Part shown: positions 1 through 64,000 of the stretch, in pieces
How positions within the stretch are numbered: the first letter of the stretch is position 1
How the letters are laid out: each line of letters begins with the position of its first letter
Assembly: GCF_023238205.1 (NCBI RefSeq)
Contig: NZ_CP096659.1
Location: 1,939,626 to 2,003,625, forward strand
Direction of reading: 5' to 3'
DNA length: 64,000 nt
Source of the DNA: Halorussus limi
GTDB taxonomy: Archaea > Halobacteriota > Halobacteria > Halobacteriales > Haladaptataceae
Translations under genes and position numbers: made by a program
The notes under the pieces: model-generated
Told to the model about the DNA's origin: nothing
What the model saw: the letters and a program-made list of their open reading frames with translations, nothing else
The model's database searches: none

Positions 1-213
1 GCCGAGGCCGCGCTCACGACCACCGACCTGAACGTCTCGTACCTCCGACCCGCGACGGGCGACCTGCGGGCCGAGGCCGAGGTGGTGCGGGCCGGCGGGT
101 CGATGGGCGTGACCGAAGTCACCGTCACGAGCGAGCGACCCGACGGCGAGGGGGCGACCGAAGTCGCGGTCGGACGCGCGAGCTATCGGCTGTTCCGGGA
201 GGGAGAGACGTGA
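1..213 (+). CDS. PaaI-like hotdog thioesterase, 3' end only
   Basis: The first 70 codons of the window are open in frame 1 and end at TGA 211-213. The sequence reads like the C-terminal half of a PaaI/acyl-CoA thioesterase hotdog domain: it contains TTDLNVSYLRPA, then alternating strands with a GGSMGV turn. The family hydrolyses acyl- or aryl-acyl-CoA to the free acid in the cytoplasm. The N-terminal half with the catalytic residues lies before the window. Its stop overlaps the MaoC-like start in a GTGA junction, so the two are translationally coupled and probably share a pathway. Confidence 0.7.
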   Translation, partial: AEAALTTTDLNVSYLRPATGDLRAEAEVVRAGGSMGVTEVTVTSERPDGEGATEVAVGRASYRLFREGET

Positions 214-647
214 CGCTGTCGTTCGACGAACTCGACGTGGGCCGCCGGATTACCACCCCGTCCCGGACCGTCACCGAGGCCGACGTGACCAACTTCGCGG
301 GCGTGAGCGGCGACTTCAACCCCCTCCACACGAGTCGGACCGAGGCCGAGGCGTCCGACTTCGGCGGGCGCGTGGCCCACGGCGCGCTCGTGTTCTCGAT
401 GATGACCGGACTGGCGCGCCGCGCCAGCGACCGGCGCGCCGACGTGGTGGCGTTCTACGGCGTGGACCGACTCCGGTTCACCGCGCCGGTCGAGTTCGGC
501 GACACGATTCGCGTCGAGATGGAACTGGTCGAGAAGGACCCGAAGGACCATCCGACCGCGAGCGGCGTCGTCCGGTACGACGCCGAGGTGCTGAACCAGC
601 GCGACGAGACGGTGCTGTCGTGCGAACTGCTCTCGCTGGTGAAGTAG
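210..647 (+). CDS. MaoC-family hydratase (hotdog fold)
   Basis: The 145-residue protein starts at a GTG that overlaps the preceding stop by four bases. It has the single-hotdog MaoC signature: FAGVSGDFNPLH near residues 29-40, with the Asp35/His40 pair typical of R-specific enoyl-CoA hydratases, followed by VAHGALVFSMM for the central helix. Family members add water to 2-enoyl-CoA. Pairing with a thioesterase and nearby acyl-CoA genes fits short-chain or branched acyl-CoA breakdown, or the hydratase step of polyester metabolism. Substrate cannot be read from the sequence. Confidence 0.85.
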   Translation: MTLSFDELDVGRRITTPSRTVTEADVTNFAGVSGDFNPLHTSRTEAEASDFGGRVAHGALVFSMMTGLARRASDRRADVVAFYGVDRLRFTAPVEFGDTIRVEMELVEKDPKDHPTASGVVRYDAEVLNQRDETVLSCELLSLVK

Positions 648-720
648 GCGACGGCGGAAGCGCCGCGGGACGACCGTTCGAGACGGCCGCGCGGCGCTCA
701 CCGGCTTGTTCTCCCCGCGC

Positions 721-3700
721 TCACTCCTGAGAGGCGGACTGGACGCCCGTGAACTCGAATCGCGCGCCGCCGGCCTCGCTCTCGGTGACGGCGTACTCCC
801 ACCCGTACACCGCCGCGAGTTTCCGGACGAACGCCAACCCGATTCCGCTCCCGCCGCTGTCCGCGCTCGTCGTGAACCCCTCTTCGAACACCGCGTCCCT
901 GTCCTCGGCCGGGATGCCCTCCCCGTCGTCGGCGACGTAGAAGCCACCGACGGACTCGTCCGTCGAGGCTCCACTCGCTTCGCTCGCGGAGTCGTCGGGG
1001 AGGTGACCGACCGTGACCGTCACGTCGGCCCCGCCGTGCTCCACGGCGTTTTCGAGGAGATTCCGGAACAGGTGTTCGACGTACGTCTCGTCGGCTTCGA
1101 TTACGTCGCCGATTTCGGAGTCGAGTTCGGCGTCGGGCGCGTCCACGTCCGCCCACGCCCGTTCGGCGACGGCCGAGAGGTCGACCGGCGCGCGCTCGCC
1201 GACCGCTTCGCGCCCCCGGGTCAGCACCAGCATCACGTCGACCATGTCCTCGATGCGGTCGAAGGCTTCGGTGACGTACTCGACCGCTTCGGAGTCGGAT
1301 TCGTCGGGTAGTTGTTGGCTGTAAATCTGGCCGATCATGGTCGGATTCCGGAGCTCGTGGGCGAGCATGCTGGCGAAGTTTTCGAGCCGACCGTTCTTCC
1401 GTTCGAGTTCCTCCTCGCGGTGGGTGCGTTCGAGTTCGTAGCTCATGCACTGGCCCATCAGTTCGAGGAACGTCTGTTCGGCGTCGGTGAACGCCGCGTC
1501 CCGCGGCGAGAGGTCCGTGAAACAGATAGTGCCGTAGGCGTCGTCGCCCACCGTCAGTTGCACCCCGGCGTAACACGCGAGGCCGAACTCGTGGTAGAGG
1601 GCGTCGCCCTCCCACCCGGCGGCCTCGGCGTCGGCGACGCTGACCGGACTCCCCGTATCGACGACCTTCCGGCAGTAGTTGTCCGTCAGCGGCGGCGTGA
1701 GCGACCCTTCTCCGAGGTCGGGGTGGCTGCCGTGCATCTGCTTTATCTCGAACGCCTCCTCCCGCTCGCGGGTCACCATCCCCACGGGGAGGTCGAGGTG
1801 TTCGCACCCCAACTCCAGCAGTCGCTGGAACTTCTCGTCGGTCGATAGCTCGTTGTCGGCCGTAATCTCGTAGAGTTCTCGCTGGGACTGCTCGTGTTCG
1901 CGCTGTTCGAGTTCGTAGCTCACCCACTGGCCCATCAGTTCGACGAAGGTGCGCTCGGTCTCGGAGAACTCGCGGTCGCGCGCCTCCGTGCTCCCGAACC
2001 AGAGCGTCCCGTACGGGGAGGTTCCGCTCGACACCTTCGTGCCGAGATAGCTCGTCAGTCCGAACTCCTGATGAATCGGGTCTTCGACCCAGTCAGTGCC
2101 GGCCACGTCCGCCATGCTGACCGGGTCCTCGCTCTCGATGGTCTGGCGACAGAAACAGCCGTACCCCGGGTCCGACCAGAGTTCCTCGTCGTCGGCGACG
2201 CCGAGACCGACCCCCTTCTCCAACCGGAACTCGCCGTCCCACGACGGGAGGTGGTTCAGTCCCGCCATCTCGAGACCGAACCGCTCGCGTCCCAACTCGA
2301 ACAGCCGTTCGAGTTTCTCCTCGAACGACAGGTTGGGGTCGGAGGTTATCTCGTAGCTCTCGCGCAGGAACGCCTCGCGCTGGCGGCGTTCGAGTTCGTA
2401 CTTCACCCACTGGCTGATGAGGTCGAGGAACGTCCGCTCGGTGTCGGTGAACGGTTCGTCTCGCGGTTCGTTCGAGACGAACCAGAACGTCCGGTCTACG
2501 TCCCCGTCGATTTCGAGGTACGTGCCGAAGTACGTCCGCACGCCGAACTCCTCGTAACACAGTTCGCCCTCGAAGCCGTCGGCCACGGGGTCGGTGACCG
2601 CGACTGGTTCGGCGTCGGCGGTCGCCGCGCCGTCCTCGGCGACCACCCGGCAGTAGGTGTCCGAGAGGTTGGCGCGCGCTCCGGGGACGAGGTGGTCGTG
2701 GTCGCCGCTGACCAACTCTATCTCGAAGAAGTCCGTGCCGGGGTCTATCTTGGCCAGTCCGCCGAGGTCGAGACCGAACTGCTCGCACCCGAGGTCACAC
2801 AGCGCGTCGAGTTTCGCCTCGAACGACCGACTACCGTCGGAGGTTATCTCGTAGCTCTCGCGCAGGAACGCCTCGCGCTGTTGGCGCTCGAGTTCGTTGC
2901 CCATCCACTGGCCTATCAGGTCGAGGAACGCCCGCTCTCCGCGGGTGTACTGCTCCTCGCGGGGCGTCTCGGACGCGAAACACAGCGTCCCGTACTCCTC
3001 GCCGCCGGCGTGGACGGTGGTCCCGAAGTAGGCGTCCAGTCCGAACCGTTCGTAGGCCGGGTCGTCCTTCCACCCGACGTTCGCGGCGTCTCGGACGGCT
3101 ATTGAACCGGGCGAGGCGAGCAGTTTCTCGCAGTACGTGTCGCAGATGGAGTCCGTGACGCCCGGCCGAATCTGCTCGCTGGGGCCGACGGCGTCGACGA
3201 TGGTGAACGTGTCGTCGCCGTCGGTGCGAGTGAAGTAGCCGATTTCGAGGTCGAACCGCTCGGTCCCGAATTCGAGCAGACGACGTATCTTCTCCTCGAA
3301 CGACCGGGTCGAGTCGGACGTTATCTCGTAGAACTCTCGTTGGTCGCGCTCGCGCCGGCGGAGCGTTGCCTCCGCCACGGTTCGGTCCCGGAGCGTCCGG
3401 AGCATCCGTTCGTTCTCGCTGACGGGCGCGTCCGGCCCGAAGAACTCCTCGGGCGGCGTGTAGTAGAAGTTGTGACAGACCTCCCCGTCGTAGACGAGAT
3501 GGGGATGAGTCCGGATAACGTTCCGGACGGTCTCCGGCCCGAACTTCCCGCGGTCGTACTGGCAGAGCGCGAGGCAGGCCTCGTCGGCGAAGAGGTCGTT
3601 GACCTTCGACTCGTACTCCATGAACTGCTCGACGGTCGCGGTGTCGTCCCGGAGCCACGTCGTCCCGGCGACGATACGGAGCGCCTCGAACTCCTCGGTA

Positions 3701-4152
3701 GCGGCCGCGACGGTGTCGGCGTAGAACTCCAGCATCTCGTTCGGGGAGAACGCCCCGTCGCGGAGATACGTCTCCTGCACCGTGTGGAACGAGAGCGCTC
3801 CCGAATCGAGCGCGTTATCGACGTCGAGTCCGGCGTCCCGCACCGCCGCCCGGACCTCGGCTTCGTCGGTTTCGTCGACGATGAACATGACGCGCTCGCC
3901 GCGTTCGAGGCCCTGACGGACGAACGGGACGGCGGCGGCGAACCGCTCGTCGTCCGTCTCGTAGATGTGCGCGAAGTGGTCGTTGCAGGCGTGGTCGTCG
4001 AGTCGCTCGACGGGACCGTCGAGCGCTGGACTCGACTGAAACGCGTCGAACTCGGTTTCGAGGGTCCGAGAGAGGTCCGCTGTGGCGTTCGGAGATACGT
4101 GCTCGCTCACGTCGCCGTCCCCCTCCCCGTCTGGCGAAACGTCCCCGACCAC
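721..4152 (-). CDS. MEDS-GAF(x4) sensor histidine kinase
   Basis: This 1143-residue soluble kinase has no membrane segment. Residues 45-240 form a MEDS-type sensory domain (DHACNDHFAHIYE at the front). Four GAF units follow, at about 270-420, 424-590, 592-755 and 757-910, each led by a YEIT(S/A)D linker helix. The kinase core carries the H-box LAHELRNP (His932), N-box NLLENAVEHGG (1031-1041), G1 DDGEGIP (1075-1081) and G2 GSGIGLAF (1101-1108). It should autophosphorylate and pass phosphate to a response regulator, but none is adjacent. The start is GTG at 4152. A T-rich box near 4190-4199 is the likely promoter. An ATG at 4166 is out of frame. Confidence 0.92.
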   Translation of the reverse strand: MVGDVSPDGEGDGDVSEHVSPNATADLSRTLETEFDAFQSSPALDGPVERLDDHACNDHFAHIYETDDERFAAAVPFVRQGLERGERVMFIVDETDEAEVRAAVRDAGLDVDNALDSGALSFHTVQETYLRDGAFSPNEMLEFYADTVAAATEEFEALRIVAGTTWLRDDTATVEQFMEYESKVNDLFADEACLALCQYDRGKFGPETVRNVIRTHPHLVYDGEVCHNFYYTPPEEFFGPDAPVSENERMLRTLRDRTVAEATLRRRERDQREFYEITSDSTRSFEEKIRRLLEFGTERFDLEIGYFTRTDGDDTFTIVDAVGPSEQIRPGVTDSICDTYCEKLLASPGSIAVRDAANVGWKDDPAYERFGLDAYFGTTVHAGGEEYGTLCFASETPREEQYTRGERAFLDLIGQWMGNELERQQREAFLRESYEITSDGSRSFEAKLDALCDLGCEQFGLDLGGLAKIDPGTDFFEIELVSGDHDHLVPGARANLSDTYCRVVAEDGAATADAEPVAVTDPVADGFEGELCYEEFGVRTYFGTYLEIDGDVDRTFWFVSNEPRDEPFTDTERTFLDLISQWVKYELERRQREAFLRESYEITSDPNLSFEEKLERLFELGRERFGLEMAGLNHLPSWDGEFRLEKGVGLGVADDEELWSDPGYGCFCRQTIESEDPVSMADVAGTDWVEDPIHQEFGLTSYLGTKVSSGTSPYGTLWFGSTEARDREFSETERTFVELMGQWVSYELEQREHEQSQRELYEITADNELSTDEKFQRLLELGCEHLDLPVGMVTREREEAFEIKQMHGSHPDLGEGSLTPPLTDNYCRKVVDTGSPVSVADAEAAGWEGDALYHEFGLACYAGVQLTVGDDAYGTICFTDLSPRDAAFTDAEQTFLELMGQCMSYELERTHREEELERKNGRLENFASMLAHELRNPTMIGQIYSQQLPDESDSEAVEYVTEAFDRIEDMVDVMLVLTRGREAVGERAPVDLSAVAERAWADVDAPDAELDSEIGDVIEADETYVEHLFRNLLENAVEHGGADVTVTVGHLPDDSASEASGASTDESVGGFYVADDGEGIPAEDRDAVFEEGFTTSADSGGSGIGLAFVRKLAAVYGWEYAVTESEAGGARFEFTGVQSASQE

Positions 4153-4250
4153 AGTGTCGTTCTCATAGGAACGAACAGTGGTTCAGCGGGGAAAAAGATA
4201 CTGCAGACCCGAGTGATTCGTTATCACGGAACATCGAGAAGGCGACGAGA

Positions 4251-4778
4251 CTACTCGACGTGTTCGCCGTTCAGGCTGTCGAAAATCTCGGGGTCGGTGC
4301 CGAACTTCAGCACGTTGTGGATGACCGAATTGCGGATGTTGGCGATGACGTCGCCGTGTTCCTTGTAGCACTCGTGTATCCACCGCGACTCGTCCTGTCG
4401 CGAGGGGAACATCATCACCGTCTTCCACTGGTACTCGCCGTCCGAGAGGAAGTAGAACAGGGTGTGCGGGTCGTCGCGGATGTACTCCATCGCGTCGCGC
4501 CACCCCTCCTCGAAGTTCTCGGGGTTGAACTTGAACTCGAACAGGCCGAAGATGTAGTACTCCTCGTTGGGGATGATGGCCTCCCGGAACACGCCCTCGT
4601 TGCGCATCTCCCGGATGGACTCGCTGACCGTAACGTGAGACACCTCGATGCCGTACTCCTCGGCGAGGATGCTGGTGAGTTCTCGCGACGACAGTTGCGG
4701 GTCCCGCGTCAACTCCCGCAGAATCGCGACGTCGCGGTCCTTGAAGTTCCAGTTGGGTGATTGCGTTCCGTCGGTCAT
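4251..4778 (-). CDS. AsnC/Lrp-like winged-helix regulator
   Basis: The protein has 175 residues from ATG 4778. Residues 12-65 form a winged helix (FKDRDVAILRELTRDPQ, then SSRELTSILAEEYGIEVSH and a recognition helix VTVSESIREMRNEG). The remainder is an alpha/beta effector-like domain with several aromatic residues (EEYYIFGLFEFKF). It resembles haloarchaeal Lrp/AsnC or related DNA-binding regulators, although the C-terminal half is not a clear RAM domain. It lies between the alpha/beta hydrolase and the sensor kinase on the same strand. Its ligand and targets are unknown. Confidence 0.8.
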   Translation of the reverse strand: MTDGTQSPNWNFKDRDVAILRELTRDPQLSSRELTSILAEEYGIEVSHVTVSESIREMRNEGVFREAIIPNEEYYIFGLFEFKFNPENFEEGWRDAMEYIRDDPHTLFYFLSDGEYQWKTVMMFPSRQDESRWIHECYKEHGDVIANIRNSVIHNVLKFGTDPEIFDSLNGEHVE

Positions 4779-4804
4779 GGTCTTGGCTTTCCGCGACTGC
4801 TTTA

Positions 4805-5713
4805 TCAGGGTTCTCCTTCGCTCAGGAAGGACGCGAGTCGGTCGCGGTACGCCTCCGGACGGTCCTCGACGACCCAGTGGTAGGCCCGGTCCAGCACCGA
4901 CAGGTCCGCGTCCTGTAGGTCGTCTTCGAGGCGTTCGGCGTACGAGACCGGTTGGAGCACGTCGTCGCCGCCCCACAGCAGCAGCGTCTCGGCGGTGATG
5001 GCTCCGTAGTCGAGTTCCGTGGTGTGGTTGGTGTTGGTCGCCACCGCGTTCCGCGAGAGCGACAGTTTCCCCGCCTCGGACTGCCACGGCGCTTTCATCC
5101 CCGCCACGAACTCCTCGTGGCCCTCGTCGTCGTAGAGGCCGTCGGCGAACGCGAAGTCGAGTTTCGCGTCGAGTTCCTCGTCGGAGAGGTCGGCGGTCGA
5201 GGGGAGACCGAGTTCGCTGACGAACTCGACGGGCCACGAGTCGTAGCAGACCGCGTTCGACAGCACCAACTGGTCCACCGCGTCCGGACTGTGACTCGCG
5301 TACCGGAGCGCGACCCCGCCGCCGATGTCGTGGGCCACCAGCGAGAATGTCTCGACGCCGAGTTCGTCGAACAGGTCCTCCAGCATCGCCTCTTGGGCGC
5401 GTATCGACCGGTCGAACCCGTCGGCCATCGCGGAGTTGCCGTAGCCGAGCAGGTCGGGCGCGATGACGCGCCGGTCCTCGGCGATTTCGGGAGCGATATC
5501 GCGCCAGAGGAACGACCACGTCGGGATGCCGTGGACGAACACGACCGGCGGTTTGCCGTCGTTCGACTCACCGGCGTCTTCGCGGCGTTCGCCGCTCGCG
5601 TTCTCCGAGGCGCCGCCGGATTCGCTATCGTAGTACGCCACCTCCAACTCGTGACCGTCCACGGTCACGGTCGCGGACTCCTGTCGGTCGCTCCACTCCT
5701 CGTGTCCCGGCAT
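4805..5713 (-). CDS. alpha/beta hydrolase with Asp nucleophile (dehalogenase/epoxide-hydrolase-like)
   Basis: The 302-residue protein starts at ATG 5713, sharing one base with the preceding stop (TAATG), so it is coupled to the acyl-CoA dehydrogenase. The fold markers are the oxyanion HGIPTW (61-66), nucleophile elbow AHDIGGG with Asp129, acid Asp250 or Asp251 in WGGDD, and His279 in AYHW. An Asp rather than Ser nucleophile places it with haloalkane or fluoroacetate dehalogenases and epoxide hydrolases, not ordinary esterases. A low-complexity Ser/Glu/Gly insert sits at 31-52. The actual substrate is unknown. Confidence 0.88.
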   Translation of the reverse strand: MPGHEEWSDRQESATVTVDGHELEVAYYDSESGGASENASGERREDAGESNDGKPPVVFVHGIPTWSFLWRDIAPEIAEDRRVIAPDLLGYGNSAMADGFDRSIRAQEAMLEDLFDELGVETFSLVAHDIGGGVALRYASHSPDAVDQLVLSNAVCYDSWPVEFVSELGLPSTADLSDEELDAKLDFAFADGLYDDEGHEEFVAGMKAPWQSEAGKLSLSRNAVATNTNHTTELDYGAITAETLLLWGGDDVLQPVSYAERLEDDLQDADLSVLDRAYHWVVEDRPEAYRDRLASFLSEGEP

Positions 5714-6852
5714 TACTGGAGGTTGTCCGAGATGATGTTCTTCTGAATCTCGCTGGTCCCCTCGTATATCTTCGTGATGCGGGCGTCGCGGTAGTAGCGC
5801 TCGACGGGGTGGTCGGTGACGAAACCGGCGCCGCCGTGGACCTGAATCGCCTCGTCTGCCACGTCCACCGCGTGTTCGCTGGCGAATAGCTTGGCCATGC
5901 TGGCGAACTGCGTGGCCATCTGGTCGTCGCCGCCCTCGACGTACGACGCCGCCCGGTAGGTGAGCGACCGGGCCGCCTCGACGTTGGTCGCCATCTCCGC
6001 GAGTTTGTGCTCGATGGCCTGAAAGTCGCCGATTTTCTGGCCGAACTGCTCGCGCTCGTCGGCGTAGTCGAGCGCGGCGTCGAGGGCGGCCTGCGCGGTG
6101 CCGACCGCTTGGGCCGCGACGCTGGTTCGCCCGCTGGCGAAGAAGTCCATCAGTTGGTAGAACCCCTTGTCGACTTCGCCGATGACGTTCTCCTCGGGGA
6201 CCCGCACGTCGTCGAGGATGACCTCCGCGAGGTCGGAGGCCCGGATGCCGAGTTTGTTGTTTATCTTCTCGGTCCGGAACCCCTCCGCGTCGGTCGGGAC
6301 GAGGAACGCGGTGATGCCGCGGTGGCCCTCGTCGGGAGACGTCTTGGTCATCACCACGGCCACGTCGGCGACGGTGCCGTTGGTAATCCACATCTTGTTG
6401 CCGTTGATGACGTACTCGTCGCCGTCCTTCTCCGCCCGCGTCTCGATGCCCGCGACGTTCGACCCGTGGGCGGGTTCGGAGATACAGCTACAGCACGCCG
6501 ATTCGCCCGACGCGATGCGGGTCAGCCACTCCTCTTTCATCCACTCGTCGCCGTACTTGCGAATCATGTTCGACCCGAACCCGCGGCTTCCGATGGCGCT
6601 TCCGATGCCGGGGTCGGCCCGCCAGAGTTCCTCGGTGACGACGATGGCCGACAGCGTGTCCATCCCCGCGCCGCCGTACTCCACCGGGATGGACGGGGCC
6701 ACGAAGTCGAGTTCCGCCGCCTTCCGGACGAGGTCGGCGGGGTACTTCTTCTCCTCGTCGTGTTCTCTCGCGACCGGCCGTATCTCCTCCTCGCCGAACG
6801 TCCGGACCGCCTCGCGGATAGCCCGCTGTTCGTCTGACAATCGAAATGCCAT
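5713..6852 (-). CDS. acyl-CoA dehydrogenase
   Basis: This is a full-length 379-residue FAD enzyme of the short-chain/isovaleryl/glutaryl-like group. Visible motifs are LSDEQRAIREAVRTF at the N-terminal helix, CCSCISEPAHGSN in the middle strand domain, MWITNG, and IYEGTSEIQ at the C-terminus with the catalytic-base Glu364. It oxidises acyl-CoA to 2-enoyl-CoA and passes electrons to ETF. The ATG at 6852 is about 23-27 bases from the box AATAAAAAG (6871-6879), so the transcript is probably leaderless. The alpha/beta hydrolase follows directly in the same operon. Confidence 0.95.
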   Translation of the reverse strand: MAFRLSDEQRAIREAVRTFGEEEIRPVAREHDEEKKYPADLVRKAAELDFVAPSIPVEYGGAGMDTLSAIVVTEELWRADPGIGSAIGSRGFGSNMIRKYGDEWMKEEWLTRIASGESACCSCISEPAHGSNVAGIETRAEKDGDEYVINGNKMWITNGTVADVAVVMTKTSPDEGHRGITAFLVPTDAEGFRTEKINNKLGIRASDLAEVILDDVRVPEENVIGEVDKGFYQLMDFFASGRTSVAAQAVGTAQAALDAALDYADEREQFGQKIGDFQAIEHKLAEMATNVEAARSLTYRAASYVEGGDDQMATQFASMAKLFASEHAVDVADEAIQVHGGAGFVTDHPVERYYRDARITKIYEGTSEIQKNIISDNLQ

Positions 6853-6977
6853 ATCCCCACTTCACCTTCCAATAAAAAGTATTTTTGGTGGGATTGGAAA
6901 ACTGTTAACCAAACACCCGGGTGTCGGTTACATCTCTGCCATAGTTTTATGTGGTACCGTGACGCAAGCTACCGACT
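6853..6977. promoter_or_regulatory. divergent promoter region with compound inverted repeat
   Basis: These 125 bases separate the acyl-CoA dehydrogenase and alcohol dehydrogenase genes. A minus-strand TATA-like box lies at 6871-6879 and a plus-strand box (TTTTAT) at 6945-6950, 28-33 bases before the alcohol dehydrogenase ATG. Between them, 6913-6924 is the perfect palindrome ACACCCGGGTGT, flanked by TAACC (6906-6910) and GGTTA (6926-6930). The nested arrangement looks like an operator serving one or both genes. The protein that binds it is unknown. Confidence 0.6.
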
Positions 6978-8039
6978 ATGCGCGCCGCAGTGTTACGTGA
7001 GTACGGCGAACCCCTCGAAATCGAGGACGTTGACCGACCAGAGCCCGACCCGGACGGCGTCGTGATAGAGACCGAGGCCTGTGGCATCTGCCGGAGCGAC
7101 TGGCACGCGTGGCAGGGCGACTGGGACTGGATAGGCGCGAAACCGCCGAAGGGCCAGATTCTGGGCCACGAACCCGCGGGCACGGTCATCTCGGTCGGCG
7201 AGGACGTGACCCGCCTCAGCGAGGGCGACAACGTGGCCGTCCCGTTCAACCTCAGCGACGGCACCTGTCCGATGTGCCAGACCGGCCACTCGAACGTCTG
7301 CGAGAACGTCCTGCCGCTGGGATTCTCCGAGGCCGCGCCGGGCGCGTTCGCCGAGGAGGTCCACGTCCCGGTCGCCGACCAGAACGCGGTGGCGCTCCCC
7401 GACGGCGTCTCGCCCGTCGCGATGGCCGGACTCGGCTGTCGGTTCGTCACCGCGTTCCACGCGCTGGTCCACCGGGCGGACGTGGACGCGGGCGACTGGG
7501 TCGCGGTCCACGGGTGCGGCGGGGTCGGCCTCTCGGCGGTCCACATCGCCGACGCTATCGGCGCGAACGTCGTCGCGGTGGACCTCACCGACGAGAAACT
7601 GGCGAAGGCCGAGGAACTGGGCGCGGACGCGACGGTCAACGCCGCCGAGAGCGACAACGTCCCGCGGGCCGTGATGGGAGTCACCGACGGCGGAGCGCAC
7701 GTCTCGGTGGACGCGCTCGGCATCGCCGAGACGTGTCGCAACTCGGTCCAGAGCCTCCGCCGCCGGGGCCAGCACGTCCAAATCGGGTTGACCTCCGAGG
7801 AGGAGCAGGGGACCGTCGAACTCCCGACCGACGCGATGGTGATGCAGGAGGCCGAGTTCATCGGGTCGTTCGGGATGCAACCCCCGCGCTACGACGAGAT
7901 ATTCCGCATGGTCGAGGCGGGGACGCTCGACCCGAGCGCGGTCGTCTCCGAGACGGTGACGCTCGACGACGTGCCCGACCGCCTCGCCGCGATGAGCGAC
8001 TTCGAGACGATGGGCATCCCGGTCGTGGACGAGTTCTGA
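6978..8039 (+). CDS. zinc-dependent alcohol dehydrogenase (MDR family)
   Basis: The 353-residue medium-chain dehydrogenase oxidises alcohols with NAD(P). Catalytic zinc ligands are Cys38 (in CGICRSD) and His64/Glu65 (LGHEP). The structural-zinc lobe at 94-108 reads DGTCPMCQTGHSNVC, with Cys97, Cys100 and Cys108 but Asp94 where the first Cys is expected. A Rossmann motif (GCGGVGLSAV) follows near residue 178. Transcribed divergently from the acyl-CoA dehydrogenase across a palindromic region. Substrate is unresolved; an aldehyde or alcohol linked to the neighbouring acyl-CoA pathway is a reasonable guess. Confidence 0.93.
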   Translation: MRAAVLREYGEPLEIEDVDRPEPDPDGVVIETEACGICRSDWHAWQGDWDWIGAKPPKGQILGHEPAGTVISVGEDVTRLSEGDNVAVPFNLSDGTCPMCQTGHSNVCENVLPLGFSEAAPGAFAEEVHVPVADQNAVALPDGVSPVAMAGLGCRFVTAFHALVHRADVDAGDWVAVHGCGGVGLSAVHIADAIGANVVAVDLTDEKLAKAEELGADATVNAAESDNVPRAVMGVTDGGAHVSVDALGIAETCRNSVQSLRRRGQHVQIGLTSEEEQGTVELPTDAMVMQEAEFIGSFGMQPPRYDEIFRMVEAGTLDPSAVVSETVTLDDVPDRLAAMSDFETMGIPVVDEF

Positions 8040-8052
8040 GCGTCGTCGCGAG

Positions 8053-8232
8053 TCAGAGGTCGACGGTACAGCACGCCCCGTCGACCAAGTTCGCCTCGTC
8101 GATGTGCGCCGACAGACAGGCGTAGTTGCAGAACCGCCCGGCCGATTCGCGCCCGTCGCCGCGCCGTTCGGCCACGAAGACGGGGTCGTGGTCGTTCACG
8201 TCGCTCCCGCAGTAGGTACAGTCGGCAGTCAT
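8053..8232 (-). CDS. small zinc-binding protein (59 aa)
   Basis: A 59-codon ORF runs from ATG 8232 to TGA 8053. The protein opens MTADCTYCGSDV and later has RFCNYACLSAH and GACCTVDL. The paired CxxC-type motifs (Cys5/Cys8, Cys35/Cys39) resemble the small treble-clef/MYM-like zinc fingers that are common and conserved in haloarchaea. A TATA-like GGCTTATTG near 8255-8263 lies about 27 bases upstream, consistent with a leaderless start. It converges on the alcohol dehydrogenase gene with 13 bases between the stops. Function is unknown. Confidence 0.75.
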   Translation of the reverse strand: MTADCTYCGSDVNDHDPVFVAERRGDGRESAGRFCNYACLSAHIDEANLVDGACCTVDL

Positions 8233-8356
8233 AGTCGTGCCAAGGCGTCGAACGCAATAAGCCGTTTGGAGGCGCCGAACGCAGGAGTCGTTTCCCGGTG
8301 GCGGACCGGAGAACGCTGCCCGATTGCGTATCCGGATGAGAGAAACATATACAGTC

Positions 8357-8398
8357 TTCTCAAGTTCCTACTCCTGTGTTTGAGAAACAAAAATACGT
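8357..8398 (-). terminator. possible terminator after hotdog thioesterase
   Basis: Just past the minus-strand thioesterase stop there is a T-rich stretch (reading TATTTTTG on the minus strand at about 8391-8398), followed by an inverted repeat TTCTCAA/TTGAGAA (8357-8363 and 8380-8386). Archaeal termination mainly needs the T-rich tract; the hairpin may be incidental. Confidence 0.3.
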
Positions 8399-8413
8399 CC
8401 GGGTCGGCGACAG

Positions 8414-8866
8414 TCACTCCGCGTTCGCGTTCTCGAACTCGCCGTCGACGCGCTCTCGGACTCGCTCGGCGAACGCCTCGCGGTTCACGACCGCGTGGCG
8501 CATTCGGCCGGTGGCGGCCACGCCGTCCTCGTCCTCGACCGTCGCGCTGGAGGTTATCTGACCGCGCTCGGCGTCGACCTCCTCGACCTCGATTCGGACG
8601 CGAATCTCCTCGCCGGCGGGCGTGGGCGCGCGGTGGTCGCACTCGACGCGGACGCCGACGATGCGGTGGCCCGCGGGGAGGTTCGGCACCACCCCGTCGT
8701 AGACGGTCTGCTCCATCGCGCCGATTATCTCGGGCGTGGCGGCGACTTCGACGCCGTCGGCGACCGTCTGGGGTTCTATCTCGCCGACCTCTCGCGTCGA
8801 TTCGTACTCGAATCCCGGTTCGACCCCCGCGAGAGGGTCGTCGGTGTCGTCGCTGTCGTCGGTCAC
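8414..8866 (-). CDS. hotdog thioesterase (FlK-like)
   Basis: The 150-residue protein starts at GTG 8866, one base from the enoyl-CoA hydratase stop. Features of the fluoroacetyl-CoA thioesterase-like hotdog family are seen: ATPEIIGAMEQ for the central helix, then GHRIVGVRVECDHRAPTPAGEEI for the strand pair, and a late RMRHAVVNRE. These enzymes release acids from CoA. It is last in a coupled run acyl-CoA synthetase, enoyl-CoA hydratase, thioesterase. An acidic 10-residue N-terminal tail precedes the domain. Confidence 0.82.
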   Translation of the reverse strand: MTDDSDDTDDPLAGVEPGFEYESTREVGEIEPQTVADGVEVAATPEIIGAMEQTVYDGVVPNLPAGHRIVGVRVECDHRAPTPAGEEIRVRIEVEEVDAERGQITSSATVEDEDGVAATGRMRHAVVNREAFAERVRERVDGEFENANAE

Positions 8867-8867
8867 G

Positions 8868-9662
8868 TCACTGCCCCTCGAACTCCGGGTCGCGGCCGTC
8901 GAGGAAGGCCTGTACGCCCTCCTCGTGGTCGTCGGTCTCGAAGACGATGCCCTGAGCGGTCGCCTCGTCGGTCATCGCGCGCTGGACCGACTTGTCGAGG
9001 CCCTCGCCGAGCAGGCGCTTGGCGTGGCGGAGCGCCACCGTCGGACCGGTCGCGACGCGCTCGACGAACTCGTCGGCCCGTTCGTCGAACTCCTCGGCCG
9101 GGTAGACGTGGTTGACCAGTCCGAGGTCGAGCGCCCGTTCGGCGCCGACGAGTTCGCCGGTGAACACCAGTTCCTTGGCGACGTTCTCGCCGACGATTCG
9201 GGGGAGCAGGTAGGAGGTCCCGGCGTCGATGGAGAGACCGACCTGCCGGAAGCCGAACCCGACCGAGGCGTCGTCGCTGGCGAGTTGCACGTCGCAGGCG
9301 ATGGCGAGGTTCGCGCCCGCGCCGAACGCCGCTCCGTCTATCTTCGCAATCGTCGGGAGCGGGAAGGTGGCGAGGCGGGCGACGGTCTCGCTGGTAGTCC
9401 GTTCGAGTCGCCGGACCTGCTCGTCGAGAGATTCGTCGGACTCGAACCGCTCGCGCATCGCGGCGATGTCCCCGCCCGCCGAGAACGCGTCGCCCGCGCC
9501 CTCGACGGCGACGCACCGGGCGTCGCTCTCGGCGATGTCGGCCAGCGCGTCGCGCACCCCCGCCGACATCTCGGTCGAGAGCGCGTTGCGCCGGTCCGGT
9601 TCGTTCAGGGTGACCGTCGCCACGCCGTCGGCGACGTCGAGCGTGACCGACTCCCCGGTCAC
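8868..9662 (-). CDS. enoyl-CoA hydratase/isomerase family protein
   Basis: This is a 264-residue crotonase-fold protein. Motifs include LNEPDRRNALS at the start of the fold, the oxyanion-hole segment FSAGGDIAAM, and IDGAAFGAGANLAIACD. The second acidic position falls in GLSIDAGTSYLLPR, where Asp replaces the usual second Glu, so isomerase or another crotonase activity is as likely as hydration. The GTG start at 9662 overlaps the acyl-CoA synthetase stop in a GTGA junction, so it is translationally coupled. Confidence 0.9.
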   Translation of the reverse strand: MTGESVTLDVADGVATVTLNEPDRRNALSTEMSAGVRDALADIAESDARCVAVEGAGDAFSAGGDIAAMRERFESDESLDEQVRRLERTTSETVARLATFPLPTIAKIDGAAFGAGANLAIACDVQLASDDASVGFGFRQVGLSIDAGTSYLLPRIVGENVAKELVFTGELVGAERALDLGLVNHVYPAEEFDERADEFVERVATGPTVALRHAKRLLGEGLDKSVQRAMTDEATAQGIVFETDDHEEGVQAFLDGRDPEFEGQ

Positions 9663-11260
9663 TCGGCCGCCTCCGACTCCTTCTCACGGAGTTCGAACTT
9701 CTGGACCTTGCCAGTCGTGGTCCGGGGCAGTTCCTCGACGAACTCGACCTCGCGGGGGTGTTTGTACTCCGCGAGGTTGTCCAGACAGAACTGTTTGAGG
9801 TCCTCGGGCGTCGCCTCGGCGTCGGGCGTCGGTACGACGAACGCCTTGACCGTCTCGCCTCGGCGCTCGTCCTCGACGCCGACCACCGCGACGTCGGCCA
9901 CGTCCTCGTGTTCGAAGAGCAACTCCTCGACCTCGCGCGGGTAGACGTTGTAGCCCGCCGTGTTTATCATGTGCTTCTTCCGGTCGACGACGTAGAAGAA
10001 CCCGTCCTCGTCCCAGTAGCCGATGTCGCCGGTGTGGAACCAGCGCTTGCCGTCCTGTTCGGTGAACGCGCCCTCGTTGGCGTCGGGCAGTCCGGCGTAC
10101 CCCTTCATCACGTTCGGCCCGGCGACGACGAGTTCGCCGGTTATCTCGTCGAGGTCGGTCTCCTCCTCGTCGACCGGTCCCTCGGGGACTCGGGGTCGCT
10201 CCTCGAAGTTGCCGTCCACGATTTTCGCGTCGACGCCGGGCAGCGACTTGCCGATGCTCCCGACCCGGCGGCCCGACTCGGGACTGTTGAAGTGAGTCAC
10301 CGGACTGGTCTCGGTCAGGCCGTACCCCTCGTATATCTTCACGTCGTACAGTTCCTCGAACCGACGGAGCACCTCGACCGGGATGCCCGACCCGCCGACG
10401 CCCGCCATCCGGAGCGACGAGAAGTCGAACTCCTCGGCGTTCGGTTGGTTGATGATGTCGTTGTACATCGCCGGAACGCCGTGCATCAGAGTGAGGTCCT
10501 CGTCCTCGATGAGCGAGACCGCCTCTTGGGCGTCCCACTCGGGCAGCGGGTAGTAGGCCCCGCCGTTGAACAGCGTCGCGTTCATCACCACGGTCATGCC
10601 GTAGATGTGGAACAGCGGGAGGACGCCCAACTGCCGGTCGTCGGTCCGGATGCCGTCCGGGACCAACCCCGCCGCGGTCTGGGCGTTCGACGCGAGGTTT
10701 CGGTGGGTCAACTGCACGCCCTTCGGTTGGCCGGTCGTTCCGCTGGTGTACGGTTGGACCGCCACGTGGTCGTCGTCGCGGTCGACGAACGCGGCGTTCT
10801 CGGCGCGGTCAGCGAGCGCGTCGTCGTCGTCGGCGAGGAACGCCTCGAAGTCGGTGCCCGCGTCGGCGTCCTCGCCCACGGTGACGACGTGTTCCACGTC
10901 GGTGTCCTCGCGCACTTCCTCGACGAACGGCACGAGGTCCGAGAGCGTGACCACGGCCTGCGCGCCGCTGTCGGCCAGCAGGTGGCGAATCTCGCGCGAC
11001 TTGTACTGGGGGTTCATCGGTACGACGACGCCGCCCGCCCGGAGCGTGCCGTGGAACGCGGTCACGAACTGCGGGAGGTTGGGGAGGTAGACGGCCACCC
11101 GGTCGTCCGCGCCGATGCCGCGGTCGGCGAGTTCGGCGGCGAACCGCCCCGTTCGCTCCCAGAACTCGCCGTACGTCTGGTCTCGACCCCGGTAGGAGAG
11201 CGCGGTCTCGTCCGGATGCTCCTCCGCGACGGCACGCACGTCACTGACAAGATTTGCCAT
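9659..11260 (-). CDS. long-chain-type acyl-CoA synthetase (AMP-forming)
   Basis: The protein has 533 residues from ATG 11260 (MANLVSDVRAV); an upstream in-frame ATG at 11281 would add seven residues but overlaps the likely promoter. ANL-superfamily motifs are complete: P-loop YTSGTTGQPKGV, YGLTETSP, WFHTGDIGYWDEDG, and a C-terminal TTGKVQK lysine. It activates a carboxylic acid with ATP and CoA. It heads a three-gene operon with a crotonase and a thioesterase, and lies 130 bases behind the Liv-type ABC importer on the same strand, which suggests that the imported compound is its substrate. Confidence 0.93.
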   Translation of the reverse strand: MANLVSDVRAVAEEHPDETALSYRGRDQTYGEFWERTGRFAAELADRGIGADDRVAVYLPNLPQFVTAFHGTLRAGGVVVPMNPQYKSREIRHLLADSGAQAVVTLSDLVPFVEEVREDTDVEHVVTVGEDADAGTDFEAFLADDDDALADRAENAAFVDRDDDHVAVQPYTSGTTGQPKGVQLTHRNLASNAQTAAGLVPDGIRTDDRQLGVLPLFHIYGMTVVMNATLFNGGAYYPLPEWDAQEAVSLIEDEDLTLMHGVPAMYNDIINQPNAEEFDFSSLRMAGVGGSGIPVEVLRRFEELYDVKIYEGYGLTETSPVTHFNSPESGRRVGSIGKSLPGVDAKIVDGNFEERPRVPEGPVDEEETDLDEITGELVVAGPNVMKGYAGLPDANEGAFTEQDGKRWFHTGDIGYWDEDGFFYVVDRKKHMINTAGYNVYPREVEELLFEHEDVADVAVVGVEDERRGETVKAFVVPTPDAEATPEDLKQFCLDNLAEYKHPREVEFVEELPRTTTGKVQKFELREKESEAAE

Positions 11261-11391
11261 ACAGGATAGGTATCGTATCACACCCCCTAAAGATTTGCCC
11301 CGGCCGGAACCAATTTTGAGCCAGTAACTTCGATGTGCTAACAGATGAAGGGCAACTGTCCCTCAACCCTTACGGTGGAAAAGGGCGCGGG

Positions 11392-12222
11392 CTATCCGCC
11401 GAGGTAGGCCTCGCGGATGTACTCGTCGCCACGGAGCGTCTCGGGGGAGCCTTCCCGCTCGAACCGGCCGTTCTCCAGCAGGTACACCCGGTCGGCGTGG
11501 TCCATGGCGAACGTGACGTTCTGCTCGCACAGCACCACGGTCACGCCGGCGTCCCGAATTTCCTCGATGCCGTCGCTGATGTCTTCCAGAATCACCGGCG
11601 CGAGACCGAGCGTCGGTTCGTCGAGCAACAGCAGGTCGGGGTCGCTCATCAGCGCCCGGCCGATGGCGAGCATCTGCTGTTCGCCGCCGCTCATGGTCCG
11701 GGCGTTCTGGTCGGCCCGGTCTTCGAGCGTCGGGAACAGGTCGTAGACGAACTCGCGGCGCTCGTCCACGTCGTCGCGGTGGCGGTACGCCCCGAGGTCG
11801 AGGTTGTCGGCCACGGTCATGTAGCCGAACAGGTCGCGGGTCTCGGTGCAGTGAATCAGGCCCTGCGAGACGAGGTCGCTCGCGCTCGCGTCGGCGACCT
11901 CTCGGCCGCGGTAGGTGACGCTGCCCTCGTAGGCGACGTGGCCCGACACCGCGTCGGCGAGCGTGGACTTGCCCGCGCCGTTCGGCCCGATGATGGCGAC
12001 GATTTCGCCGTCGGCGACCCGGAAGTCGAGTCCGCGGAGCGCGGCCACCTCGCCGTACGAGACCTGCAGGCCCTCGGCGCGCAGTATCGCCTCGCCGCGG
12101 TCGGGCGTCGCGTCTCCGGACGAATCGGGCACGTCGCCGGAGAACGCGGCATCGTCCCGGGACGATGCCGCGTCGTCTCGCGTCGAGGCCTCGTCGCTCC
12201 CGGAACCGGAGTCGGTACTCAT
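11392..12222 (-). CDS. livF: Liv-type ABC transporter ATPase 2 (LivF)
   Basis: The 276-residue ATPase has a 45-residue acidic, repetitive N-terminal tail (RDDAA occurs twice) before the conserved domain. Walker A GPNGAGKST is at 79-87, signature MSGGEQQMLAIGRAL and Walker B DLLLLDEPTLGLAP follow, and the LCEQN H-loop region is typical of LivF. It energises import of branched-chain amino acids or similar compounds with LivG, LivM and LivH. The start overlaps the LivG stop by four bases. The tail is encoded by an unusual 30-base palindrome at 12144-12173. Confidence 0.93.
   Translation of the reverse strand: MSTDSGSGSDEASTRDDAASSRDDAAFSGDVPDSSGDATPDRGEAILRAEGLQVSYGEVAALRGLDFRVADGEIVAIIGPNGAGKSTLADAVSGHVAYEGSVTYRGREVADASASDLVSQGLIHCTETRDLFGYMTVADNLDLGAYRHRDDVDERREFVYDLFPTLEDRADQNARTMSGGEQQMLAIGRALMSDPDLLLLDEPTLGLAPVILEDISDGIEEIRDAGVTVVLCEQNVTFAMDHADRVYLLENGRFEREGSPETLRGDEYIREAYLGG
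12144..12173. repeat. perfect 30-base palindrome inside livF
   Basis: Positions 12144-12158 (ACGCGGCATCGTCCC) are followed immediately by their exact reverse complement to 12173. It lies 50-79 bases inside livF and encodes part of the disordered N-terminal tail. As RNA it could form a long G/C-rich stem; as DNA it could be a protein site. The protein tail itself has a short RDDAA duplication, which explains only some of the symmetry. Confidence 0.9.
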
Positions 12223-13025
12223 AGCGTGTCACCTCCCAGATACGCCTCCTGCACCGCGGGGTCGCGCTTTATCTCCTCGGGTCGCCCCTCGGCTATCTTC
12301 GACCCGAACTGGATGACGACCGCCCGGTCGATGAGCGAGAGCAGGCCCCGCATGTTGTGGTCCACGACGACCAGCGTGATGCCGTCGTCGCGCAGCGACT
12401 CCAGCAGGTCAGAGATTTCGGCGACCTCCTGATTCGAGAGTCCGGCGAACGGTTCGTCCACCAGCAGCAGGTCGGGGTCGGTCGCGAGCGCGCGGCCGAG
12501 TTCCAGCCGTAACAGCCCCGCGTGGGGCAGTTCGTCCGGGAGTTGGGTGAGTCGGTCGCCCAACCCGACCCGCTCGCAGATTTCGGTCGCGCGCCGGCGC
12601 GTCTCCCCGCGGAGACCCGACAGCGACGCGATTTTGTCGGGTACCAGCGCGAGCGCGACGTTCCGGACGATGGACCGGTCCTCCAGCGGTCGGAACGACT
12701 GGAACGTCCGGGCCATCCCGCGCTTGACCATTTCGTGGGCGGGTTCGCCGGTCACGTCCTCGCCGCGGTACCAGACCGTCCCCTCGGTCGGGGGGTAGGT
12801 GCCGGTCACGCAGTTGAACGTCGTGGACTTGCCCGCGCCGTTCGGCCCGATGAACCCGAGTATCTCGCCGTCCTCGACCGCGAACGAGAGGTCGTCCACC
12901 GCGGTCAGACCCCCGAACCGCTTGGTCAGGCCGTCCAGCACGAGAACGCCGTCGTCCGGGCCGTACGATTCGGTCGCCGCGTCGGTCGTCGTCGCGTCGT
13001 CGGTCGTGGAACTGTCGGTACTCAT
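12219..13025 (-). CDS. livG: Liv-type ABC transporter ATPase 1 (LivG)
   Basis: The 268-residue ATPase starts at ATG 13025 in an ATGA overlap with LivM. Walker A GPNGAGKST (60-68), Walker B DLLLVDEPFAGLS and the H-loop VVVDHNM are intact, and the LivG-type KRGMARTFQ segment is present. The signature region reads LPHAGLLRLELGRAL, which lacks the usual SGGQ-like element; this may weaken or change its ATPase role relative to LivF. A Ser/Thr/Asp-rich tail of about 20 residues precedes the domain. It works with LivF on the LivHM permease. Confidence 0.92.
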   Translation of the reverse strand: MSTDSSTTDDATTTDAATESYGPDDGVLVLDGLTKRFGGLTAVDDLSFAVEDGEILGFIGPNGAGKSTTFNCVTGTYPPTEGTVWYRGEDVTGEPAHEMVKRGMARTFQSFRPLEDRSIVRNVALALVPDKIASLSGLRGETRRRATEICERVGLGDRLTQLPDELPHAGLLRLELGRALATDPDLLLVDEPFAGLSNQEVAEISDLLESLRDDGITLVVVDHNMRGLLSLIDRAVVIQFGSKIAEGRPEEIKRDPAVQEAYLGGDTL

Positions 13026-14278
13026 CGTCGTCCTCCGTCGGTTCGGTCGTCGGTCGATTCGTCGTCGAACGCCTCCCGGTACGCGGCCAGCGTCCGTTCG
13101 AGCGGACTGGTCCCGGTTTCGGGTTCGCCGCCGGCGTTCGTGTCGTCCCCGTCGGACGGGTCGGTCCCGCCGTCCGGGACGGCGCGCTCGCCGCCGTTCC
13201 GGCCGCCGCGCCGCAGCGCCCGCCGCCCGTTCCGAATCGTCCACCGGACGATGCCGCCCGGGAGGAAGAACAGGAGCGCGAGCGTGATCAGCGAGAACAA
13301 CAGCAGGTCGAGTTCCGACACCGGCACGTCGGCCACCGGCACGGTCCACGAGACGCCGCTGAGGTAGTCCCGGAACATGTAGTAGAACAGGCCGCCGACC
13401 GCCGGGCCGACGATGGTCCCCATGCCGCCCAGCACGCTCGCGATTATCACCTCGATGCTGACGGTGAGAACGAGCAGTTGGCTGGGTTGGGGGTTGCCGA
13501 CGGGCGTGTGGACGAACATCGCCCCGGCGAGACCGCCGACCGCGGCGCTCAGCACGAACGCGAACACCTTGAACTTCGCCGGGTCGAGGCCCGCCGCGGC
13601 GACCGCGTCCTCGTCCTCGCGGATGGCGGTGAACACCGACCCGGCGTCCGAGCGCGTGACCGCGAGCAACAACACCAGCACGAAGACGAACAGGCCGAAC
13701 GCGAGGTAGTAGTTGGCCGTGATGGCCGTCTCGAAGCTCTCGAACGCGAGCAGGTTCTCGGGACTCGACAGGCCGAGTTCGCCGCCGAAGGTGTCGCTGA
13801 ACACGATGAACAACTGGAGCAGGATGAGCGGCGCGACGAGCGTCACCAGCGAGAGGTACGGCCCCTCCAACCGGAGCGCGGGCACGCCGACGACGACGCC
13901 GGCGAGCGCCGCGAACACCATCCCGACGACTATCGCGATGGCGGGGTCGACGCCCCAGTTCAGGTTGAGCAGCGCCGACGTGTAGCCTCCGACCGCGAAG
14001 AACAGGCCGTGGCCGAAGCTTATCTGGCCGGTGTAGCCCGAGACGGCGTCCCAACTCATGGCGAACACCGCGAAGTAGAGCGCGCCCGTGAGTTTCAGGA
14101 CCATCAGGCGGTCCACGCCGAGCGCGCCCAGACCGAGTAGTCCGGCGAGGTCGTTCGTGAACGGGAGCAGGCCGAGCGCCACCAGTCCGACCAGACCCAG
14201 TCGGTGGCGGAGCGCCAGCGACGACGGGTCGAGCAGGTCGCGGTAGGACGCCGGGTCGCTGGTTGTTTCCCCGGACAT
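13022..14278 (-). CDS. livM: Liv-type ABC transporter permease (LivM)
   Basis: A 418-residue polytopic membrane protein (about ten hydrophobic segments) starting at ATG 14278, two bases after the LivH stop. LivM features include AMSWDAVSGYTGQISFGHGLFFAVGGYTSA split over two helices and LGGMGTIVGPAVGG in the coupling region. A charged, disordered cytoplasmic tail of roughly 70 residues ends the protein. With LivH it forms the membrane channel of the importer. Confidence 0.93.
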   Translation of the reverse strand: MSGETTSDPASYRDLLDPSSLALRHRLGLVGLVALGLLPFTNDLAGLLGLGALGVDRLMVLKLTGALYFAVFAMSWDAVSGYTGQISFGHGLFFAVGGYTSALLNLNWGVDPAIAIVVGMVFAALAGVVVGVPALRLEGPYLSLVTLVAPLILLQLFIVFSDTFGGELGLSSPENLLAFESFETAITANYYLAFGLFVFVLVLLLAVTRSDAGSVFTAIREDEDAVAAAGLDPAKFKVFAFVLSAAVGGLAGAMFVHTPVGNPQPSQLLVLTVSIEVIIASVLGGMGTIVGPAVGGLFYYMFRDYLSGVSWTVPVADVPVSELDLLLFSLITLALLFFLPGGIVRWTIRNGRRALRRGGRNGGERAVPDGGTDPSDGDDTNAGGEPETGTSPLERTLAAYREAFDDESTDDRTDGGRR

Positions 14279-14280
14279 GG

Positions 14281-15147
14281 TCAGGCCTCCGTGAGTTCGC
14301 GGCCGAACAGTCCCTCGGGTCTGACCAGCAGCACGACGACGAGGACGACCAGCGACGCGAGGCCGCTCAGGCTCGAATCCACGTACGACACCGTGAACAC
14401 TTCGAGGAACCCGATGAGGTACGCGCCCACGACGCTCCCGCGGATGGAACCGATGCCGCCCAGCACCACGATGGAGAACGAGAGGATGAGCGGTCCGCGT
14501 CCCATCGTGTAACTCGCGGTCCGGTACGACGCGAGGAAGACGCCGGCGACGCCGGCGAGCGCGCCCGCGAGCAACCACGTGTAGAGGTACATGCGGTCGC
14601 TCTCGATGCCGACGAGCGCGGCCCCCTTCTTGGTCATGCTTGTCGCGAGGATGGCCTTGCCGGTCTGGGTGTAGTTGACCGCCACTATCAACCCGCCGAT
14701 GAGCACCCACGAGAGGACGAACGTCAGCGCCTGATTCGTCTGGACGCTGATTCCGGCGAGCGTCAGTTGTCCCGGTAGCAGGGAGGGGACCGCCTTCGAC
14801 TGGGTCCCGACGGTGACGACGAAGAACTGCTCGATGGCGATGGAAGTCACGAGCGTCAGTATCATGACCAGTATCGGCTCGTCCTGCACCCAACGAATCA
14901 TCCCGAGGTACAGCACCGCGCTGAACACCGCGGCGACTACCAGCGCGGCGGCCGCACCGGTCCAGATGCCGAGACCGAGCGCGCTCGTGGCGTAGTACGC
15001 CGTGAACGCGCCGATAGTGAGAATCGCGCCGTGAGCGAGATTCAACACGCCGCCGACGCCGAATATCAGCGTGAATCCGATGGCGACGAGTGCGTACAGT
15101 GCGCTAATCGTGACGGCGTTGACGACCGTAGTGAGAACGTCTACCAT
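14281..15147 (-). CDS. livH: Liv-type ABC transporter permease (LivH)
   Basis: This 288-residue membrane protein has about eight hydrophobic segments. Diagnostic LivH segments are GGVLNLAHGAILTIGAF near the N-terminus, and LGGIGSIRGSVVGAYLIG with the coupling-loop glycines in the second half, ending VLLVRPEGLFG. It lies 24 bases downstream of the binding-protein gene and two bases before LivM, so all five importer genes form one operon. Confidence 0.94.
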   Translation of the reverse strand: MVDVLTTVVNAVTISALYALVAIGFTLIFGVGGVLNLAHGAILTIGAFTAYYATSALGLGIWTGAAAALVVAAVFSAVLYLGMIRWVQDEPILVMILTLVTSIAIEQFFVVTVGTQSKAVPSLLPGQLTLAGISVQTNQALTFVLSWVLIGGLIVAVNYTQTGKAILATSMTKKGAALVGIESDRMYLYTWLLAGALAGVAGVFLASYRTASYTMGRGPLILSFSIVVLGGIGSIRGSVVGAYLIGFLEVFTVSYVDSSLSGLASLVVLVVVLLVRPEGLFGRELTEA

Positions 15148-15171
15148 AATTGGGGAGTGAGTGAACGGCGG

Positions 15172-16539
15172 TCAGACCCACGGCGGGGACTGATACTTGG
15201 TCGTCGAGAGGTTGTCGGGCCAGATGACCTCCTGACTCCCGCTCCCCTCGGTCTCGCGCCACTGTAGCCAGACCGGCCACGCGTACTTCTTCCCGTACTT
15301 CACGTCGTGGGGGTACTGGTGGTCTCGGCCGTAGTACTCCACCGCCTCGGCCGTGGTGCCGGTGTACGACATGTTCTCCAGTTTGGGGATGACCTTCCCC
15401 GACTCCTTGCTCCCGGCCTGCTTGACGGCCTCGGCGTACATCTTCACCGCGTCGAAGGTGATGTAACCGGTGTAGACGGGGTACTTCCCGTTGGCCTTCT
15501 GGTAGGCGTTCGCGTACGGCACCGTCTTGCTGGTTATCTCGCTCTGGGGCGTCGCGGAGTTCTGGGTCACGGCGTACCGGCACGCGCCGTTGACCGACCC
15601 GTAGTACGACGGCAGTTGCATCGGCACGTGGATGCCGCCGAAGCCGAACGGCCGCTGCTGTTTCGCCCACTGGACCACCGCCGAGGTTCCGGTGTGGGCC
15701 ATGACGACGTACGCCGCGTCGACGCCCGCGTTCGCCACGTCGTCGTAGATTGGCGAGAAGTTCTCCGTCCCGCCGGCGTAGCGCTTGTTGACCGGCACGT
15801 CGATGCCCGCCTCGGAGAGCGACCCGTTGAGCGCCTTGGAGATGGGTTCGGTCCACGTGTAGTCCTCGGCGAGGATGGCGACCGAGTTCCACCCCATCGA
15901 CTCGAAGTTGGCCTTGGCGAAGTCGACCATGTTCTGGCCGAGGTAGTGTGAGTTGACCGGACCCGTCCGGAAGTAGTACTTGAACCGGTCGTAGTTCTCC
16001 GCGACCTTCCGGGTCGTCTCGGGCGAGGCCGCCCCGGTGTTCAGGTGGAGCGTCTGTTGTTGGGCTATCGAGGACATCAAGTTCAGCTGGACCTCGCTGG
16101 TGAACACGCCGGTCGTGAGGTCGACCTGCTCGCCCACGGTCAACTCCTGATACTTCCGCTTCCCGGTCGCGGGGTCCTCCTTGGTGTCCTTCACGACAAC
16201 GTTCACGTCCGAGCCGAGAACGCCACCGTTGTCGTTGAGCTGTTTGGCCGCGAGCTTCGCGGAGTTGGCCATCGACGCGCCGATCGGGTTGTTGCCCGGT
16301 TCGGGCGCGAGCACGCCGATCTTTATCGGCCCGTCGAGCTGCTGGTTCGCGTCTTTCGACTTGCTCCCGCCCATGCATCCGGCGAGCGACGCCGTCGCGA
16401 CGCCGGTCCCGGCGAACTGCAGGAACCGACGACGGTCCACGACCGACCCGCCCGGCGATTTCTTATCATTGTTTCGCGTATCTCTCGCTCTCTTTCCACT
16501 CGCCTTCTCACCCTCACATCCGTTACCATCGTTAACCAT
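15172..16539 (-). CDS. Liv-type substrate-binding lipoprotein
   Basis: The 455-residue protein carries a twin-arginine signal (DRRRFLQF at 35-42), a hydrophobic stretch and lipobox LAGC (52-55), so it is exported folded and lipid-anchored. The mature part is a type I periplasmic-binding fold of the LivJ/amide-binding class (IKIGVLAPEPGNNPIGASM at its start). The long hydrophilic leader before the RR makes a downstream start at one of the Val33/Val34 codons possible. Ligand could be a branched-chain amino acid, urea/amide or aromatic acid; the adjacent acyl-CoA synthetase favours an organic acid. Confidence 0.92.
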   Translation of the reverse strand: MVNDGNGCEGEKASGKRARDTRNNDKKSPGGSVVDRRRFLQFAGTGVATASLAGCMGGSKSKDANQQLDGPIKIGVLAPEPGNNPIGASMANSAKLAAKQLNDNGGVLGSDVNVVVKDTKEDPATGKRKYQELTVGEQVDLTTGVFTSEVQLNLMSSIAQQQTLHLNTGAASPETTRKVAENYDRFKYYFRTGPVNSHYLGQNMVDFAKANFESMGWNSVAILAEDYTWTEPISKALNGSLSEAGIDVPVNKRYAGGTENFSPIYDDVANAGVDAAYVVMAHTGTSAVVQWAKQQRPFGFGGIHVPMQLPSYYGSVNGACRYAVTQNSATPQSEITSKTVPYANAYQKANGKYPVYTGYITFDAVKMYAEAVKQAGSKESGKVIPKLENMSYTGTTAEAVEYYGRDHQYPHDVKYGKKYAWPVWLQWRETEGSGSQEVIWPDNLSTTKYQSPPWV

Positions 16540-16570
16540 TGTCCCGTGGTACCGTTTCCATAACTATCCA

Positions 16571-16578
16571 TATAAACA
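16571..16578 (-). promoter_or_regulatory. TATA-like box of the Liv operon
   Basis: TATAAACA on the plus strand reads TGTTTATA on the minus strand, in an A/T-rich patch 32-39 bases ahead of the binding-protein ATG. It fits an archaeal core promoter with a very short leader. Confidence 0.55.
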
Positions 16579-16702
16579 TGTGGGGTGATAACACAGTCCT
16601 CGACGCTCGCTCCGGTGACGCTCCGCGGTCGAACTCCGCGTCGGTCTCGACGCGCCGATACCGACGAGGCCGGTCCGAGGAGGTTCGTTTCAGAGGCGTG
16701 GA

Positions 16703-16709
16703 TTTTTAA
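16703..16709 (+). promoter_or_regulatory. TATA-like box of the MinD-like gene
   Basis: TTTTTAA is 25-31 bases ahead of ATG 16734. The spacing supports a leaderless transcript and argues against the earlier in-frame GTG at 16716. Confidence 0.6.
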
Positions 16710-16733
16710 CACATCGTGCGTAATTCCGGCGTA

Positions 16734-17507
16734 ATGGTCGAGGCGTTCGCGGTCGCGAGCGGGAAGGGCGGAACCGGCAAGACCACGACGACGGTGGCGC
16801 TCGGGATGGCGCTGGCCGAGGAGTACGACGTGACCGTCGTGGACGCCGACACCGGGATGGCCAACCTCCTCTTTCACACCGGCCTGACCGACGCCGACAC
16901 CACGCTCCACGACCTCCTCGTCGAGGACGCCGACGCAGACGTGTCCGAGGCGGTCTACGACCGGTTCGGCATGTCCGTCGTCCCCTGCGGAACCAGTCTC
17001 GCGGCGTTCGAGGACGCCGACCCCGACCGACTCCGCGAGGTGGTCGCCGAACTCGCCGCCGACGCCGACGTTCTCCTGCTCGACTCGCCCGCGGCGCTCG
17101 GGTCCAAGAGCGCGGTCCTGCCGGTCGTCCTCGCCGACCGCGTGGTCGTCGTCCTCCAGCCCACGATACCGGCGCTCAGCGACGGCCTGAAAGTTCAGGA
17201 GTACGCCCACTCCTACGGGACCGCCACCGCGGGCGTCCTCTTCAACAAGGTTCACGACCCCGAGGAGGCCGCGGGAGTCGCCGAGAAGACCGAGCGCTAC
17301 TTCGACGGCCCGACGCTGGCGAGCGTCCCCGACGCCGACGCCGCCCGCGCGGCCCGGCGCGACGGCGTCCCGCTGCTGGCGCACGCGCCGGACAGCGAGG
17401 CGGCCCGCGCCTACCGCGAGGCCGCCGGAAAACTGGACGTGCGCGCGGGCGAGTCGGACGCCGTGGCCGACCGCTTCCGGAGCGCCGTGATTCCGGACTC
17501 GCCATGA
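16734..17507 (+). CDS. MinD/ParA-like P-loop ATPase
   Basis: The 257-residue protein has the deviant Walker A SGKGGTGKTTTT (residues 9-20, with the signature Lys11), VVDADTGMANLL as the switch I region, and LLLDSPAALG for Walker B. No clear C-terminal amphipathic membrane-targeting helix is visible, although the last 30 residues are helical and charged. MinD paralogues in haloarchaea position chemotaxis arrays, archaella and other structures. It overlaps the next gene by four bases (ATGA), so the partner is probably functionally linked. Confidence 0.88.
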   Translation: MVEAFAVASGKGGTGKTTTTVALGMALAEEYDVTVVDADTGMANLLFHTGLTDADTTLHDLLVEDADADVSEAVYDRFGMSVVPCGTSLAAFEDADPDRLREVVAELAADADVLLLDSPAALGSKSAVLPVVLADRVVVVLQPTIPALSDGLKVQEYAHSYGTATAGVLFNKVHDPEEAAGVAEKTERYFDGPTLASVPDADAARAARRDGVPLLAHAPDSEAARAYREAAGKLDVRAGESDAVADRFRSAVIPDSP

Positions 17508-18169
17508 CTCCCGTCTGCTCTCTCGACTCGGACCTGCCGGACTTGCCCAACGGGACTCTCGTCCGCTCGCGGGTCGAGTCCGACCTGACCGCGCCGCTGG
17601 CCGCGGCGCTCGACCGCGAACTGACGGGCTACGCCGTCCTCGAACCGCAAGACGCGCTCCTGCTGGACGCCGAGGGCGCGGGCGTGGTCGCCTTCGAGGC
17701 GGGCGTGCCCCGCTTCGCGTACCACACCGGCACGGGCCGCGGCGGTCCGGCGGCGCTGGCCGACCTCGCGGTGCCGGGTCCCTACGACGTTGCGCTCCGG
17801 AGGGCCCCCGACGCGCTGGCGGCCGTCGCAGCGCTCGACCGGAGGGACCTGCGCGTGTCGCCGGGTCTGGTCGCCGACCGCCTCGCGGGCGACCCGGACC
17901 TCGCCGAGCGGACGCGGGCGGTCGCGCCCTCCGAGTGGCACGACGCCGGTGGCGCTGACGACGACGCGGGAGTCGAGACGTCGGACAAAGGGTCGGCGAG
18001 CGACAGTGGGTCGGAGAGCGACAGGGGGCCGGCGAGCGATAGCGGGTCGCCGAGCGCGGTCGAGGCGTTTCTAGACGACGAGGAGAAGATAGACGCGATT
18101 CGGGACCGCGCCCGCGAGGAGGCCAGAGAGCGGGCCGAGGAGTGGGGACTGGAAGGCGAACTGCAGTAA
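17504..18169 (+). CDS. uncharacterised acidic partner of the MinD-like ATPase
   Basis: This 221-residue protein has no recognised catalytic motif. Residues 1-140 look globular (LTGYAVLEPQDALLLD, then VVAFEAGVPRFAYH). Residues 145-185 are a low-complexity Ser/Asp/Gly linker with SDSGS-like repeats. The C-terminus is a charged helix (about 188-215, EKIDAIRDRAREEARERAEEW) suited to coiled-coil or peptide-groove binding. Translational coupling to the MinD-like gene suggests that it is the cargo adaptor or regulator of that ATPase. Confidence 0.7.
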   Translation: MTPVCSLDSDLPDLPNGTLVRSRVESDLTAPLAAALDRELTGYAVLEPQDALLLDAEGAGVVAFEAGVPRFAYHTGTGRGGPAALADLAVPGPYDVALRRAPDALAAVAALDRRDLRVSPGLVADRLAGDPDLAERTRAVAPSEWHDAGGADDDAGVETSDKGSASDSGSESDRGPASDSGSPSAVEAFLDDEEKIDAIRDRAREEARERAEEWGLEGELQ

Positions 18170-18299
18170 TTTCTTTCCGCGCCGACTCCCGGGTCGGCCC
18201 GGTAGCGACACCGACCGAGTCGCGGGTGGTGCCACGGGCGACCGCCCTACCGTCTGGTTCTGCCGGCGAATCGCTCCACGGTCGCGTCCCGAGGTTCTC

Positions 18300-18341
18300 G
18301 TCCGGTCTAACGACCGGACCGGGCATGCGGGAAAGTTATTG
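18300..18341 (+). promoter_or_regulatory. trmB promoter with inverted repeat
   Basis: GTCCGGT (18300-18306) and ACCGGAC (18313-18319) form perfect seven-base arms around six bases. About 15 bases later the box AGTTATTG (18334-18341) stands 24-31 bases before the trmB ATG. The repeat is placed to control trmB, perhaps autoregulation or another factor. It does not match the TACT-GAGTA pattern described for the Halobacterium TrmB. Confidence 0.5.
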
Positions 18342-18364
18342 AGGTCGCCAGCGGAAGCAAACGT

Positions 18365-19435
18365 ATGGACTCGTCCGAACTCGTCGAGACGCTGGAACGG
18401 TACGGTCTCTCGCCGTATCAGGCGGCGGCGTACGTCACCGTGGTCGAGCGAGGGACGATGGCCGCCCAAGAGGTCGCCGACGCCAGTTCCGTTCCGCAAC
18501 CGCGCGTGTACGACATCCTCCGAGACTTGGAGTCGGAAGGGTTCGTCACGACCTACGAACAGGACAAACTCTACGTGCAGGCGTTGGACCCCGACGAGGC
18601 CCTCGAAACCGTCCGGGAGCGCGCCGCGGAACTCGAAGCCGCCGCCGAGGAGATTACCGACCGGTGGCAACAGCCGGCGGTCAAGGAACACACCGTGAGC
18701 CTGGTCCAGCGCGGTCGGACCGTCTTCGAGAAGGCCCGCGACGAACTCGACCGGGCGGCCGACCACGCCCAACTCGTCTGCAAGACCGACCACCTCGAAT
18801 CGCTCCGGCCGACGCTGACGGCCGCCCACGAGCGCGACGTGTTCGTGGACGTGACGCTGTACGACGTGGCCGACGGCGAGTCGCTCGCGGAGTACGACTT
18901 CTCGGAACTCTGCACCCACGCCCGCGTCCTCCGGCGGCCGCTCCGGTCGGACCCCTTCGGCGCACTCGTGGACCGCGAGCGCGCCTGCTACTCGTGGTAC
19001 CCCGCGACCGACGACGAGTACGGCATCTACATCGACGACAGCGCCCACGAGAACATGGTGTGGAACTACATGATGCACCTCCGGTTCGCGGCCGAGGAGC
19101 ACTACACCGCCACGCCCTACGAACCGCCGCTCCGGTTCGGCGCGCTCCGTGACTGTCTGCACGTCGTGGAACCGCTCGTGCGCGACGGGCGAACTCTCAC
19201 CGCCGAAATCGAGGGCACGTGGGTCGAGAGCGGTCGGCGCTGTGAGCTTTCGGGTACGATTCTGACCATCGACTATCCGGGCTTCGAGGAGGGCGAGTCG
19301 GCCACGCCCCTCCAGATGTTCACCGACGCGCGCCTCACCATCGACACTGGCGACGAGACCTACACCGTCGGCGGGTTCGACGCCATCATCGAGGACGTAG
19401 AGGCGACGCGGGTCGTAATTACCGACATCGAGTGA
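18365..19435 (+). CDS. trmB: TrmB-family sugar-responsive transcription regulator
   Basis: The 356-residue protein starts with a winged helix (ETLERYGLSPYQAAAY at 8-23; recognition segment VPQPRVYDILRDLESEG). A coiled region (ALETVRERAAELEAAAEEI) links to a C-terminal sugar-binding-like domain ending in beta strands (TVGGFDAIIEDVEATRVVI). In Halobacterium salinarum the TrmB protein is a glucose-responsive regulator that controls gluconeogenesis, glycolysis and cofactor genes. Length and domain order fit that protein closely. A TACT-N7-GAGTA operator match lies 25 kb away at 43983. Confidence 0.9.
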   Translation: MDSSELVETLERYGLSPYQAAAYVTVVERGTMAAQEVADASSVPQPRVYDILRDLESEGFVTTYEQDKLYVQALDPDEALETVRERAAELEAAAEEITDRWQQPAVKEHTVSLVQRGRTVFEKARDELDRAADHAQLVCKTDHLESLRPTLTAAHERDVFVDVTLYDVADGESLAEYDFSELCTHARVLRRPLRSDPFGALVDRERACYSWYPATDDEYGIYIDDSAHENMVWNYMMHLRFAAEEHYTATPYEPPLRFGALRDCLHVVEPLVRDGRTLTAEIEGTWVESGRRCELSGTILTIDYPGFEEGESATPLQMFTDARLTIDTGDETYTVGGFDAIIEDVEATRVVITDIE

Positions 19436-19443
19436 GTGGGCCG

Positions 19444-20007
19444 TCACGTCGCGTCTTCGACTGCGGGCACGACCAGTGTCAGCTTCATCTCCGACTCGTC
19501 GGTCGTCACGCGCACGTCGAACGCGACCGCCAGCACGTGCGTCTCGCCCGCCCGCTCTTGCACGACGACGCCCCGATGGGCCTCACAGTTGCCGAACCGT
19601 CGGTTCGGCCCGCCGGGGCAGTTCGACTGTCGCCACGCCTCGGCCGCAGTCTGGTTGTAGCCGACCTGATACACCGTTCCCTCCTCGACCCGCGAGGAAC
19701 GAAGCGCGTCCAGCCTCGGCTGTAGCGCCGAACGAACCGCGGTCACGGCCGCAGTTCGCTCGCTCCACGCGAACTCGCCGGTCGCGCCGGCCGCGGCGTC
19801 GTGGACCGCTCGCGAGAGCAGGCGCTCGGCGTTCCGGTCGGGGGCGTCGTACTCCGAGGTGGCGGTCACGTCGGCGTGATAGCCCAACTGGAGGTACGCG
19901 ACGACGACCGGTGCGAGCGCCACGGCGACCAGCGCGGCCGCCGCGAGGACGAGTTGGGCGCGCTCTCGGGTCGGCGGTTCGTCCGCCCCCGCGTCGGTCC
20001 CGCTCAC
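19444..20007 (-). CDS. pilin-like membrane-anchored protein 5 of the pilus cluster
   Basis: The 187-residue protein starts at GTG 20007 in a GTGA overlap with its neighbour; a GTG at 20022 would overlap it by 19 bases. After a charged N-terminus ending RAQLVLAAAALVAVAL there is a single hydrophobic helix, resembling archaeal pilin-like subunits whose helix follows a charged cleavage region. The rest is extracellular beta-rich sequence with a Cys pair (SNCPGG and GNCEAH). It matches a haloarchaeal pilus-cluster family I believe to be DUF7261. It ends the five-gene pilin-like run. Confidence 0.75.
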   Translation of the reverse strand: MSGTDAGADEPPTRERAQLVLAAAALVAVALAPVVVAYLQLGYHADVTATSEYDAPDRNAERLLSRAVHDAAAGATGEFAWSERTAAVTAVRSALQPRLDALRSSRVEEGTVYQVGYNQTAAEAWRQSNCPGGPNRRFGNCEAHRGVVVQERAGETHVLAVAFDVRVTTDESEMKLTLVVPAVEDAT

Positions 20008-20429
20008 GCGTACCACACCCAAATCGTCACGTCGCCGAACTGGGTCGTCACGCTCGCGGACCCGACCGCCACGCCCGCCGGTTTCCGGAAGCCGACCGCG
20101 CCGTGGGGCGTCCGGAGGCGAAACATGAGGTTGTCGGGGAGGATGCGCGCGACCCGCCGCCTGAGCGCCGCGCGTTCGCGCTCGAAGGCCTCCGAGGAGC
20201 GCACGACCTCCGAGAGTCGGGTCGCGCCGCCGTGTCGCGGCGGTTCGCCGGCGAGGACCGTCGCGGCGTCCTCGGCGTAGAGGTCGAGTTGCGCGGCCCG
20301 GTCGTCCGGCGGGGAGACGCCGAGCGCGAACCCCATCGCCACCGCGAGAATCAGCACGACCCCGACGCCCGCCTCCACTACCGACAGCGAGAGCTGTCCT
20401 CTGTCCGCCGTGCGATTCTCCTCAGCCAT
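20004..20429 (-). CDS. pilin-like membrane-anchored protein 4
   Basis: This 141-residue protein has a short charged head (MAEENRTADRGQLSLS) and one hydrophobic helix (VVEAGVGVVLILAVAMGF), then an extracellular domain. The Arg-Gly-Gln just before the helix is typical of haloarchaeal pseudopilin-like families (probably DUF7262). It overlaps both neighbours by a few bases, so the cluster is one transcript. Role in the pilus, minor subunit or assembly factor, is unknown. Confidence 0.75.
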   Translation of the reverse strand: MAEENRTADRGQLSLSVVEAGVGVVLILAVAMGFALGVSPPDDRAAQLDLYAEDAATVLAGEPPRHGGATRLSEVVRSSEAFERERAALRRRVARILPDNLMFRLRTPHGAVGFRKPAGVAVGSASVTTQFGDVTIWVWYA

Positions 20430-21099
20430 CGACGGTCACCGCCAGCATCGCCTTGCTCGTCTCGGCGGGATAGTAGGTCAGTTCGACGCTCCCGGAGGGG
20501 AGCGGGCCGTCGGTCTCGAAGGTCAGCGCGGTGGTTTCGAACCGCGAGAGTCGAACCTCGAACCGGCCTTCGAGACCGGACTCGTTTCGGAGAACGATAT
20601 TCTCGTTTGCTTTCACAACTTTTACCTTGCTCCCTTCCGGCGGAGACAGTCCGATTTCGACCCGCGGCGAACGCCGAGGGAGCGTCACGGTCGGGTCGCT
20701 CGCCGAGAGGTCCGGCGTCAGCGACGCCGCGGTTCGGTTCTCGACCAGCACGATTCGCCGGACGGTCGTCCCGCCGGTCGGGTCGCCCGCGGCCGCGAGC
20801 GTCCGGTCGCCGAGTCGGACTTCCACGTCGTAGCCGTCGGTCACGGCGAACTGTTCCTGGAGGCGGGTAGCGTTCAGCCCCGTCAGCGCGTCGTCTTCGA
20901 GGACGTTCGTGCGCGTCGTGACCGGCGAGTCGGGCGCGACGAGTCGCTCCGAGAGCGCGACCGCGACCCGCCGCTGGTCGGCGTCGCGTTCGGCGCTGAG
21001 ATACGCCCGGTCGGCCAACCCGAGACTCACGACCGTCACCGAGGTCACGACGAGGAGCGCGACCGCCAGTGCAGGCATGTTCATCTGGCCGCGGTTCAT
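20422..21099 (-). CDS. pilin-like membrane-anchored protein 3
   Basis: The protein has 225 residues. MNRGQMNMPALAVALLVV at the start combines the RGQ head with a hydrophobic helix (residues 8-28), followed by a long beta-strand-rich extracellular domain with two ARTF-like and KANEN turns. Probably the DUF7263 family. It overlaps proteins 2 and 4 of the run by 4 and 8 bases. No catalytic motif is seen. Confidence 0.73.
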   Translation of the reverse strand: MNRGQMNMPALAVALLVVTSVTVVSLGLADRAYLSAERDADQRRVAVALSERLVAPDSPVTTRTNVLEDDALTGLNATRLQEQFAVTDGYDVEVRLGDRTLAAAGDPTGGTTVRRIVLVENRTAASLTPDLSASDPTVTLPRRSPRVEIGLSPPEGSKVKVVKANENIVLRNESGLEGRFEVRLSRFETTALTFETDGPLPSGSVELTYYPAETSKAMLAVTVDG

Positions 21100-21584
21100 G
21101 CCCGGCCTCCCTCGCGTCCTCGCCCGTCGCCCGATTCGAGACGGACCGCGAGTCCGCCCGCGTCGCCGCTTCGGACCACGACGAAGGCGGGGTCGCGACT
21201 CGACCAGTTGCCCGACACCGACGCGACCGTCTCGGGGAGCGCGAGCGCGACCCGGCCGCCGACCCGGTCGGCGGGGTGGTCGAGGACCAGCGTCCGGTTC
21301 TCGGCCCGGACCGCGTAGGCCCGGCCGCGGACGGTCCGGGGGAGCGACACCGCGGCCCGGACCCGGACCGCGCGAGCGTCGGTCGGCACCGCCTGCTGGA
21401 CGCGCTCGGCCGACTGGGCCAGCACGCGCTCGCCGACCTCCGCTCCCGCCGCGGTCCGGTACTCGGGGACGACGCCGCCGTAGAGCGTCGCCGACAGGAG
21501 GCCGACGTAGAGGACGACGATACCGGCCTCCAGCGCCTTGCCGACGACCGGCGAGGCGGCGCGAGCGTCACTGATTTCAGGCAT
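21096..21584 (-). CDS. pilin-like membrane-anchored protein 2
   Basis: The 162-residue protein begins MPEISDARAASPVVGKALEAG and continues into a hydrophobic helix (IVVLYVGLLSATLYGGVV). The AxSPVVG element resembles the prepilin-like head of archaeal pilins. The extracellular part has strand motifs and a Gly/Arg-rich tail. Probably the DUF7266 family. Coupled to both neighbours by short overlaps. Confidence 0.75.
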   Translation of the reverse strand: MPEISDARAASPVVGKALEAGIVVLYVGLLSATLYGGVVPEYRTAAGAEVGERVLAQSAERVQQAVPTDARAVRVRAAVSLPRTVRGRAYAVRAENRTLVLDHPADRVGGRVALALPETVASVSGNWSSRDPAFVVVRSGDAGGLAVRLESGDGRGREGGRA

Positions 21585-22329
21585 TTCGGACCTCCAGTTC
21601 CATCTCGTGGACCACGAGGTAGGCCACGCGCTCGCCGGGGTAGGCGGCCACGACGCTCCGCGGGCCGTCGCCGTCGAAGTCGCGGGTCGTGACGCTGGCG
21701 TTCCGGCGCTCGAAGTGCCGCCGCCACGCGCCTGGGGGCGCGGTCTCGACCGCGACGCGGTAGGTGCCGTTGCCGAGAGCGGTCCGCCGGTGAGAGACCG
21801 TCGTTCGGACCACGACCGACGAACCGCCGGACCCCGAGACCGCGACCGACCCGTTCAGCGCGGGCGCGCCGACGACGAGGACGCCGCGGCCGTCTCCGTC
21901 GTCGCCGTTCCGCGACGCGGTTATCGGCGGCGGCGTCCGGACGTTGGCGTTGTTCGGCGGGCCGCGGACGACGGCCCCCGCGAGGAACGCGACTCGGCGC
22001 TCGCCCGCGGTGAACACCAGCGCGTCGGTCCGGACGCGCCGGACCACGCCCGACTCGTTCAAGACGCGGAGGTCGCGCTCGACGATCCGCAACTCGCCGT
22101 CGGTGAACGAGACTCGACCGCGGTGGACGCCGGTCGCTTCCACCGGGTCGAGCGCCGCGTCGAAGTCGGCGGCCACGCGGGCCGAGTCGGCCGCCGCGGC
22201 GTTCTCCTCGACGATAGCGCCGATGCCCGCGGTCAGCGACCCGAGCGCGACGACGACCACGCCGAGCAGCACGGCGACGCCGACGACGTTGGACTGCGCC
22301 CGGTCGGAGACCGGTGTCGGTCCGTTCAT
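21577..22329 (-). CDS. pilin-like membrane-anchored protein 1
   Basis: A 250-residue protein starts at ATG 22329, overlapping the TadC-like stop in an ATGA junction. SDRAQSNVVGVAVLLGVVVV is a good archaeal class III-like prepilin head with the hydrophobic helix at about 13-35. The rest is a beta-rich extracellular domain with a Gly/Asp loop (SRNGDDGDGRG) and several potential N-glycosylation sites (for example NASV). Probably the DUF7289 family; it is the largest of the run and the best candidate major subunit. Confidence 0.78.
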   Translation of the reverse strand: MNGPTPVSDRAQSNVVGVAVLLGVVVVALGSLTAGIGAIVEENAAAADSARVAADFDAALDPVEATGVHRGRVSFTDGELRIVERDLRVLNESGVVRRVRTDALVFTAGERRVAFLAGAVVRGPPNNANVRTPPPITASRNGDDGDGRGVLVVGAPALNGSVAVSGSGGSSVVVRTTVSHRRTALGNGTYRVAVETAPPGAWRRHFERRNASVTTRDFDGDGPRSVVAAYPGERVAYLVVHEMELEVRNA

Positions 22330-24290
22330 ATCATCCCGACCCCCGCGAACACGAAGTACGCGACGCCGACCAACGCGCCCGAGTGGAGCAACGCCTCGTA
22401 GCGCCCGCGACTCGCGTACCCGGCGAACCACCCGCAGGCGAGCATCGTCGCCTGCGTCACGACGTAGAAGCGCCGCCTGTCGCGGGCCGGTTGCACGGCG
22501 TCGGCGTCGAGCGCGATGCCCGCGTCGGCGGTCGAGATGGACGAGAGTTGCGCGAAGCTATCGAGGACGTAGACGTTGACCGCGACCATGATGCCGACGA
22601 CCAGCAGGGCCGTGGTCCACCCGACCGCGACGTAGACGAGCATGTTCGAGCGAAGCGCCTTGCGCTCGTGGTACAACCGCCCGATTTCGACCTGCAGGGT
22701 CTCGAAGACCGCCTCGGCGTCCCCGCCGGCGTCGAGCGCGCCCGTGACGAGTCCGATGGTCTGGTCGGCCAGCGGGGTGCCGACTCGGTCCACGAACCGC
22801 GAGAGCGCGGCCGCCTGCAGGTCGCCCCCGCGCGTGGTCAGGTTCGCGTTGAACGCGAGGTCGGACACGTCGCCGTCGAGCGCGCCGAGGTCCACGTCGC
22901 GGGCGACTCGCTCTACCGCCTCCGAGAACGGCCGACCCAGGCTGACGTGGCCCGAGACGGCGTGGACGAAGTCCTTGATTTCGCGGTCCTTCGCGTCGTC
23001 CAGATTCGCCCGCCTGAGCGCGACCAGACCCACCGGGAGGGCGGCCGCGACGTAACCGAGCAACGCGACGTTGACCGGCGAGTAGCCGAGCGTCCCAAGC
23101 GCGGCGGCGACCCCGACAGCGAGCGGTGTGAACGCCACCAGCGCGCTCGCGGGATTCCGGAGCGCGCTGGCGAGGACGGGGAGTGCGCCGTCCGGACGCT
23201 CGTAGTCCCGGCCCGACTGGTCGGGCGGGCGGAGCGCGGCGACCACCGCGGCGGCGACGCCGCCGACGACGAGGATGAACCCCGCGCTCCCGTAGACGAG
23301 GAGCGCGCGGACCGTGACCCGTCCGAACGGGGTCGCGGTCTCGGCGCTCAGTCCGGGCGCGAGGACGCTCATCACGGTCACGACGATGATGAGCAGGGCC
23401 GGAAGCACGAGCAGCACGACGAACATCTCCGCGATGAGTTCGAGGAAGTCGCTGGCCTGCTCGCGACTTCTGTCCTGTCGGTTCGACAACATTCGACTCT
23501 CCATCCGGAGGTACTGGGCGAGCGCGTCCGGCCCCTGCTCCGCGTGTTCGCGGAACTTCACGAGAAACGGAGCGAGCGCGTCCCGGGAGGGCGTGTCTCG
23601 GGCCACCACGCGCAGACCCTCGCCGAGACTGCCGGTCAGCGTCGCCTTGTTCAGCGCCTTCCGGAACGCCACCGCGGTCTCGCCGTAAGCTTCCTCGCGG
23701 TCGGCGACCTTCCGGAGCATCGCCGCGCCGTCCTCGTTGCCCGACGAGAGCGCGTGGAGGTACCGGACCGCACCGGGGAGCGTGCGTTCGATGTTCGACC
23801 GCCGGGCGCTCGCGGTCCATTCGAGGTAGCGCCCGCCGAGCGCGACGGTCGCGCGCTTGCCGGCGAGACCGACTCCGAGTCCGGCCCCGACCGCCGCGGC
23901 GGTCCGCGAGACGGCCGGGACGCCGACGGCTTCGAGACCGGGGACTCCCCGTCGGAGGAAGTCCGCGGCGGCCGCCAGCGTGGCGTCGGGGAGCGCGACT
24001 ACGACGACGAACGTCCACGCAGTCAGTAGCGCGAGGGCCAGCCACGACAGGCCGTAGGTCCGCGCGAGGTAGACGTCGAAACTCGCGGTCACGCCGGTCG
24101 CGCGGTAGTGCTTGCGGTCGGCGTCGTGGCGCGCCCGGTCGGCGTGCCGGGAGAACAGCGCGTAGAGCGCCCGGTCGAGGACCGAGAGCGTTGGGATGCC
24201 GGTCGTTTCGGTCGTTTGCACCCCGTCGGTAGTTGCGACTCGCTCGCTCTCGTCGGCGGTCGGGTGTCCTCCCTCACCGGCCGCGTTCAC
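22326..24290 (-). CDS. TadC/FlaJ-type pilus assembly membrane protein
   Basis: The 654-residue protein contains two type II secretion F-like domains (about residues 150-320 and 430-600), each followed by transmembrane helices. The SSGNEDGAAMLRKVADREEAYG and DAGGDAEAVFETLQVEIG segments mark the two cytoplasmic bundles. It is the inner-membrane platform on which the pilus ATPase acts. The start is GTG 24290, preceded by GGAGG. In related clusters it sits beside its ATPase; here 4.6 kb with two glucanase genes separates them, and this gene has its own promoter. Confidence 0.92.
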   Translation of the reverse strand: MNAAGEGGHPTADESERVATTDGVQTTETTGIPTLSVLDRALYALFSRHADRARHDADRKHYRATGVTASFDVYLARTYGLSWLALALLTAWTFVVVVALPDATLAAAADFLRRGVPGLEAVGVPAVSRTAAAVGAGLGVGLAGKRATVALGGRYLEWTASARRSNIERTLPGAVRYLHALSSGNEDGAAMLRKVADREEAYGETAVAFRKALNKATLTGSLGEGLRVVARDTPSRDALAPFLVKFREHAEQGPDALAQYLRMESRMLSNRQDRSREQASDFLELIAEMFVVLLVLPALLIIVVTVMSVLAPGLSAETATPFGRVTVRALLVYGSAGFILVVGGVAAAVVAALRPPDQSGRDYERPDGALPVLASALRNPASALVAFTPLAVGVAAALGTLGYSPVNVALLGYVAAALPVGLVALRRANLDDAKDREIKDFVHAVSGHVSLGRPFSEAVERVARDVDLGALDGDVSDLAFNANLTTRGGDLQAAALSRFVDRVGTPLADQTIGLVTGALDAGGDAEAVFETLQVEIGRLYHERKALRSNMLVYVAVGWTTALLVVGIMVAVNVYVLDSFAQLSSISTADAGIALDADAVQPARDRRRFYVVTQATMLACGWFAGYASRGRYEALLHSGALVGVAYFVFAGVGMI

Positions 24291-24348
24291 CGTGTCGCCC
24301 TCCTCGAATCGCGTTCATGCCCGTTCCTCTATTCTTTCTGGTATTTAA
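24274..24348 (-). promoter_or_regulatory. tadC-like promoter and 14-codon upstream ORF
   Basis: GTATTTAA (24341-24348, minus strand TTAAATAC) lies exactly 23 bases before an ATG at 24318. That ATG opens a 14-codon ORF ending TGA at 24274-24276, out of frame with and overlapping the GTG start of the membrane protein. The pilus ATPase gene has the same box at the same distance from its ATG (31144-31151 and 31121). Either the short ORF is a coupled leader, or this is a remnant start. Confidence 0.55.
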
Positions 24349-24379
24349 GAGCTAGTAATATCTGATTCTCGGGACGAAC

Positions 24380-24401
24380 TCCGGCGGAAGGTAACGCCGG
24401 A
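24380..24401 (-). terminator. inverted repeat after the GH81 gene
   Basis: TCCGGCG and CGCCGGA form perfect seven-base arms around eight bases, about 160 bases beyond the GH81 stop and ahead of the tadC-like promoter. No T tract follows, so a terminator role is only a possibility. Confidence 0.25.
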
Positions 24402-24560
24402 ACTACACGGTCACACTGGCGAGGACGGGGCGGAAGGGTCGTCCGGGGACATCGGCCGGGGAGTCGGACGGGTGGACAGTACTGACGGAAGTAGCGGTAA
24501 TGTTTTCGGACGTGGTGATTCAGTGGGTGCCGCGTTGCGGACGGAGATGGTGCGAGCGGC

Positions 24561-27557
24561 CTAGTAGGTGAGGCTGAACCACCCCGTATCGCTCGCGGTG
24601 CCGTCGTGCTGGTAGGTGAAGTAGTACTCGATGCGGTCGCCCGAGGAGAAGTCGCCGACGACGTAGTCCGGACTCGTTTCGAGCGTGTGAGTGTCGCCGC
24701 TCGGGTTGTTCATCCGGTAGTTGTACTGCGTGCCGCCGTTGACCGTGTAGTGGACGTCCACCCAGTCCGAACCGACGTTCGAGACGAACTCGAACGAGAG
24801 TTCGTCGGTGGCGGTGTCGCCGTCGGACCCGTCGATTCGGGTGACGCGCTGGCTGAAGTCGCCGCCGCCCGACGCGTCGGTGGTGACGCCGACCGCGTTC
24901 GACGCGCTCGATTCGTTGCCCGCGCCGTCCACGGCCGTCACGGAGAACTCGTACGTCGTCCCGCTGGCGAGGCCCGAGACGGTCGTCGAGGTGGTGCCCG
25001 CCGGGACCTGTTGGCTCCGCGTCTCGTCCACGTACACGGCGTAGTGGTCCACTCCGGACCCGCCGCTGTCGCTCGCGGCGTCCCACGCGAGGTCCACCGA
25101 CGAGTCGGTGTGTCCCGGCGACCGGAGGTTCGACGGCGCCGTCGGCGGCGTCTCGTCGGACGACCCGCCACCGTCGCCGCCTGTACTCGACTCCATCGAG
25201 TTGGCCGGGACGCTGAGTGCGGTTCCGTCCGAGAAGGTCACCGTAATCGAGGAGTTCTCGCCGTTGTAGGCGACGTAGGTCGTCTCGCTGCCGTCGTCGA
25301 AGGCGTAGGCGAGCGGGTAGTCCGCCGTCACCGAGGGGTCGGGGTTCCCCATCGCGTCGATATTGTAAATCCAGTGGTAGGTGTGGGCTTTCGTCTCACC
25401 GGCCTCCGGAGTGTAACTTCCTTTCGCGGACTGGAACATGCTCTTGGCGTCGCTCACGTCCGAGAACGCCCGGTAGTTCCACATGATGTCCTGCCAGTAG
25501 TCCCAGTCGCCGCCGTTGTCGTCGTTGGCTACCGCTTCGCTGTAGTTGCGTTCGGCCAGTTGGGAGTCCCAGCCGAGGTACAGCGAGTGACCGCCGAACG
25601 GCAGGTAGTTGATGCCGTGAATCGCCTCGGCGTCCGCCGAGAACCACGTCGAGTAGGAGTACTTGATGCCCCAGACGATGCCCGCGGTGTCGTGGCCCCA
25701 CTCGTCGGGATGGTTCTGGTCGTCCACGTCGAACCAGTACTCCATGGCCGAACACACCTCGTGAGTATAGAGGTACGCCGCCCAGTTCAGCATCTCGTCG
25801 TTCCCCGTGAAGACCGCCCACTGGAGCATCGCCGCGTAGGCGTGGATGGCCTCAGACGACGACTCTTGGTTGTTGCCTCCAGCGAACTCCGCGGTCCCGG
25901 CGGCCCACGAGTGGCCGCCGTACGGACTGAAGTTCCGCAGGAAGGGGAACGAGTCGGCGGGGCTGTCGGCGGGTTCCTGTGCGTTGGCCCTGTTCGGTCG
26001 CTCCCAGTTCGCGTAGTCGCGGACGAGCAGGTCGACCATCCCGCCCCAGTTGCCGTCGTCGCCCCACGACTCGTCGGTGCGCGCGAGTTCGGCGGCGGCC
26101 CGGACGAAGTAGCCGTAGTGGAAGTGGTGGTCGTTGAGGTCGCCCGCCGCGCCGTACGAGTCGGGGTAGCCGATGAGTGTCCCCCACTGGTCGTTGTAGT
26201 AGAAGAGGTTCTGGCTCTCGCCGCCGTCGGCGGTCAGCCAGTTCTCCAGTTCCGTCCGGATGGCGTCGTGCAGGGCGTCGCGCTTCCCGGCGTTCCCGAC
26301 CTGGTCGGCGATGGGTGCCGCCTCCGACATTCGGCCGAAGTCCTTGCCGGTCCAGTAGGTGCCGCTCCCCTGTCCGTTGTCGTACCCCGCCGTCACGTCG
26401 CCGACGTAGGACGCCAGTTCCGAGTCGTCGTAGCTCCCTCGGTCGGGCAGGAACGGAAGCACGCCCCGGAAGGGATGGGTCGTCGTGAACGACGCTCCGC
26501 TCACCGTCTCCATCGTCCCCCGCGGACACTCGTAGGTGTACCCGAGTAGGGACTCGTCGGTGTACTTGTGCTGGTGGGGGTACAGCCCCGTAATCGTCGC
26601 GTCGCCGCCGACCTGACTCTCGGGCTTGTTGGTCGTGTTGAACGAGTAGGTGGTGCGGACCTCGCCGGCGTCCCGGTCGTAGGTCGGACTGACGCGAGTC
26701 GCATCGCCCGCGCCGGTGTCGGTGATGAAGTTGTACGCGTACCGCTCGAACGTGTCGAGCGTGGACGACGTACCGTCGGGGAGGATTGCAATCGTCAGGT
26801 ATCCGCCGGAGAGACCGTTGGTCAGCGTGGCCGAACCGACGCCCGACCAGTCGTCGCCCGACGGCGCGAACAGTCCGTAGTGGTTGCCCTCGTGGGTCAG
26901 TCCGAGGACGTTCCCGCGGTCCGCCCAGACGGTCGGCGCGGTCCGGAATCCGAGTTCGGCGCCGCCGCCCTCGAACTCGCAGAAGACGTAGGGCGACCCC
27001 TTCGTCAGCGACGCGGTGAGGGTCGTCGCCGTTCCGCTCCCCCACTTCAGCGTAACCGACCAGTCGCTGTGCCCATCGACTCGCGTATCCGAGAACGTGG
27101 TCGCGGTGTGACCCAGCGTGAAGTCGCGCTGGACGTTCATCTTCGCGTCCTCGTTGGGGTAGTTCCACGTCGTCGGATGGCCGACCTTCAGACCGGTGTC
27201 GTTGGCCAGCGCGAACCCGGGGTGGAAGAAGAGGTTCTCCGAGTACTGGGTCGCGAGCGCCGACGACCACCAGTCGTTGGACGGAAGCGGCGCGCCGACG
27301 TTCCCGGTCGTGTATCGGGTCGCCGGCGGTTCGCCCTCGCCGGATGGCTTTTCGTGTGTGTAGCTCCCGTTGCCGACGCTGTGGATGCCGCTCGACGCCA
27401 AGGTCGGTTCCGGGACCGACGCGAGGCCCGCCAAGCCAGCGACGCCGAGCGCCTCGAAGTAGGTACGCCGCGACAGCGACAGCGCGTCGTTCGATTCGTG
27501 CGATTCGTCTCGCTCGCTCTGCCGGTCGCTATCGGCTTCCTCTGGGCTTTCGTTCAT
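24561..27557 (-). CDS. secreted GH81 endo-beta-1,3-glucanase with FN3 and C-terminal glucan-binding domain
   Basis: The 998-residue protein carries a twin-arginine signal (LSRRTYFEALG at 28-38). Residues 85-790 are a GH81 catalytic unit: DLNDHHFHYGYF (473-484) holds the presumed acid Asp476, and NNQESSSEA (562-570) the presumed base Glu565/Glu569. An FN3 domain (about 802-893, TAPSNLRSPGHTDSSVDLAW) and a roughly 95-residue beta-sandwich at 903-998 follow; the latter resembles CBM56, a beta-1,3-glucan binder. It should cut laminarin, curdlan or fungal/algal wall glucan outside the cell. It sits with a GH16 gene inside a pilus cluster. Confidence 0.93.
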   Translation of the reverse strand: MNESPEEADSDRQSERDESHESNDALSLSRRTYFEALGVAGLAGLASVPEPTLASSGIHSVGNGSYTHEKPSGEGEPPATRYTTGNVGAPLPSNDWWSSALATQYSENLFFHPGFALANDTGLKVGHPTTWNYPNEDAKMNVQRDFTLGHTATTFSDTRVDGHSDWSVTLKWGSGTATTLTASLTKGSPYVFCEFEGGGAELGFRTAPTVWADRGNVLGLTHEGNHYGLFAPSGDDWSGVGSATLTNGLSGGYLTIAILPDGTSSTLDTFERYAYNFITDTGAGDATRVSPTYDRDAGEVRTTYSFNTTNKPESQVGGDATITGLYPHQHKYTDESLLGYTYECPRGTMETVSGASFTTTHPFRGVLPFLPDRGSYDDSELASYVGDVTAGYDNGQGSGTYWTGKDFGRMSEAAPIADQVGNAGKRDALHDAIRTELENWLTADGGESQNLFYYNDQWGTLIGYPDSYGAAGDLNDHHFHYGYFVRAAAELARTDESWGDDGNWGGMVDLLVRDYANWERPNRANAQEPADSPADSFPFLRNFSPYGGHSWAAGTAEFAGGNNQESSSEAIHAYAAMLQWAVFTGNDEMLNWAAYLYTHEVCSAMEYWFDVDDQNHPDEWGHDTAGIVWGIKYSYSTWFSADAEAIHGINYLPFGGHSLYLGWDSQLAERNYSEAVANDDNGGDWDYWQDIMWNYRAFSDVSDAKSMFQSAKGSYTPEAGETKAHTYHWIYNIDAMGNPDPSVTADYPLAYAFDDGSETTYVAYNGENSSITVTFSDGTALSVPANSMESSTGGDGGGSSDETPPTAPSNLRSPGHTDSSVDLAWDAASDSGGSGVDHYAVYVDETRSQQVPAGTTSTTVSGLASGTTYEFSVTAVDGAGNESSASNAVGVTTDASGGGDFSQRVTRIDGSDGDTATDELSFEFVSNVGSDWVDVHYTVNGGTQYNYRMNNPSGDTHTLETSPDYVVGDFSSGDRIEYYFTYQHDGTASDTGWFSLTY

Positions 27558-27591
27558 GGTAACGAACTGCAGGAATATTTAGAACACGGAA

Positions 27592-27609
27592 TAGAATAAA
27601 TTTATTCTA
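27592..27609. promoter_or_regulatory. 18-base perfect palindrome ahead of GH81
   Basis: TAGAATAAATTTATTCTA is perfectly symmetric and centred 43 bases before the GH81 ATG. It could contain the TATA box itself, with a second A/T-rich element (TTCTAAATATTCC, minus strand 27572-27584) nearer the start. Symmetry of this length suggests a dimeric regulator site. Confidence 0.55.
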
Positions 27610-27750
27610 GGTTTAGTGAATTTTTCTACGGGCAGAGTGCGTCTTCGGCAGTTGGACAGACACGGAGCATCGAGACGCGAGACGGTCCCCCGATGACGCC
27701 GGTCGGACGTTATCGAAGGAGTCAGTACACAAGGAGACCCGTGCGGTCCG

Positions 27751-28680
27751 CTACACCCAGTCGTAGACTCTGACGTAATCGACCTCCATGCGCTGGGGGA
27801 ACTGCGTACTGGCGTCGGGGTTGCCGGGGAGGTTGCCGCCGACCGCGACGTTGAGGAGGAAGAAGAACGGTCCGTCGTCGAAGACCCACTCGTTGCCGGC
27901 GTCCTCCACCTCGTAGAGAGTGACGGTGAAGTAGTGCTGGCCGTCCACGAAGAACTTGACCGCGTCGGGGTACCACGTCAGTTGGAAGGTGTGGTAGGAG
28001 TCGGCGAACGACCCGTTGTTGTAGGTTCCCCCGATGCTGTTCCCGCCGGAGTAGCCGGGACCGTGGACGGTGCCGTGGACGGTGTCGGTGTCGTCGCCGG
28101 TGAGTTCCATGATGTCTATCTCGCCGCAGTCCGGCCACCCGACGGAGTCGATGTCGGAACCGAGCGCCCAGATTGCGGGCCAGAGTCCCTGACCCTCCGG
28201 CAGGCGAGCGCGCACGTCGACGCGGCCGTACTGCTTGTCGTACCCGCCTTGGGTCTTCATGCGGGCCGAGGTGTAGTCGTAGGAACCGTACTGGTCCGAA
28301 ACCTGCTCCTCGCGGGCCTCGATGACGAGGTGATTGTTCTCGACCCACGCGTTCTCGCGCTGGTAGTACTGGAGTTCGTTGTTGCCCCATCCGGGGATGC
28401 CCTGGGCGTGGCCGTTGCCGGTCTCGAAACTCCAGACCGACTCGTCGATGTACCCTAAGTCGAACTCGTCGCTCCAACTCAGCGACCACTGGTTGCCGTC
28501 GAACGCCGCGGTGGGGACTCGTTGGGAACCCGCGTCCACACCGTCTGTCGCCGCGCTTGCAGTCGAAGCGGCGAACGTGCCGCCGAGCGTCGCCGCCGCG
28601 GTGCTTAGGAAACCTCTGCGGCGGAGTCGTTTGCCGGTCGATTCGTCTCCCGTCCGTTCGAGCGAACTGTCGTCGGTCAT
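27751..28680 (-). CDS. secreted GH16 beta-1,3(4)-glucanase (laminarinase-like)
   Basis: The protein has 309 residues from ATG 28680; a GTG 42 bases earlier is less likely. A twin-arginine signal (LRRRGFLSTAAATLGG at 19-34) and an ASA cleavage region precede a single GH16 domain. Catalytic GEIDIMELTG (186-195) supplies nucleophile Glu187, Asp189 and acid/base Glu192. GNNELQYYQREN and the late MEVDYVRVYDW are standard for bacterial and archaeal laminarinases. No binding module is attached. Tandem with GH81 it suggests degradation of beta-1,3-glucan to small oligomers. Confidence 0.94.
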   Translation of the reverse strand: MTDDSSLERTGDESTGKRLRRRGFLSTAAATLGGTFAASTASAATDGVDAGSQRVPTAAFDGNQWSLSWSDEFDLGYIDESVWSFETGNGHAQGIPGWGNNELQYYQRENAWVENNHLVIEAREEQVSDQYGSYDYTSARMKTQGGYDKQYGRVDVRARLPEGQGLWPAIWALGSDIDSVGWPDCGEIDIMELTGDDTDTVHGTVHGPGYSGGNSIGGTYNNGSFADSYHTFQLTWYPDAVKFFVDGQHYFTVTLYEVEDAGNEWVFDDGPFFFLLNVAVGGNLPGNPDASTQFPQRMEVDYVRVYDWV

Positions 28681-28775
28681 GGTTGTCACCTCGCGTCGGT
28701 CGTCGCCGGGCGCTTCCCGCACGATACTCGGAGAGACGCCGAATCGGACCGACGCAGTTTATTTTATTTTTTGGA

Positions 28776-28805
28776 GATATAAAATTAATTACTAGGAAAG
28801 TAATT
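28776..28805 (-). promoter_or_regulatory. A/T-rich upstream region of GH16 with inverted repeat
   Basis: GATATAAAA (28776-28784, read TTTTATATC on the minus strand) is a strong TATA-like box about 95 bases ahead of the ATG. Next to it AATTACT (28787-28793) and AGTAATT (28799-28805) form perfect seven-base arms around five bases. The half-sites resemble TrmB-type halves (TACT...AGTA) but the spacing is shorter. Confidence 0.45.
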
Positions 28806-28898
28806 GTTTAATTTGGTGGGATGTTCGCGTCGCCGTAACTCGATGGCGCGAGCGACGGCCCGGGTCTCGTCGGCCGGCAGTCGGTCGAACCGGACGGT

Positions 28899-31121
28899 TC
28901 AGGCCACTTCCCGTTTCACCCGCTCGACGGTCGCGGCCTCGTCGTTGCGCAGGTCCGCGAGGAACGCGAACAACTCCTCGAAGTCGTCCATGCCCTCACG
29001 GGCCATGTACTGGACGTACCGATGTTTGCGGTGGAACTCGGCCTCGACTTCTTCGACCGGCCGGTCGGTTCGCTCGGCCAGTCTGTCGAGGAATCGGAAC
29101 TGACGCGCGTCGCCGTCCTCACCCGACATCGCGTCGCCCGCCAGATGGAACTCGCCGTCGGTGTCGCGCCACGCGACCGTATTCCAGTAGACCGTGGTCC
29201 CCTCTTTCTCTATCGCGCCGCAGCGCGCTCCGCGGGTGTCGAGGTCCGCGAACTCCGACTCGGTGAGCAGTTCCACCACCTCGCCGACGTAGCGCTCGCC
29301 GTCCACGCGTCGGGGGAAGACCACGAGGTCGAGTTCCCGGAGCAGGTAGGGCGGGAGTCCCTGCTCTATGACGCGGTTCACCAACTTCTCCACGTCCTCG
29401 GCGTGCGTGGTGCCGATGATGCCGTGGCCGGTGTTGAGACTCTCCGCGAACGTCTGGAAACTCGCGGGCGTGTTTATCTCCGCGATGACCTCTACGTCCG
29501 GATTCAGGTAATTGCACTCGGTCATCAGGTCGGCCATCGAGACGCGCTTGTAGTCGCTCTCGTGGTCCCGCGTGGTGAGCGAGACGCCCGTCTCGTGGGG
29601 CAGGCGGACCTCCCGAGAGCCCTCGTCGATGGAGATGGGCCGGTCGCGGTAAGGGATGAACGGCATGTGAGAGTTCATCAGCGTCGTCTTCCCCGTGCCG
29701 GTCGGCCCCGAAAAGAGGACGACGCCTTGGTGTTCGTAGGCCTGCCAGAGCAGCGTCACGATTTCGGTCGAGAGGCTGTCGGAGTCGAGCAAATCGACGG
29801 GCGTCATCGCCTCGGGCGCCTGCTTCCGGATGGAGATGTGAGGGCCGTCCTCGCTGATGACTCCGAGCGCCACCGCCGCCCGTATCGTGACCTCCTCGGG
29901 GACGCCCTCGGGTTGGAGGTTGACCTTCGCGCTCGGGTTCGAGGCGTTGAGTTCGGTGCCGTCGGACGCGGCCATCTGCGTGACGACGTTCGCGAACGTC
30001 TCCTCGTCCTCGAAGGTGAGGTTGGTCGGGGCGCGCTCGCCGTGGCCGATTTCGCGGCCCCGCGGCACGACTTTGATGCGCTCGCCGACCCGGTTCGCCT
30101 CGATGTCTTCCAGCAGGTCGTCCCGAATCGGCACGGTCAACTTGCCGTGACCCACGAAGTCCCGCATCACGTAGTAGACCAAATCGGAGAGCCTGTCGGT
30201 CGAAAACCGGTGGTTGACGGGCGGAACCGCGAGGTCGTACTCCGCCAAGGCGGTCCGGACCCGGTACCGTGCGGCGTCGAGCCACGCTCTGGTGTTGCGC
30301 GCGGTGAGTCGCCGCGAGAGGAAGGTTCGGGCGCGCTCGCGGACGAACCCCGCGCGGTCCTCGACCACGCCGTCGACGTTGGTCTCCCAAATTCGGTCCT
30401 TGCACTCTCGAATCAACTCCTCGTCGCCCGGCAGGAGGTCGGGTTCCAGCACGGCGTACTTCGTCGTGAACGAGTCGTTGGCCAGCAGGTGTTCGCGGTA
30501 GACGACGACTGGGACCTGAAACTCCCGGAACCCGACGGTGTGAGTCTCGACTCGCTCGCTGGCGAACCGCTCCAGAAACCGGGCGTCGGCCGGGCGGTCG
30601 GTGTCGGCGGGCGCGTAGTCGTCGGTGTGGACGACCAGTCGCTCGCCCGCGGTGTCGGCCACCTCGATGCCCTCGTCCAGCGCCAGCGGGGTGAGTTCCC
30701 CGAGACACCGCAGGTCCCTGAGCGCGCGGTACTCGACGCGCCGCCGGGCCTCGGGCGGCAGGTCGGTCAGGCGGTCCACGATGCGCCGGTACTTCGGGTC
30801 GAACCCGGCGGCCATCCGCTCTCGGGCGCCCTCGCGGGTCAGCGGCCGGGCGAGGTTCGCGTCGGCGAAGTGGTCAGCCACGGCGTCGAGCGCGTCGAGG
30901 CCCGCGGGCGAGAGCGACGGCTCTCGGACGCGATAATCGAATCCTGCGTCAGTTTCGGCGATCGTAGCGACCACGCCGGGGTGGAGTTCGTACTGGTCGC
31001 GTACCTCCGGCGCGTACCACGCTTCGGGGTCGTCGGGCGGTTTCGGCGGCGGAATCTGCGGCGAGACTTCGCTCGCCTCGCCGCCTGCCTCCCCGGCGTT
31101 CGCCCGCGCGGTCTCGGTCAT
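28899..31121 (-). CDS. type II/IV secretion (pilus) ATPase, PilB/TadA/FlaI family
   Basis: The 740-residue hexameric secretion ATPase has Walker A GPTGTGKTT (472-480), Walker B region VEVIAEINTP (543-552), and a histidine box GIIGTTHAED (567-576). A 200-residue N-terminal part is specific to the haloarchaeal family. It hydrolyses ATP to drive subunit extraction and filament assembly via the TadC-like protein. Promoter GTATTTAA (31144-31151, minus TTAAATAC) lies 23 bases before the ATG. Its partner membrane gene is 4.6 kb downstream beyond the two glucanase genes. Confidence 0.94.
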   Translation of the reverse strand: MTETARANAGEAGGEASEVSPQIPPPKPPDDPEAWYAPEVRDQYELHPGVVATIAETDAGFDYRVREPSLSPAGLDALDAVADHFADANLARPLTREGARERMAAGFDPKYRRIVDRLTDLPPEARRRVEYRALRDLRCLGELTPLALDEGIEVADTAGERLVVHTDDYAPADTDRPADARFLERFASERVETHTVGFREFQVPVVVYREHLLANDSFTTKYAVLEPDLLPGDEELIRECKDRIWETNVDGVVEDRAGFVRERARTFLSRRLTARNTRAWLDAARYRVRTALAEYDLAVPPVNHRFSTDRLSDLVYYVMRDFVGHGKLTVPIRDDLLEDIEANRVGERIKVVPRGREIGHGERAPTNLTFEDEETFANVVTQMAASDGTELNASNPSAKVNLQPEGVPEEVTIRAAVALGVISEDGPHISIRKQAPEAMTPVDLLDSDSLSTEIVTLLWQAYEHQGVVLFSGPTGTGKTTLMNSHMPFIPYRDRPISIDEGSREVRLPHETGVSLTTRDHESDYKRVSMADLMTECNYLNPDVEVIAEINTPASFQTFAESLNTGHGIIGTTHAEDVEKLVNRVIEQGLPPYLLRELDLVVFPRRVDGERYVGEVVELLTESEFADLDTRGARCGAIEKEGTTVYWNTVAWRDTDGEFHLAGDAMSGEDGDARQFRFLDRLAERTDRPVEEVEAEFHRKHRYVQYMAREGMDDFEELFAFLADLRNDEAATVERVKREVA

Positions 31122-31143
31122 ACCCCTTGTTCTACCCCCACCA

Positions 31144-31151
31144 GTATTTAA
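31144..31151 (-). promoter_or_regulatory. TATA-like box of the pilus ATPase
   Basis: The minus strand reads TTTAAATACTGG, with the core TTAAATAC placed as in front of the separated tadC-like gene (24341-24348). Same sequence and same distance to the following ATG. Confidence 0.55.
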
Positions 31152-31270
31152 ATTTTCAGACTCGTTCGGTGTCGCTTTCAGCTACGTCCCGTCGTCGTGC
31201 AGTGGCTACTTCCCGCCAGAATCGAAAGAACGAAAGATGATTACGTGACTGAATCCGAAGTCGAGATGTC

Positions 31271-31519
31271 ATGGACGCTCGTAGCCTACAGCAACAGGTC
31301 CGGGAAGCGAGTACGATATCCGAGTATCGGCGTGCGGTCAGCGACATACGCCGATACATCGCCGAGGTCGAACCCACGACGACCGATGCTGGCGGAGCGC
31401 CGCCGATTCAGTTGGTGGACACCGCGAAGGAGACGCTCCGGGACTGCGACAGCGCCGAGGAGTTTCGTTTAGAGGGCCAACTCATCAGAGCCCTCGGTCT
31501 CGTAGCTAACGACGAGTGA
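31271..31519 (+). CDS. small acidic protein of unknown function (82 aa)
   Basis: The 82-residue protein is mostly helical (SLQQQVREASTISEYRRAVSDIRRYIAEVEP) with a C-terminal helix (AEEFRLEGQLIRALGLV). No motif or membrane segment is recognised. Codon third positions agree with those of the core genome, which supports a genuine gene. It lies between the pilus ATPase (divergent) and an ABC exporter (same strand, 135 bases away). Function unknown. Confidence 0.6.
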   Translation: MDARSLQQQVREASTISEYRRAVSDIRRYIAEVEPTTTDAGGAPPIQLVDTAKETLRDCDSAEEFRLEGQLIRALGLVANDE

Positions 31520-31654
31520 GAGAAGACTCGGCCGTCTATCGAAGGAGAAGAGAGAGCGAGGAGAGAGGAAAGGAAGGAGAGACCGGGCACGCTGCGTCTC
31601 GCCCGAACCTGTTCCTACGGAAACACTAAACGGGTGGCTGTCGAGCATGGAACT

Positions 31655-32572
31655 ATGCCAGCGATACGAACCCGGAACCTCACCAAACGGTTCGGTGAGG
31701 GCGTGACTGCGGTCGAGGACTTGGACCTCACCGTCGAGGAGGGCGAGGTGTTCGGCTACCTCGGCCCGAACGGCGCGGGCAAGTCCACGACCATCAACGT
31801 CCTGCTCGACTACATCCGGCCGACCGAGGGGTCCGCGGAGGTGCTGGGCCACGACGCGCAGGACGAGACCCAGAAGATTCACGAGCGCATCGGCATCCTG
31901 CCCGAGGGGTTCGACCTCTACGACCGCCTCACCGGGCGCAAGCACGTCGAGTTCGCGGTGAACTCGAAGGAGACCGGCGACGACCCCGGCGAGATTCTCG
32001 ACCGGGTGGGACTCGAACCGGAGGCGGCCGACCGCAAGGCCGGCGGCTACTCGACCGGGATGGCCCAGCGCCTCGCGCTCGGAATGGCGCTGGTCGGCGA
32101 CCCCGACCTGCTGATTCTGGACGAACCGTCGTCCGGTCTCGACCCGAACGGCGCGCGCCAGATGCGCGAGTTGGTCCGCGAGGAGGCCAGTCGTGGCACG
32201 ACCGTCTTCTTCTCCAGCCACATCCTCGGGCAGGTCGAGGCCGTCTGTGACCGCGTCGGCATCATGAGCGGCGGTCGCCTCGTCGCCGAGGACACCATCG
32301 AGGGACTCCGCGAGTCGGTGGGGTCGGGGTCGACGCTCGAACTCGCGGTGGACCGCGTGCCCGACGACCTCTCTCTCGACGGCATCGAGGCGGTCGGCGA
32401 CGTGACCGCCAGCGGGACGCTCATTCGGGTGACGGTCAGCGACCCGAGCGCGAAGTCCCGAATCATCAATCGCGTCGAGGAGCAGGGCGCGACGGTCACC
32501 GACATCTCGACCCAGCAGGCCTCGCTGGAGGACCTGTTCGCGGCCTACACCACCGAGGGGGTGACGGCGTGA
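31655..32572 (+). CDS. ABC-2 type transporter ATPase
   Basis: A 305-residue ATPase starts at ATG 31655 (MPAIRTRNLTKRFGEG); the longer frame begins at a GTG seven codons earlier. Walker A GPNGAGKST near 39-47, signature STGMAQRLALGMALVG and Walker B DLLILDEPSSGLDP are all present, and a C-terminal extension of about 90 residues follows. It overlaps the permease gene in a GTGA junction. The pair forms an exporter of the ABC-2 (NosF/CcmA-like) class; cargo is unknown. Confidence 0.93.
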   Translation: MPAIRTRNLTKRFGEGVTAVEDLDLTVEEGEVFGYLGPNGAGKSTTINVLLDYIRPTEGSAEVLGHDAQDETQKIHERIGILPEGFDLYDRLTGRKHVEFAVNSKETGDDPGEILDRVGLEPEAADRKAGGYSTGMAQRLALGMALVGDPDLLILDEPSSGLDPNGARQMRELVREEASRGTTVFFSSHILGQVEAVCDRVGIMSGGRLVAEDTIEGLRESVGSGSTLELAVDRVPDDLSLDGIEAVGDVTASGTLIRVTVSDPSAKSRIINRVEEQGATVTDISTQQASLEDLFAAYTTEGVTA

Positions 32573-33408
32573 GTTGGTCGGTCGTCGCGCGCAAGGACTT
32601 CGAGGACGCGGTGCGCTCGCGCATGCTCTGGGCCATCACCGCCGTGTTCCTGCTGTTCACCGTCGGCGCGGTCTACGTCCGGAAGGCGGTTATCGGCGAC
32701 GCGCCGGGACTTCCCGACGCCACGCAGTTCCTGACCTCACCGTCGAGCCTCGTCATCCCGCTCACGGCGCTGGTGGTGGCGTACCTCGCCATCGCTGGCG
32801 AGCGTGAGTCCGGGAGCATCAAGATTCTGCTCGGTCTGCCCCACACCCGCGCCGACGTGGTGTTCGGCAAGTTGGTCGGCCGGACGCTGGTCGTCACGGC
32901 CGGCATCTTCGTGGCGTTCGCGGGGGCGGCAATCACCCTGTTCGTGCTGTTCGGCGAACTCGCGGTCGTGGACTTCCTGCTGTTGACGCTCGTGACCGTC
33001 CTGTTCGGTCTCACGTACGTGGGTATCGCCATCGGTGCGTCGTCGTTCGCGGCGACTCGGTCCCGCGCGATGGCGCTGGCCGTCGGGGCGTTCTTCCTCT
33101 TCCAAGTGCTCTGGAACCTCGTCCCGTTGGGCGTCTACTACCTCGTCGAGGGCGGTCTGCCCACCGCGACGAGCGCGATTCCGGCGTGGTACTATCTGGT
33201 TCAGGTGCTCAATCCCAACAACGCTTACTCGCAGGCCGCCGACCTCGTGTTCTCGGGCGCCGGACCCATCGTCCCCGCGGAGGCGCTGGCCGGGTCGTCG
33301 GTGCCGTTCTACGTCCAGAACTGGTTCGGACTGGTGATTCTGGTCGTCTGGCTGGTCGTTCCGGTGCTGCTCGGCTACTGGCGGTTCGAGCGCGCGGACA
33401 TCGGGTGA
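32569..33408 (+). CDS. ABC-2 type transporter permease
   Basis: This 279-residue protein has six hydrophobic segments with the N-terminal cytosolic stretch (VVARKDFEDAVRSRMLW) and the GERESGSIKILLGLPHTR loop after TM2 typical of ABC-2/NosY-like permeases. It is coupled to the ATPase gene. A large loop between TM5 and TM6 (AYSQAADLVFSGAGPIVPAEA) is extracellular. Substrate unknown. Confidence 0.92.
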   Translation: MSWSVVARKDFEDAVRSRMLWAITAVFLLFTVGAVYVRKAVIGDAPGLPDATQFLTSPSSLVIPLTALVVAYLAIAGERESGSIKILLGLPHTRADVVFGKLVGRTLVVTAGIFVAFAGAAITLFVLFGELAVVDFLLLTLVTVLFGLTYVGIAIGASSFAATRSRAMALAVGAFFLFQVLWNLVPLGVYYLVEGGLPTATSAIPAWYYLVQVLNPNNAYSQAADLVFSGAGPIVPAEALAGSSVPFYVQNWFGLVILVVWLVVPVLLGYWRFERADIG

Positions 33409-33601
33409 GCAGACACCACTACACCTTTCTTAAACATAGCTAAAGTCATCTAAATCTCCTCTCGTCTGTCTCGACGGGGTTCGCGGTATCCACGCCGACG
33501 AGAGTGTCTCGTTCGGCCTGAATCGCCGTTCAAATGTCCCAGTTCCGTCCTCGAACTGTGCGAACTAACGCCCGACTGCCGGAAAGAAGGCAGAACCACT
33601 A

Positions 33602-33611
33602 AGTTATCAAT
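33602..33611 (+). promoter_or_regulatory. TATA-like box of the DUF4129/DUF58 operon
   Basis: AGTTATCAAT lies about 17-26 bases ahead of the GTG at 33628, consistent with a leaderless GTG start. The preceding 200 bases hold no ORF with support. Confidence 0.4.
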
Positions 33612-33627
33612 ACGCCTACCTACCTCC

Positions 33628-34665
33628 GTGGACCGTGATACCGTACGCCCTGTCGTACTCGCGCTGCTGGCGGTCGTCGCTATCGGGGTCGCCGCCGCGA
33701 CGCTGAACTCCGCCGTCGTCACCGACGGGTCCGGCGGGTTCGGCGTCGGCCCGCCGAGTTCCGACGCGGGGTCCCAGAACGGCAGTCAGCCCAGTTTCGA
33801 GTTAGGAAACCAGTCCTCCGGCGGCACGGTGGCCTCGCCCATCGACCTCCCGTGTTACCCCTTCCTCGACGAGTGGTGGGCCATCGCACTCATCCTCGCT
33901 GGATTCTCTGGCGGCGCGTACGTCGCCTACCGGCGACTCGGCGGTCTCGGCGTCGTCGCGTACGCCGGGCCGGTGGGTATCCCGCTATTGTTCGCCCACG
34001 CCATGCTGACCGTCTGTAGCGAACCCGCGGCGGACGCGAGCAGTTCGCTCTTCGAGAAGGGTAACGTCTCCATCGTCCCCGAGGGCGGGAGCGGCGCGCC
34101 CGGCGGTTCGACCGGGACGAACATCACCGACCCGTCGGTCCTCCTGATGGCCGGACTCGGCGTCGCGCTCCTCGCGGCCGTCGCGCTCCTGTTCGTCTCC
34201 TCCAGCGGCGACGAACCGGAGGACGACGAGTCGTTCGCACAACCCGACGACGGGACCGACGTGCGCGCGGTCGGCCGGGCCGCGGGCGAGGCCGCCGACC
34301 GCATCGAGACCGCGACCGACGTGGACAACGAGGTGTTCCGCGCGTGGCGCGAGATGACCGACCACCTCGACGTGGCCAACCCCCGCTCCAGCACGCCGTC
34401 GGAGTTCGCGGCCGCCGCGGTGGAGGCGGGCATGGCCCGCGAGGACGTGGACCGACTCACCACGCTGTTCGAGGAGGTGCGCTACGGCGGCGAGTCGCCG
34501 ACCGAGCAACGCGAAGAGCAGGCGCTCGACGCCCTCCGGCGCATCGAACGCGAGTACGCGGGACGAGCGGAGATGTTCCGCGACGACACCGCCGACCGCG
34601 GGGGTCGGGCCGACGACGGAGTCGACGACGACCGGTCGGACGCGTCCGGAGGTGACGCCGAATGA
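33628..34665 (+). CDS. DUF4129-domain membrane protein
   Basis: This 345-residue protein has a signal-like helix (VVLALLAVVAIGVAAA), a Gly/Ser-rich extracellular stretch, three further helices (88-165) and a cytoplasmic tail. The tail (about 215-310) contains VFRAWREMTDHL and a helical bundle like DUF4129, a domain found beside transglutaminase or MoxR-DUF58 genes. GTG start. It heads a four-gene run with ATGA/GTGA overlaps. Likely scaffold of a membrane-associated MoxR-type chaperone complex. Confidence 0.85.
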   Translation: MDRDTVRPVVLALLAVVAIGVAAATLNSAVVTDGSGGFGVGPPSSDAGSQNGSQPSFELGNQSSGGTVASPIDLPCYPFLDEWWAIALILAGFSGGAYVAYRRLGGLGVVAYAGPVGIPLLFAHAMLTVCSEPAADASSSLFEKGNVSIVPEGGSGAPGGSTGTNITDPSVLLMAGLGVALLAAVALLFVSSSGDEPEDDESFAQPDDGTDVRAVGRAAGEAADRIETATDVDNEVFRAWREMTDHLDVANPRSSTPSEFAAAAVEAGMAREDVDRLTTLFEEVRYGGESPTEQREEQALDALRRIEREYAGRAEMFRDDTADRGGRADDGVDDDRSDASGGDAE

Positions 34666-35504
34666 GCGACGACGGCGGCCATCCGATTCTGACGGTCGTC
34701 GGCGTCGTCGCGGTCGCGGTCGGCCTGCTGATGATGTTCGTGCCCGGTTTCGCGGCCGCCATCGGTACCGGCTACGCCGCGGTCACTATCGTCGGTCTCC
34801 TCGCGCTGGTGCAGGCGCTGCGCGTCGGTCGCGCCCGGATGGCGACCGAGTTGCGCGCCGCCGAGACCGCCGACGTCGAGACCGTCGAAGCGATGCCGAC
34901 CCCCGGCGACGAGTTCGACCGGACGGTCGCCGAGTTGCGGTCGGGACCGCGCCGGGTCCTCATCCGCGAGCGGGCCGACCTCCGCGACGCCCTCGAAAAC
35001 GCGGCGGTGACCGCCGTCGCGGACCGGGAGAACTGCTCGCGCGAGCAGGCCCGCGAACGCGTCGAGACGGGAGCGTGGACCGACGACCCCCACGCCGCGG
35101 CGTTCCTCGGCGGGGCCGACGCCCCGTCGCCGCCCCTGTTCGACCGCGTGAAAATCGCGGCGAGCACCGAGTCGCCGTTCCAGTACCGGATTCGACGGAC
35201 CGCCGACGCGGTCGCCCGGACGGCGGGCGTCGAACCCGGAGACGTGTCCGGGGGCGCGGGCGACGACGCCGGAGCGGCCGCGAACGGCAGCGAACCGGAC
35301 GACGGAGAGCCGAGAGCCGACGGAAGACCGGGCGGCGGAACCGACGCCGGAGCGACCGACGCCGCAGGGACCAACGGACGGGCCGGCGGGGACGCGGCCC
35401 GCGGCGCGTCGGACGAGCGCGCGAGCGCCGACCCGACCGACGACGCCGAGCAGGCCGTCGGCGAACGGGCCGACGAGTCCGACCGAACGGAGGCCGGAGC
35501 GTGA
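34662..35504 (+). CDS. membrane protein of the MoxR-DUF58 cluster (DUF7269-like)
   Basis: The 280-residue protein has two N-terminal helices (ILTVVGVVAVAVGLLMMFV and AVTIVGLLALVQAL), then a cytoplasmic helical region rich in Arg/Glu, and a disordered Ala/Gly/Asp tail from about 195. No catalytic motif. Start ATG 34662 overlaps the previous stop; the stop overlaps the DUF58 start. Membership in DUF7269 is from memory of haloarchaeal clusters. Confidence 0.78.
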   Translation: MSDDGGHPILTVVGVVAVAVGLLMMFVPGFAAAIGTGYAAVTIVGLLALVQALRVGRARMATELRAAETADVETVEAMPTPGDEFDRTVAELRSGPRRVLIRERADLRDALENAAVTAVADRENCSREQARERVETGAWTDDPHAAAFLGGADAPSPPLFDRVKIAASTESPFQYRIRRTADAVARTAGVEPGDVSGGAGDDAGAAANGSEPDDGEPRADGRPGGGTDAGATDAAGTNGRAGGDAARGASDERASADPTDDAEQAVGERADESDRTEAGA

Positions 35505-36778
35505 AGTCGATTCGTCGCACGAACCGGTGGCGCGGCATCAGCGGCGTCGCCCTGCTCGCGGGCGCGCTGGGCGTCCTGTTCAGTCGGCCGCTGGTCCTGC
35601 TGTCGGGCGTCGTCGGGGTCGCGTTCGCGGCCTACGCTCGGACCGCGGGCACGCCCGACCCCGACCTCGACGTGACCCGAACCGTCAGCGACGACGAACC
35701 CCTGCCCGGCGACGAGGTGCGGGTTCGACTCACCGTCGAGAACGTCGGGGACGCGATGCTCTCGGACCTCCGGGTCGTGGACGGCGTGCCCGACGCCCTG
35801 CCGGTCGTCTCGGGGTCGGCCCGCCTCGGGACCGCGCTCCGGCCCGGCAAGTCGGCGACGCTGACCTACTCGGTGGAGGCCGAGCGCGGCGACCACGAGT
35901 TCGACCCCGCGACGGTCATCGTCCGGGACTTCAGCGGCGCGATAGAGGTCGAGCAGGAGGTCGAGAGCAAGACGACGCTCCGGTGCGTGCCGAAACTCGG
36001 GAGCACCGTGGACGTGCCGCTGCGCGCCCAGACCACCCAGTACACCGGCCGGGTCACGACCGACGTAGGCGGGTCGGGCGTCGAGTTCCACGCGACCCGC
36101 GAGTACCGGCCGGGCGACCCGCTCTCGCGGGTGGACTGGAACCGCCTCGCGCGCACGGGCGAGGTCACAACCATCGACTTCCGCGAGGAGCGGGCCGCGA
36201 GCGTGGTCGTCCTCGTCGACACCCGCGAGAAGGCGTATCTGGCCCGCGACGACGAGTCGCGCAACGCGGTCCAGTACGGCGTGGACGCCGCGGGCAAAGT
36301 CGTCACGAAGCTCCTCGACGCGGGCGACCGGGTGGGACTGGCCTCGCTCGGGCCGGAGTCCTGCTGGCTCGCGCCCGGCGCCGGCCACGACCATCAGGCC
36401 CGCGCTCGGGAGCTACTGGCGACCCACCCCGCGTTCGCCCCGACGCCCTCCGGGGAGACGTTCTACCCGACGACGCGGCTCAAACAGCTCCGCAAGCGCC
36501 TGCCCGCCTCGACGCAGGTCGTGTTCGTCACGCCGCTGTGCGACGACTTCGGTCCGGAGGTCGCCCGAAGGCTCGACGCCGAGGGGCACCTCGTGACCGT
36601 CGTCAGCCCGGACCCCACCGCGACCGACACCCCGGGCCAGCGGTTCGCCCGGACCCAGCGCAAGCACCGGGTCTCGAAGCTCCGGCAGGCCGGAGTCCGC
36701 GTCGTTGACTGGGACACCGACGAGAAGTTGGGCGTCGCGTTGGCTCGGACGGCCCGAGTGATAGGAGGTGTCGCGTGA
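35501..36778 (+). CDS. DUF58-domain (VWA-like) membrane protein
   Basis: The 425-residue protein starts at GTG 35501 (GTGA overlap). Two membrane helices (ISGVALLAGALGVL, VLLSGVVGVAFAAY) lead to an Ig-like domain and the DUF58 domain, recognised by EYRPGDPLSRVDWNRLA and TTIDFREERAASVVVLVDTRE, a von Willebrand A-like beginning. These proteins pair with MoxR AAA+ ATPases, whose gene lies 1.3 kb away on the opposite strand. Likely client-binding partner of MoxR at the membrane. Confidence 0.92.
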   Translation: MKSIRRTNRWRGISGVALLAGALGVLFSRPLVLLSGVVGVAFAAYARTAGTPDPDLDVTRTVSDDEPLPGDEVRVRLTVENVGDAMLSDLRVVDGVPDALPVVSGSARLGTALRPGKSATLTYSVEAERGDHEFDPATVIVRDFSGAIEVEQEVESKTTLRCVPKLGSTVDVPLRAQTTQYTGRVTTDVGGSGVEFHATREYRPGDPLSRVDWNRLARTGEVTTIDFREERAASVVVLVDTREKAYLARDDESRNAVQYGVDAAGKVVTKLLDAGDRVGLASLGPESCWLAPGAGHDHQARARELLATHPAFAPTPSGETFYPTTRLKQLRKRLPASTQVVFVTPLCDDFGPEVARRLDAEGHLVTVVSPDPTATDTPGQRFARTQRKHRVSKLRQAGVRVVDWDTDEKLGVALARTARVIGGVA

Positions 36779-37275
36779 CCCGCGAAATCGACCGCTCGCC
36801 CGCGCGCCTCTCGTCGGCGCTCGCGGTCAGCGCGGCCGCCCTCGCGGCGGGCACCAGCGCACTCACGACCAGCACCGGACTCGCGCTCGGCGTCGCCGGG
36901 TTCGCCGTGGTCGCTCTCGGCGTGGTTCGCGGCTCCCGGCGGGCCATCACGCTCGGCGCGACTGTCCTGCTCGTCGGTGCGCTGGTCGGCGGCCTGTTCT
37001 CGGGTGCGCCGTACTTCCTCCTGCCGGGCGTCATCGCCACAGTGCTGGCGTGGGACTTCGCCGAGCAGGCCATCAACGTCGGCGAGCAGTTGGGTCGCGA
37101 GGCCGACACGACGCAACTGGAGGTGACCCACGCCGCGGCCAGCACGGTGGTCGGCGTCGGCGCTGGCGCGCTCGGCTACGGCATCTATCTGGTCGCCTCC
37201 GGCGGTCAGCCGGTGCCCGCGCTCGTGTTCCTGTTGCTGGCCGCGGTCGTGCTCACGTCGGCGCTCAGGAACTGA
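36775..37275 (+). CDS. small polytopic protein ending the DUF58 operon (DUF7519-like)
   Basis: The 166-residue protein is almost entirely hydrophobic with about six membrane segments and a helical cytosolic loop (DFAEQAINVGEQLGREADT). It overlaps the DUF58 stop by four bases (GTGA). No function is known; it co-occurs with MoxR-DUF58 clusters in haloarchaea as far as I recall. Confidence 0.75.
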   Translation: MTREIDRSPARLSSALAVSAAALAAGTSALTTSTGLALGVAGFAVVALGVVRGSRRAITLGATVLLVGALVGGLFSGAPYFLLPGVIATVLAWDFAEQAINVGEQLGREADTTQLEVTHAAASTVVGVGAGALGYGIYLVASGGQPVPALVFLLLAAVVLTSALRN

Positions 37276-37310
37276 AAATTGGTCTCCGCGGTTCGGTGAC
37301 TGGCAATTTT
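37275..37310 (+). terminator. terminator-like inverted repeat after the DUF58 operon
   Basis: AAAATTG (37275-37281) and CAATTTT (37304-37310) form perfect seven-base arms. The first starts on the last base of the operon's stop codon. The second ends in TTTT, fitting archaeal T-rich termination. Confidence 0.4.
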
Positions 37311-37412
37311 CGTCCCCTATCCGGTGACTGAGGCGATGACACTCCCGATATCGACGGTGTTCTGCACCGGCGTGTGCGAACGAGTCCGAAAACGGCGCCG
37401 AAGCGCGAGCGC

Positions 37413-37571
37413 CTATCCGCGCATCTCGCGGCGAAGCCGTCGCAACTGTCGCTCTACGCGCCGGGCCTGCTTCTCGGCGTTCGGGTCGAGGTCCGAGAGT
37501 TCAGTCTCCTCGTCCGCCGCGTCGTCGGCCTCCGACTCGTCGCTCGTCTCCCCCTCGGCGTCTTCGTCCAT
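37413..37571 (-). CDS. small acidic/basic split protein (52 aa)
   Basis: ATG 37571 opens 52 codons ending TAG. The N-terminal half is strongly acidic (MDEDAEGETSDESEADD), the C-terminal half a basic helix (EKQARRVERQLRRLRREM). Such a charge split is seen in small haloarchaeal nucleic-acid or complex-binding proteins. It lies 61 bases beyond the lipoprotein gene stop on the same strand. Codon use is core-like. Function unknown. Confidence 0.55.
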   Translation of the reverse strand: MDEDAEGETSDESEADDAADEETELSDLDPNAEKQARRVERQLRRLRREMRG

Positions 37572-37632
37572 ACTTCGGGCTGGTCGCGGAACTGACGTAA
37601 AAGCGAGCCAAGCGGAGTGAAAGTGAAACTGG

Positions 37633-38094
37633 CTACTTCGTCGCGGTCGATTCCAGTTTCGTGACCCACGAGGACACGCCGCCGTCCCGCTCGACGCGGA
37701 TTTCGTACCGGTAGGGCGTCGGCGGACGAACGTCGTCGTCGAGCCGGAACTTCGCCCGGCGCTCGCCGTCCACTCGGACCGCGGCCCGGAACTCGCCGGC
37801 GGGCGAGTCCCACGCGTCTTCGATAGCGACGACGTGGTCGGTCTCTCCGGTTTCGGTGTCGGCGTCCTCGCCGTCGAACGTTCGCGGACCGAGTTCGTAG
37901 GTCCGGTCGAGAATCGTTTCTCCCTCGTGAGAGAGTCGGAGCGCGAGCGCGTGAGCCTCGTCGTCGGTGTTGCGGAGCGCAATGGCCCGCAACTCGGGTT
38001 CGGCGGTCGACCGGTCGAGGACGCCGGTACATCCAGCACCGGCGGCGAACAGGCCGGCGGCTCCGGCCACCAGCACCGAGCGTCTGGAGGGCAT
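37633..38094 (-). CDS. Tat-exported lipoprotein of unknown function
   Basis: The 153-residue protein has a twin-arginine/lipobox leader: PSRRSVLVAGAAGLFAAGAG followed by Cys22, giving lipid attachment outside the membrane. The rest forms beta strands of an Ig-like fold (ELRAIALRNTDDEAHALALR, VDGERRAKFRLD). It starts eight bases after the MoxR stop on the same strand, hence probably co-transcribed. No function known. Confidence 0.78.
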   Translation of the reverse strand: MPSRRSVLVAGAAGLFAAGAGCTGVLDRSTAEPELRAIALRNTDDEAHALALRLSHEGETILDRTYELGPRTFDGEDADTETGETDHVVAIEDAWDSPAGEFRAAVRVDGERRAKFRLDDDVRPPTPYRYEIRVERDGGVSSWVTKLESTATK

Positions 38095-38102
38095 CGGTCG
38101 GG

Positions 38103-39053
38103 CTACTCGACCGTCGGCACGGGCACGTCGTCCAGCACGCGGTCCACGATGGAGGACTTCGAGACGTTGTTGACCTGCGCGTCGGGCGTCAGGACGACTC
38201 TGTGGGCCAGCACCGGTTGGGCCACGCGCTTCACGTCGTCCGGGGTGACGAACTCCCGGCCCTTCATCGCGGCGTAGGCCCGGGTCGCCTCGAAGAGACG
38301 CTGAGTCCCGCGGGGCGAGACGCCGACCTGCACGCGGCGGTCCTCGCGGGTCTCGCGGGCGACGTTCGCCATGTACTCCAGCAGGTCGTCGTCCACCCGG
38401 ACCGTCTCGGGCACCTCGCGGAGTTCCGTCACGAGTCGCTCGTCCAGCACGGTTCCGACCGACGGACTCTGGTCGGAGCGCCCGGCGCGCCGCCGGAGGA
38501 GTTCGTACTCGCCCTCGACTTCGGGGTAGCCGATGGAGGACTTGACGGCGAAGCGGTCGACTTGTGCCTCCGGCAGCGGGAAGGTGCCCTCCTGCTCGAC
38601 GGGGTTCTGCGTGGCGATGACGAAGAACGGCTTCGGCAACTCGTGGGTGTCGCCGTCCACCGTGACCTGTCCCTCCTCCATCGCTTCGAGCAGGGCGGCC
38701 TGCGTCTTCGGCGGTGCCCGATTTATCTCGTCGGCGAGGACCACGTTGGCGAAGATGGGACCCTCGTTGAACTCGAACTCGCGGTCCTGCTCGTTGAACA
38801 CGTGGGTCCCGGTCACGTCCGCGGGCAGGAGGTCGGGCGTGAACTGGACTCGCGAGAACGAGAGGCCGAGCGCCGACGCGAAACTCCGCGCGGTCAGCGT
38901 CTTGCCCGTCCCCGGCACGTCCTCCAGCAGGGCGTGTCCGCCCGCCATCGCGCCGAGGAGCACGGTTTCGAGGAACTCCCGGTCGGCGATGACGGCGTTT
39001 CCGATGGTGTCGAGGACGGCTTCACACTGCTCGTTGGCCTCGGTTACGTCCAT
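38103..39053 (-). CDS. MoxR-family AAA+ ATPase
   Basis: The 316-residue AAA+ protein has Walker A EDVPGTGKT (44-52), Walker B VVLADEINRAPPKTQAALLE, sensor 1 FFVIATQNP and the C-terminal GVSPRGTQRL lid. MoxR proteins remodel or insert cofactors in partners, normally with DUF58/VWA proteins. That partner operon converges on it from 33,628-37,275, with two small genes between. Its own start has no strong upstream box, and the tRNA-Ser gene follows 102 bases upstream. Confidence 0.94.
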   Translation of the reverse strand: MDVTEANEQCEAVLDTIGNAVIADREFLETVLLGAMAGGHALLEDVPGTGKTLTARSFASALGLSFSRVQFTPDLLPADVTGTHVFNEQDREFEFNEGPIFANVVLADEINRAPPKTQAALLEAMEEGQVTVDGDTHELPKPFFVIATQNPVEQEGTFPLPEAQVDRFAVKSSIGYPEVEGEYELLRRRAGRSDQSPSVGTVLDERLVTELREVPETVRVDDDLLEYMANVARETREDRRVQVGVSPRGTQRLFEATRAYAAMKGREFVTPDDVKRVAQPVLAHRVVLTPDAQVNNVSKSSIVDRVLDDVPVPTVE

Positions 39054-39155
39054 ACCCTACCCGGTGGCGGGCCGCCCGCTTCAAGGTGACGGTCCGCTGA
39101 ACTAAGCGTCGGGAATCGAAATCACTAAGTCGGAGAGGGCAGTAGGACGAAGCGA

Positions 39156-39241
39156 GCCGAGGTAGCCTAGCCTGGCCAAGGCGGTTGCTTCGAGAGCAAC
39201 TGTCCTTCACGGACTCAGGCGTTCAAATCGCCTCCTCGGCG
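39156..39241 (+). tRNA. tRNA-Ser (CGA)
   Basis: The 86-base cloverleaf has acceptor GCCGAGG pairing with CCTCGGC (39234-39240), discriminator G 39241, anticodon arm GTTGC-TTCGAGA-GCAAC with anticodon CGA, a long class II variable arm (GTCC TTCA GGAC-like), and T arm AGGCG-TTCAAAT-CGCCT. The long variable arm and the G73 discriminator fit serine. No intron is seen. CCA is not encoded. Confidence 0.93.
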
Positions 39242-39329
39242 CTCCACCGTTTTCCGACGTTCACCCGACTAGTTTCGACTTTGTCCGGCTAATTCGGCGG
39301 TCTCTCGAAGAACCGACGACGTTTCTCGC

Positions 39330-39369
39330 CAGTCAGAACAGGAACGAGACAGTCAGAACAGGAACGAGA
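39330..39369. repeat. 20-base perfect tandem duplication
   Basis: The 20-base unit at 39330-39349 is exactly repeated at 39350-39369. The second copy encodes the final residues and stop of the membrane protein on the minus strand (FSFLF then stop); the first copy lies just beyond it. A slippage duplication is the simplest explanation. Confidence 0.95.
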
Positions 39370-39748
39370 AGTTGTGGACGCCCAGAAACCCGTACCAGAC
39401 GCCCGCAGAGCAGTAGGTCACGACTCGGAACGCGGTCGGATACTCGTCGGGCGCCCACCCGTCGGGGACCAGTCGGGCGACGACCGCGCCGCTCTCGGCG
39501 AGGAGCGCCACGCCGACCACGGCGAGGACCACCGTGACGAGGACGCCCTCGACCATGCCCAACTCGTTCATCAGCGTGCGAGTCAACCACATCGACTCGT
39601 AGACGTCCTCGCGGAGCGAGAGGACGGTCACGGTGCTGACCGCATCGAGCATCTTCCCGACGACCAGCACCGCGAGCAGGGTGAGTCGGTCCGCGCCGAC
39701 CGCGAAGCGACCGCCGCCGACGGCGTACGAGGTCGAACTGTTCGACAC
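39353..39748 (-). CDS. DUF5658-like small membrane protein
   Basis: The chosen GTG start (39748, SNSSTSYAVGG) lies about 29 bases after a TATA-like TCTATAACAAA (minus strand, 39773-39783), giving 131 residues; a longer frame to 39814 would run through that promoter. There are about four hydrophobic segments (LTLLAVLVVGKMLDAVSTV, VLVTVVLAVVGVALL, VVTYCSAGVWYGFLGVHNF). The DAVST...E and N...E pattern resembles DUF5658. The stop lies in a 20-base tandem repeat. Function unknown. Confidence 0.72.
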   Translation of the reverse strand: MSNSSTSYAVGGGRFAVGADRLTLLAVLVVGKMLDAVSTVTVLSLREDVYESMWLTRTLMNELGMVEGVLVTVVLAVVGVALLAESGAVVARLVPDGWAPDEYPTAFRVVTYCSAGVWYGFLGVHNFSFLF

Positions 39749-39964
39749 GACACCGTCAACGCCACCGTCGGCCTTTGTTATAGACCGCAAACGCCCGGGG
39801 TAATCGCGAACCAACGGAGCGTCAGGCGGCGGTTGTCAGCACGGAGCGGCCAGTAACGACCCGATACTCCGCTTTCCTCGGTTCGAGCAGACGAGATATT
39901 ACACTCCGGCAGTTGAGCCACAGCGCACGAGTAGACGAGTCGCCGCGCGGACCGCTCGGCCGAC

Positions 39965-40471
39965 TCAGTTGAGTCGCCAAATCTGGAGATTGAGCGCGGT
40001 AGCGAACCCGACCCACAGCAGGTAGGGCACGAGGAGCGCGGCCGCCCGGCGGTCGATGCGGGCGAACGCTCCAATCGTCGCGAGGATGGCCGCCAGCAGG
40101 ACGAGGATGACGACGAGGCCGCCGAAGATGGCCTGCGTGCCGAAGAAGACCAAGGTCCACGCGGCGTTCAGGACGAGTTGGACGCCGAAGGCCGCGAGCG
40201 CCACCCGCCGGAGTCGCCCGCCGTCGCTCCGCCAGACCAGGTAGAGCGCCACGCCCATCAGCAGGTAGAGCGCGGTCCAGACCGGGCCGAACAGCCAACT
40301 GGGCGGCGTGAACCCGGGTTTGGCCAGCGTCGGATACCACGTCGCCACCTCGTTGGCGGTCAGCAGCGACGGGACGACGCCCGCGAGTTCGCAGAGGAGG
40401 ACGCTCCCCAGCAGGACCGGCCAGTCGACGCCCTCGCCGTCGCCGCCTCCCAGCGTCTCCGTGACGTTCAT
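39965..40471 (-). CDS. tspO: TspO/MBR family protein
   Basis: The 168-residue membrane protein has five hydrophobic segments with the TspO pattern: TWYPTLAKPGFTPPSWLFGPVW between TM1 and TM2, and conserved WTLVFFG and WRLN-type end. TspO proteins bind porphyrins or other ligands and affect stress and carotenoid-linked responses in prokaryotes. ATG 40471 is chosen because earlier frame sequence runs into the neighbouring divergent gene's upstream region. It stands alone. Confidence 0.92.
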   Translation of the reverse strand: MNVTETLGGGDGEGVDWPVLLGSVLLCELAGVVPSLLTANEVATWYPTLAKPGFTPPSWLFGPVWTALYLLMGVALYLVWRSDGGRLRRVALAAFGVQLVLNAAWTLVFFGTQAIFGGLVVILVLLAAILATIGAFARIDRRAAALLVPYLLWVGFATALNLQIWRLN

Positions 40472-40589
40472 ACGACTCGTAGGTCGGCGACGGGCAAAGA
40501 GGTGGAGGGTCGAGCGGACGCCGGTCGGCGACCCGCAACTCGACGCGCCGACCGCAACTTTCAGAACCGGTCTCCCCGTTCCCGTTCGT

Positions 40590-40871
40590 ATGTCACCGAC
40601 CGTAGACGACCTCCGGAACGAGATTCGGACTGCCGTTGGCAGGTACGAACGGGTCGAATCGACCGGGTTCACGAAAGAGGCGCTCGCGGCAATCTGTGAG
40701 GCGGTCGGCTACGACATCGACGCGAACCGCCTCCCCTCGAAATCGCAGATGCGCGCGGGTATTCTCTGGAGAATCGGCGAACTGGACGACGACGACCCCG
40801 AAGACGCCCCGCGTTCGTTTCGGAAGGCGGACCTCGAAGCCATCGCCGAGGCGCTTCGGGACCAGGAGTGA
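40590..40871 (+). CDS. small helical protein of unknown function (93 aa)
   Basis: Starts at ATG 40590 (MSPTVDDLRNEIRTAVGRY). The fold is helical: DLRNEIRTAVG, FTKEALAAICEAVGYDI, SKSQMRAGILWRIG, and a late RKADLEAIAEALRDQE. The pattern resembles a small DNA- or protein-binding helical domain; no family is firmly recognised. Divergent from tspO across 118 bases with no strong promoter seen. Confidence 0.65.
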   Translation: MSPTVDDLRNEIRTAVGRYERVESTGFTKEALAAICEAVGYDIDANRLPSKSQMRAGILWRIGELDDDDPEDAPRSFRKADLEAIAEALRDQE

Positions 40872-40972
40872 TGCAGAAGTGCCGCGAGAGGACTGTCGAG
40901 CGTGAGTCCGAAGCGGTGCGCTGTCGGCGGGTATAGCAACCTCTGCCGTGCGTAAAGGACGGAGAAGGTTGC

Positions 40973-42577
40973 TCAGTCGTCGGCGGTCGCGGGGTCGGTC
41001 TCGCCGTCCGCGACGAGGAGGCGGTCGAGCGCGTCCACCATCGCGGTGACGCTGGCGCGGGTGATGTCGCCGTCGCTCGCCCGGACCGTCACCGAGCGGT
41101 CGCCCCGCGACATCTCGACCTCGACCGTCACGACCGCGTCGGTGCCGCCCGTAATCGCGTCCACGTGGTACGATTCGAGCGCGGCATCGGCCGCGACCGC
41201 CGCCGAGTCGCGCGACCCGGAGACGGCCTCGCGGACCGCGCTGACCGCGGCGTCCACCGGACCGTCGCCGGTGCCGCTGGCGACCTGCTCCTCGCCGTCC
41301 ACGTCGAGGCGGACGCTCGCAGTCGGTCGGGGACCGCCGCTGGTCGCGGTGAGTTCCAGCAGCGCGATGCGCCGGTCCCGCTCGCGGCCCCGCACGTCGT
41401 CGGCGATGGCGAGCAGGTCGGCATCGGTCACGCGCTTGTTCTGCTCGGCGAGTCGCTGGACGCGCGCGACGACCTCCGCGAGTTCGTCGTCGCTGACCTC
41501 GACGCCGTGTTCGGCGAGCGCGGCCTTCGCGCCCGCCCGACCGGTGTGCTTGCCGAGGACGAGGCGACGCTCCCGGCCGACCGTCTCGGGCGGGTAGGGT
41601 TCGTACATGCGCTCGTCCTTGAGCGTGCCGTCGGTGTGGATGCCCGACTCGTGGGCGAAGGCGTTCTCGCCGACGACCGCCTTGTTCGGCGCGAGCGCCA
41701 CGTCGGTCGCGTCGGCCACGACTCGCGCGAGGTCGTAGAGTTCGGTCGTCTCGACCGTCTCGACCCCGTAGCAGTGGTCGAGCGCGATGGCGACCTCTTC
41801 GAGCGCGACGTTACCTGCGCGCTCGCCGACGCCGTTGACCGTGGCGTGGACGAGGTCCGCGCCCGCGGCCACGCTGGCGAGCGCGTTGGTGACCGCCAGA
41901 CCGAGGTCGTCGTGGGTGTGGGTGCTGGTCGGTCCGAGTTCGGTCAGTCGGGAGACCGCCTCGTAGGCGCGCTCCGGACCGGTGTGGCCCACCGTGTCGG
42001 CGAAGCAGAACCGGTCGGCCCCGGCGTCGTGGGCGGCCGCGGCGAGGCGTTCGAGGAAGTCCAGGTCGGCGCGCGACCCGTCCTCGCCGATGACTTCGAC
42101 CCAGAGACCGTGGTCGCGGGCGTGGGTCACGAGGTCGGCGGTCGTCTCGACCACCTCGTCGCGCGAGGTGCCGACCTTCCCCTCGACGTGGCGGTCGCTG
42201 GCGGGCACGACGAGGTTCACGCCGTCCACGCCGCAGTCGAGCGCGAGGTCGATATCGTTGCGGACGCCGCGCGCGAAACTGGTCACGCGGGCGTCCAGAC
42301 CGAGGTCGGCCACGCGCTCGATGGTCTCGCGCTCGCCGTCGCCGGTGCAGGCGCTCCCGGCCTCCACGACCGAGACGCCCGCGCGGTCGAGCGCGGTCGC
42401 TATCTCGGCTTTCTCCTCGGGAGTCAGCGAGACGCCCGGCGCCTGCTCGCCGTCCCGGAGCGTGGTGTCCAGAAGCCGCACGTCGCGGTCCGAGAGCCGT
42501 CGGTCGCGTTCGTCGTCCTGTTCGTCGCCGTCTGAGGGAGGTGTGTTATTCGGGGGACCCCCGAATAAATCGTTCAC
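40973..42577 (-). CDS. 2-isopropylmalate / (R)-citramalate synthase
   Basis: The 534-residue enzyme starts at GTG 42577. The HMGL-like TIM barrel begins VRLLDTTLRDGEQAPGVS (33-50), with metal-binding THTHDDLG and GVGERAGN, and a C-terminal LeuA dimer/feedback domain (about 395-520). It condenses acetyl-CoA with 2-ketoisovalerate (leucine) or pyruvate (isoleucine); the two activities cannot be told apart here. No other leu genes are adjacent. The N-terminus is a 32-residue acidic extension, and codons 4-11 form a 23-base palindrome. An ATG at 42584 is out of frame (12-codon ORF overlapping the start). Confidence 0.9.
   Translation of the reverse strand: MNDLFGGPPNNTPPSDGDEQDDERDRRLSDRDVRLLDTTLRDGEQAPGVSLTPEEKAEIATALDRAGVSVVEAGSACTGDGERETIERVADLGLDARVTSFARGVRNDIDLALDCGVDGVNLVVPASDRHVEGKVGTSRDEVVETTADLVTHARDHGLWVEVIGEDGSRADLDFLERLAAAAHDAGADRFCFADTVGHTGPERAYEAVSRLTELGPTSTHTHDDLGLAVTNALASVAAGADLVHATVNGVGERAGNVALEEVAIALDHCYGVETVETTELYDLARVVADATDVALAPNKAVVGENAFAHESGIHTDGTLKDERMYEPYPPETVGRERRLVLGKHTGRAGAKAALAEHGVEVSDDELAEVVARVQRLAEQNKRVTDADLLAIADDVRGRERDRRIALLELTATSGGPRPTASVRLDVDGEEQVASGTGDGPVDAAVSAVREAVSGSRDSAAVAADAALESYHVDAITGGTDAVVTVEVEMSRGDRSVTVRASDGDITRASVTAMVDALDRLLVADGETDPATADD
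42546..42568. repeat. 23-base palindrome at the synthase start
   Basis: TTATTCGGGGG (42546-42556) and CCCCCGAATAA (42558-42568) are exact reverse complements around one base. The element covers codons 4-11 of the synthase and the stop of the overlapping 12-codon minus-strand ORF that begins at 42584. In RNA it could make a stable hairpin at the ribosome entry region; in DNA it could be a repressor site. Confidence 0.9.
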
Positions 42578-42755
42578 TGGCCATGATTGACCACGCCGTC
42601 CCTTTCACCGGGGTACAGTTAAGCGGGGCTTTGTGACAGGACGGTCTGTCGGACCCGGCCACGCTCGATCGAGGTCGGACGACGAACCCAGACCGGCGAC
42701 GCTCGGACCGACGCCCTACCGTACGTTTTTCAATGTCGGAAAAGTGACGACGGCC

Positions 42756-43313
42756 ATGGGCTCCGAGAAGGAGAAGATGCTGAACGGCGAACTGTACGAC
42801 GCCGACGCTCCCGAACTCCGCGCCGAGCGAGAGCGCGCGCGGGAACTCACGCGGCGCTACAACCGGACGGGGGCCGACGACCGGGAGACGCGGCGGCAGA
42901 TACTCGAAGAACTGCTGGGGTCGCTCGGCGACGAGTGCGAGATAGAACCGCCGTTCCGGTGCGACTACGGGTACAACGTCCACGTCGGCGAGAACTTCTA
43001 CGCGAACTTCGACTGCGTCGTTCTGGACGTGCGTCGAGTGGAGTTCGGAGACAACTGCCAAGTCGGGCCGGGCGTCCACGTCTACACGGCGACCCACCCG
43101 CTGAAGGCGGCGGACCGAATCGAAGGCCCCGAGTACGGGAAACCGGTTACGGTGGGCGACAACGTCTGGATAGGCGGACGGGCCGTTCTCAATCCGGGGG
43201 TGACGGTCGGCGACGACGCCGTCGTCGGTTCCGGGGCCGTCGTGACGGACGACGTTCCCGACGGCGTCGTGGTGCAGGGGAACCCGGCGACCGTCGTCAA
43301 GGAACTCGACTGA
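42756..43313 (+). CDS. sugar O-acetyltransferase, left-handed beta-helix (Maa/LacA-like)
   Basis: A 185-residue protein starts at ATG 42756, about 30 bases after a TATA-like TTTTTC (42726-42731). The N-terminal helix ([21 protein letters not shown]) is diagnostic of maltose/galactoside acetyltransferases. Hexapeptide repeats follow ([49 protein letters not shown]). The active-site His is in TATHPL. It should transfer acetyl from acetyl-CoA to a sugar or small alcohol. Divergent from the synthase gene. Confidence 0.93.
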
Positions 43314-43345
43314 CGGCGCCGAAGCGTCGTTTCAGGACGACCGGC

Positions 43346-43693
43346 TTAGCGTTCGAGGCGGACCTCGTCGCCGACCGACACAGCGTCCGCGCTCCCCGCC
43401 GGGAGTTCGATTAACCGGTCGGCCTCGGCCTCCGCCAGTCCGGTCCACGCCGAGAGGCGCTCTTTCCGCTGGACCTCGTCGTCCCGAAGCCACAGCACGT
43501 CCAGGGGGAAGGGGACGAACACCATGTGAACGTCTCTGCTCGCCGCCTCGTCGAACCGGAAGACGAGCGCGTATTCGTCGGGAATCGACCGCCGGAACAT
43601 CAGGCCCCGGGCCTGCGAAAGAAACGAGTCGGCGGTCTCGACCTCGGTGGCGATGACCTGCTCGGTCCGGCCGTCGTCGCGTACCAGTCGCAC
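43346..43693 (-). CDS. DUF192 family protein
   Basis: GTG 43693 gives 115 residues of DUF192: ADSFLSQARGLMFRR near the start, then VHMVFVPFPLDVLWLRDDE and a Gly/Asp-rich end. Many family members are secreted, this one has no signal. A longer frame (to 43858) adds an arginine-rich part that looks spurious, while CTTTTCTC about 25 bases before the GTG could be the promoter. Function of the family is unknown. Confidence 0.82.
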   Translation of the reverse strand: MRLVRDDGRTEQVIATEVETADSFLSQARGLMFRRSIPDEYALVFRFDEAASRDVHMVFVPFPLDVLWLRDDEVQRKERLSAWTGLAEAEADRLIELPAGSADAVSVGDEVRLER

Positions 43694-44032
43694 GGACGGG
43701 AGTGTTCGGTCCGGTGAGAAAAGCGTTTCCGTCGCCGCGTTCGCGGCGACCGGTCGAACGGTCCGGGAGCGTCGCAACCGTCCGAACTCGGCGCGAAATC
43801 GGGGCGGTAATGGACGGAATACTCGACTTTCAGGCCCTGAATCCGGAGTTTTGGCCACTCGATTGTCCGGCCGTTTCGGTGGCGATAACGCTCGAATACA
43901 CCCGGAACGCGGAACGGTTGCGGAGGTTCGTGAGTGCTTGAACCGCGGGTCGTGATACCACTCCGAACTGTAACGAATTGCTTACTCGGAAGTGAGTAAA
44001 CCTTTTAAAATTCCACCGTCTACATTGAGTCG
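43694..44032. other. non-coding interval holding a promoter and operator
   Basis: No ORF in these 339 bases has core-like codon use with a supported start; a 79-codon plus-strand frame at 43702 overlaps the DUF192 promoter and is rejected. The useful content is at the right end: an inverted repeat at 43982-43999 and a TATA-like CCTTTTAAAA (44001-44010). Confidence 0.55.
43982..44010 (+). promoter_or_regulatory. TrmB-type operator adjoining a TATA box
   Basis: TTACTC-GGAAGT-GAGTAA (43982-43999) contains TACT-N7-GAGTA exactly at 43983-43998. That pattern (TACT, 7-8 bases, GAGTA) is the site reported for the Halobacterium TrmB regulator. The TATA-like TTTTAAAA (44003-44010) follows immediately, 22-30 bases before ATG 44033. 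Site just upstream of the core promoter is the position associated with activation in that work. Confidence 0.6.
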
Positions 44033-44083
44033 ATGACGGAAACCCCGACTCACTCCCCCACCGAAACGGAGCGTGAACGATGA
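44033..44083 (+). CDS. 16-codon leader ORF
   Basis: ATG 44033 opens 16 codons ending TGA 44081-44083, which overlaps the next gene's ATG 44080 (ATGA). The TATA-like box is at the right distance for a leaderless start at 44033. The peptide is MTETPTHSPTETERER. A purely regulatory role, setting translation of the membrane protein, seems likelier than a functional peptide. Confidence 0.45.
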   Translation: MTETPTHSPTETERER

Positions 44084-44403
44084 TGTGGCAGGACTTCGTC
44101 TTCCTCGCGGGAAGCGTCTTCTCGCTCGTCGTCCTCGTCCCGACCCTCCGCGATTCGATGGCCAACGTCCCGTTAGGAACCGCCCTTCCCTCCGCGACTA
44201 TCGGGTTCATCTACGGGACGGCGTTTCTCACTCTCGGCATGACGATGTCCGCCGTCGGGTCGCTCCTCACGGGCGTCATGTGGAGTCTCATCGCCGCGCT
44301 TCGCTCGCCCCATCCCTACAACTCCACGACGCGTTCGGACTCCGCCTCTTCTTCGAACGACTCGGCGAACTCGACGACGAACGCCGCCCCGCACGCCGAC
44401 TGA
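44080..44403 (+). CDS. small membrane protein under a TrmB-type operator
   Basis: The 107-residue protein has two or three hydrophobic segments (WQDFVFLAGSVFSLVVLV, LGTALPSATIGFIYGTAFLTLG, SAVGSLLTGVMWSLIAA) and a polar Ser/Thr/Asn tail. No family recognised. The ATG overlaps the stop of a 16-codon leader ORF; its promoter carries a TACT-N7-GAGTA match. It may respond to sugar status. Confidence 0.65.
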   Translation: MMWQDFVFLAGSVFSLVVLVPTLRDSMANVPLGTALPSATIGFIYGTAFLTLGMTMSAVGSLLTGVMWSLIAALRSPHPYNSTTRSDSASSSNDSANSTTNAAPHAD

Positions 44404-44490
44404 CGCCGTTTCTCCGCGAACCCGTTCGACAGCGAGGCCGCCGGAGTCCGACCGTTTTTATCCGACGGCGTTCGAGACAGTGACGAGAGC

Positions 44491-45081
44491 ATGAAGGAGA
44501 CGCCCACCGGAACCCCGGTCGGCGTGGACGACCCCTACGACCACGCGGGCGTCTGCGACCACCTCACCGACGAGGGCAAGTGCCGGTTCGCCTTCGAGAA
44601 CCCCGAGCAGGACCCGGAGTTCGCCCGCGAGCGCAGACGCGACGACCTGCGGTGTCCCGCCGTCGACCCCGACAGCGAGGCGCTATGCGCCTCGAAACGG
44701 TCGAGCGGAGAGCGAAGCGACCCGCGAGACGGGGACTGGAACTGGGAGGACTGCCCCCACTACCGGTGTCGGAACCGGAACCGCGAGTGCGTCCGGTGCG
44801 GCCTCGGAGAGCGCCGGATGGCCCACTCCGACGAGCGCCCCCTGCTCGAAGAGCATCACCTCTCGTACGCGGGCGAGGGCGAGACGCTGAGCCACGAGAT
44901 TACGGTCTTCCTCTGTCGCTGGTGCCACGCCAAGGTCCACAAGTCGTGGGCGCGCATCGACGACGACGTGAACCCCGACCCCGAGGCCATCGCCGAGAAG
45001 GAGGGCAGGCGGTCGCGCGAGCAGTCCGAGGCCGGGTTCGAGTCGGCCGCCGAGCGGTTCGACTTGGACGACGAGACGTAG
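44491..45081 (+). CDS. HNH-like zinc-binding protein (DUF7097-like)
   Basis: This 196-residue protein has two Cys-rich parts. The second (about 109-152) resembles an HNH unit: RECVRCGLGERRM with a CxxC, EEHHLSY, then FLCRWCHAKVHKSW with a second CxxC and the final His. The HH and the late H are in the positions expected for a beta-beta-alpha-metal site. The N-terminal part adds CDHL, CRFAF and a DNWEDCPHYRC-like site. It may be a nuclease or a structural zinc protein. TATA-like TTTTTA at 44455-44460. Confidence 0.72.
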   Translation: MKETPTGTPVGVDDPYDHAGVCDHLTDEGKCRFAFENPEQDPEFARERRRDDLRCPAVDPDSEALCASKRSSGERSDPRDGDWNWEDCPHYRCRNRNRECVRCGLGERRMAHSDERPLLEEHHLSYAGEGETLSHEITVFLCRWCHAKVHKSWARIDDDVNPDPEAIAEKEGRRSREQSEAGFESAAERFDLDDET

Positions 45082-45162
45082 CGGTCGGAGTCTCTACGCG
45101 TCCCCGAACTGCCGGGCCGGCGATTCCTCGGCTATTTCGTCTTCGGGCCCGATTTCACTGTT

Positions 45163-45603
45163 ATGGACAACGCGACCGAACTCGGGCACGTCCACCTCAA
45201 GGTCCGCGACGTGGACCGAGCAGTGGCGTTCTACCGCGACGTGCTGGGACTCGACGTGACCGAGCGAGTCGGTAACTTCGCCTTCCTCTCGTTCGGCGAG
45301 CGCCACCACGACGTCGCGCTCCAAGGTCTCGGCCCGGACGCCGAGGGTCCCGGCCGCGGCGTCGGACTGTACCACGCCGCGTTCGAGGTTCCGAGCGCCG
45401 ACGCGCTCCGCGAGACGCACCGACGACTCCGCGAGCGCGGGGTCGCCGTCTCTCCGGTGGACCACGGTATCAGCAAGGCGCTGTACTTCGAGGACCCCGA
45501 CGGGAACGGTCTGGAGGTGTACCTCGACACCCGTGAGGGGAACGACCGCACGGAGTGGCGCGGCGAGAACGCGCAGTTCGACCCGGAGTCGCTCGGGGAG
45601 TGA
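45163..45603 (+). CDS. VOC-family (glyoxalase/dioxygenase-like) protein
   Basis: The 146-residue vicinal-oxygen-chelate protein has one glyoxalase domain: LGHVHLKVRDVDRAVAFYRD at the start and YFEDPDGNGLEVYLDTRE near the end. Metal ligands of the family would be the His in HVHLKV, His in YHAAFEV and Glu in GLEVY. Substrate unknown. ATG is 24-31 bases after CTATTTCG (45132-45139). Confidence 0.9.
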   Translation: MDNATELGHVHLKVRDVDRAVAFYRDVLGLDVTERVGNFAFLSFGERHHDVALQGLGPDAEGPGRGVGLYHAAFEVPSADALRETHRRLRERGVAVSPVDHGISKALYFEDPDGNGLEVYLDTREGNDRTEWRGENAQFDPESLGE

Positions 45604-45682
45604 CCGCGAGTCGGTCGTCGCACCGGCGCGCGACTCCCCGTCATCGAACGGCTTTAGTAGGGCTGTTAACTACGATTCGGCA

Positions 45683-46231
45683 ATGACTCGTATCGTCGTG
45701 GTTGACAACCACGGGCAGTTCACGCACCTCGAACATCGCGCGCTCCGCGACATGGGCGTCGAGACCGAAATCGTCGAGAACACGACGCCCGCGGAGGAAA
45801 TCGACGCCGACGGACTCGTCCTCTCCGGGGGTCCCGACATCGACGACATCGGCAACTGCGCCGACTACCTCGACCTCGACGTGCCCGTGCTGGGCATCTG
45901 TCTGGGCATGCAGGTCATCGCCGACGAACTGGGCGGCCGGGTCGGCGAGGGCGAGTACGGCGGCTACGCCGACGTGACCGTCGAGATTCTGGACGACGAC
46001 GACCCGCTCGTCGGGTCGCTTGCGCCCGAGACCCGCGTCTGGGCGAGCCACGCCGACGAGGTCAAGGAGGTCCCCGAGGGCTTCGCGCGGACCGCCAAGA
46101 GCGACGTCTGCGGCGTCGAAGCGATGGCCGACCCCGACCGCGACCTCTACGGCGTCCAGTGGCACCCCGAAGTCGCCCACACCGAGGAGGGCGAGGAAGT
46201 GTTCGAGAACTTCCGGGCCGTCTGCGAGTAA
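45683..46231 (+). CDS. guaAA: GMP synthase glutaminase subunit (subunit A)
   Basis: This is a 182-residue class I glutamine amidotransferase with VVVDNHGQFTHLEHRALRD at the N-terminus, nucleophile Cys73 in GICLGMQ, and His161/Glu163 in QWHPEVAH. Archaeal GMP synthases are split: this subunit frees ammonia from glutamine for the ATP-pyrophosphatase subunit (not in the window), which aminates XMP to GMP. TATA-like CTTTAGTAG (45652-45660) is 23-31 bases upstream. Confidence 0.94.
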   Translation: MTRIVVVDNHGQFTHLEHRALRDMGVETEIVENTTPAEEIDADGLVLSGGPDIDDIGNCADYLDLDVPVLGICLGMQVIADELGGRVGEGEYGGYADVTVEILDDDDPLVGSLAPETRVWASHADEVKEVPEGFARTAKSDVCGVEAMADPDRDLYGVQWHPEVAHTEEGEEVFENFRAVCE

Positions 46232-46307
46232 CTCGCGGCGTACCGGGTCCCCGCCGCTCCTGTTCCCGACCCAACACTTTTGCGTCCGGTGTGTGAGGTG
46301 TTTGGTG

Positions 46308-46637
46308 ATGATAGTCGTTCACGCCAGCGTTCCCATCGACCCGGACCGGCGCGAGGAGGCGCTCGACAGCGCTCGCGACCTCGCGGAACGGACGCGGGCC
46401 GAGGAGGGCGTCCTCGACTACGCGGCGACGACGGACGTCTCGGACCCGAACGTGGTGCGATTCTTCGAGTGGTACGAGGACGAGGAGGCGCTCGACGCCC
46501 ACCAGCGGACCGACCACTACCGGGAGTGGGTCGAGGCGCTGCCCGACCAACTCGACGGCGACGTCGAGGACCTCGACGTGACGCAGTTCGTCGTGGACGA
46601 GGCGTTCGACCCGAACGCGGACGTCGACCGCGAGTAA
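46308..46637 (+). CDS. ABM-domain protein (quinol-monooxygenase-like)
   Basis: The 109-residue protein starts at ATG 46308 (MIVVHASVPIDPDRRE) and has the antibiotic-biosynthesis-monooxygenase ferredoxin-like fold: RTRAEEGVLDYA, then VVRFFEWYEDEEALDAHQRTDHYREWV. The His-x-x-Asp-His-Tyr cluster is typical. Family members oxidise quinols or only bind ligands. ACACTTTT (46274-46281) is the probable TATA element. Monocistronic. Confidence 0.87.
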   Translation: MIVVHASVPIDPDRREEALDSARDLAERTRAEEGVLDYAATTDVSDPNVVRFFEWYEDEEALDAHQRTDHYREWVEALPDQLDGDVEDLDVTQFVVDEAFDPNADVDRE

Positions 46638-46701
46638 CCCCGGTCGCAGTCGGTCGCTCCGGAGTACCACCTTTTAACCTTCCCCGCCGAAAGACCCGTG
46701 T

Positions 46702-48666
46702 ATGACAGCGACGCAGGGCGACCTCGCCAGTCTGTCGCGGTACATCTTCCGCGCGCCGCGGTGGTACGCCAGCGTGACGTTCGCGCTCCTCATCGCGGCG
46801 GTCGCGGGCGTCGGCGCGTTCGACTCGCAGTTCGTGCTGGAGGACGCGTGGCAGGGCGTGTTCTTCATCGGCGTCCCGACCGTCGCCGCCAGCCTGCTGA
46901 CCACGCCGGTCGACCGCTCGCTCGGCGGCCAGTTGACCTACAACCGGTCGTCGCTGCTGGCGCTGACCTGCGAGGCCATCATCGTCGCCATCATGGCCGC
47001 GGCGGGAGCGATAGCCGCGCTCACCCCGCACCTCGGCCAGCAGTTCGTCTTCGACTCGCTCATCGTCGGTCTGGCCTCGGTGTTCGCGCTCCGCCTGCTG
47101 GTCGTGATGGCGGTCTCGGGTCGGTCGGTCCTCGTCGCCGCGATTCCCGCGAGCCTCCAGACCGCCGCGGCCGCCCTGCTGTTTTTCATCTACAGCGGGA
47201 CGATGAAGTACCTCTACGTCGGCGGCGGTCCGCTGGTCGAGGTCGTGTTCATGCGGGCCGACGAGGCGCCGCCGGAACTCGGCGTCATCGTCCCCGTCGA
47301 TTTCGCGCTGCTGGGCGTGATGTGTCTCATCTACGGCTCTGCGGTCTGGGCGTTCGTCCAGTTCATCGACCGGCCGTGGAAGCGCAGTCTCGGCGTGAGC
47401 GTCCTCGACTTCATCCGTGGATTCATCGGCCACATCGCCGAGGGGACCAACGAACTGGAGGGGTTCTTCGAGGACATCGGCGAGGAGGCCGTGGTGCCCG
47501 TGACGGTTCTCGCGTTCCGGAGCGCCGACGACGGCGCGGAGAAGGCCCGGTTCGTCCTGCCGATGATTCACCCCGGACCGATGGGCGAAATCGGCGGCGG
47601 CAACCTCCCCGAACGCGTCGCCGAGTCGGCCGAGGGCATCGCGTTCCCGCCCCACGCCACCGCGGGCCACGACTTCAACCTCGTGACCGAACGCGAGGTC
47701 GAGACCCTCATCGAGACGGCGAACGACGCCTTCGAGAACATCGAGTACCACGACACCGCGACCCCCGCGGTCCGCGTCCAAGAGGGCGACGCCAAGGTGG
47801 TCGGTCAGGCGTTCGGCGGCGACGCCCTGCTGGTGGCGACCTACTCGCCGGAGTTCGCCGACGACGTGGAGTACGCGGTCGGTCTCTCGGCCGCGGCGGA
47901 GGCCCGGTCGGCGGGCGTCGAGGACGTGATGCTCGTGGACGCCCACAACTGCAACAACGGACTGCAGGGGCCCGACCTCGGCCACGTATACCCCGGCAGC
48001 GAGCGCTCGTTCGAGATGATGCAGGCCGCGGGCGAGACCGGCGACAGACTGGCCGACGCCGAGCAGGCCCCCGTCAGGATGGGCGTGGCGTGGGACGAGA
48101 CCGAGTGGGAACCCCTCGACGGCATCGGCCCGCTCGGGGTCCGGGTCTCGATTCTGGAGGTCGGCGACCACCGCACGGCCTACGTCCTCGTGGACGGCAA
48201 CAACATGGAACCCGGCCTGCGCGACCGCATCGTCGCGCGACTGACGGGCGAGGACGGGGCGGCGAGCGCGGGCGAGTCGTCCGGCGTGAAGGCCGCCGAG
48301 GAGTCGGCGACGGTGGCGGCCGACGGCGCGGCGCTTCCCGTCGTCGACGAGGCCGAAGTGATGACCACCGACACCCACGTCGTGAATCAGGTCGAGGCCT
48401 CGAATCAGGTCGGTGAGGCCATCGACCAGGACGAACTCGTCGCGGTCGTCGAGCGCCTCGTCGGCGAGGCGACCGAGGACCTCGAACCGGTCGAGGCGGG
48501 CATGGCCAGCGAGCGCGCAGAGGTGACGGTGTTCGGCAACGACCGGACCGAGACGCTCGCCAGCCACGCCAACGCGGTCATCTCGATGGGCGCGGCGCTG
48601 GCCGCGACGGTCGTCATGGCCGCGATGGCCGTGAGTCTGCTCATCTTCTTCATCGCGTCGTCGTGA
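46702..48666 (+). CDS. DUF2070 family membrane protein
   Basis: The 654-residue archaeal DUF2070 protein has about seven N-terminal membrane helices (28-230), a large cytosolic domain (about 245-615) with MIHPGPMGEIGGGNLPERV and LVDAHNCNNGLQGP, and one or two C-terminal helices (MGAALAATVVMAAMAVSLL). The His/Asp/Asn-rich cytosolic motifs could bind metal, but no activity is known. TTTTAA (46672-46677) lies 25-30 bases ahead of the ATG. Confidence 0.92.
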   Translation: MTATQGDLASLSRYIFRAPRWYASVTFALLIAAVAGVGAFDSQFVLEDAWQGVFFIGVPTVAASLLTTPVDRSLGGQLTYNRSSLLALTCEAIIVAIMAAAGAIAALTPHLGQQFVFDSLIVGLASVFALRLLVVMAVSGRSVLVAAIPASLQTAAAALLFFIYSGTMKYLYVGGGPLVEVVFMRADEAPPELGVIVPVDFALLGVMCLIYGSAVWAFVQFIDRPWKRSLGVSVLDFIRGFIGHIAEGTNELEGFFEDIGEEAVVPVTVLAFRSADDGAEKARFVLPMIHPGPMGEIGGGNLPERVAESAEGIAFPPHATAGHDFNLVTEREVETLIETANDAFENIEYHDTATPAVRVQEGDAKVVGQAFGGDALLVATYSPEFADDVEYAVGLSAAAEARSAGVEDVMLVDAHNCNNGLQGPDLGHVYPGSERSFEMMQAAGETGDRLADAEQAPVRMGVAWDETEWEPLDGIGPLGVRVSILEVGDHRTAYVLVDGNNMEPGLRDRIVARLTGEDGAASAGESSGVKAAEESATVAADGAALPVVDEAEVMTTDTHVVNQVEASNQVGEAIDQDELVAVVERLVGEATEDLEPVEAGMASERAEVTVFGNDRTETLASHANAVISMGAALAATVVMAAMAVSLLIFFIASS

Positions 48667-48834
48667 GTCGGGGTTCGATTGTGGCCGCTCGTCGACCCCT
48701 TCTCGGTCGGTACAACCGATGCGGTTCGAGGCGTCGATACGAGGAACAGACCGCCGTGCTGTAAGCCGGAACGGCACGCCGATATTCATAAAATCGAGAG
48801 TAACATTTAACGGTTAGTTAAACGAATCCGAGAC

Positions 48835-49329
48835 ATGGAAAACAATCTGCTCGTTCCGGTGGTGATGGCTGTTGCGGGGTGCGTGGCCATCGTAATCGGC
48901 GTGTATCAGGGACTGGTCCACGTCGCGCCGGGCTACGAGGGGACTATCGTGTCGGGGTGGGACGGAGACCTGAGTCACGAGGAAGTGCTGCTCGTACAGT
49001 TGGGTGCCGTCGGCGTCGGTGGTGCGGTTGCCGCGCTTTGGCGGAAACGGCTCGCGACCGTCCCATTCGCGACGGGCGGTATCGTCGTGTTCTACGCGTT
49101 CCGAGCGGTGTTCTCTTGGTTTCGGTCATCGAGGCGACCGCTCTATCGAGAGTTCTCGCCTCGGGCACCCGGCTTCGAGGGAGAGACGGTCGTGTTCGTC
49201 CTCGGTGCAGAGCCGTTTCTGGTCGCCGGTGGCGGGCTATTGCTCGTAGGTGCTGGTATCGCGACGTCGAAATTCCGAACGCCCGTCGAAGAAGGCGACG
49301 AGTCGACGCCCCCGTCGTTACGAACGTAG
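48835..49329 (+). CDS. four-helix membrane protein of unknown function
   Basis: This 164-residue protein has four hydrophobic segments (LLVPVVMAVAGCVAIVIGVY, VLLVQLGAVGVGGAVAAL, TVPFATGGIVVFYAFRAVF, PFLVAGGGLLLVGAGIA) with a charged C-terminal tail. No family recognised. CATTTAAC (48804-48811) is 24-31 bases before the ATG. Lower G/C at third positions than its neighbours hints at a less ordinary history. Confidence 0.7.
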   Translation: MENNLLVPVVMAVAGCVAIVIGVYQGLVHVAPGYEGTIVSGWDGDLSHEEVLLVQLGAVGVGGAVAALWRKRLATVPFATGGIVVFYAFRAVFSWFRSSRRPLYREFSPRAPGFEGETVVFVLGAEPFLVAGGGLLLVGAGIATSKFRTPVEEGDESTPPSLRT

Positions 49330-49394
49330 GGCTACCGAGACGGCCCCGTTACGGATTCAATCAGACCGAGATTCGGGAGGGCCACCAGTCCCGT

Positions 49395-50411
49395 TCACTC
49401 CGGATTCGGTTCGTAGTCGTCCCCGACTTTCACCCGGAGTGCGCCCGGTCGCGTGTCGATTGTCACGCGCTCGAACTCCCGAATCTCGCCGTCGAGACTG
49501 AACGTGACCGAGTCGCCGTCGAGGCTCTCGAAGTCGAGTCGTCTGGCGTGGAGTTCCGTGACGTGCGGGGTGTCGCGTTCGAGGACCCGCTGTTCGAGGT
49601 ACTCCACGACCGCGTCGTGGGCCGCGAGTCGTTCGATGATGGTGACCTCCAGCAGTCCGTCTTCGGCGTCGGCCTGTCCGCCCTCCTCGGCGAACTTCCG
49701 GACGTTGCCCACGAGGACGGCCTCGGCCTCGCCCGCCCACTCGGTCTCGGTCCCGTCGTCCTCCACGGCGTCGATTCTCACTTGGAGACCGTCGAAGTCG
49801 AGCGCTTCCTCGATGCCCGCGACCACGAACGCGACCGGGCCGAGGCTGTTCTTCCGATTGTGGGTCGCGGCGGCGCTCGCGTCGGCGGGCAGGCCGGCGA
49901 TGGCCGAGAGGACGAACGGTTCGTCGCCCGCGACTCCGAGGTCGAGGGCGCGGGTCTCTCCGTCCGCCGCGACCTCGAAGCCCTCCGCGAGGGTTTCGAC
50001 GCCGAGGCCGCGGGCGAAGAAGTTCTCGGTCCCCGCGGGCACCACGCAGAGCGTCACCGCGTCGAGTGCGTCGGCCCGGACGAGACCCTGCACGACTTCG
50101 TGGAGCGTACCGTCGCCGCCGCAGACCGCCAGCGTCTCCACGCCGTCGGCGGCGGCCCGTTCGGCGAGGTCGGTACCGTGGCCCGCGTGCTCGGTCTCCG
50201 CGACGGTGAACCCGTAGTCGTCGGCGAGGTCACGGACGCGCTCGACGTGGGTTCCGCCGCCGCTGGTCGGGTTCAGAATCAGTCGGCGGGCGTCGGTCCC
50301 GCCGTCGGGCGCGGTGTCGGTCTCCCGGTTGGCGTCCGTCCGGGCATCGGGCGTGTCGTCAGCCCGGGCGTCGCCGTGGCTCGCACCGTCCGCGCCACTC
50401 TCGCGGTTCAT
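49395..50411 (-). CDS. diacylglycerol/sphingosine-kinase-like lipid kinase
   Basis: The 338-residue protein has the DAGK catalytic domain: ILNPTSGGGTHVERVRDLAD near residue 45, the nucleotide loop VCGGDGTLHEVVQGL, and VPAGTENFFARGLG. A C-terminal beta domain ends YEPNPE. A disordered Asp/Arg-rich tail of 40 residues precedes it. YegS/DAGK proteins phosphorylate lipids and may act in archaeal ether-lipid metabolism. It is the last gene with core codon use before the island. Confidence 0.92.
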   Translation of the reverse strand: MNRESGADGASHGDARADDTPDARTDANRETDTAPDGGTDARRLILNPTSGGGTHVERVRDLADDYGFTVAETEHAGHGTDLAERAAADGVETLAVCGGDGTLHEVVQGLVRADALDAVTLCVVPAGTENFFARGLGVETLAEGFEVAADGETRALDLGVAGDEPFVLSAIAGLPADASAAATHNRKNSLGPVAFVVAGIEEALDFDGLQVRIDAVEDDGTETEWAGEAEAVLVGNVRKFAEEGGQADAEDGLLEVTIIERLAAHDAVVEYLEQRVLERDTPHVTELHARRLDFESLDGDSVTFSLDGEIREFERVTIDTRPGALRVKVGDDYEPNPE

Positions 50412-50706
50412 ACGTCGACTACGCTCGCGTTCCCTAAATGCTCGGAGGCCGGAGTCGTCCCGGGAGGCGATAGGTCCGGCGACCGGTCCACACTCCGGTC
50501 GGTCGGCGATTCGCTTCCGACTCGTGTGGCCGGCGGCGACATCGGCGTCAAGTTACGAACGACACAAAACGTTCACGAGTTGTGTTCGCATCCGGGTTCG
50601 TTGCAACCTAGGACCCAGTATTGGTCAGGAATTAGTAAGGTAGACGGGGGATCGAAGTTTTCACGAGGTTTTATCTGAAACGGGGTGATACCCCAAATCA
50701 GGCGAA
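50412..50706. other. island boundary region and promoter
   Basis: No gene is supported. Base composition changes from G/C-rich to mixed at about 50560, marking the likely left edge of the accessory island. A GGTTTTATC box (50668-50676) precedes the nuclease ATG by about 30-38 bases, and GGGGTGATACCCC (50682-50694), a five-base inverted repeat around GAT, sits between them as a possible operator. No tRNA, att-like repeat or integrase is visible here. Confidence 0.5.
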
Positions 50707-51402
50707 ATGTCTGACCGACCAACAACAATCGATGATCACGACCCTCTCGCCAATAATATTCTCCGCGTACTACAGGACTTCATCGACGAAATCGGCGACC
50801 GCGAATGTACCGGGCACTTCGATAAGGTCGTGGACGGAAACTTCTACCTCAAGGGCAAGCACCTCACCCAAGAACCAGAGCGGTTTATCGAGGACTACTT
50901 AGTCTTCCCAATTCTCAAACAGGCACTCGGGTACTCGCTTCGCCCGCGACCGAAGCAGTACGCGCCTCGCTGGCCGAAAAGCGGCGGTATCCCAGATTTC
51001 TGCGTCACCTCGATTCCGGTCGACGTGGCGATGCAGAACGATCTTCGGTTCTTCGGCGAGGTGAAACCGCCGAAGAAGATCGAGCGAGCACACGATGACA
51101 TGGAAGAGTACCTCGACAGTGACTTGGATATTCACGCGGTCGCAATCCTTTCTGACGGGTTTGACTGGGAGCTCTGGGTTCGACCACGGAATCACACAAT
51201 CGAGGAACTGGAGAATCCCTATGCAAAGGCCAGTCTACGCGACTCGCTCAAGATGGTGAGAACACGCAATATGGCCATTGACTCGTATCGGCCGCACAAA
51301 GTTCGGAACCAGATCGACGTGGACGGCTTCTCTGCCTTCGAATTCGACGCTGTGATGAGCGTGATTCACGACGAGTTCGGTATGGAACGGCTTTCTAACT
51401 GA
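50707..51402 (+). CDS. stand-alone PD-(D/E)xK nuclease-like protein
   Basis: This 231-residue protein resembles the N-terminal nuclease part of type I restriction (HsdR) proteins. GGIPDFCV puts Asp97 in a short strand, and FFGEVKPPKK gives Glu118 and Lys120, which together form a good PD-(D/E)xK core. FIEDYLVFPILKQALGY supplies the helix with the upstream acid. No helicase domain is attached, although a large helicase lies downstream. It opens the island and may be the cleavage part of a defence system, or a regulatory DNA-binding relative. Confidence 0.75.
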   Translation: MSDRPTTIDDHDPLANNILRVLQDFIDEIGDRECTGHFDKVVDGNFYLKGKHLTQEPERFIEDYLVFPILKQALGYSLRPRPKQYAPRWPKSGGIPDFCVTSIPVDVAMQNDLRFFGEVKPPKKIERAHDDMEEYLDSDLDIHAVAILSDGFDWELWVRPRNHTIEELENPYAKASLRDSLKMVRTRNMAIDSYRPHKVRNQIDVDGFSAFEFDAVMSVIHDEFGMERLSN

Positions 51403-51533
51403 TCTTAGGCGCGAACTCACGTCCACGCGCAACAATAACTGTTCCGACCATATTCAATGACTAACCCATCTCTTCATAGAACAGACCTTCCATACTTTAC
51501 TATTAAGTGACATGGTGTGCTAAACTAGTGTAG

Positions 51534-52559
51534 ATGCGAAGACGAGAATTCCTCCGCTTCAGCGCCGTCTCTCTTTTCGGCCTCCAGAGTAGTCACACGA
51601 CACAACTTGTCCAAGCACAGTCGGAATTGGGGCCGGATGTATCCGCGACGATTATCAACACGGTCGACGCGATTCGAGAGAACACCGACTTCGAGAAGGT
51701 CGATGTTAAGAAATCAATCGACAAGATGTGTTCCTCGTACAGTAGCTTCGCAGAAAAGGCAAAGACCGAATTCCGAACCCTCAGCTCGAACAACTCCCTA
51801 CTTCGCTACGTTGCCCGCACTACGGCGGACGTCCTCCACGTTCTCCAAGACACACTCGGTCTCGATCTCTCCCCACTCGAAGACACCGTAGGTATCAGGA
51901 TTGCGGATAACCCAGTCTCGAGCATTGCTTCAACACTTGAAGACGCGCTCAGCAGTTTCGACAACGCCCTCAGAAGCATCTCGTCTCTCGTCCCGGTGGC
52001 GGGAAGCCTCTTCGGGATGGTTGAGAACGGGTGTGCCTACGACCGATTTGCCGAGCAGGAGAAAGAAGATAAAGCAGAAGAAGCAAAGGAGGACTTCCTG
52101 ATTTGCGCCGTCATGCTACTTCTTGATCTCCTCCTCATCTACACCGGTGGCACCTACAAGATTGCTTTCCGGGGCACACGGAAAATTGCGAACACGCTGT
52201 TGGTGAGAATCCGCAGCCTAATCGGATTTGATGCGTATTCCATCGTCATGAAAACCGTCTACTGGCTCGTTCACGGAACAGTGGAGAATTCACCCAGCCT
52301 CATCGCCGAGGAGATCGATGAAACCGAAACGACGTTGGAAGGTGTCGACATCGATTACAACGAATCAGAGTTCCTTGAAGTCGGCTACGACCAGACAGAC
52401 AAAAAGCAGTTGCAACGCCAAACCAACGAAAGAGATCGGTTCGACGACGAAGATTCATCAGACGACATTCTGGATGACGATGGGGGCAAGTTGTTCGACC
52501 TCCCGAGCCTGTCAGAATGGGGGAACGGGAAAGACGATAGGCCTTGGGTGCCCGGATAA
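51534..52559 (+). CDS. Tat-signal protein of unknown function
   Basis: The 341-residue protein begins MRRREFLRFSAVSLFGL, a twin-arginine signal with an AxA-like cleavage region near residue 29. Amphipathic helices follow (SIDKMCSSYSSFAEKAKTEF, SSIASTLEDALSSFDNALRS), then a hydrophobic segment (DFLICAVMLLLDLLLIYTGG at about 185-204) and an acidic tail. The helical character recalls surface or phage-facing island proteins, but no family is recognised. A/T-rich at third positions. Confidence 0.62.
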   Translation: MRRREFLRFSAVSLFGLQSSHTTQLVQAQSELGPDVSATIINTVDAIRENTDFEKVDVKKSIDKMCSSYSSFAEKAKTEFRTLSSNNSLLRYVARTTADVLHVLQDTLGLDLSPLEDTVGIRIADNPVSSIASTLEDALSSFDNALRSISSLVPVAGSLFGMVENGCAYDRFAEQEKEDKAEEAKEDFLICAVMLLLDLLLIYTGGTYKIAFRGTRKIANTLLVRIRSLIGFDAYSIVMKTVYWLVHGTVENSPSLIAEEIDETETTLEGVDIDYNESEFLEVGYDQTDKKQLQRQTNERDRFDDEDSSDDILDDDGGKLFDLPSLSEWGNGKDDRPWVPG

Positions 52560-52617
52560 ACCTTCAGTATCGGTCTTCGATAATCGGCCGTGAAATCCGG
52601 TCTACAGGCATATCGTT

Positions 52618-53283
52618 CTATTGACGAAATAACAGAACAAGAACCACAAGGAGCATCACTCCAACCCCGATTTGTTCTTTCGGGAGTGAATCAATGAACC
52701 CGGTGATACCGCCGACAATACTCTCTATAACCCGGTTCACTGTTGACGTTACACCGCCGACAATATAGCTGGTAACTCCGTTTATAATCGAAGTAGCTAC
52801 TCTTAGCAGATAGTCCAGCAAAGGAGGACCGAGCCACGGACCAAGTGCAATCAAGGTCCCAATGACGAGCAAGCCAGTACCATAGAGGCCGCCGTCATTG
52901 ATATTCCAGTTCTTCCGGTCGTTTATTACGAATGGACCGAGGAACAGCAATGCTCCGAAACAGGATACTAAGAGGCGTGGATCAGACGCAATCGCACCAA
53001 CGAGTGAGGTTTTGATAATTCCGACTCCAAACGCACTGACGAGTGTGAATACTACATATACGAGAGCACGCTCGCGTTTGCCAGTAAAACCCTCATCAAG
53101 GATGGGTATCCTGAAATAACGGTCACCAGATTCGGTGAGGTGGTTCCGAACGACATCAAGACACACAACCAATAGAACGACGATTAATCCACCACTCAGT
53201 GTGTTATAGAATTCTCCAAACGACTCCGAAACCATGTTCGAAAGTAGCATATCACCGAACAAAATAATACCGATTACCAACAT
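52618..53283 (-). CDS. polytopic membrane protein of unknown function
   Basis: The 221-residue protein has about five hydrophobic segments (LVIGIILFGDMLLSNMVSE, NTLSGGLIVVLLVVCLDVV, LVYVVFTLVSAFGVGIIKT, LLVSCFGALLFLGPFVI, and GVGVMLLVVLVLLFRQ at the end) and glycine-rich amphipathic repeats with the theme I-x-G-x-T (SIINGVTSYIVGGVTSTV). Convergent with the Tat-signal gene and co-directed with the exonuclease. No function recognised; membrane-effector roles are seen in defence islands but nothing here proves it. Confidence 0.6.
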   Translation of the reverse strand: MLVIGIILFGDMLLSNMVSESFGEFYNTLSGGLIVVLLVVCLDVVRNHLTESGDRYFRIPILDEGFTGKRERALVYVVFTLVSAFGVGIIKTSLVGAIASDPRLLVSCFGALLFLGPFVINDRKNWNINDGGLYGTGLLVIGTLIALGPWLGPPLLDYLLRVATSIINGVTSYIVGGVTSTVNRVIESIVGGITGFIDSLPKEQIGVGVMLLVVLVLLFRQ

Positions 53284-53338
53284 AAGTGTAAGACTCAGAC
53301 CTCTCGATTACGATTGGGCACGAACCCTCTCTACACCC

Positions 53339-54172
53339 CTAGAGCTTCTTTTCGGTAATATCCGTATTCGGGATGTACGCTCGAACGAGCTCTGCTAACT
53401 CCCATGTCCGGTGGAGGTCGGCGAGGTTGTGCTGGGCTACAGGGAGGAGTTCACCGCGCTCGTAACAGTACGACGCCGACCTCGAGCTTGCAAACGGATC
53501 ATACTCCCGGTTGGCGTACCACTGATGGTCGGGAGCGGCCTCGGCCAGTACCGGCGGGACGTCGTCGCCGAAGAGGATGTCGTGGGCTGCATCGAGCGAG
53601 TTCACATCGTCGTGCGTGCCCCAGTATTTAGCGGTCGTGTTCAACCGCTTTTTCACCGGGTCCCACACATCGCAGTACATCACATTGTCGAACACCCAGT
53701 CGATCCCGTGGTCGATGCATCGGGTTCGGAGGAACGGCAAGTCGAACCCACCCTTCCACGAATCACCGTGAAACGCCGTTAGGCGGTTATACTCCCGGTC
53801 GAATCGGTCGAACACGACACGTTGGAGCACCTCCAGCAAGGCGGCTTCACCGTCGGCTGGGGTGACGGTGACCGTCGCGCCACTAATGTTCTCGAGGTGG
53901 GTTTCGTACTGGTCAACATCGATTTCTGTATCGCTGGTGTTCAGAACGAGTTCAACAGTCCCGTTCTCACTCGGAAACCAGAACCCTGAGACGGTGATTT
54001 TAGCGTTCCATGCAAACCCGGTCGTCTCCAAGTCCCACGAAATCTGCTTCCGGTCGTTGTCGCGGTCAATCATACCCGTGTCTCCCCAGTCCGAGTCGAC
54101 ATGGGAGTCCAAGAAAGGGATGGGGGTGGGATTTCCGGTTTCCGCGATCCGATGACGGCCAGTGACTACCAC
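53339..54172 (-). CDS. DEDD-type 3'-5' exonuclease-like protein
   Basis: The RNase H-fold exonuclease motifs are ISWDLETTGF (Asp and Glu of motif I), GFDLPFLRTR (motif II Asp), and AQHNLADLHRT (motif III Asp). With the start at 54172 it has 277 residues; an inner ATG at 54073 would begin MIDRDNDRKQISWD and give 244, equally plausible. It should degrade single-stranded DNA or RNA from the 3' end. Divergent from the PLD-helicase gene across 120 bases containing repeats, so the two may be co-regulated. Confidence 0.72.
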   Translation of the reverse strand: MVVTGRHRIAETGNPTPIPFLDSHVDSDWGDTGMIDRDNDRKQISWDLETTGFAWNAKITVSGFWFPSENGTVELVLNTSDTEIDVDQYETHLENISGATVTVTPADGEAALLEVLQRVVFDRFDREYNRLTAFHGDSWKGGFDLPFLRTRCIDHGIDWVFDNVMYCDVWDPVKKRLNTTAKYWGTHDDVNSLDAAHDILFGDDVPPVLAEAAPDHQWYANREYDPFASSRSASYCYERGELLPVAQHNLADLHRTWELAELVRAYIPNTDITEKKL

Positions 54173-54292
54173 AACTATTACAATAGTATTGTTCTACTGT
54201 GATGACGAAAACCACGTTATCACATAGTAGAGCATTTATCGCTCGAACAGCGAGGCAAATAAGTTGCCGAAACAACAAGACCCAATAATTAG
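54173..54292. promoter_or_regulatory. divergent promoter region with repeats (exonuclease / PLD-helicase)
   Basis: This A/T-rich interval contains the 13-base palindrome ACAATAGTATTGT (54180-54192), an interrupted inverted repeat TCTACTGTGAT (54193-54203) with ATCACATAGTAGA (54219-54231), and a CAAATAAG box (54255-54262) about 31-38 bases before the helicase ATG. A GATAAATGC element on the minus strand near 54233-54241 could serve the exonuclease. Confidence 0.5.
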
Positions 54293-57200
54293 ATGTTATC
54301 TCTACCCCCGCTCGTCGATAACACGGAGAAAAGCCTCGAAGACGTGTACAAGGATGTCCTCCCCGAAGTATCGGAGGCCCGGATCGCCACGGGCTACTTC
54401 TACCTCTCGGGATTCAACCTCTACCGCGAGGACCTCACGAACCTCGCCGACCCTGACGACCTCGGCCGGGCTCCACTCCGGATTCTGATGGGGCGACAAA
54501 CAAACCGACAGACGGCAGACGAAATCGGCGAAGGCCAGAACCTCCGTAACCAGTTCCGCGAAAACCTCAAAAATGATATTGAGGACCTGAACAACGCCCA
54601 AATCGAGCGCCTCGACCGTCTCCGCGACTTCATTGCGGAGAACAAGGTCGAAGTCCGCGTGCGCGACCCTGAAAACGGATACTTCCACGCCAAGGGAGCG
54701 TGCTTCCGCGCCGGATCAATCGACGACATCGATGAGGACGGAACCGACGAGCGCCCCTCCGTGACGGTCGCTGGCTCGTCGAACTTCTCCGAAAGCGGTC
54801 ACCGGAACAATATCGAGCTGAATTTGACGACCCGCGACCCGCACAAAGCGGAGGCATTCGAAGAGTGGTACGACAACCATTGGGCAAATGCTGAGGAATT
54901 CAGCGACGAGATCGTCCAAATCATCGAGAACAGCGGCCGGTATCAAGAGTGGAAGGATAAACAGGACGGCGAGACCGGGGACGACACTCCCGACGAAGAG
55001 TTGGGTACGTACCTCGAACCATTTGAGCTCTACAAACTCCTCGCCTACGACGAACTGGGTGGCAACGTCAGTGTTCGTGATAGCCCGCTTTACTACTTCC
55101 AGAAACTCGGGTACGAGAGCGCCAAAGAGAAACTCTCACAGTATAACGGCTGTATCATCTCAGACTCCGTCGGCCTCGGCAAGTCCTTCATCGGGGGTGA
55201 ACTCCTCCACGACTACCGCCAGCGCGGCGACCGTTGCCTGCTCATCGTCCCCGCAAACCTCACCGACCAATGGGAGAAACTCCTCGAAGAGGACACCGAC
55301 GAAGACGGGAATCTGTATTTTGGGCTCGAGGTCGACGGGATCCACCTCGATGTGATGAGCATCAGCAAGTTCCAAAACCTCGCCTATGAAGAGGTGCAGG
55401 ACCTCCGCGACGAGTTCGATGTCCTGCTCATCGATGAGGCCCACCGGTTCCGGAATCATGGCAAGTGGCGGCCAACCCCCGAAGATGAGGATGACTACAA
55501 GGGGACGCGTCGCCACGCCAACCTCCGACAGTTGCGTGGCAAGACGATGATCATGCTGACCGCGACGCCGATCAACAACAGTGCAACCGACTTGAAGAAC
55601 CTGATCAGCCTGTTCACCAGCGCCGAGGAACTCCAGAATAAGGCGAGTCTCAACTTTAACGCGTTCGACCAGTACATCGAACTCGCGCAAACACGAAAAG
55701 ACATTGCGGCAGGCAACGAGGAAGTGAGCGACGCCGAAGAGAAACGGATTACCGAACAACTCCAACGCCACTCCCGAGAAATCTCGGATATCCTGAACGA
55801 GGTGATGGTACTTCGGACGCGGAAGCACGTCAAGGAGAAGATACAGGACAGCGAGGACTTCGATATGAGTTTCAAACCGCCGGAACTCAGCAAGGAACAG
55901 TACTCGTTGCCTCCGGCGTACCAACCCATCTATCGAATGCTTCCTGACGTGATGGATGCCCTCCACCTGCCCCACATCACCATCAAGAATCCAGAAGCGG
56001 GTGGGACACTCAAGGCCCTGTACAAACTCAATCTGCTGAAACGATTGGAGTCCTCGACCTACGCCTTCGTCCAATCACTCGAAACGCTTCACGAGAGTGA
56101 GCGGAATCTCCTCGGTCTGCTTGAAGAGATGCCTGAAGACGAGGAAATCGGTGTACTCCGGTCGGCACAGAATGCCGAGAGTGCCACATCGCTAGAGGAT
56201 TTCGTCGAGGGAGAAGATGCGGTCGACGAGTTGGAAGAAACGCTCGAAGAGTTCGGGTTCGATACAACGGTCGTGCGGGCTGACGATGAGGACGGCAGTG
56301 ATGAGATTGCCGATGCGACCGTTGGTGATGTCATCACCTATATTCGAGAGGACCTCACGCTACTCGCGTACTTCCTCACCCAGTTCATCAGCGACGTTGC
56401 CCGGAATGCTGGCGACGTTAACGACCACTCGGTCGAGGTCCGGCAATGGCTCAACGACCACGATGCCGGTGTCCTCCCGGACGTCCCAGAGGAAGAAGAG
56501 CATCCCATCCTGTATCTGGGACGCGATCTAAGTGACGCTGATTCGGCAACGCGTGACTTCTACGAATCCGTATTCACGCTCCGCGAGTTCCGCGATCCCA
56601 AGATCGACCGGTTGGCTGACGTGCTCAACGAGTACGATAAGAAGGTCCTCATCTTCACCCAGTACCGCGCTACCGCAGATTACGTACACCGAGCATTACG
56701 GGATAACCCGAAGTCGCCCTTGACCGAGGCCAACAGTGCAGTCGTCAAGGGCGGAGATGATAACAAGCAGGACATCATCAAGCGGTTCGCTCCAGAGGCG
56801 TCCGATTATCAGGAGACGCTCGCCGAATCCGATGAGACCGAACTTCAGTACGTCGTCGCCACGGACACCCTGAGCGAGGGGGTGAACCTACAGGACATCC
56901 ACGTGGTCGTGAACTACGACCTCCCATGGAACCCAATGCGAATCGTCCAGCGCGTGGGTCGCATCGACCGCATCGGAAGTACGGCCGACAAGTACGTCCA
57001 CAACTTCTATCCGGACGGTGACATCGAGGCCGCGATCAAGCTCCTTGAACGATTGCAGGCGAAAATCAACGACATCGCCCTCATTGTCGGGAAGGAGAAC
57101 AACATCCTCGACCCGAACGAGGACCAGATTCTCGAAAAAGCCGGTGTCGAGACGGACAAGACGATTGGCGAGCTCGAAGTGGACGAAATCGAGGAATCAC

Positions 57201-58087
57201 TCCGTAAATCCCGTGAAGTGGACGACTACAACGAGCTGGACGACACCAGTAAGAATCCGCTCTTGCGGAACGCTGGAAGTGACGAGGACGCCGCGTTCGA
57301 ACGGTATCTGCTCAAACAAGAATTGAACGAGGAGTACGGCCTGAGTACCGATGACTTCGAGTTTGCAGAGGACTTCTTCGAGACACCACCAGAGGAGCGG
57401 GAACTGCTCTACACGAACGCCACTGGACATGAAACAGGGCCACGCCCCGGCGTGTTCGGTCTCGCTCACCTCTGGTTCGATGATGACAGTGAGGATGCCC
57501 CCTTAGGACGTGTTCGCCGGGCGTTCTACTATAAACCGTTCACTGATGACGTCAAGGAGCGGCCCGTTCGGACCCTTGGGATTACGCCGGACGTCGACGG
57601 TGAACCGATCACCGGGAACACCGAGAACGTGCTAGCGAATCGGGAGGACATCCAAGACGTCCTTGACGACCGCCTTGAAAGAATCCGAGAAGGACAGGTC
57701 AAGACTGCCTTTCAGCAAGGTGAAGACTTCTCGAAGGAACAGGAGACGATCTTGGACTGCATTGACTACCATATCAAACCGAACTATGGTGACGAGACAG
57801 CTCCGGTCGACGAGTACGACACGCTTGGTGAGTGGGCCGAGGTACTGCGTGACGAGTTGAAGAACGTCAAGTTGGAAAACACCGATGAAGACCGGATTCT
57901 CCGGGAGACGTTCCGGCACAACGACCAGTACGACTCGTTCGCTGACTGGCCACCTGCAGAGTTCCTCGAAGAACTTGATGGATTCATCGAAGAGAACATC
58001 GAAGCGTCCACAGAGTTTCAGGACACCTTGGTCGGTGAGAGTGAGGTGCAGGCACGACTCGTCTGCTGGGGTGTAATCGGGAGATAG
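54293..58087 (+). CDS. PLD-nuclease/SNF2-family helicase fusion (DrmD-like)
   Basis: The 1264-residue protein combines a PLD-type N-terminus with a two-lobe SNF2-type helicase. The PLD unit has FHAKGACF (His132, Lys134) and AGSSNFSES (160-168) with Glu175, a single HKD-like site that would need a dimer. The helicase has GLGKS (294-298), DEAH (381-384), MLTATPINNS (421-430), and motif VI QRVGRIDRIGS at about 886-896. The length, and C-terminal extension from about 930, fit DISARM DrmD or a BREX/PGL-type helicase. It should translocate on DNA, possibly cutting foreign DNA through the PLD site. The methyltransferase gene converges 42 bases downstream. Confidence 0.9.
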   Translation: MLSLPPLVDNTEKSLEDVYKDVLPEVSEARIATGYFYLSGFNLYREDLTNLADPDDLGRAPLRILMGRQTNRQTADEIGEGQNLRNQFRENLKNDIEDLNNAQIERLDRLRDFIAENKVEVRVRDPENGYFHAKGACFRAGSIDDIDEDGTDERPSVTVAGSSNFSESGHRNNIELNLTTRDPHKAEAFEEWYDNHWANAEEFSDEIVQIIENSGRYQEWKDKQDGETGDDTPDEELGTYLEPFELYKLLAYDELGGNVSVRDSPLYYFQKLGYESAKEKLSQYNGCIISDSVGLGKSFIGGELLHDYRQRGDRCLLIVPANLTDQWEKLLEEDTDEDGNLYFGLEVDGIHLDVMSISKFQNLAYEEVQDLRDEFDVLLIDEAHRFRNHGKWRPTPEDEDDYKGTRRHANLRQLRGKTMIMLTATPINNSATDLKNLISLFTSAEELQNKASLNFNAFDQYIELAQTRKDIAAGNEEVSDAEEKRITEQLQRHSREISDILNEVMVLRTRKHVKEKIQDSEDFDMSFKPPELSKEQYSLPPAYQPIYRMLPDVMDALHLPHITIKNPEAGGTLKALYKLNLLKRLESSTYAFVQSLETLHESERNLLGLLEEMPEDEEIGVLRSAQNAESATSLEDFVEGEDAVDELEETLEEFGFDTTVVRADDEDGSDEIADATVGDVITYIREDLTLLAYFLTQFISDVARNAGDVNDHSVEVRQWLNDHDAGVLPDVPEEEEHPILYLGRDLSDADSATRDFYESVFTLREFRDPKIDRLADVLNEYDKKVLIFTQYRATADYVHRALRDNPKSPLTEANSAVVKGGDDNKQDIIKRFAPEASDYQETLAESDETELQYVVATDTLSEGVNLQDIHVVVNYDLPWNPMRIVQRVGRIDRIGSTADKYVHNFYPDGDIEAAIKLLERLQAKINDIALIVGKENNILDPNEDQILEKAGVETDKTIGELEVDEIEESLRKSREVDDYNELDDTSKNPLLRNAGSDEDAAFERYLLKQELNEEYGLSTDDFEFAEDFFETPPEERELLYTNATGHETGPRPGVFGLAHLWFDDDSEDAPLGRVRRAFYYKPFTDDVKERPVRTLGITPDVDGEPITGNTENVLANREDIQDVLDDRLERIREGQVKTAFQQGEDFSKEQETILDCIDYHIKPNYGDETAPVDEYDTLGEWAEVLRDELKNVKLENTDEDRILRETFRHNDQYDSFADWPPAEFLEELDGFIEENIEASTEFQDTLVGESEVQARLVCWGVIGR

Positions 58088-58094
58088 TTGAGCC

Positions 58095-58106
58095 GGTGTC
58101 GACACC
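58095..58106. repeat. 12-base palindrome in the gap between convergent stops
   Basis: GGTGTCGACACC is perfectly symmetric and lies between the helicase stop and the methyltransferase stop, which are only 42 bases apart. No loop and no T tract, so a protein site is as likely as termination. Confidence 0.4.
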
Positions 58107-58129
58107 CGTTGAGCGTGCGCGTACGGTGC

Positions 58130-61100
58130 TTACGGGTGGGGGCCTTCCTGTTTGAGCTGGTCGTACTTTTCGAGGATGAGGTCGAAGTACTCATCCGTCA
58201 TGATGCGTGGACCAGTTACACGATAGAAGTCGTTGAGGACGAACTCGGTTTCTTCTCGGTCGAGACCGTAGGCGTGGAAGGCCGCCGCGTCGATTTCAGC
58301 CTGCAGTTCACGGCGTTTATCGTCATCGGTGACTGGTTCGATTCCGCCGAGTCGGTCACGCATCTCTGCGAATTCCTCGCCGTAGCAATTCAGTCGGGCC
58401 GCTCGGGAGGCGATGTACTCGAACCAATCATCACCGTCGGTGAGTCGAGGGAGTTGTGCTTCCTCGATTACGTGCATCGACATACTCGTATCGAGTTTGG
58501 TTCTGATGAGATAGTCGAATGGAGTACTGTTCAGGAGTCCGACCGCGACGAACAGTTCCTTGTCCGTGAAAATCCGTTTGTAGACGCTGTGAAGTGGTTC
58601 TTCGTCCAAGTCGTCTTCTTGAGGGTCGATTTCGTGAGGCCGGATGACAGGGGCCTTGTGATGGCAGACGATTCCCGGTGGGAGGACTGACGCGATGAAA
58701 CTACGTTCGTTGGTCGTGTTTGCGATTTCACGGAATGCGAGTCGGTAGCGTGAGCAGTCAAGGAGAACATCGTCGTGCGAGAGTGGGCCTCGACCATGTT
58801 CCTCTAAGAGCTCGTCAACGAACTGCACCTGCGATCCAGACCCGTCGAAGCTGTAGTAAATCTCTGATTTGAGTCGCTTTTTGTCCTTCTCTCGAATCCG
58901 CCGTTTCGCACTCTTATCTGGGTTTTTGTCTTCATCAACACTCCAGAGCGAGGGGCTACTCAGGTCCTCTCGAAGAGAGTTATTGTGCTCAAACTGCCAG
59001 AAATTCCCACCTCCGTAGACGGGGTAGTCACCTTCTTCCTCAGACTCGACGAAGCGGTCGGAGTCTCTCGAACGATTGAGTTCCTCCTTGTAGATGTCGA
59101 TGTACCACGCTTCTTCGTCTTCTTGGCTCATGCTCTGGTGCTGCGTAATCTTCTCGATTAAGCCCAGTTCGTACTCCGACTGGACTTGCGGGAAAATCCG
59201 CACGCGTGGCGAGTACTGCTTGAGTGTGTCTTGAGGGATATTAAACGCAGTTTCATCGATATTCCGTAGAACCTCGGTATCATCCTGAAGGAACTTCCCA
59301 CGAAGGTCTCCAGTGTCACCAGAGTTCTTGAACGTGAGGATGCCGAATTTCTGCTGGCCATGGATGTCGAAGATTCCGTTGTTCTCGAATGTGATTATGT
59401 CCCGGATGTCCGTTTCAGAGAGTAAGTGATCACGGAGGTCACGTGCATTCGTACCTACGAATATCTTGTTAGGGAGAATCTGAGAGATGTAGGTATCGTC
59501 ATGGCCTAGCTCAAAGATGCGCTCCAAGAAAAGGGCTGAAAGATCATGTTTACCTTGTCCCCCAATATCTGGACTTTGCATCTGGAAGAAGACACTATCC
59601 GTGACGAATTGGGAGAGTGTTTGTCGACTCTCCTGATGCTGTTCCCAGCCCTTAGCGATCTCCTCGTCCTCCAACAATTCCTCCTGTTTCGCGTCTTTTT
59701 CTGAATCAGACCGTTTTCTGAACTCTGGGTCGTGGTTCGTGAAGTATTCTTCACGATCCGACGTGAGGACCTCCCATGGAGGATTTCCAATGACAATATC
59801 GAACCCATCATCACGCCAGACTTGAGCGAATTCGAGAGGCCAATGGAGTGGTGTATAATCCTCTACGACTTCTGAGGTCTCAATGTCAATCCCGGCATCT
59901 TCGAACTCTTCAGCTAGGGCTTCATCAAACTGCGGACGATGTTCTTCGATGCGTTCTTCTGCGATTTTCCGCCATTTCGTTGCTTCAGCAGCATCGGTTG
60001 CCTCTTGGTGGTTCTCTACCGCCTCGATGATGTCCTGATACCGTTCGTAGACATTCCAATCGGTGAGGTCGGTATCACCGGACTCTTTCGGATTGAGGGC
60101 CTGTGTAAAGCCCACCAGCGAGTTCCCCTGCCGGATATTGAAGTCAATGTTCGGGAGTGGCTCTACTTCTCTGGGTTCATCCTCAATGTCGGCGACCATC
60201 GACAACCAGAGACGAAGTTTGCAGATTTCGACCGCGCCTTGATCGATGTCGACCCCATAGAGGTTGTTGAGGATGATCAACCGTTTTGCGTAGAGTGATG
60301 CACTTCCGTTCCGTGAGTTTATCGTCTCCAGTTCGTCTCGCGTTCGGCTGTCGAGTTCCCAGCCTCGCCCTTCTTTATCGAGTTGCTGGAAGAACTCGAT
60401 GCACTGCATATAGATGTCCAGCAGGACATCCTGTGCGGCGAGAAGGAAGGCCCCACTACCAACGGCAGGGTCAATAATGCGGGCTTCCTTGAGAACGTCG
60501 TGGTAAAGTGTCTCGACGTGTTTTGTTTCGACAGTGTCAGTCGGTGTCTGGGGCGTTACCATCCCTCCATCAGCAATCGCCTCTGCACCACTTCCACCGT
60601 CGGCTTGAGAGAAGCCGAAGACATCGTCGATTTCGTCGTATTCTGTGTCAATGGCCTCGTTCAATTGGTCGAGGAGGTAGGGGTGGATACTCCGCCGGGC
60701 CATGAATCCGGTGATCTCTTCGGGCGTGTAGTATGCGCCCATCTCTTTTTGATTGACTGTCTGCTCGAAGATGTGCCCGAGGATGGCCGGGGAGAGATTC
60801 TTCGGGTCGACCACGTCGAGACGTTCATCGACGTTCCAATTCCACTCGGAGAGGAAGTCCAGAATCTCCTCGAAAAGTTCGTTTGTCCGTTCCGATGAGT
60901 CTCCTAGTTTTGCGTCCGGGAACTCCTCCTCAACTGGGTTCTGGCTGAAGAGACCGCCGTTTAGGTATGGGAGGCTTTTCAAATCCTCTACCTGTTTGTC
61001 CTTTGCAAGTGCTTCGAAGAAGAGCGGTTCGTAGAAGTCCTCATAGACGTCTCCACCCTCTTCACGAATCACTCGGTCGTGGTGGCGGCGAAGGTAGTCT

Positions 61101-61717
61101 TTTTTCCGGTCGAGTAGCCGTTTCTCTTGAATGAAATACAGGAAAATAAGGCGGTCGAGAATGACCTGTACATACCGCTGTTTCGCGTCGCCTCGGTCAT
61201 CAGGAACGCCGACTACCTCTTGCACAAGGTCGGTTCGTAAATCTTCGAAGTCCTCGTAGAAGTCCTCAACGACCTGCCGGGTACTGTAGAGTTCGTTGTA
61301 AATCGCCGCTGAGGACCCGTATTCGATTGAATTGAGTTTCTGAAGGATGGTGTTCTTCTGCCCGCTATCTCGTTGGAACTGGTTTTTGGTGAACGAGAGT
61401 TTTTGGTGAGTGATTCGTCCGTGTTGCTGTCCATCGACACTCCGAACCCGTGTAATGAACGTGAATTCCTCAAAATCTTGGGTGGCAACGAGATTCGTGT
61501 GCCGATTCCGGCTATCAGGTTTGAAGTCTTGGACTGATTCGCCGGGACCAGCCTTGACGACCTCGATGAACTCATCGTCGGAGAGTTGGAGAACGAGCGT
61601 GTTCTCATCACCGAGGCCCGGTCGGGGTTTGAGATTTCGTTTCTCGAACGTGGTTGCGATGTCCTGTAGCGAGTCCCAATTGGCGATATCGTCGGCGGTA
61701 ATCTGTTGGAGGGTCAT
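58130..61717 (-). CDS. large Eco57I-like N6-adenine DNA methyltransferase (DrmMI/PglX-like)
   Basis: The 1195-residue methyltransferase has GAYYTPEEITGFMAR (327-341, motif X), motif I DPAVGSGAFLLAA (416-428), GVDIDQGAVEICKLRL (488-503), QGNSLVGF (530-537) and catalytic NPPW (645-648). A long C-terminal target-recognition part follows. The N-terminal 320 residues are helical with no clear PD-(D/E)xK site, unlike many Type IIG enzymes. It should methylate adenine in an asymmetric target, marking self DNA. It converges on the PLD-SNF2 helicase gene, forming a likely modification/restriction pair. Confidence 0.92.
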   Translation of the reverse strand: MTLQQITADDIANWDSLQDIATTFEKRNLKPRPGLGDENTLVLQLSDDEFIEVVKAGPGESVQDFKPDSRNRHTNLVATQDFEEFTFITRVRSVDGQQHGRITHQKLSFTKNQFQRDSGQKNTILQKLNSIEYGSSAAIYNELYSTRQVVEDFYEDFEDLRTDLVQEVVGVPDDRGDAKQRYVQVILDRLIFLYFIQEKRLLDRKKDYLRRHHDRVIREEGGDVYEDFYEPLFFEALAKDKQVEDLKSLPYLNGGLFSQNPVEEEFPDAKLGDSSERTNELFEEILDFLSEWNWNVDERLDVVDPKNLSPAILGHIFEQTVNQKEMGAYYTPEEITGFMARRSIHPYLLDQLNEAIDTEYDEIDDVFGFSQADGGSGAEAIADGGMVTPQTPTDTVETKHVETLYHDVLKEARIIDPAVGSGAFLLAAQDVLLDIYMQCIEFFQQLDKEGRGWELDSRTRDELETINSRNGSASLYAKRLIILNNLYGVDIDQGAVEICKLRLWLSMVADIEDEPREVEPLPNIDFNIRQGNSLVGFTQALNPKESGDTDLTDWNVYERYQDIIEAVENHQEATDAAEATKWRKIAEERIEEHRPQFDEALAEEFEDAGIDIETSEVVEDYTPLHWPLEFAQVWRDDGFDIVIGNPPWEVLTSDREEYFTNHDPEFRKRSDSEKDAKQEELLEDEEIAKGWEQHQESRQTLSQFVTDSVFFQMQSPDIGGQGKHDLSALFLERIFELGHDDTYISQILPNKIFVGTNARDLRDHLLSETDIRDIITFENNGIFDIHGQQKFGILTFKNSGDTGDLRGKFLQDDTEVLRNIDETAFNIPQDTLKQYSPRVRIFPQVQSEYELGLIEKITQHQSMSQEDEEAWYIDIYKEELNRSRDSDRFVESEEEGDYPVYGGGNFWQFEHNNSLREDLSSPSLWSVDEDKNPDKSAKRRIREKDKKRLKSEIYYSFDGSGSQVQFVDELLEEHGRGPLSHDDVLLDCSRYRLAFREIANTTNERSFIASVLPPGIVCHHKAPVIRPHEIDPQEDDLDEEPLHSVYKRIFTDKELFVAVGLLNSTPFDYLIRTKLDTSMSMHVIEEAQLPRLTDGDDWFEYIASRAARLNCYGEEFAEMRDRLGGIEPVTDDDKRRELQAEIDAAAFHAYGLDREETEFVLNDFYRVTGPRIMTDEYFDLILEKYDQLKQEGPHP

Positions 61718-61866
61718 GCTTCAACCTGCAAATAGCAGTCAATTATCATACTGTTCTGGCTCTGCAGATAAGAATTTGAACAAGTTTGACCTGTGCTATT
61801 GGTTGGGTGACTGAATCGTTGGTGTACCGGGTGAACAGCCATAATTTGGAGGTACGCGGGGCAAAT

Positions 61867-61892
61867 CACGAAACCAACATAATTGTTTCGTG
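61867..61892. repeat. inverted repeat between rhomboid and methyltransferase genes
   Basis: CACGAAAC (61867-61874) and GTTTCGTG (61885-61892) form perfect eight-base arms around CAACATAATT. On the minus strand it follows the rhomboid stop by 70 bases and precedes the methyltransferase ATG by 150. Either a terminator hairpin or an operator for the methyltransferase. The 244-base interval contains no ORF. Confidence 0.5.
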
Positions 61893-61961
61893 TTCCTACC
61901 CCAGTACTGGTACTAAAAGCAAGAGTGGCAAGATGACCGACCGCAGAGGAACTGACGGTTA

Positions 61962-62624
61962 CTAATCCGCGTCAGCAGATCGGCGCGATTCGCTACGTCG
62001 ACTCGGTCGAGACGTGATTTTGACTGTCCCGTAAAGCAGCCCAGCAAGAAACCCGAATGAATGCGTGACCTTCGCCGGTTCCGCCCCCATGTAACTACTG
62101 AGATTCAGAGGGACAATGCCTGCCATGATGAACGGAATAAGTACCGAGAGTACGACGGCACTACCCCACATCTCTATGAACGAAGCGTTAGTGCCCTTAT
62201 CGCGGATTTCCGGCAGTCGAATAACAGCGTAAAGAGGTGGAAGGGCGTACGCTACTCCACTTAGTCCAAGAGTGCCTGCTGACCCTGACAGCACAGCATC
62301 AATGACCACCTGCGCAACCGTTGACGCGTACGCGACTGCCACCACGAAGCCGAGGAACTCACGGGAGGTCATTTCGGCCTCGCACAACCAACCAAACAGG
62401 AACAACAACCCAACGTTGGTGATGAGATGGGCGACGCTCCCGTGCGAATACGGAGCTAAGAGGAGCCCCGGGGTGAGTTGTGCTTGCGCCACAAAGAGGA
62501 ACTCGAATAGAGACGTTGAGGCCGCAGCAACGTAGATTTGAACGACTAGCAGAACCGTTACTGCGACTGCGATACTGGGCGTCAGCGGGTTCTGGTTAAG
62601 GAATTCGCGTGCTTTGCGAAGCAT
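61962..62624 (-). CDS. rhomboid-family intramembrane serine protease
   Basis: The 220-residue protein has six hydrophobic segments and the catalytic set HGSVAHLITN (His61, His66, Asn70), GLSGVAYA with nucleophile Ser122, and THSFGFLAGLLYG with His188. It cuts transmembrane segments of substrate proteins. Its place between the methyltransferase and Orc1/Cdc6 genes is unusual, and it may act on an island membrane protein such as the one at 52618. A basic Arg/Ser tail ends the protein. Confidence 0.88.
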   Translation of the reverse strand: MLRKAREFLNQNPLTPSIAVAVTVLLVVQIYVAAASTSLFEFLFVAQAQLTPGLLLAPYSHGSVAHLITNVGLLFLFGWLCEAEMTSREFLGFVVAVAYASTVAQVVIDAVLSGSAGTLGLSGVAYALPPLYAVIRLPEIRDKGTNASFIEMWGSAVVLSVLIPFIMAGIVPLNLSSYMGAEPAKVTHSFGFLAGLLYGTVKITSRPSRRSESRRSADAD

Positions 62625-62688
62625 CTGTCATCGTATTAACCCAAGTATAGTATAAATATACGGTGCGACGAGCAGCGAATCGACCGCA

Positions 62689-63693
62689 TTAGGAAATTAT
62701 TCTGTATACCCGTCTCCGTCCCTCACCCTCGGCCTGCACGAGATTGTAATGGCAGAGTTTCCGGAGGTAGTTCCGAATCGTCCGCTCTGTTCGGGGATTA
62801 TCAGCCTGATCCCGGTACTCGGCGTAGAGTTCGCCCGGTTCGATCTCACCGTAGTCGTTGATAATGTCATAGACAAGACGTTGGTGCTCAGTGAGTTTCT
62901 GGACAGTTTTCTGCTGAATTTCAGCCATTGCTTTTGGCTCTGCTTCCTCGATGAGTGCGTCCGTAATCTGGTTCCGGCCTTGCTCGACCGCGTTGCGGGC
63001 GGCCGTCCGTAGGGTGCTGATTGCGACACGAGCGTCACCTGCTGCTGCATCAGCAATCCGTTCGAGTTGGTCGGTCGTGATAGCGTCTTCACGCAGGCCC
63101 CACCGGACTCGGTCTTCGAGGATTGAGACGAGTTCCGCAACCCCGTAGCGATCGAAGTGGATGCGCATCGCGGCAGTAAGACGACTTGCCACCCGGTCAT
63201 CGAGCTGGGTGAACAACTCCACTTCCCGATTGGCGATCAACACCATCGACACCTCGCGCACACGATACAGGTCGTAGAGGACGCTGGTGTCCTCATGCTG
63301 GTCGACCTCATCGAGGATGATGACGTAAGGTGGGCCGTCGTAATCGCGCAGCCGGTCGAGCAATTTGTCGGTCGGCGTGGACTCACGGTGAATATCGAGT
63401 GACTGGCCAATCCCCTCCAGCACCCGATAGAGCGTTTGAAACCGAGAGTAATTCTGCCAGCAATTGATGTAGGCGTGGTTGAAGTTGGCCACGGTGTCAT
63501 TGAGTTGGTCGACTGCAAATTTGGCGATGCACGTCTTGCCCACACCCGACGGCCCGAACAAGAGTGCGGTTTCAGCGGGTTCGCCTCGCGTAATCGGGTT
63601 GAGTGCGGCTGATAGGGTGTTGAGTTCGGCGTCGCGGTGCTGGGTTTCGGCGGGCACAAACGTCGGGTCGAGCACGCGGGCATCCGTGATCAT
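62689..63693 (-). CDS. Orc1/Cdc6-family replication initiator
   Basis: This 334-residue AAA+ protein has Walker A GPSGVGKT (47-54), Walker B VIILDEVDQ (about 123-131), sensor motifs including LIANREVE, and a C-terminal winged helix (LTEHQRLVYDIINDYGEI, RTERTIRNYLRKLC). It is shorter than chromosomal Orc1 proteins and of the type that is frequent on haloarchaeal plasmids and islands. It recognises origin repeats or acts as a regulator. An ORB-like inverted repeat lies just upstream at 63750-63779. Confidence 0.9.
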   Translation of the reverse strand: MITDARVLDPTFVPAETQHRDAELNTLSAALNPITRGEPAETALLFGPSGVGKTCIAKFAVDQLNDTVANFNHAYINCWQNYSRFQTLYRVLEGIGQSLDIHRESTPTDKLLDRLRDYDGPPYVIILDEVDQHEDTSVLYDLYRVREVSMVLIANREVELFTQLDDRVASRLTAAMRIHFDRYGVAELVSILEDRVRWGLREDAITTDQLERIADAAAGDARVAISTLRTAARNAVEQGRNQITDALIEEAEPKAMAEIQQKTVQKLTEHQRLVYDIINDYGEIEPGELYAEYRDQADNPRTERTIRNYLRKLCHYNLVQAEGEGRRRVYRIIS

Positions 63694-64000
63694 GGTTTGC
63701 GGGCCCTGCGACGCTTGTCGTGAAAAGTGCAGGTGTGGAATTTCCGGGGTTTCCAGAGGGTCTCTGGAGCTTCTGGAAAGTCCACCCCGAGCCCTTTGTC
63801 AGTATTTCGCCATCATACTGGTATGGTCGCTCAACACTTGTCTCGGCAAGCAGGGTTCGGGGGATCGGCGGGGACGTGCGCCAGACCACTACAGAATCTA
63901 CCATCGAGTTTTAAGTTGGTGGGTGTTGATTCCAATTATTTGGGTTGTATAATTATATCCAAAAATCTAAAATGTTTATGAGGGTACATAACCACCAACA
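63694..64000. other. orc1 upstream region, window end
   Basis: No coding ORF is supported in these 307 bases; the short frames lack plausible starts. From about 63905 the sequence becomes A/T-rich (TTTTAAG near 63908; TATAATTATATC near 63947), which may be a promoter for a gene beyond the window or an unwinding element. The ORB-like repeat is described separately. Confidence 0.45.
63741..63790. other. candidate origin-recognition-like inverted repeat upstream of orc1
   Basis: TTTCCAGA (63750-63757) and TCTGGAAA (63772-63779) are perfect arms; inside, CCAGAGGGTCTCTGG (63753-63767) is a second, smaller palindrome. CTGGAAAC followed by a C-run on the minus strand resembles haloarchaeal ORB half-sites (CTGGAAAC plus a G/C string). 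Only one pair is present and no long A/T-rich unwinding region flanks it directly. An autoregulatory Orc1 site is the cautious reading. Confidence 0.4.

Follow-up and report, generated by a model that had tools for sequence, protein, structure and literature searches.

The question raised by this locus is why two genes for predicted β-1,3-glucanases should lie between the genes for a type IV pilus ATPase and its TadC-like partner. The original prediction had offered two answers, a horizontally acquired glucan-degrading cassette or a functional coupling of adhesion and glucan attack. Our analysis of the window, by which we mean the whole 64,000-nucleotide stretch of DNA studied, together with the corresponding loci of relatives, leads us to a different emphasis, namely that the ATPase–tadC junction of Haladaptataceae is probably a hotspot for gene cargo, that the GH16–GH81 pair is one such cargo with promoters of its own, and that the pilus has no known part in it. 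The features concerned are collected in Table 1. On the minus strand the order is ATPase, GH16, GH81, TadC-like gene and then five pilin-like genes, so that both glucanase genes lie where they had been placed, and the 4.6 kb separating the ATPase gene from tadC holds these two genes only. The first pilin-like gene (DUF7289) matches the archaellin/pilin N-terminal domain TIGR02537; in the profile search, the matches of the ATPase to NF058587 and TIGR03819 both fell below the cut-off.

Table 1. Features of the pilus locus and its glucanase genes (window positions)
Feature	Coordinates	Strand	Evidence and remarks
TrmB gene	18365-19435		
Five small pilin-like genes, DUF7289/7266/7263/7262/7261	19444-22431	-	Profile matches; last genes of the pilus operon
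TadC/PilC-like pilus membrane platform	22326-24290	-	PF00482, 63.2 bits; right flank of hotspot
tadC promoter region	24291-24560	-	TATA-like TTAAATA at about 24341-24347; 11 genomes of the genus share this homologous block
GH81 β-1,3-glucanase (predicted), with fn3 and CBM56 domains	24561-27557	-	PF17652, 156.9 bits (curated cut-off 25.6)
AT-rich promoter region of GH81	27558-27750	-	Palindrome AGAATAAATTTATTCT
GH16 endo-β-1,3-glucanase (laminarinase; predicted)	27751-28680	-	PF00722, 77.8 bits (curated cut-off 22); 3azx alignment
AT-rich promoter region of GH16	28681-28898	-	Palindrome TTACTAGGAAAGTAA at 28789-28803 (TACT-N5-AGTA)
PilB/TadA-like type IV pilus/secretion ATPase	28899-31121	-	PF00437, 70 bits; left flank of hotspot

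The best solved relative of the GH16 product is the laminarinase 3azx (342 bits). GH16 enzymes of the laminarinase type have the catalytic motif E-x-D-x-x-E, and EIDIME at residues 187–192 of the window protein lines up with the corresponding motif of 3azx. A start at the in-frame GTG of position 28722 would make the gene longer. For the GH81 product, the best solved relatives are 6fop (590 bits) and BH0236 (546 bits). Its motifs NDHHFH and NNQESSSE align with BH0236, in which we take D466 and E542 to be the catalytic Asp and Glu, and its residues D476, E565 and E569 sit in conserved motifs and are invariant across 16 haloarchaeal copies. Both translations contain a twin-arginine (Tat-type RR) motif (RRTYFEAL..., RRRGFLST...), in agreement with the Tat secretion predicted earlier.

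The pilus pair abuts or overlaps in most haloarchaea, as had been assumed. Indeed, the gap was below 0.6 kb in 47 of 50 genomes outside Haladaptataceae, the ATPase or TadC match being broken at the gap side in all three others, and pilB1 and pilC1 of Haloferax volcanii are described as neighbouring genes (PMC6491452). Within Haladaptataceae, 10 of the 21 genomes holding both genes have a gap of more than 700 nt (1.3–14 kb), as against 2 of 100 instances at the operon's five other junctions (Fisher P=1.5e-7, with relatives treated as independent). The contents of the junction vary, including glucanases, GH97, lanthipeptide-synthetase-like and asparagine-synthase-like proteins, CAAX proteases, MFS proteins and kinases, and the pilus-gene tree calls for at least eight changes of cargo state. 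Because insertions exceed those at neighbouring junctions and their contents differ, we regard the junction as a hotspot for unrelated cargo; a search of one open-access library found no earlier description of it. The GH16–GH81 pair occupies the junction in two genera with identical gene order, and G014, whose rpoB places it nearest to G000 among the genomes listed, has neither gene. Set against the adjacency usual for the pilus pair, the glucanases are thus an insertion, patchy among relatives and not part of one order kept throughout the lineage. Elsewhere in the family, GH16 of G006, G008 and G009 and GH81 of G008 and G009 lie away from the pilus locus. A second haloarchaeal family likewise has GH81 next to this pilus locus, there of a different GH81 lineage and accompanied by a TrmB gene; in G078 it is immediately upstream of the orthologous ATPase gene and in G049 8 kb upstream of it.

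One way for cargo to enter would be site-specific integration of a mobile element into the 5' end of tadC or the 3' end of the ATPase gene. Such an event might account for the second, diverged TadC N-terminal fragment in the gap of G022 and for the NrS-1-polymerase-like and TrwB-like genes in that of G014, a genome with no tadC match. However, the window gap encodes the two glucanases alone, with neither integrase nor transposase, the cargo varies between genomes, and a search for direct and inverted repeats across the window gap found none joining its ends beyond chance, the sole direct repeat listed that does so being 23 nt at 74% identity, which is chance level. We consider this mode of entry very unlikely.

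The histories of the two glucanase genes were compared by codon-bias-corrected fourfold-site identity between G005, which belongs to the other genus, and copies from the window's genus. For GH81, G005 gave 0.45–0.52 with four copies, against inter-genus maxima of 0.24 for the ATPase gene (98 pairs), 0.23 for TadC (91), 0.25 for DUF7263 (84) and 0.32 for rpoB (98); for GH16 the values were 0.11–0.21, with no clear inter-genus excess. Within the genus, the GH81 identity of G000 and G012 (0.66) exceeds that of rpoB (0.55) only a little. In the GH81 tree all five gap copies stand apart from the two non-gap copies (98/95), and AU tests on GH81 were weak or borderline (0.06 and 0.042). The GH16 tree groups by genus (98/98). 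To judge from these comparisons, GH81 has been exchanged across the genus boundary while staying at the junction and GH16 has not. Since their histories differ, the two genes did not enter the other genus together in one recent step, so that of the horizontally acquired cassette first proposed, lateral exchange stands for GH81 but not for the cassette as a single recent arrival. Sliding identity revealed no exchange tract in the flanks, where similarity does not increase locally at the ATPase and TadC ends and the intergenic ends are mostly unalignable. An older, vertical arrangement, with GH16 and GH81 in the junction before the genera split and later lost or moved in most lineages, would agree with the grouping of the G005 GH16 with its own genus, with the identical gene order and with an inter-genus mean for GH16 (0.21) nearer to that of the pilus genes and rpoB (0.08–0.14) than is that of GH81 (0.37). 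Part of the cassette may indeed be old and vertical. As an account of the whole it is rather unlikely, because the inter-genus GH81 similarity is far too high for vertical descent, GH16 lies elsewhere in G006, G008 and G009, and an ancestral presence would require more losses than the pilus tree's minimum of four changes for GH81 in the gap and three for the pair.

The glucanase promoters had also been described as A/T-rich and unlike their surroundings. The AT-richness is real, but it is merely more extreme than that of the pilus-gene promoters, the lowest 50-nt GC being 0.16 before GH16, 0.22 before GH81, 0.36 before tadC and 0.40 before the ATPase gene. A CTAG-centred element lies at −112 to −131 in seven of seven GH16 promoters of the family and is kept also where GH16 lies away from the pilus locus. 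Among the 14 GH16 and GH81 promoters CTAG occurs in 10 (resampled promoters: mean 5.0, maximum 10), which is not decisive, and it is absent from the GH81 promoters of G008, G009, G013 and G026. The palindrome, allowing one mismatch, was found in 6 of the 14, compared with a mean of 0.56 and a maximum of 4 in resampled promoters, for a pattern chosen after inspection. TACT-N5-AGTA, picked after the promoters had been seen, stands before GH16 of G000 and GH81 of G012, and its spacing is unlike that of the TrmB operators with which it was compared (TACT-N7-8-GAGTA in Halobacterium salinarum, TACT-N3-AGTA in Pyrococcus furiosus). Control of the glucanases by the window's TrmB was rejected as a reason for their location, as that TrmB gene occupies the corresponding position in G024, which has no glucanases there.

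The gene downstream of the cargo has signals of its own. A short leader ORF (24274–24318, minus strand) overlaps the tadC start, and all genomes of the genus in which the pair is separated (11 of 11) have the TATA-like box with the leader ATGAACGC...GGAGG...GTG, the cargo-free G020 and G024 among them. This promoter and leader, persisting without cargo, plausibly make the junction permissive. Separated junctions without cargo may be scars, not precursors.

The coupling of adhesion and glucan attack originally suggested would have the pilus bind glucan surfaces or help to place the enzymes, with selection keeping the glucanases in the operon. The recurrence of the pair at one junction in two genera would fit this view, as would the distinct GH81 lineage with TrmB near the orthologous ATPase of the other family. 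Yet the junction cargo is mostly unrelated to glucan, some relatives have glucanases elsewhere, and the twin-arginine motifs would imply export without the pilus. Moreover, the glucanases have AT-rich promoters of their own and the GH16 element is kept at non-pilus locations, so that no result links them to what the pilus does. We judge the coupling very unlikely; were it true, the locus would be an archaeal adhesion-and-digestion module. A broader version, in which the pilus and a swappable cargo (glucanases, GH97, lanthipeptide-like enzymes) form an adhesion-plus-exoproduct module directed at glucan-bearing surfaces (algae, fungi) or rivals, would explain why two haloarchaeal families have GH81 next to this pilus locus, and is highly improbable.

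Our working hypothesis for the hotspot is that tadC began by acquiring a promoter and leader of its own, and would thereby have been released from its coupling to the ATPase gene in both transcription and translation, and that DNA arriving in the junction would afterwards have been harmless. The conserved flanking pilus genes could then have allowed cargo to be swapped by homologous recombination, although no tract was seen in the flanks. The glucanases would be transcribed from their own, probably sugar-responsive, promoters, exported via the Tat pathway and used in nutrition to cut β-1,3-glucans (laminarin, curdlan, algal or fungal walls). If so, the position of the glucanases tells more about gene trading than about pilus function, and the case warns that gene order need not reveal function, since a permissive site accounts for what looks like an adhesion–hydrolase operon. 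The locus offers a tractable example of two processes, the opening of an operon to cargo by way of the promoter and leader that its downstream gene possesses, and the exchange between archaeal genera of a secreted-enzyme gene that keeps its site.

Gene-cargo (integration) hotspots between conserved core genes are known for haloarchaeal and bacterial genomic islands, with which this junction shares conserved flanks, variable and unrelated content, patchiness and lateral exchange. It differs from them in lying inside an operon, between genes whose products work together, in having no tRNA gene, integrase or repeats at the window's site, and in retaining the tadC promoter and leader. The pilB1-C1 loci of H. 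volcanii, as described in PMC6491452 and PMC4858521, likewise comprise an ATPase, a TadC-like partner and several small pilin genes in the same order, but there the first two genes overlap, whereas in the window 4.6 kb and two glucanase genes separate them. The enzymes themselves share family profiles and catalytic motifs with 3azx (GH16) and with 6fop and BH0236 (GH81), a BH0236-related CBM56 domain also being matched; unlike these, the window proteins are acidic (D+E 0.14–0.16, K+R 0.045) and carry a Tat motif, and their activity is predicted. GH16 laminarinases also include the enzyme of P. furiosus (PMC9726719). Finally, GH81 occurs alongside GH3 in haloarchaea that grow on curdlan, and the authors attribute the use of curdlan and laminarin to GH81 (PMC9726719); those organisms belong to other genera, and the passages concerned give no pilus context for a gene that in the window lies within a pilus operon.

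The two glucanase genes of the window do separate a pilus ATPase gene and a TadC-like gene (tadC) that are normally adjacent, as the original prediction held, and the arrangement is an unusual one. Of 155 genomes sampled more widely from the order, 66 carry both genes on one strand of one contig; outside the family Haladaptataceae the gap is at most 588 nt in 47 of 50 genomes, and in the three exceptions (G046, G143 and G082) the matches are broken on that side, some 8 kb splitting the ATPase gene in G082. Among 28 family genomes from three genera, an ATPase orthologue was present in 22, with TadC within the fetched stretch in 21 of these; G014 gave no TadC match, either there or genome-wide at 1e-70. 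Uninterrupted pairs were indeed found among these relatives, the two genes overlapping or almost so in six (G001, G006, G008, G010, G017 and G018), and the match-to-match gap exceeds 700 nt in 10/21; for the other five junctions of the same operon the figure is 2/100.

Coordinates of features in the window and in loci (L) fetched from other genomes (G)
Feature	Sequence	Coordinates	Strand	Remarks
Pilus ATPase	window	28899-31121	-	Pfam
GH16	window	27751-28680	-	above Pfam cut-off; between ATPase and TadC-like genes
GH81	window	24561-27557	-	above Pfam cut-off; fn3 and CBM56 at protein end
Short leader ORF	window	24274-24318		out of frame with tadC, overlapping its start; block common to 11 genomes
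TadC-like	window	22326-24290	-	Pfam
DUF7289, 7266, 7263, 7262, 7261 genes	window		-	each by Pfam; in this order after tadC
TrmB-family regulator	window	18365-19435		far end of pilus operon
NrS-1-polymerase HBD and TrwB-like genes	L048 (G014)	1-14846		in place beside ATPase
LanM-like protein (DUF4135, LANC_like)	L055 (G022)	4751-8881		in junction
Small cysteine-rich Tat peptides (junctions of G022, G019, G013)	L052; L047	14680-14952; 13207-13791, 15200-15493
1.24-kb stretch, 39% GC	L056 (G024)	11756-12994		replaces or interrupts 3' end of tadC
GH81 and divergent TrmB gene	L087 (G078)	5007-12381		~1 kb upstream of orthologous pilus ATPase
GH81 and divergent TrmB gene	L088 (G049)	5217-19893		~8 kb upstream of orthologous pilus ATPase

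Gaps above 700 nt hold both GH16 and GH81 in the window's genome (G000), in G012, in G026, which adds a CAAX-protease-like gene, and in G005 from the genus Haladaptatus. In G013, GH81 occurs without GH16 but alongside genes for 2-oxoacid dehydrogenase and for an NAD-kinase-like protein, with GH97, an acetyltransferase and cysteine-rich Tat proteins as well. The gap of G015 holds an acetyltransferase and a hydrolase; that of G021, asparagine-synthase-like and VWA genes plus two that are CAAX-protease-like; that of G022, a gene resembling lanthipeptide synthetases and a cysteine-rich peptide; that of G011, small membrane proteins; and that of G002, MFS and adenylate kinase genes. Element-like genes adjoin the ATPase in G014. 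Functional coupling of adhesion and glucan attack, also proposed originally, is disfavoured mainly because this cargo is an unrelated mixture; the arrangement is explained by something of an ordinary kind, a cargo hotspot within the pilus operon. What the hotspot leaves unaccounted for is that G078 and G049, of another haloarchaeal family, carry a GH81 of a different lineage next to the orthologous pilus locus. The LanM-like protein and cysteine-rich Tat peptides possibly form a peptide-modification locus. Frameshifts, reflecting sequencing errors or decay, affect the ATPase and GH81 in L057 (G026) and GH81 and GH16 in L072 and L073 (G008).

Solved structures related to the window's glucanases are laminarinases and GH81 enzymes. 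Both translations contain a twin-arginine motif and intact catalytic motifs, those of GH81 being referred to the catalytic numbering of BH0236. GH3 has three matches in the 4.6 Mb genome.

Lateral acquisition fared differently for the two glucanases. Haloarchaeal GH81 forms a single clade separate from bacteria (38-row tree, 100/100), within which the five gap copies cluster (98/95), followed by two non-gap Haladaptatus copies; an 11-row tree did not recover this grouping, showing instead an unresolved fork between G013, the non-gap pair and the four remaining gap copies. The five-pilus-protein tree places G000 with G014, G019 and G024 (100/100), none of which has glucanases at the junction. 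Patristic distances (GH81/pilus) were 0.175/0.727 for G000-G005, 0.071/0.241 for G000-G012, 0.220/0.231 for G000-G013 and 0.266/0.216 for G009-G008. With codon bias corrected for, the fourfold-site identity of GH81 between G005 and the window's genus (Halorussus) is 0.45-0.52, above all inter-genus maxima for ATPase, TadC, DUF7263 and rpoB (0.23-0.32; 84-98 pairs), so GH81 passed the genus boundary after the genera split; the non-gap copies are also somewhat raised against the window's genus (0.26-0.33 among pairs listed). The GH16 of G005 clusters with its own genus (98/98), has an identity of 0.11-0.21 to the window's genus, and made no recent crossing. AU tests were borderline (0.06, 0.042), and exchange tracts sought in the flanks were not found.

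A TATA-like box and homologous leader precede tadC in 11 Halorussus genomes (G000, G011, G012, G013, G015, G019, G020, G021, G022, G024 and G026), including cargo-free G020 and G024 and G019, whose junction holds just a 90-residue ORF. In most, the leader reads ATGAACGC...GGAGG...GTG, and its short ORF, overlapping the tadC start, makes translational coupling possible. Different TATA-like blocks precede tadC in Haladaptatus G002, G004, G005 and G009. We infer that tadC may have gained independence from the ATPase transcript, which would have made the junction permissive to cargo; cargo-free junctions with promoter and leader might just as well be what remains after cargo was lost.

The window's TrmB gene is matched at the same position by an orthologue in G024 (90%) and has a fragmentary counterpart in G019. 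By raw count, TrmB homologues (E up to 1e-10) occur in the fetched flanks of 11/18 other haloarchaeal GH81 loci. A CTAG-centred AT-rich element lies 112-131 nt before the GH16 start in 7/7 family genomes (TTACTTTCCTAGTAA in G000), and is kept in G006, G008 and G009, where GH16 sits elsewhere. The element resembles the TrmB sites TACT-N7-8-GAGTA and TACT-N3-AGTA, but with unlike spacing and in a pattern picked after inspection. Sugar-responsive control of the glucanases is therefore a lead only.

Follow-up and report, generated by a model that had tools for sequence, protein, structure and literature searches.

A PLD-SNF2 helicase and adenine methyltransferase pair in Halorussus limi, a predicted restriction-modification system with apparently invertible haloarchaeal relatives

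The window analysed here, 64,000 nucleotides of Halorussus limi DNA, lies on the 3.58-Mb contig of a 4.62-Mb genome in five contigs, and toward its right end two long genes face each other. One (54293..58087, plus strand) encodes a PLD-SNF2 helicase/nuclease of 1264 residues, a putative restriction subunit; the other (58130..61717, minus strand) encodes an Eco57I-like adenine methyltransferase (MTase) of 1195 residues, the modification and probable specificity subunit. The initial annotation had both reading frames exactly right in coordinates, sizes and convergent orientation, with 42 bp between the stop codons (58088..58129 from the ORF coordinates). Because the genes converge, they do not form one operon in the window. 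The GC content is about 0.54 from base 51000 on compared with 0.68 for bases 1-50000, and this drop places the pair inside a low-GC stretch that is probably acquired DNA. The same stretch contains a rhomboid gene and an Orc1/Cdc6 gene, the latter at 62689-63693 and possibly the trace of an integrated plasmid; farther right of the pair the genes, truD and thiN among them, are of an ordinary chromosomal kind. Upstream of the helicase, a 277-aa gene (53339-54172) has a weak RNase_H_2 match alone.

Pfam recognises PLDc_2 (residues 48-197, 6.9e-10), ResIII, SNF2, and Helicase_C domains in the helicase. The catalytic H-A-K of the PLD domain (residues 132-134, 54686..54694, plus strand), part of a YFHAKG-type motif, is present in all 48 relatives, as are the Walker A sequence DSVGLGKS (residues 291-298, 55163..55186, plus strand), the DEAH box (residues 381-384, 55433..55444, plus strand), and helicase motif VI, QRVGRIDRIG (residues 886-895, 56948..56977, plus strand), which reads QRVGR(I/V)DRIG across the family. 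The PLD GSSN motif (residues 161-164, 54773..54784, plus strand) is also conserved, and the full set of YFHAKG, GSSN, DSVGLGKS, DEAH, TATPINN, SEGVNLQ, and QRVGRIDR is found in essentially all 48 relatives. The best PADLOC match is the candidate family ‘HKD+Snf2’ (PDLC01075; 276 bits, E 1.9e-82, residues 8-966), whose profile spans both the PLD and the SNF2 regions. No curated equivalog cutoff was reached (NF042964 gave 153.7 bits against a cutoff of 1100). Domain searches recognised no DNA-binding domain in the C-terminus, so the helicase may have a specificity of its own.

The MTase matches Eco57I (2.1e-28) and N6-MTase in Pfam; its best PADLOC family is type IIG (1.1e-65), and domain search found no nuclease family in it. 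Motif I, DPAVGSGAF (residues 416-424, 60446..60472, minus strand), and motif IV, NPPW (residues 645-648, 59774..59785, minus strand), are shared with GAYYTP by all 37 full-length relatives. Since the motifs are kept in the 48 helicase and 37 full-length MTase relatives, neither window gene appears to have decayed, and the PLD, SNF2, and Eco57I domains originally assigned from catalytic motifs are borne out. Mean pairwise identity among the MTases is 0.49 over residues 541-1040 (58598..60097, minus strand) compared with 0.82 over residues 1-436 and 0.66 over residues 1041-1195, and the variable region is presumed to be the target recognition domain. Searches of PDB sequences with both proteins returned just generic helicase and MTase matches, and AlphaFold models of the helicase and MTase, built on shallow alignments, had a pLDDT of 33 and 40, too low for use. 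In scans of viral contigs there was no MTase relative and, on the helicase side, one weak helicase-domain match.

The helicase is present in 46 of 391 genomes of the class and in 25 of 86 genera. A gene-neighbour survey of haloarchaea showed that its adjacency to the MTase recurs: among 42 distinct haloarchaeal helicase loci, 41 have an MTase or a piece of one nearby, the remaining locus (L077) being on a 7.5-kb contig. The 42 loci comprise 17 with two cassettes (described below), 21 with one full MTase, and four that are truncated or cut by contig ends. Other families of the phylum, and some haloarchaea too, have more distant pairs of about 30% identity, whose genes share a strand and stand in either order. 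The initial description of a compact, complete pair therefore stands as far as a two-gene unit distinct from DISARM is concerned, given this recurrence, the distant pairs, and the lack of a DrmB-type gene nearby. The word complete fits less well, since a large group of loci adds a second MTase cassette and a recombinase, and one clade of about nine loci has a NucS-like nuclease gene directly downstream of the MTase, possibly a third component in that clade. The NucS-like gene encodes 343 aa at L014:14764-15795 and has homologues in L010, L012, L013, L069, and L080-L083. In Natronomonas sp. CBA1123, a CBASS-like Cap15, a CD-NTase, and a second SMODS-like gene lie between helicase and MTase (L009:13819-17590), and three diverged loci (L108, L109, L110) have a second full MTase gene, about 44% identical, near the helicase.

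In the 17 two-cassette loci, two alternative C-terminal MTase cassettes are arranged around one N-terminal half, usually in the order helicase, C-terminal cassette A, shared N-terminal half, C-terminal cassette B, and recombinase. The N-terminal half (1.47 or 1.63 kb) is flanked by perfect inverted repeats of 25-80 bp, and the invertible unit consists of the region upstream of the gene, the start codon, and residues 1 to about 436, including motif I. Class A sites fall at codons 437-455, with repeats of 25-59 bp and a gap of 1467 bp in most loci; class B sites lie near codons 487-500, with repeats of 27-80 bp and a gap of about 1620-1640 bp. Most class A loci contain exactly two inverted copies of a 23-bp core. 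The two cassettes of one locus are 42-53% identical over residues 541-1040. Because motif I is on the invertible half and NPPW and the variable region are on the cassettes, the cassette that is not fused should be inactive as a methylase. Each of the 16 two-cassette loci with a testable distal flank has a tyrosine-recombinase gene (243 aa, PF00589) at its distal end, and no other mapped locus has one; these recombinases are 73-100% identical. The recombinase is the probable agent of the flipping. On the helicase tree the two-cassette state requires at least four changes, an approximate figure with truncated loci scored as one-cassette. At L057:9346-11900, on a plasmid of Natrinema sp. DC36, a perfect 1115-bp inverted repeat replaces the N-terminal half, a duplicated and damaged switch.

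Both orientations have been observed. The N-terminal half is joined to cassette A in some genomes and to cassette B in others; across strains each cassette keeps its position, fused or not, while the fusion alternates. The terminal 46 kb of H. vallis plasmid unnamed3 (NZ_CP100003.1, 1-46181 and 121285-167465) are more than 99.9% identical to each other, and between the copies exactly 1467 bp are inverted, bounded by two 54-bp perfect inverted repeats. This record is labelled complete and circular though its ends repeat 46 kb. Terminal redundancy, in which the assembly of a circular plasmid ran on beyond its starting point, is the likeliest explanation, and both orientations would then have been present in the culture; a genuine duplication is conceivable, and it would likewise show the two states. 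A second pair comes from Halorubrum salinarum pHAR02 (L058) and G198 (L060), whose flanks are 98-99.6% identical and whose sequences match within the segment in the inverted comparison only. In genome G159 two contigs stop at the repeat with 79 bp in common, which is the usual sign of an unresolved inversion, and in G123 a contig breaks off at the same place at both ends, although these ends are not exactly shared. Perfect inverted repeats, a silent cassette, an adjacent recombinase, and both orientations together characterise these relatives as invertons.

The interpretation considered quite probable, mainly from domain content and comparison of loci, is that the two genes form an ATP-dependent restriction-modification system in which a nuclease-motor takes its specificity from the MTase. 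The MTase would methylate adenine at a site, probably an asymmetric one, that its variable C-terminal half, expected to set the DNA motif, would recognise. The PLD-SNF2 protein would be both motor and nuclease, brought in or licensed by the MTase where sites are unmodified, and would travel along the DNA and cleave it through the PLD domain, probably in dimeric form like SauUSI and BfiI. Restriction by the pair, presumably of viruses, would follow. One near-constant helicase serves MTase halves that are 42-53% alike, and restriction would be suicidal unless the motor-nuclease followed the specificity of the MTase; from this we infer that helicase and MTase act as a complex, much like a type ISP enzyme divided between two chains and equipped with a PLD nuclease. 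The prediction is that restriction specificity follows the MTase subunit.

Type ISP enzymes such as LlaGI and LlaBIII combine a Mrr-type nuclease, a motor, an adenine MTase, and a C-terminal target recognition domain in one chain. The window pair is proposed to use motor, adenine MTase, and C-terminal recognition domain in concert in the same way; however, it has two genes and PLD instead of Mrr, and is not type ISP. The motor and nuclease chemistry is expected to resemble that of CglI/NgoAVII and SauUSI (PMC5737866, PMC4267653, PMC7913695). CglI and NgoAVII are ATP-dependent restriction-modification systems with a PLD nuclease, an SF2 ATPase, and a separate MTase; in them a distinct R protein holds the PLD domain together with a B3 recognition domain of its own, and Z1 is part of the ATPase (PMC4267653, PMC5737866). 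The window pair likewise brings together a PLD nuclease and an SF2 motor with a separate MTase, but its PLD domain and motor are one chain and its specificity probably comes from the MTase. Pfam gave no match to B3 or Z1 in either protein, which places the pair outside the CglI/NgoAVII type.

In the main alternative to such a two-gene system, the MTase acts independently, as a type IIG-like or solitary methylase, and the PLD helicase is a separate, type IV-like defence nuclease that is its neighbour by chance. SauUSI works in the latter way: a one-chain PLD-SF2 type IV enzyme, it reads methylated DNA through a C-terminal SRA domain and lacks an MTase partner (PMC7913695). Like the window helicase, it has its PLD domain at the N-terminus, joined to an SF2 motor. 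Related MTases (about 45-52% identical, about 1300 aa) occur without the helicase in many haloarchaea, and genomes with the MTase outnumber those with the helicase by 105 to 46. However, profile searches found no SRA-like or other methyl-reading domain in the helicase, and the MTase is beside it in all but one of the 42 loci as well as in the 30%-identical pairs with other gene orders, so that independent genes seem unlikely. A degenerate or partial DISARM or BREX locus can be given almost no credence and is largely refuted. DrmD, DrmMI, and PglX do appear as secondary matches in PADLOC and NCBIfam, and as in class 1 DISARM (DrmD plus DrmMI) an SNF2 helicase adjoins a large adenine MTase. In the window, though, the PLD domain is fused to the helicase, and the scores are far below the cutoffs, 146.3 bits against 610 for the DrmD equivalog and 88 against 500 for PglX, in agreement with the initial view that this is not an ordinary DISARM locus. 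Scans of the neighbouring ORFs in the window and those of the right flank likewise revealed no DISARM partner, drmA and drmB included. PglZ is absent from the genome, whose only two MZB/DUF1998 (DrmB-type) matches lie about 0.75 Mb (C1:2.75 Mb) and 1.04 Mb (C1:3.04 Mb) from the pair; with no PglZ and no DrmB-type gene within 0.7 Mb, the pair is neither BREX nor DISARM. The two-gene form also recurs as such.

For the two-cassette loci, it could be argued that the truncated MTases are pseudogene fragments or duplications and that the orientations reflect historical rearrangement or homologous recombination, with no programmed switch. The second cassettes of L054 and L056 are indeed broken, and the N-terminal half on plasmid L057 is damaged. 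Against this, the repeats are perfect whereas the first 100 bases outward of them are 54-85% identical and, in most loci, the sequence immediately inward shows close to random identity, the class A gap is constant in most loci, the recombinase is coupled to the two-cassette state, and both states occur at near-zero divergence. When inversion was simulated, 11 of 14 locus copies also yielded an MTase that was full-length and in frame; the exceptions were the two loci with a broken second cassette and a locus whose N-terminal half has a frameshift. Chance rearrangement is thus very improbable, and pseudogene fragments are ruled out as a general explanation of the truncated MTases by the perfect repeats, the link to the recombinase, and the pairs from H. 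vallis and Halorubrum.

Bacteria classically use DNA inversion to switch restriction specificity. The well-known inversions of bacterial hsdS involve alternative recognition halves, inverted repeats, and a site-specific recombinase (PMC4948785, PMC5903667), and Lactobacillus rhamnosus BREX has a full and a partial pglX with an integrase (PMC7513527). The two-cassette loci resemble both in their alternative recognition halves, truncated silent copy, and site-specific recombinase. They differ in being archaeal, in belonging to a PLD-helicase/MTase pair, and in that the shared N-terminal half and the region upstream of the start codon invert while the recognition halves are stationary. Halovirus phiCh1 inverts its tail-fibre gene, according to the citation of Klein 2012 in PMC8371274; this is also haloarchaeal DNA inversion yielding alternative protein variants, but of viral adhesin genes rather than of a cellular or plasmid restriction-modification system.

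The loci are probably a programmed haloarchaeal specificity switch, often plasmid-borne, in which a tyrosine recombinase would flip the MTase N-terminal half between two recognition halves and so give mixed methylomes and restriction specificities among the cells of one population. Such a switch would amount to a phasevarion belonging to a cellular archaeal system; two-cassette loci occur in several haloarchaeal families, including on named public plasmids. Although specificity switching by inversion is known in bacteria, the archaeal case is apparently without an earlier report in the accessible literature: a survey of archaeal restriction-modification and a review of archaeal tyrosine recombinases mention no archaeal specificity inversion, and a survey of inversions across whole genomes, which included six archaeal datasets, reported none in these. 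This coverage of the literature is partial, and priority is not proven.

The window copy is a fixed, one-cassette form of the PLD-helicase/MTase family. Codons 437-454 (60356..60409, minus strand) are the equivalent of the class A inversion site and match the H. vallis repeat at 41 of 54 bases; as this copy is single and diverged, there is no repeat pair here. The 23-bp core is absent from the window, and with neither a second cassette nor a recombinase near the MTase, the locus is not an inverton. The same genome carries a second copy on the 150-kb contig C5 (L015, C5:76000-95999, 7152-17840). This copy is the inverting form, with a full MTase, a truncated MTase, and a tyrosine recombinase, and if the proposed switch is correct, the host of the window has both a fixed chromosomal copy and a switching one.
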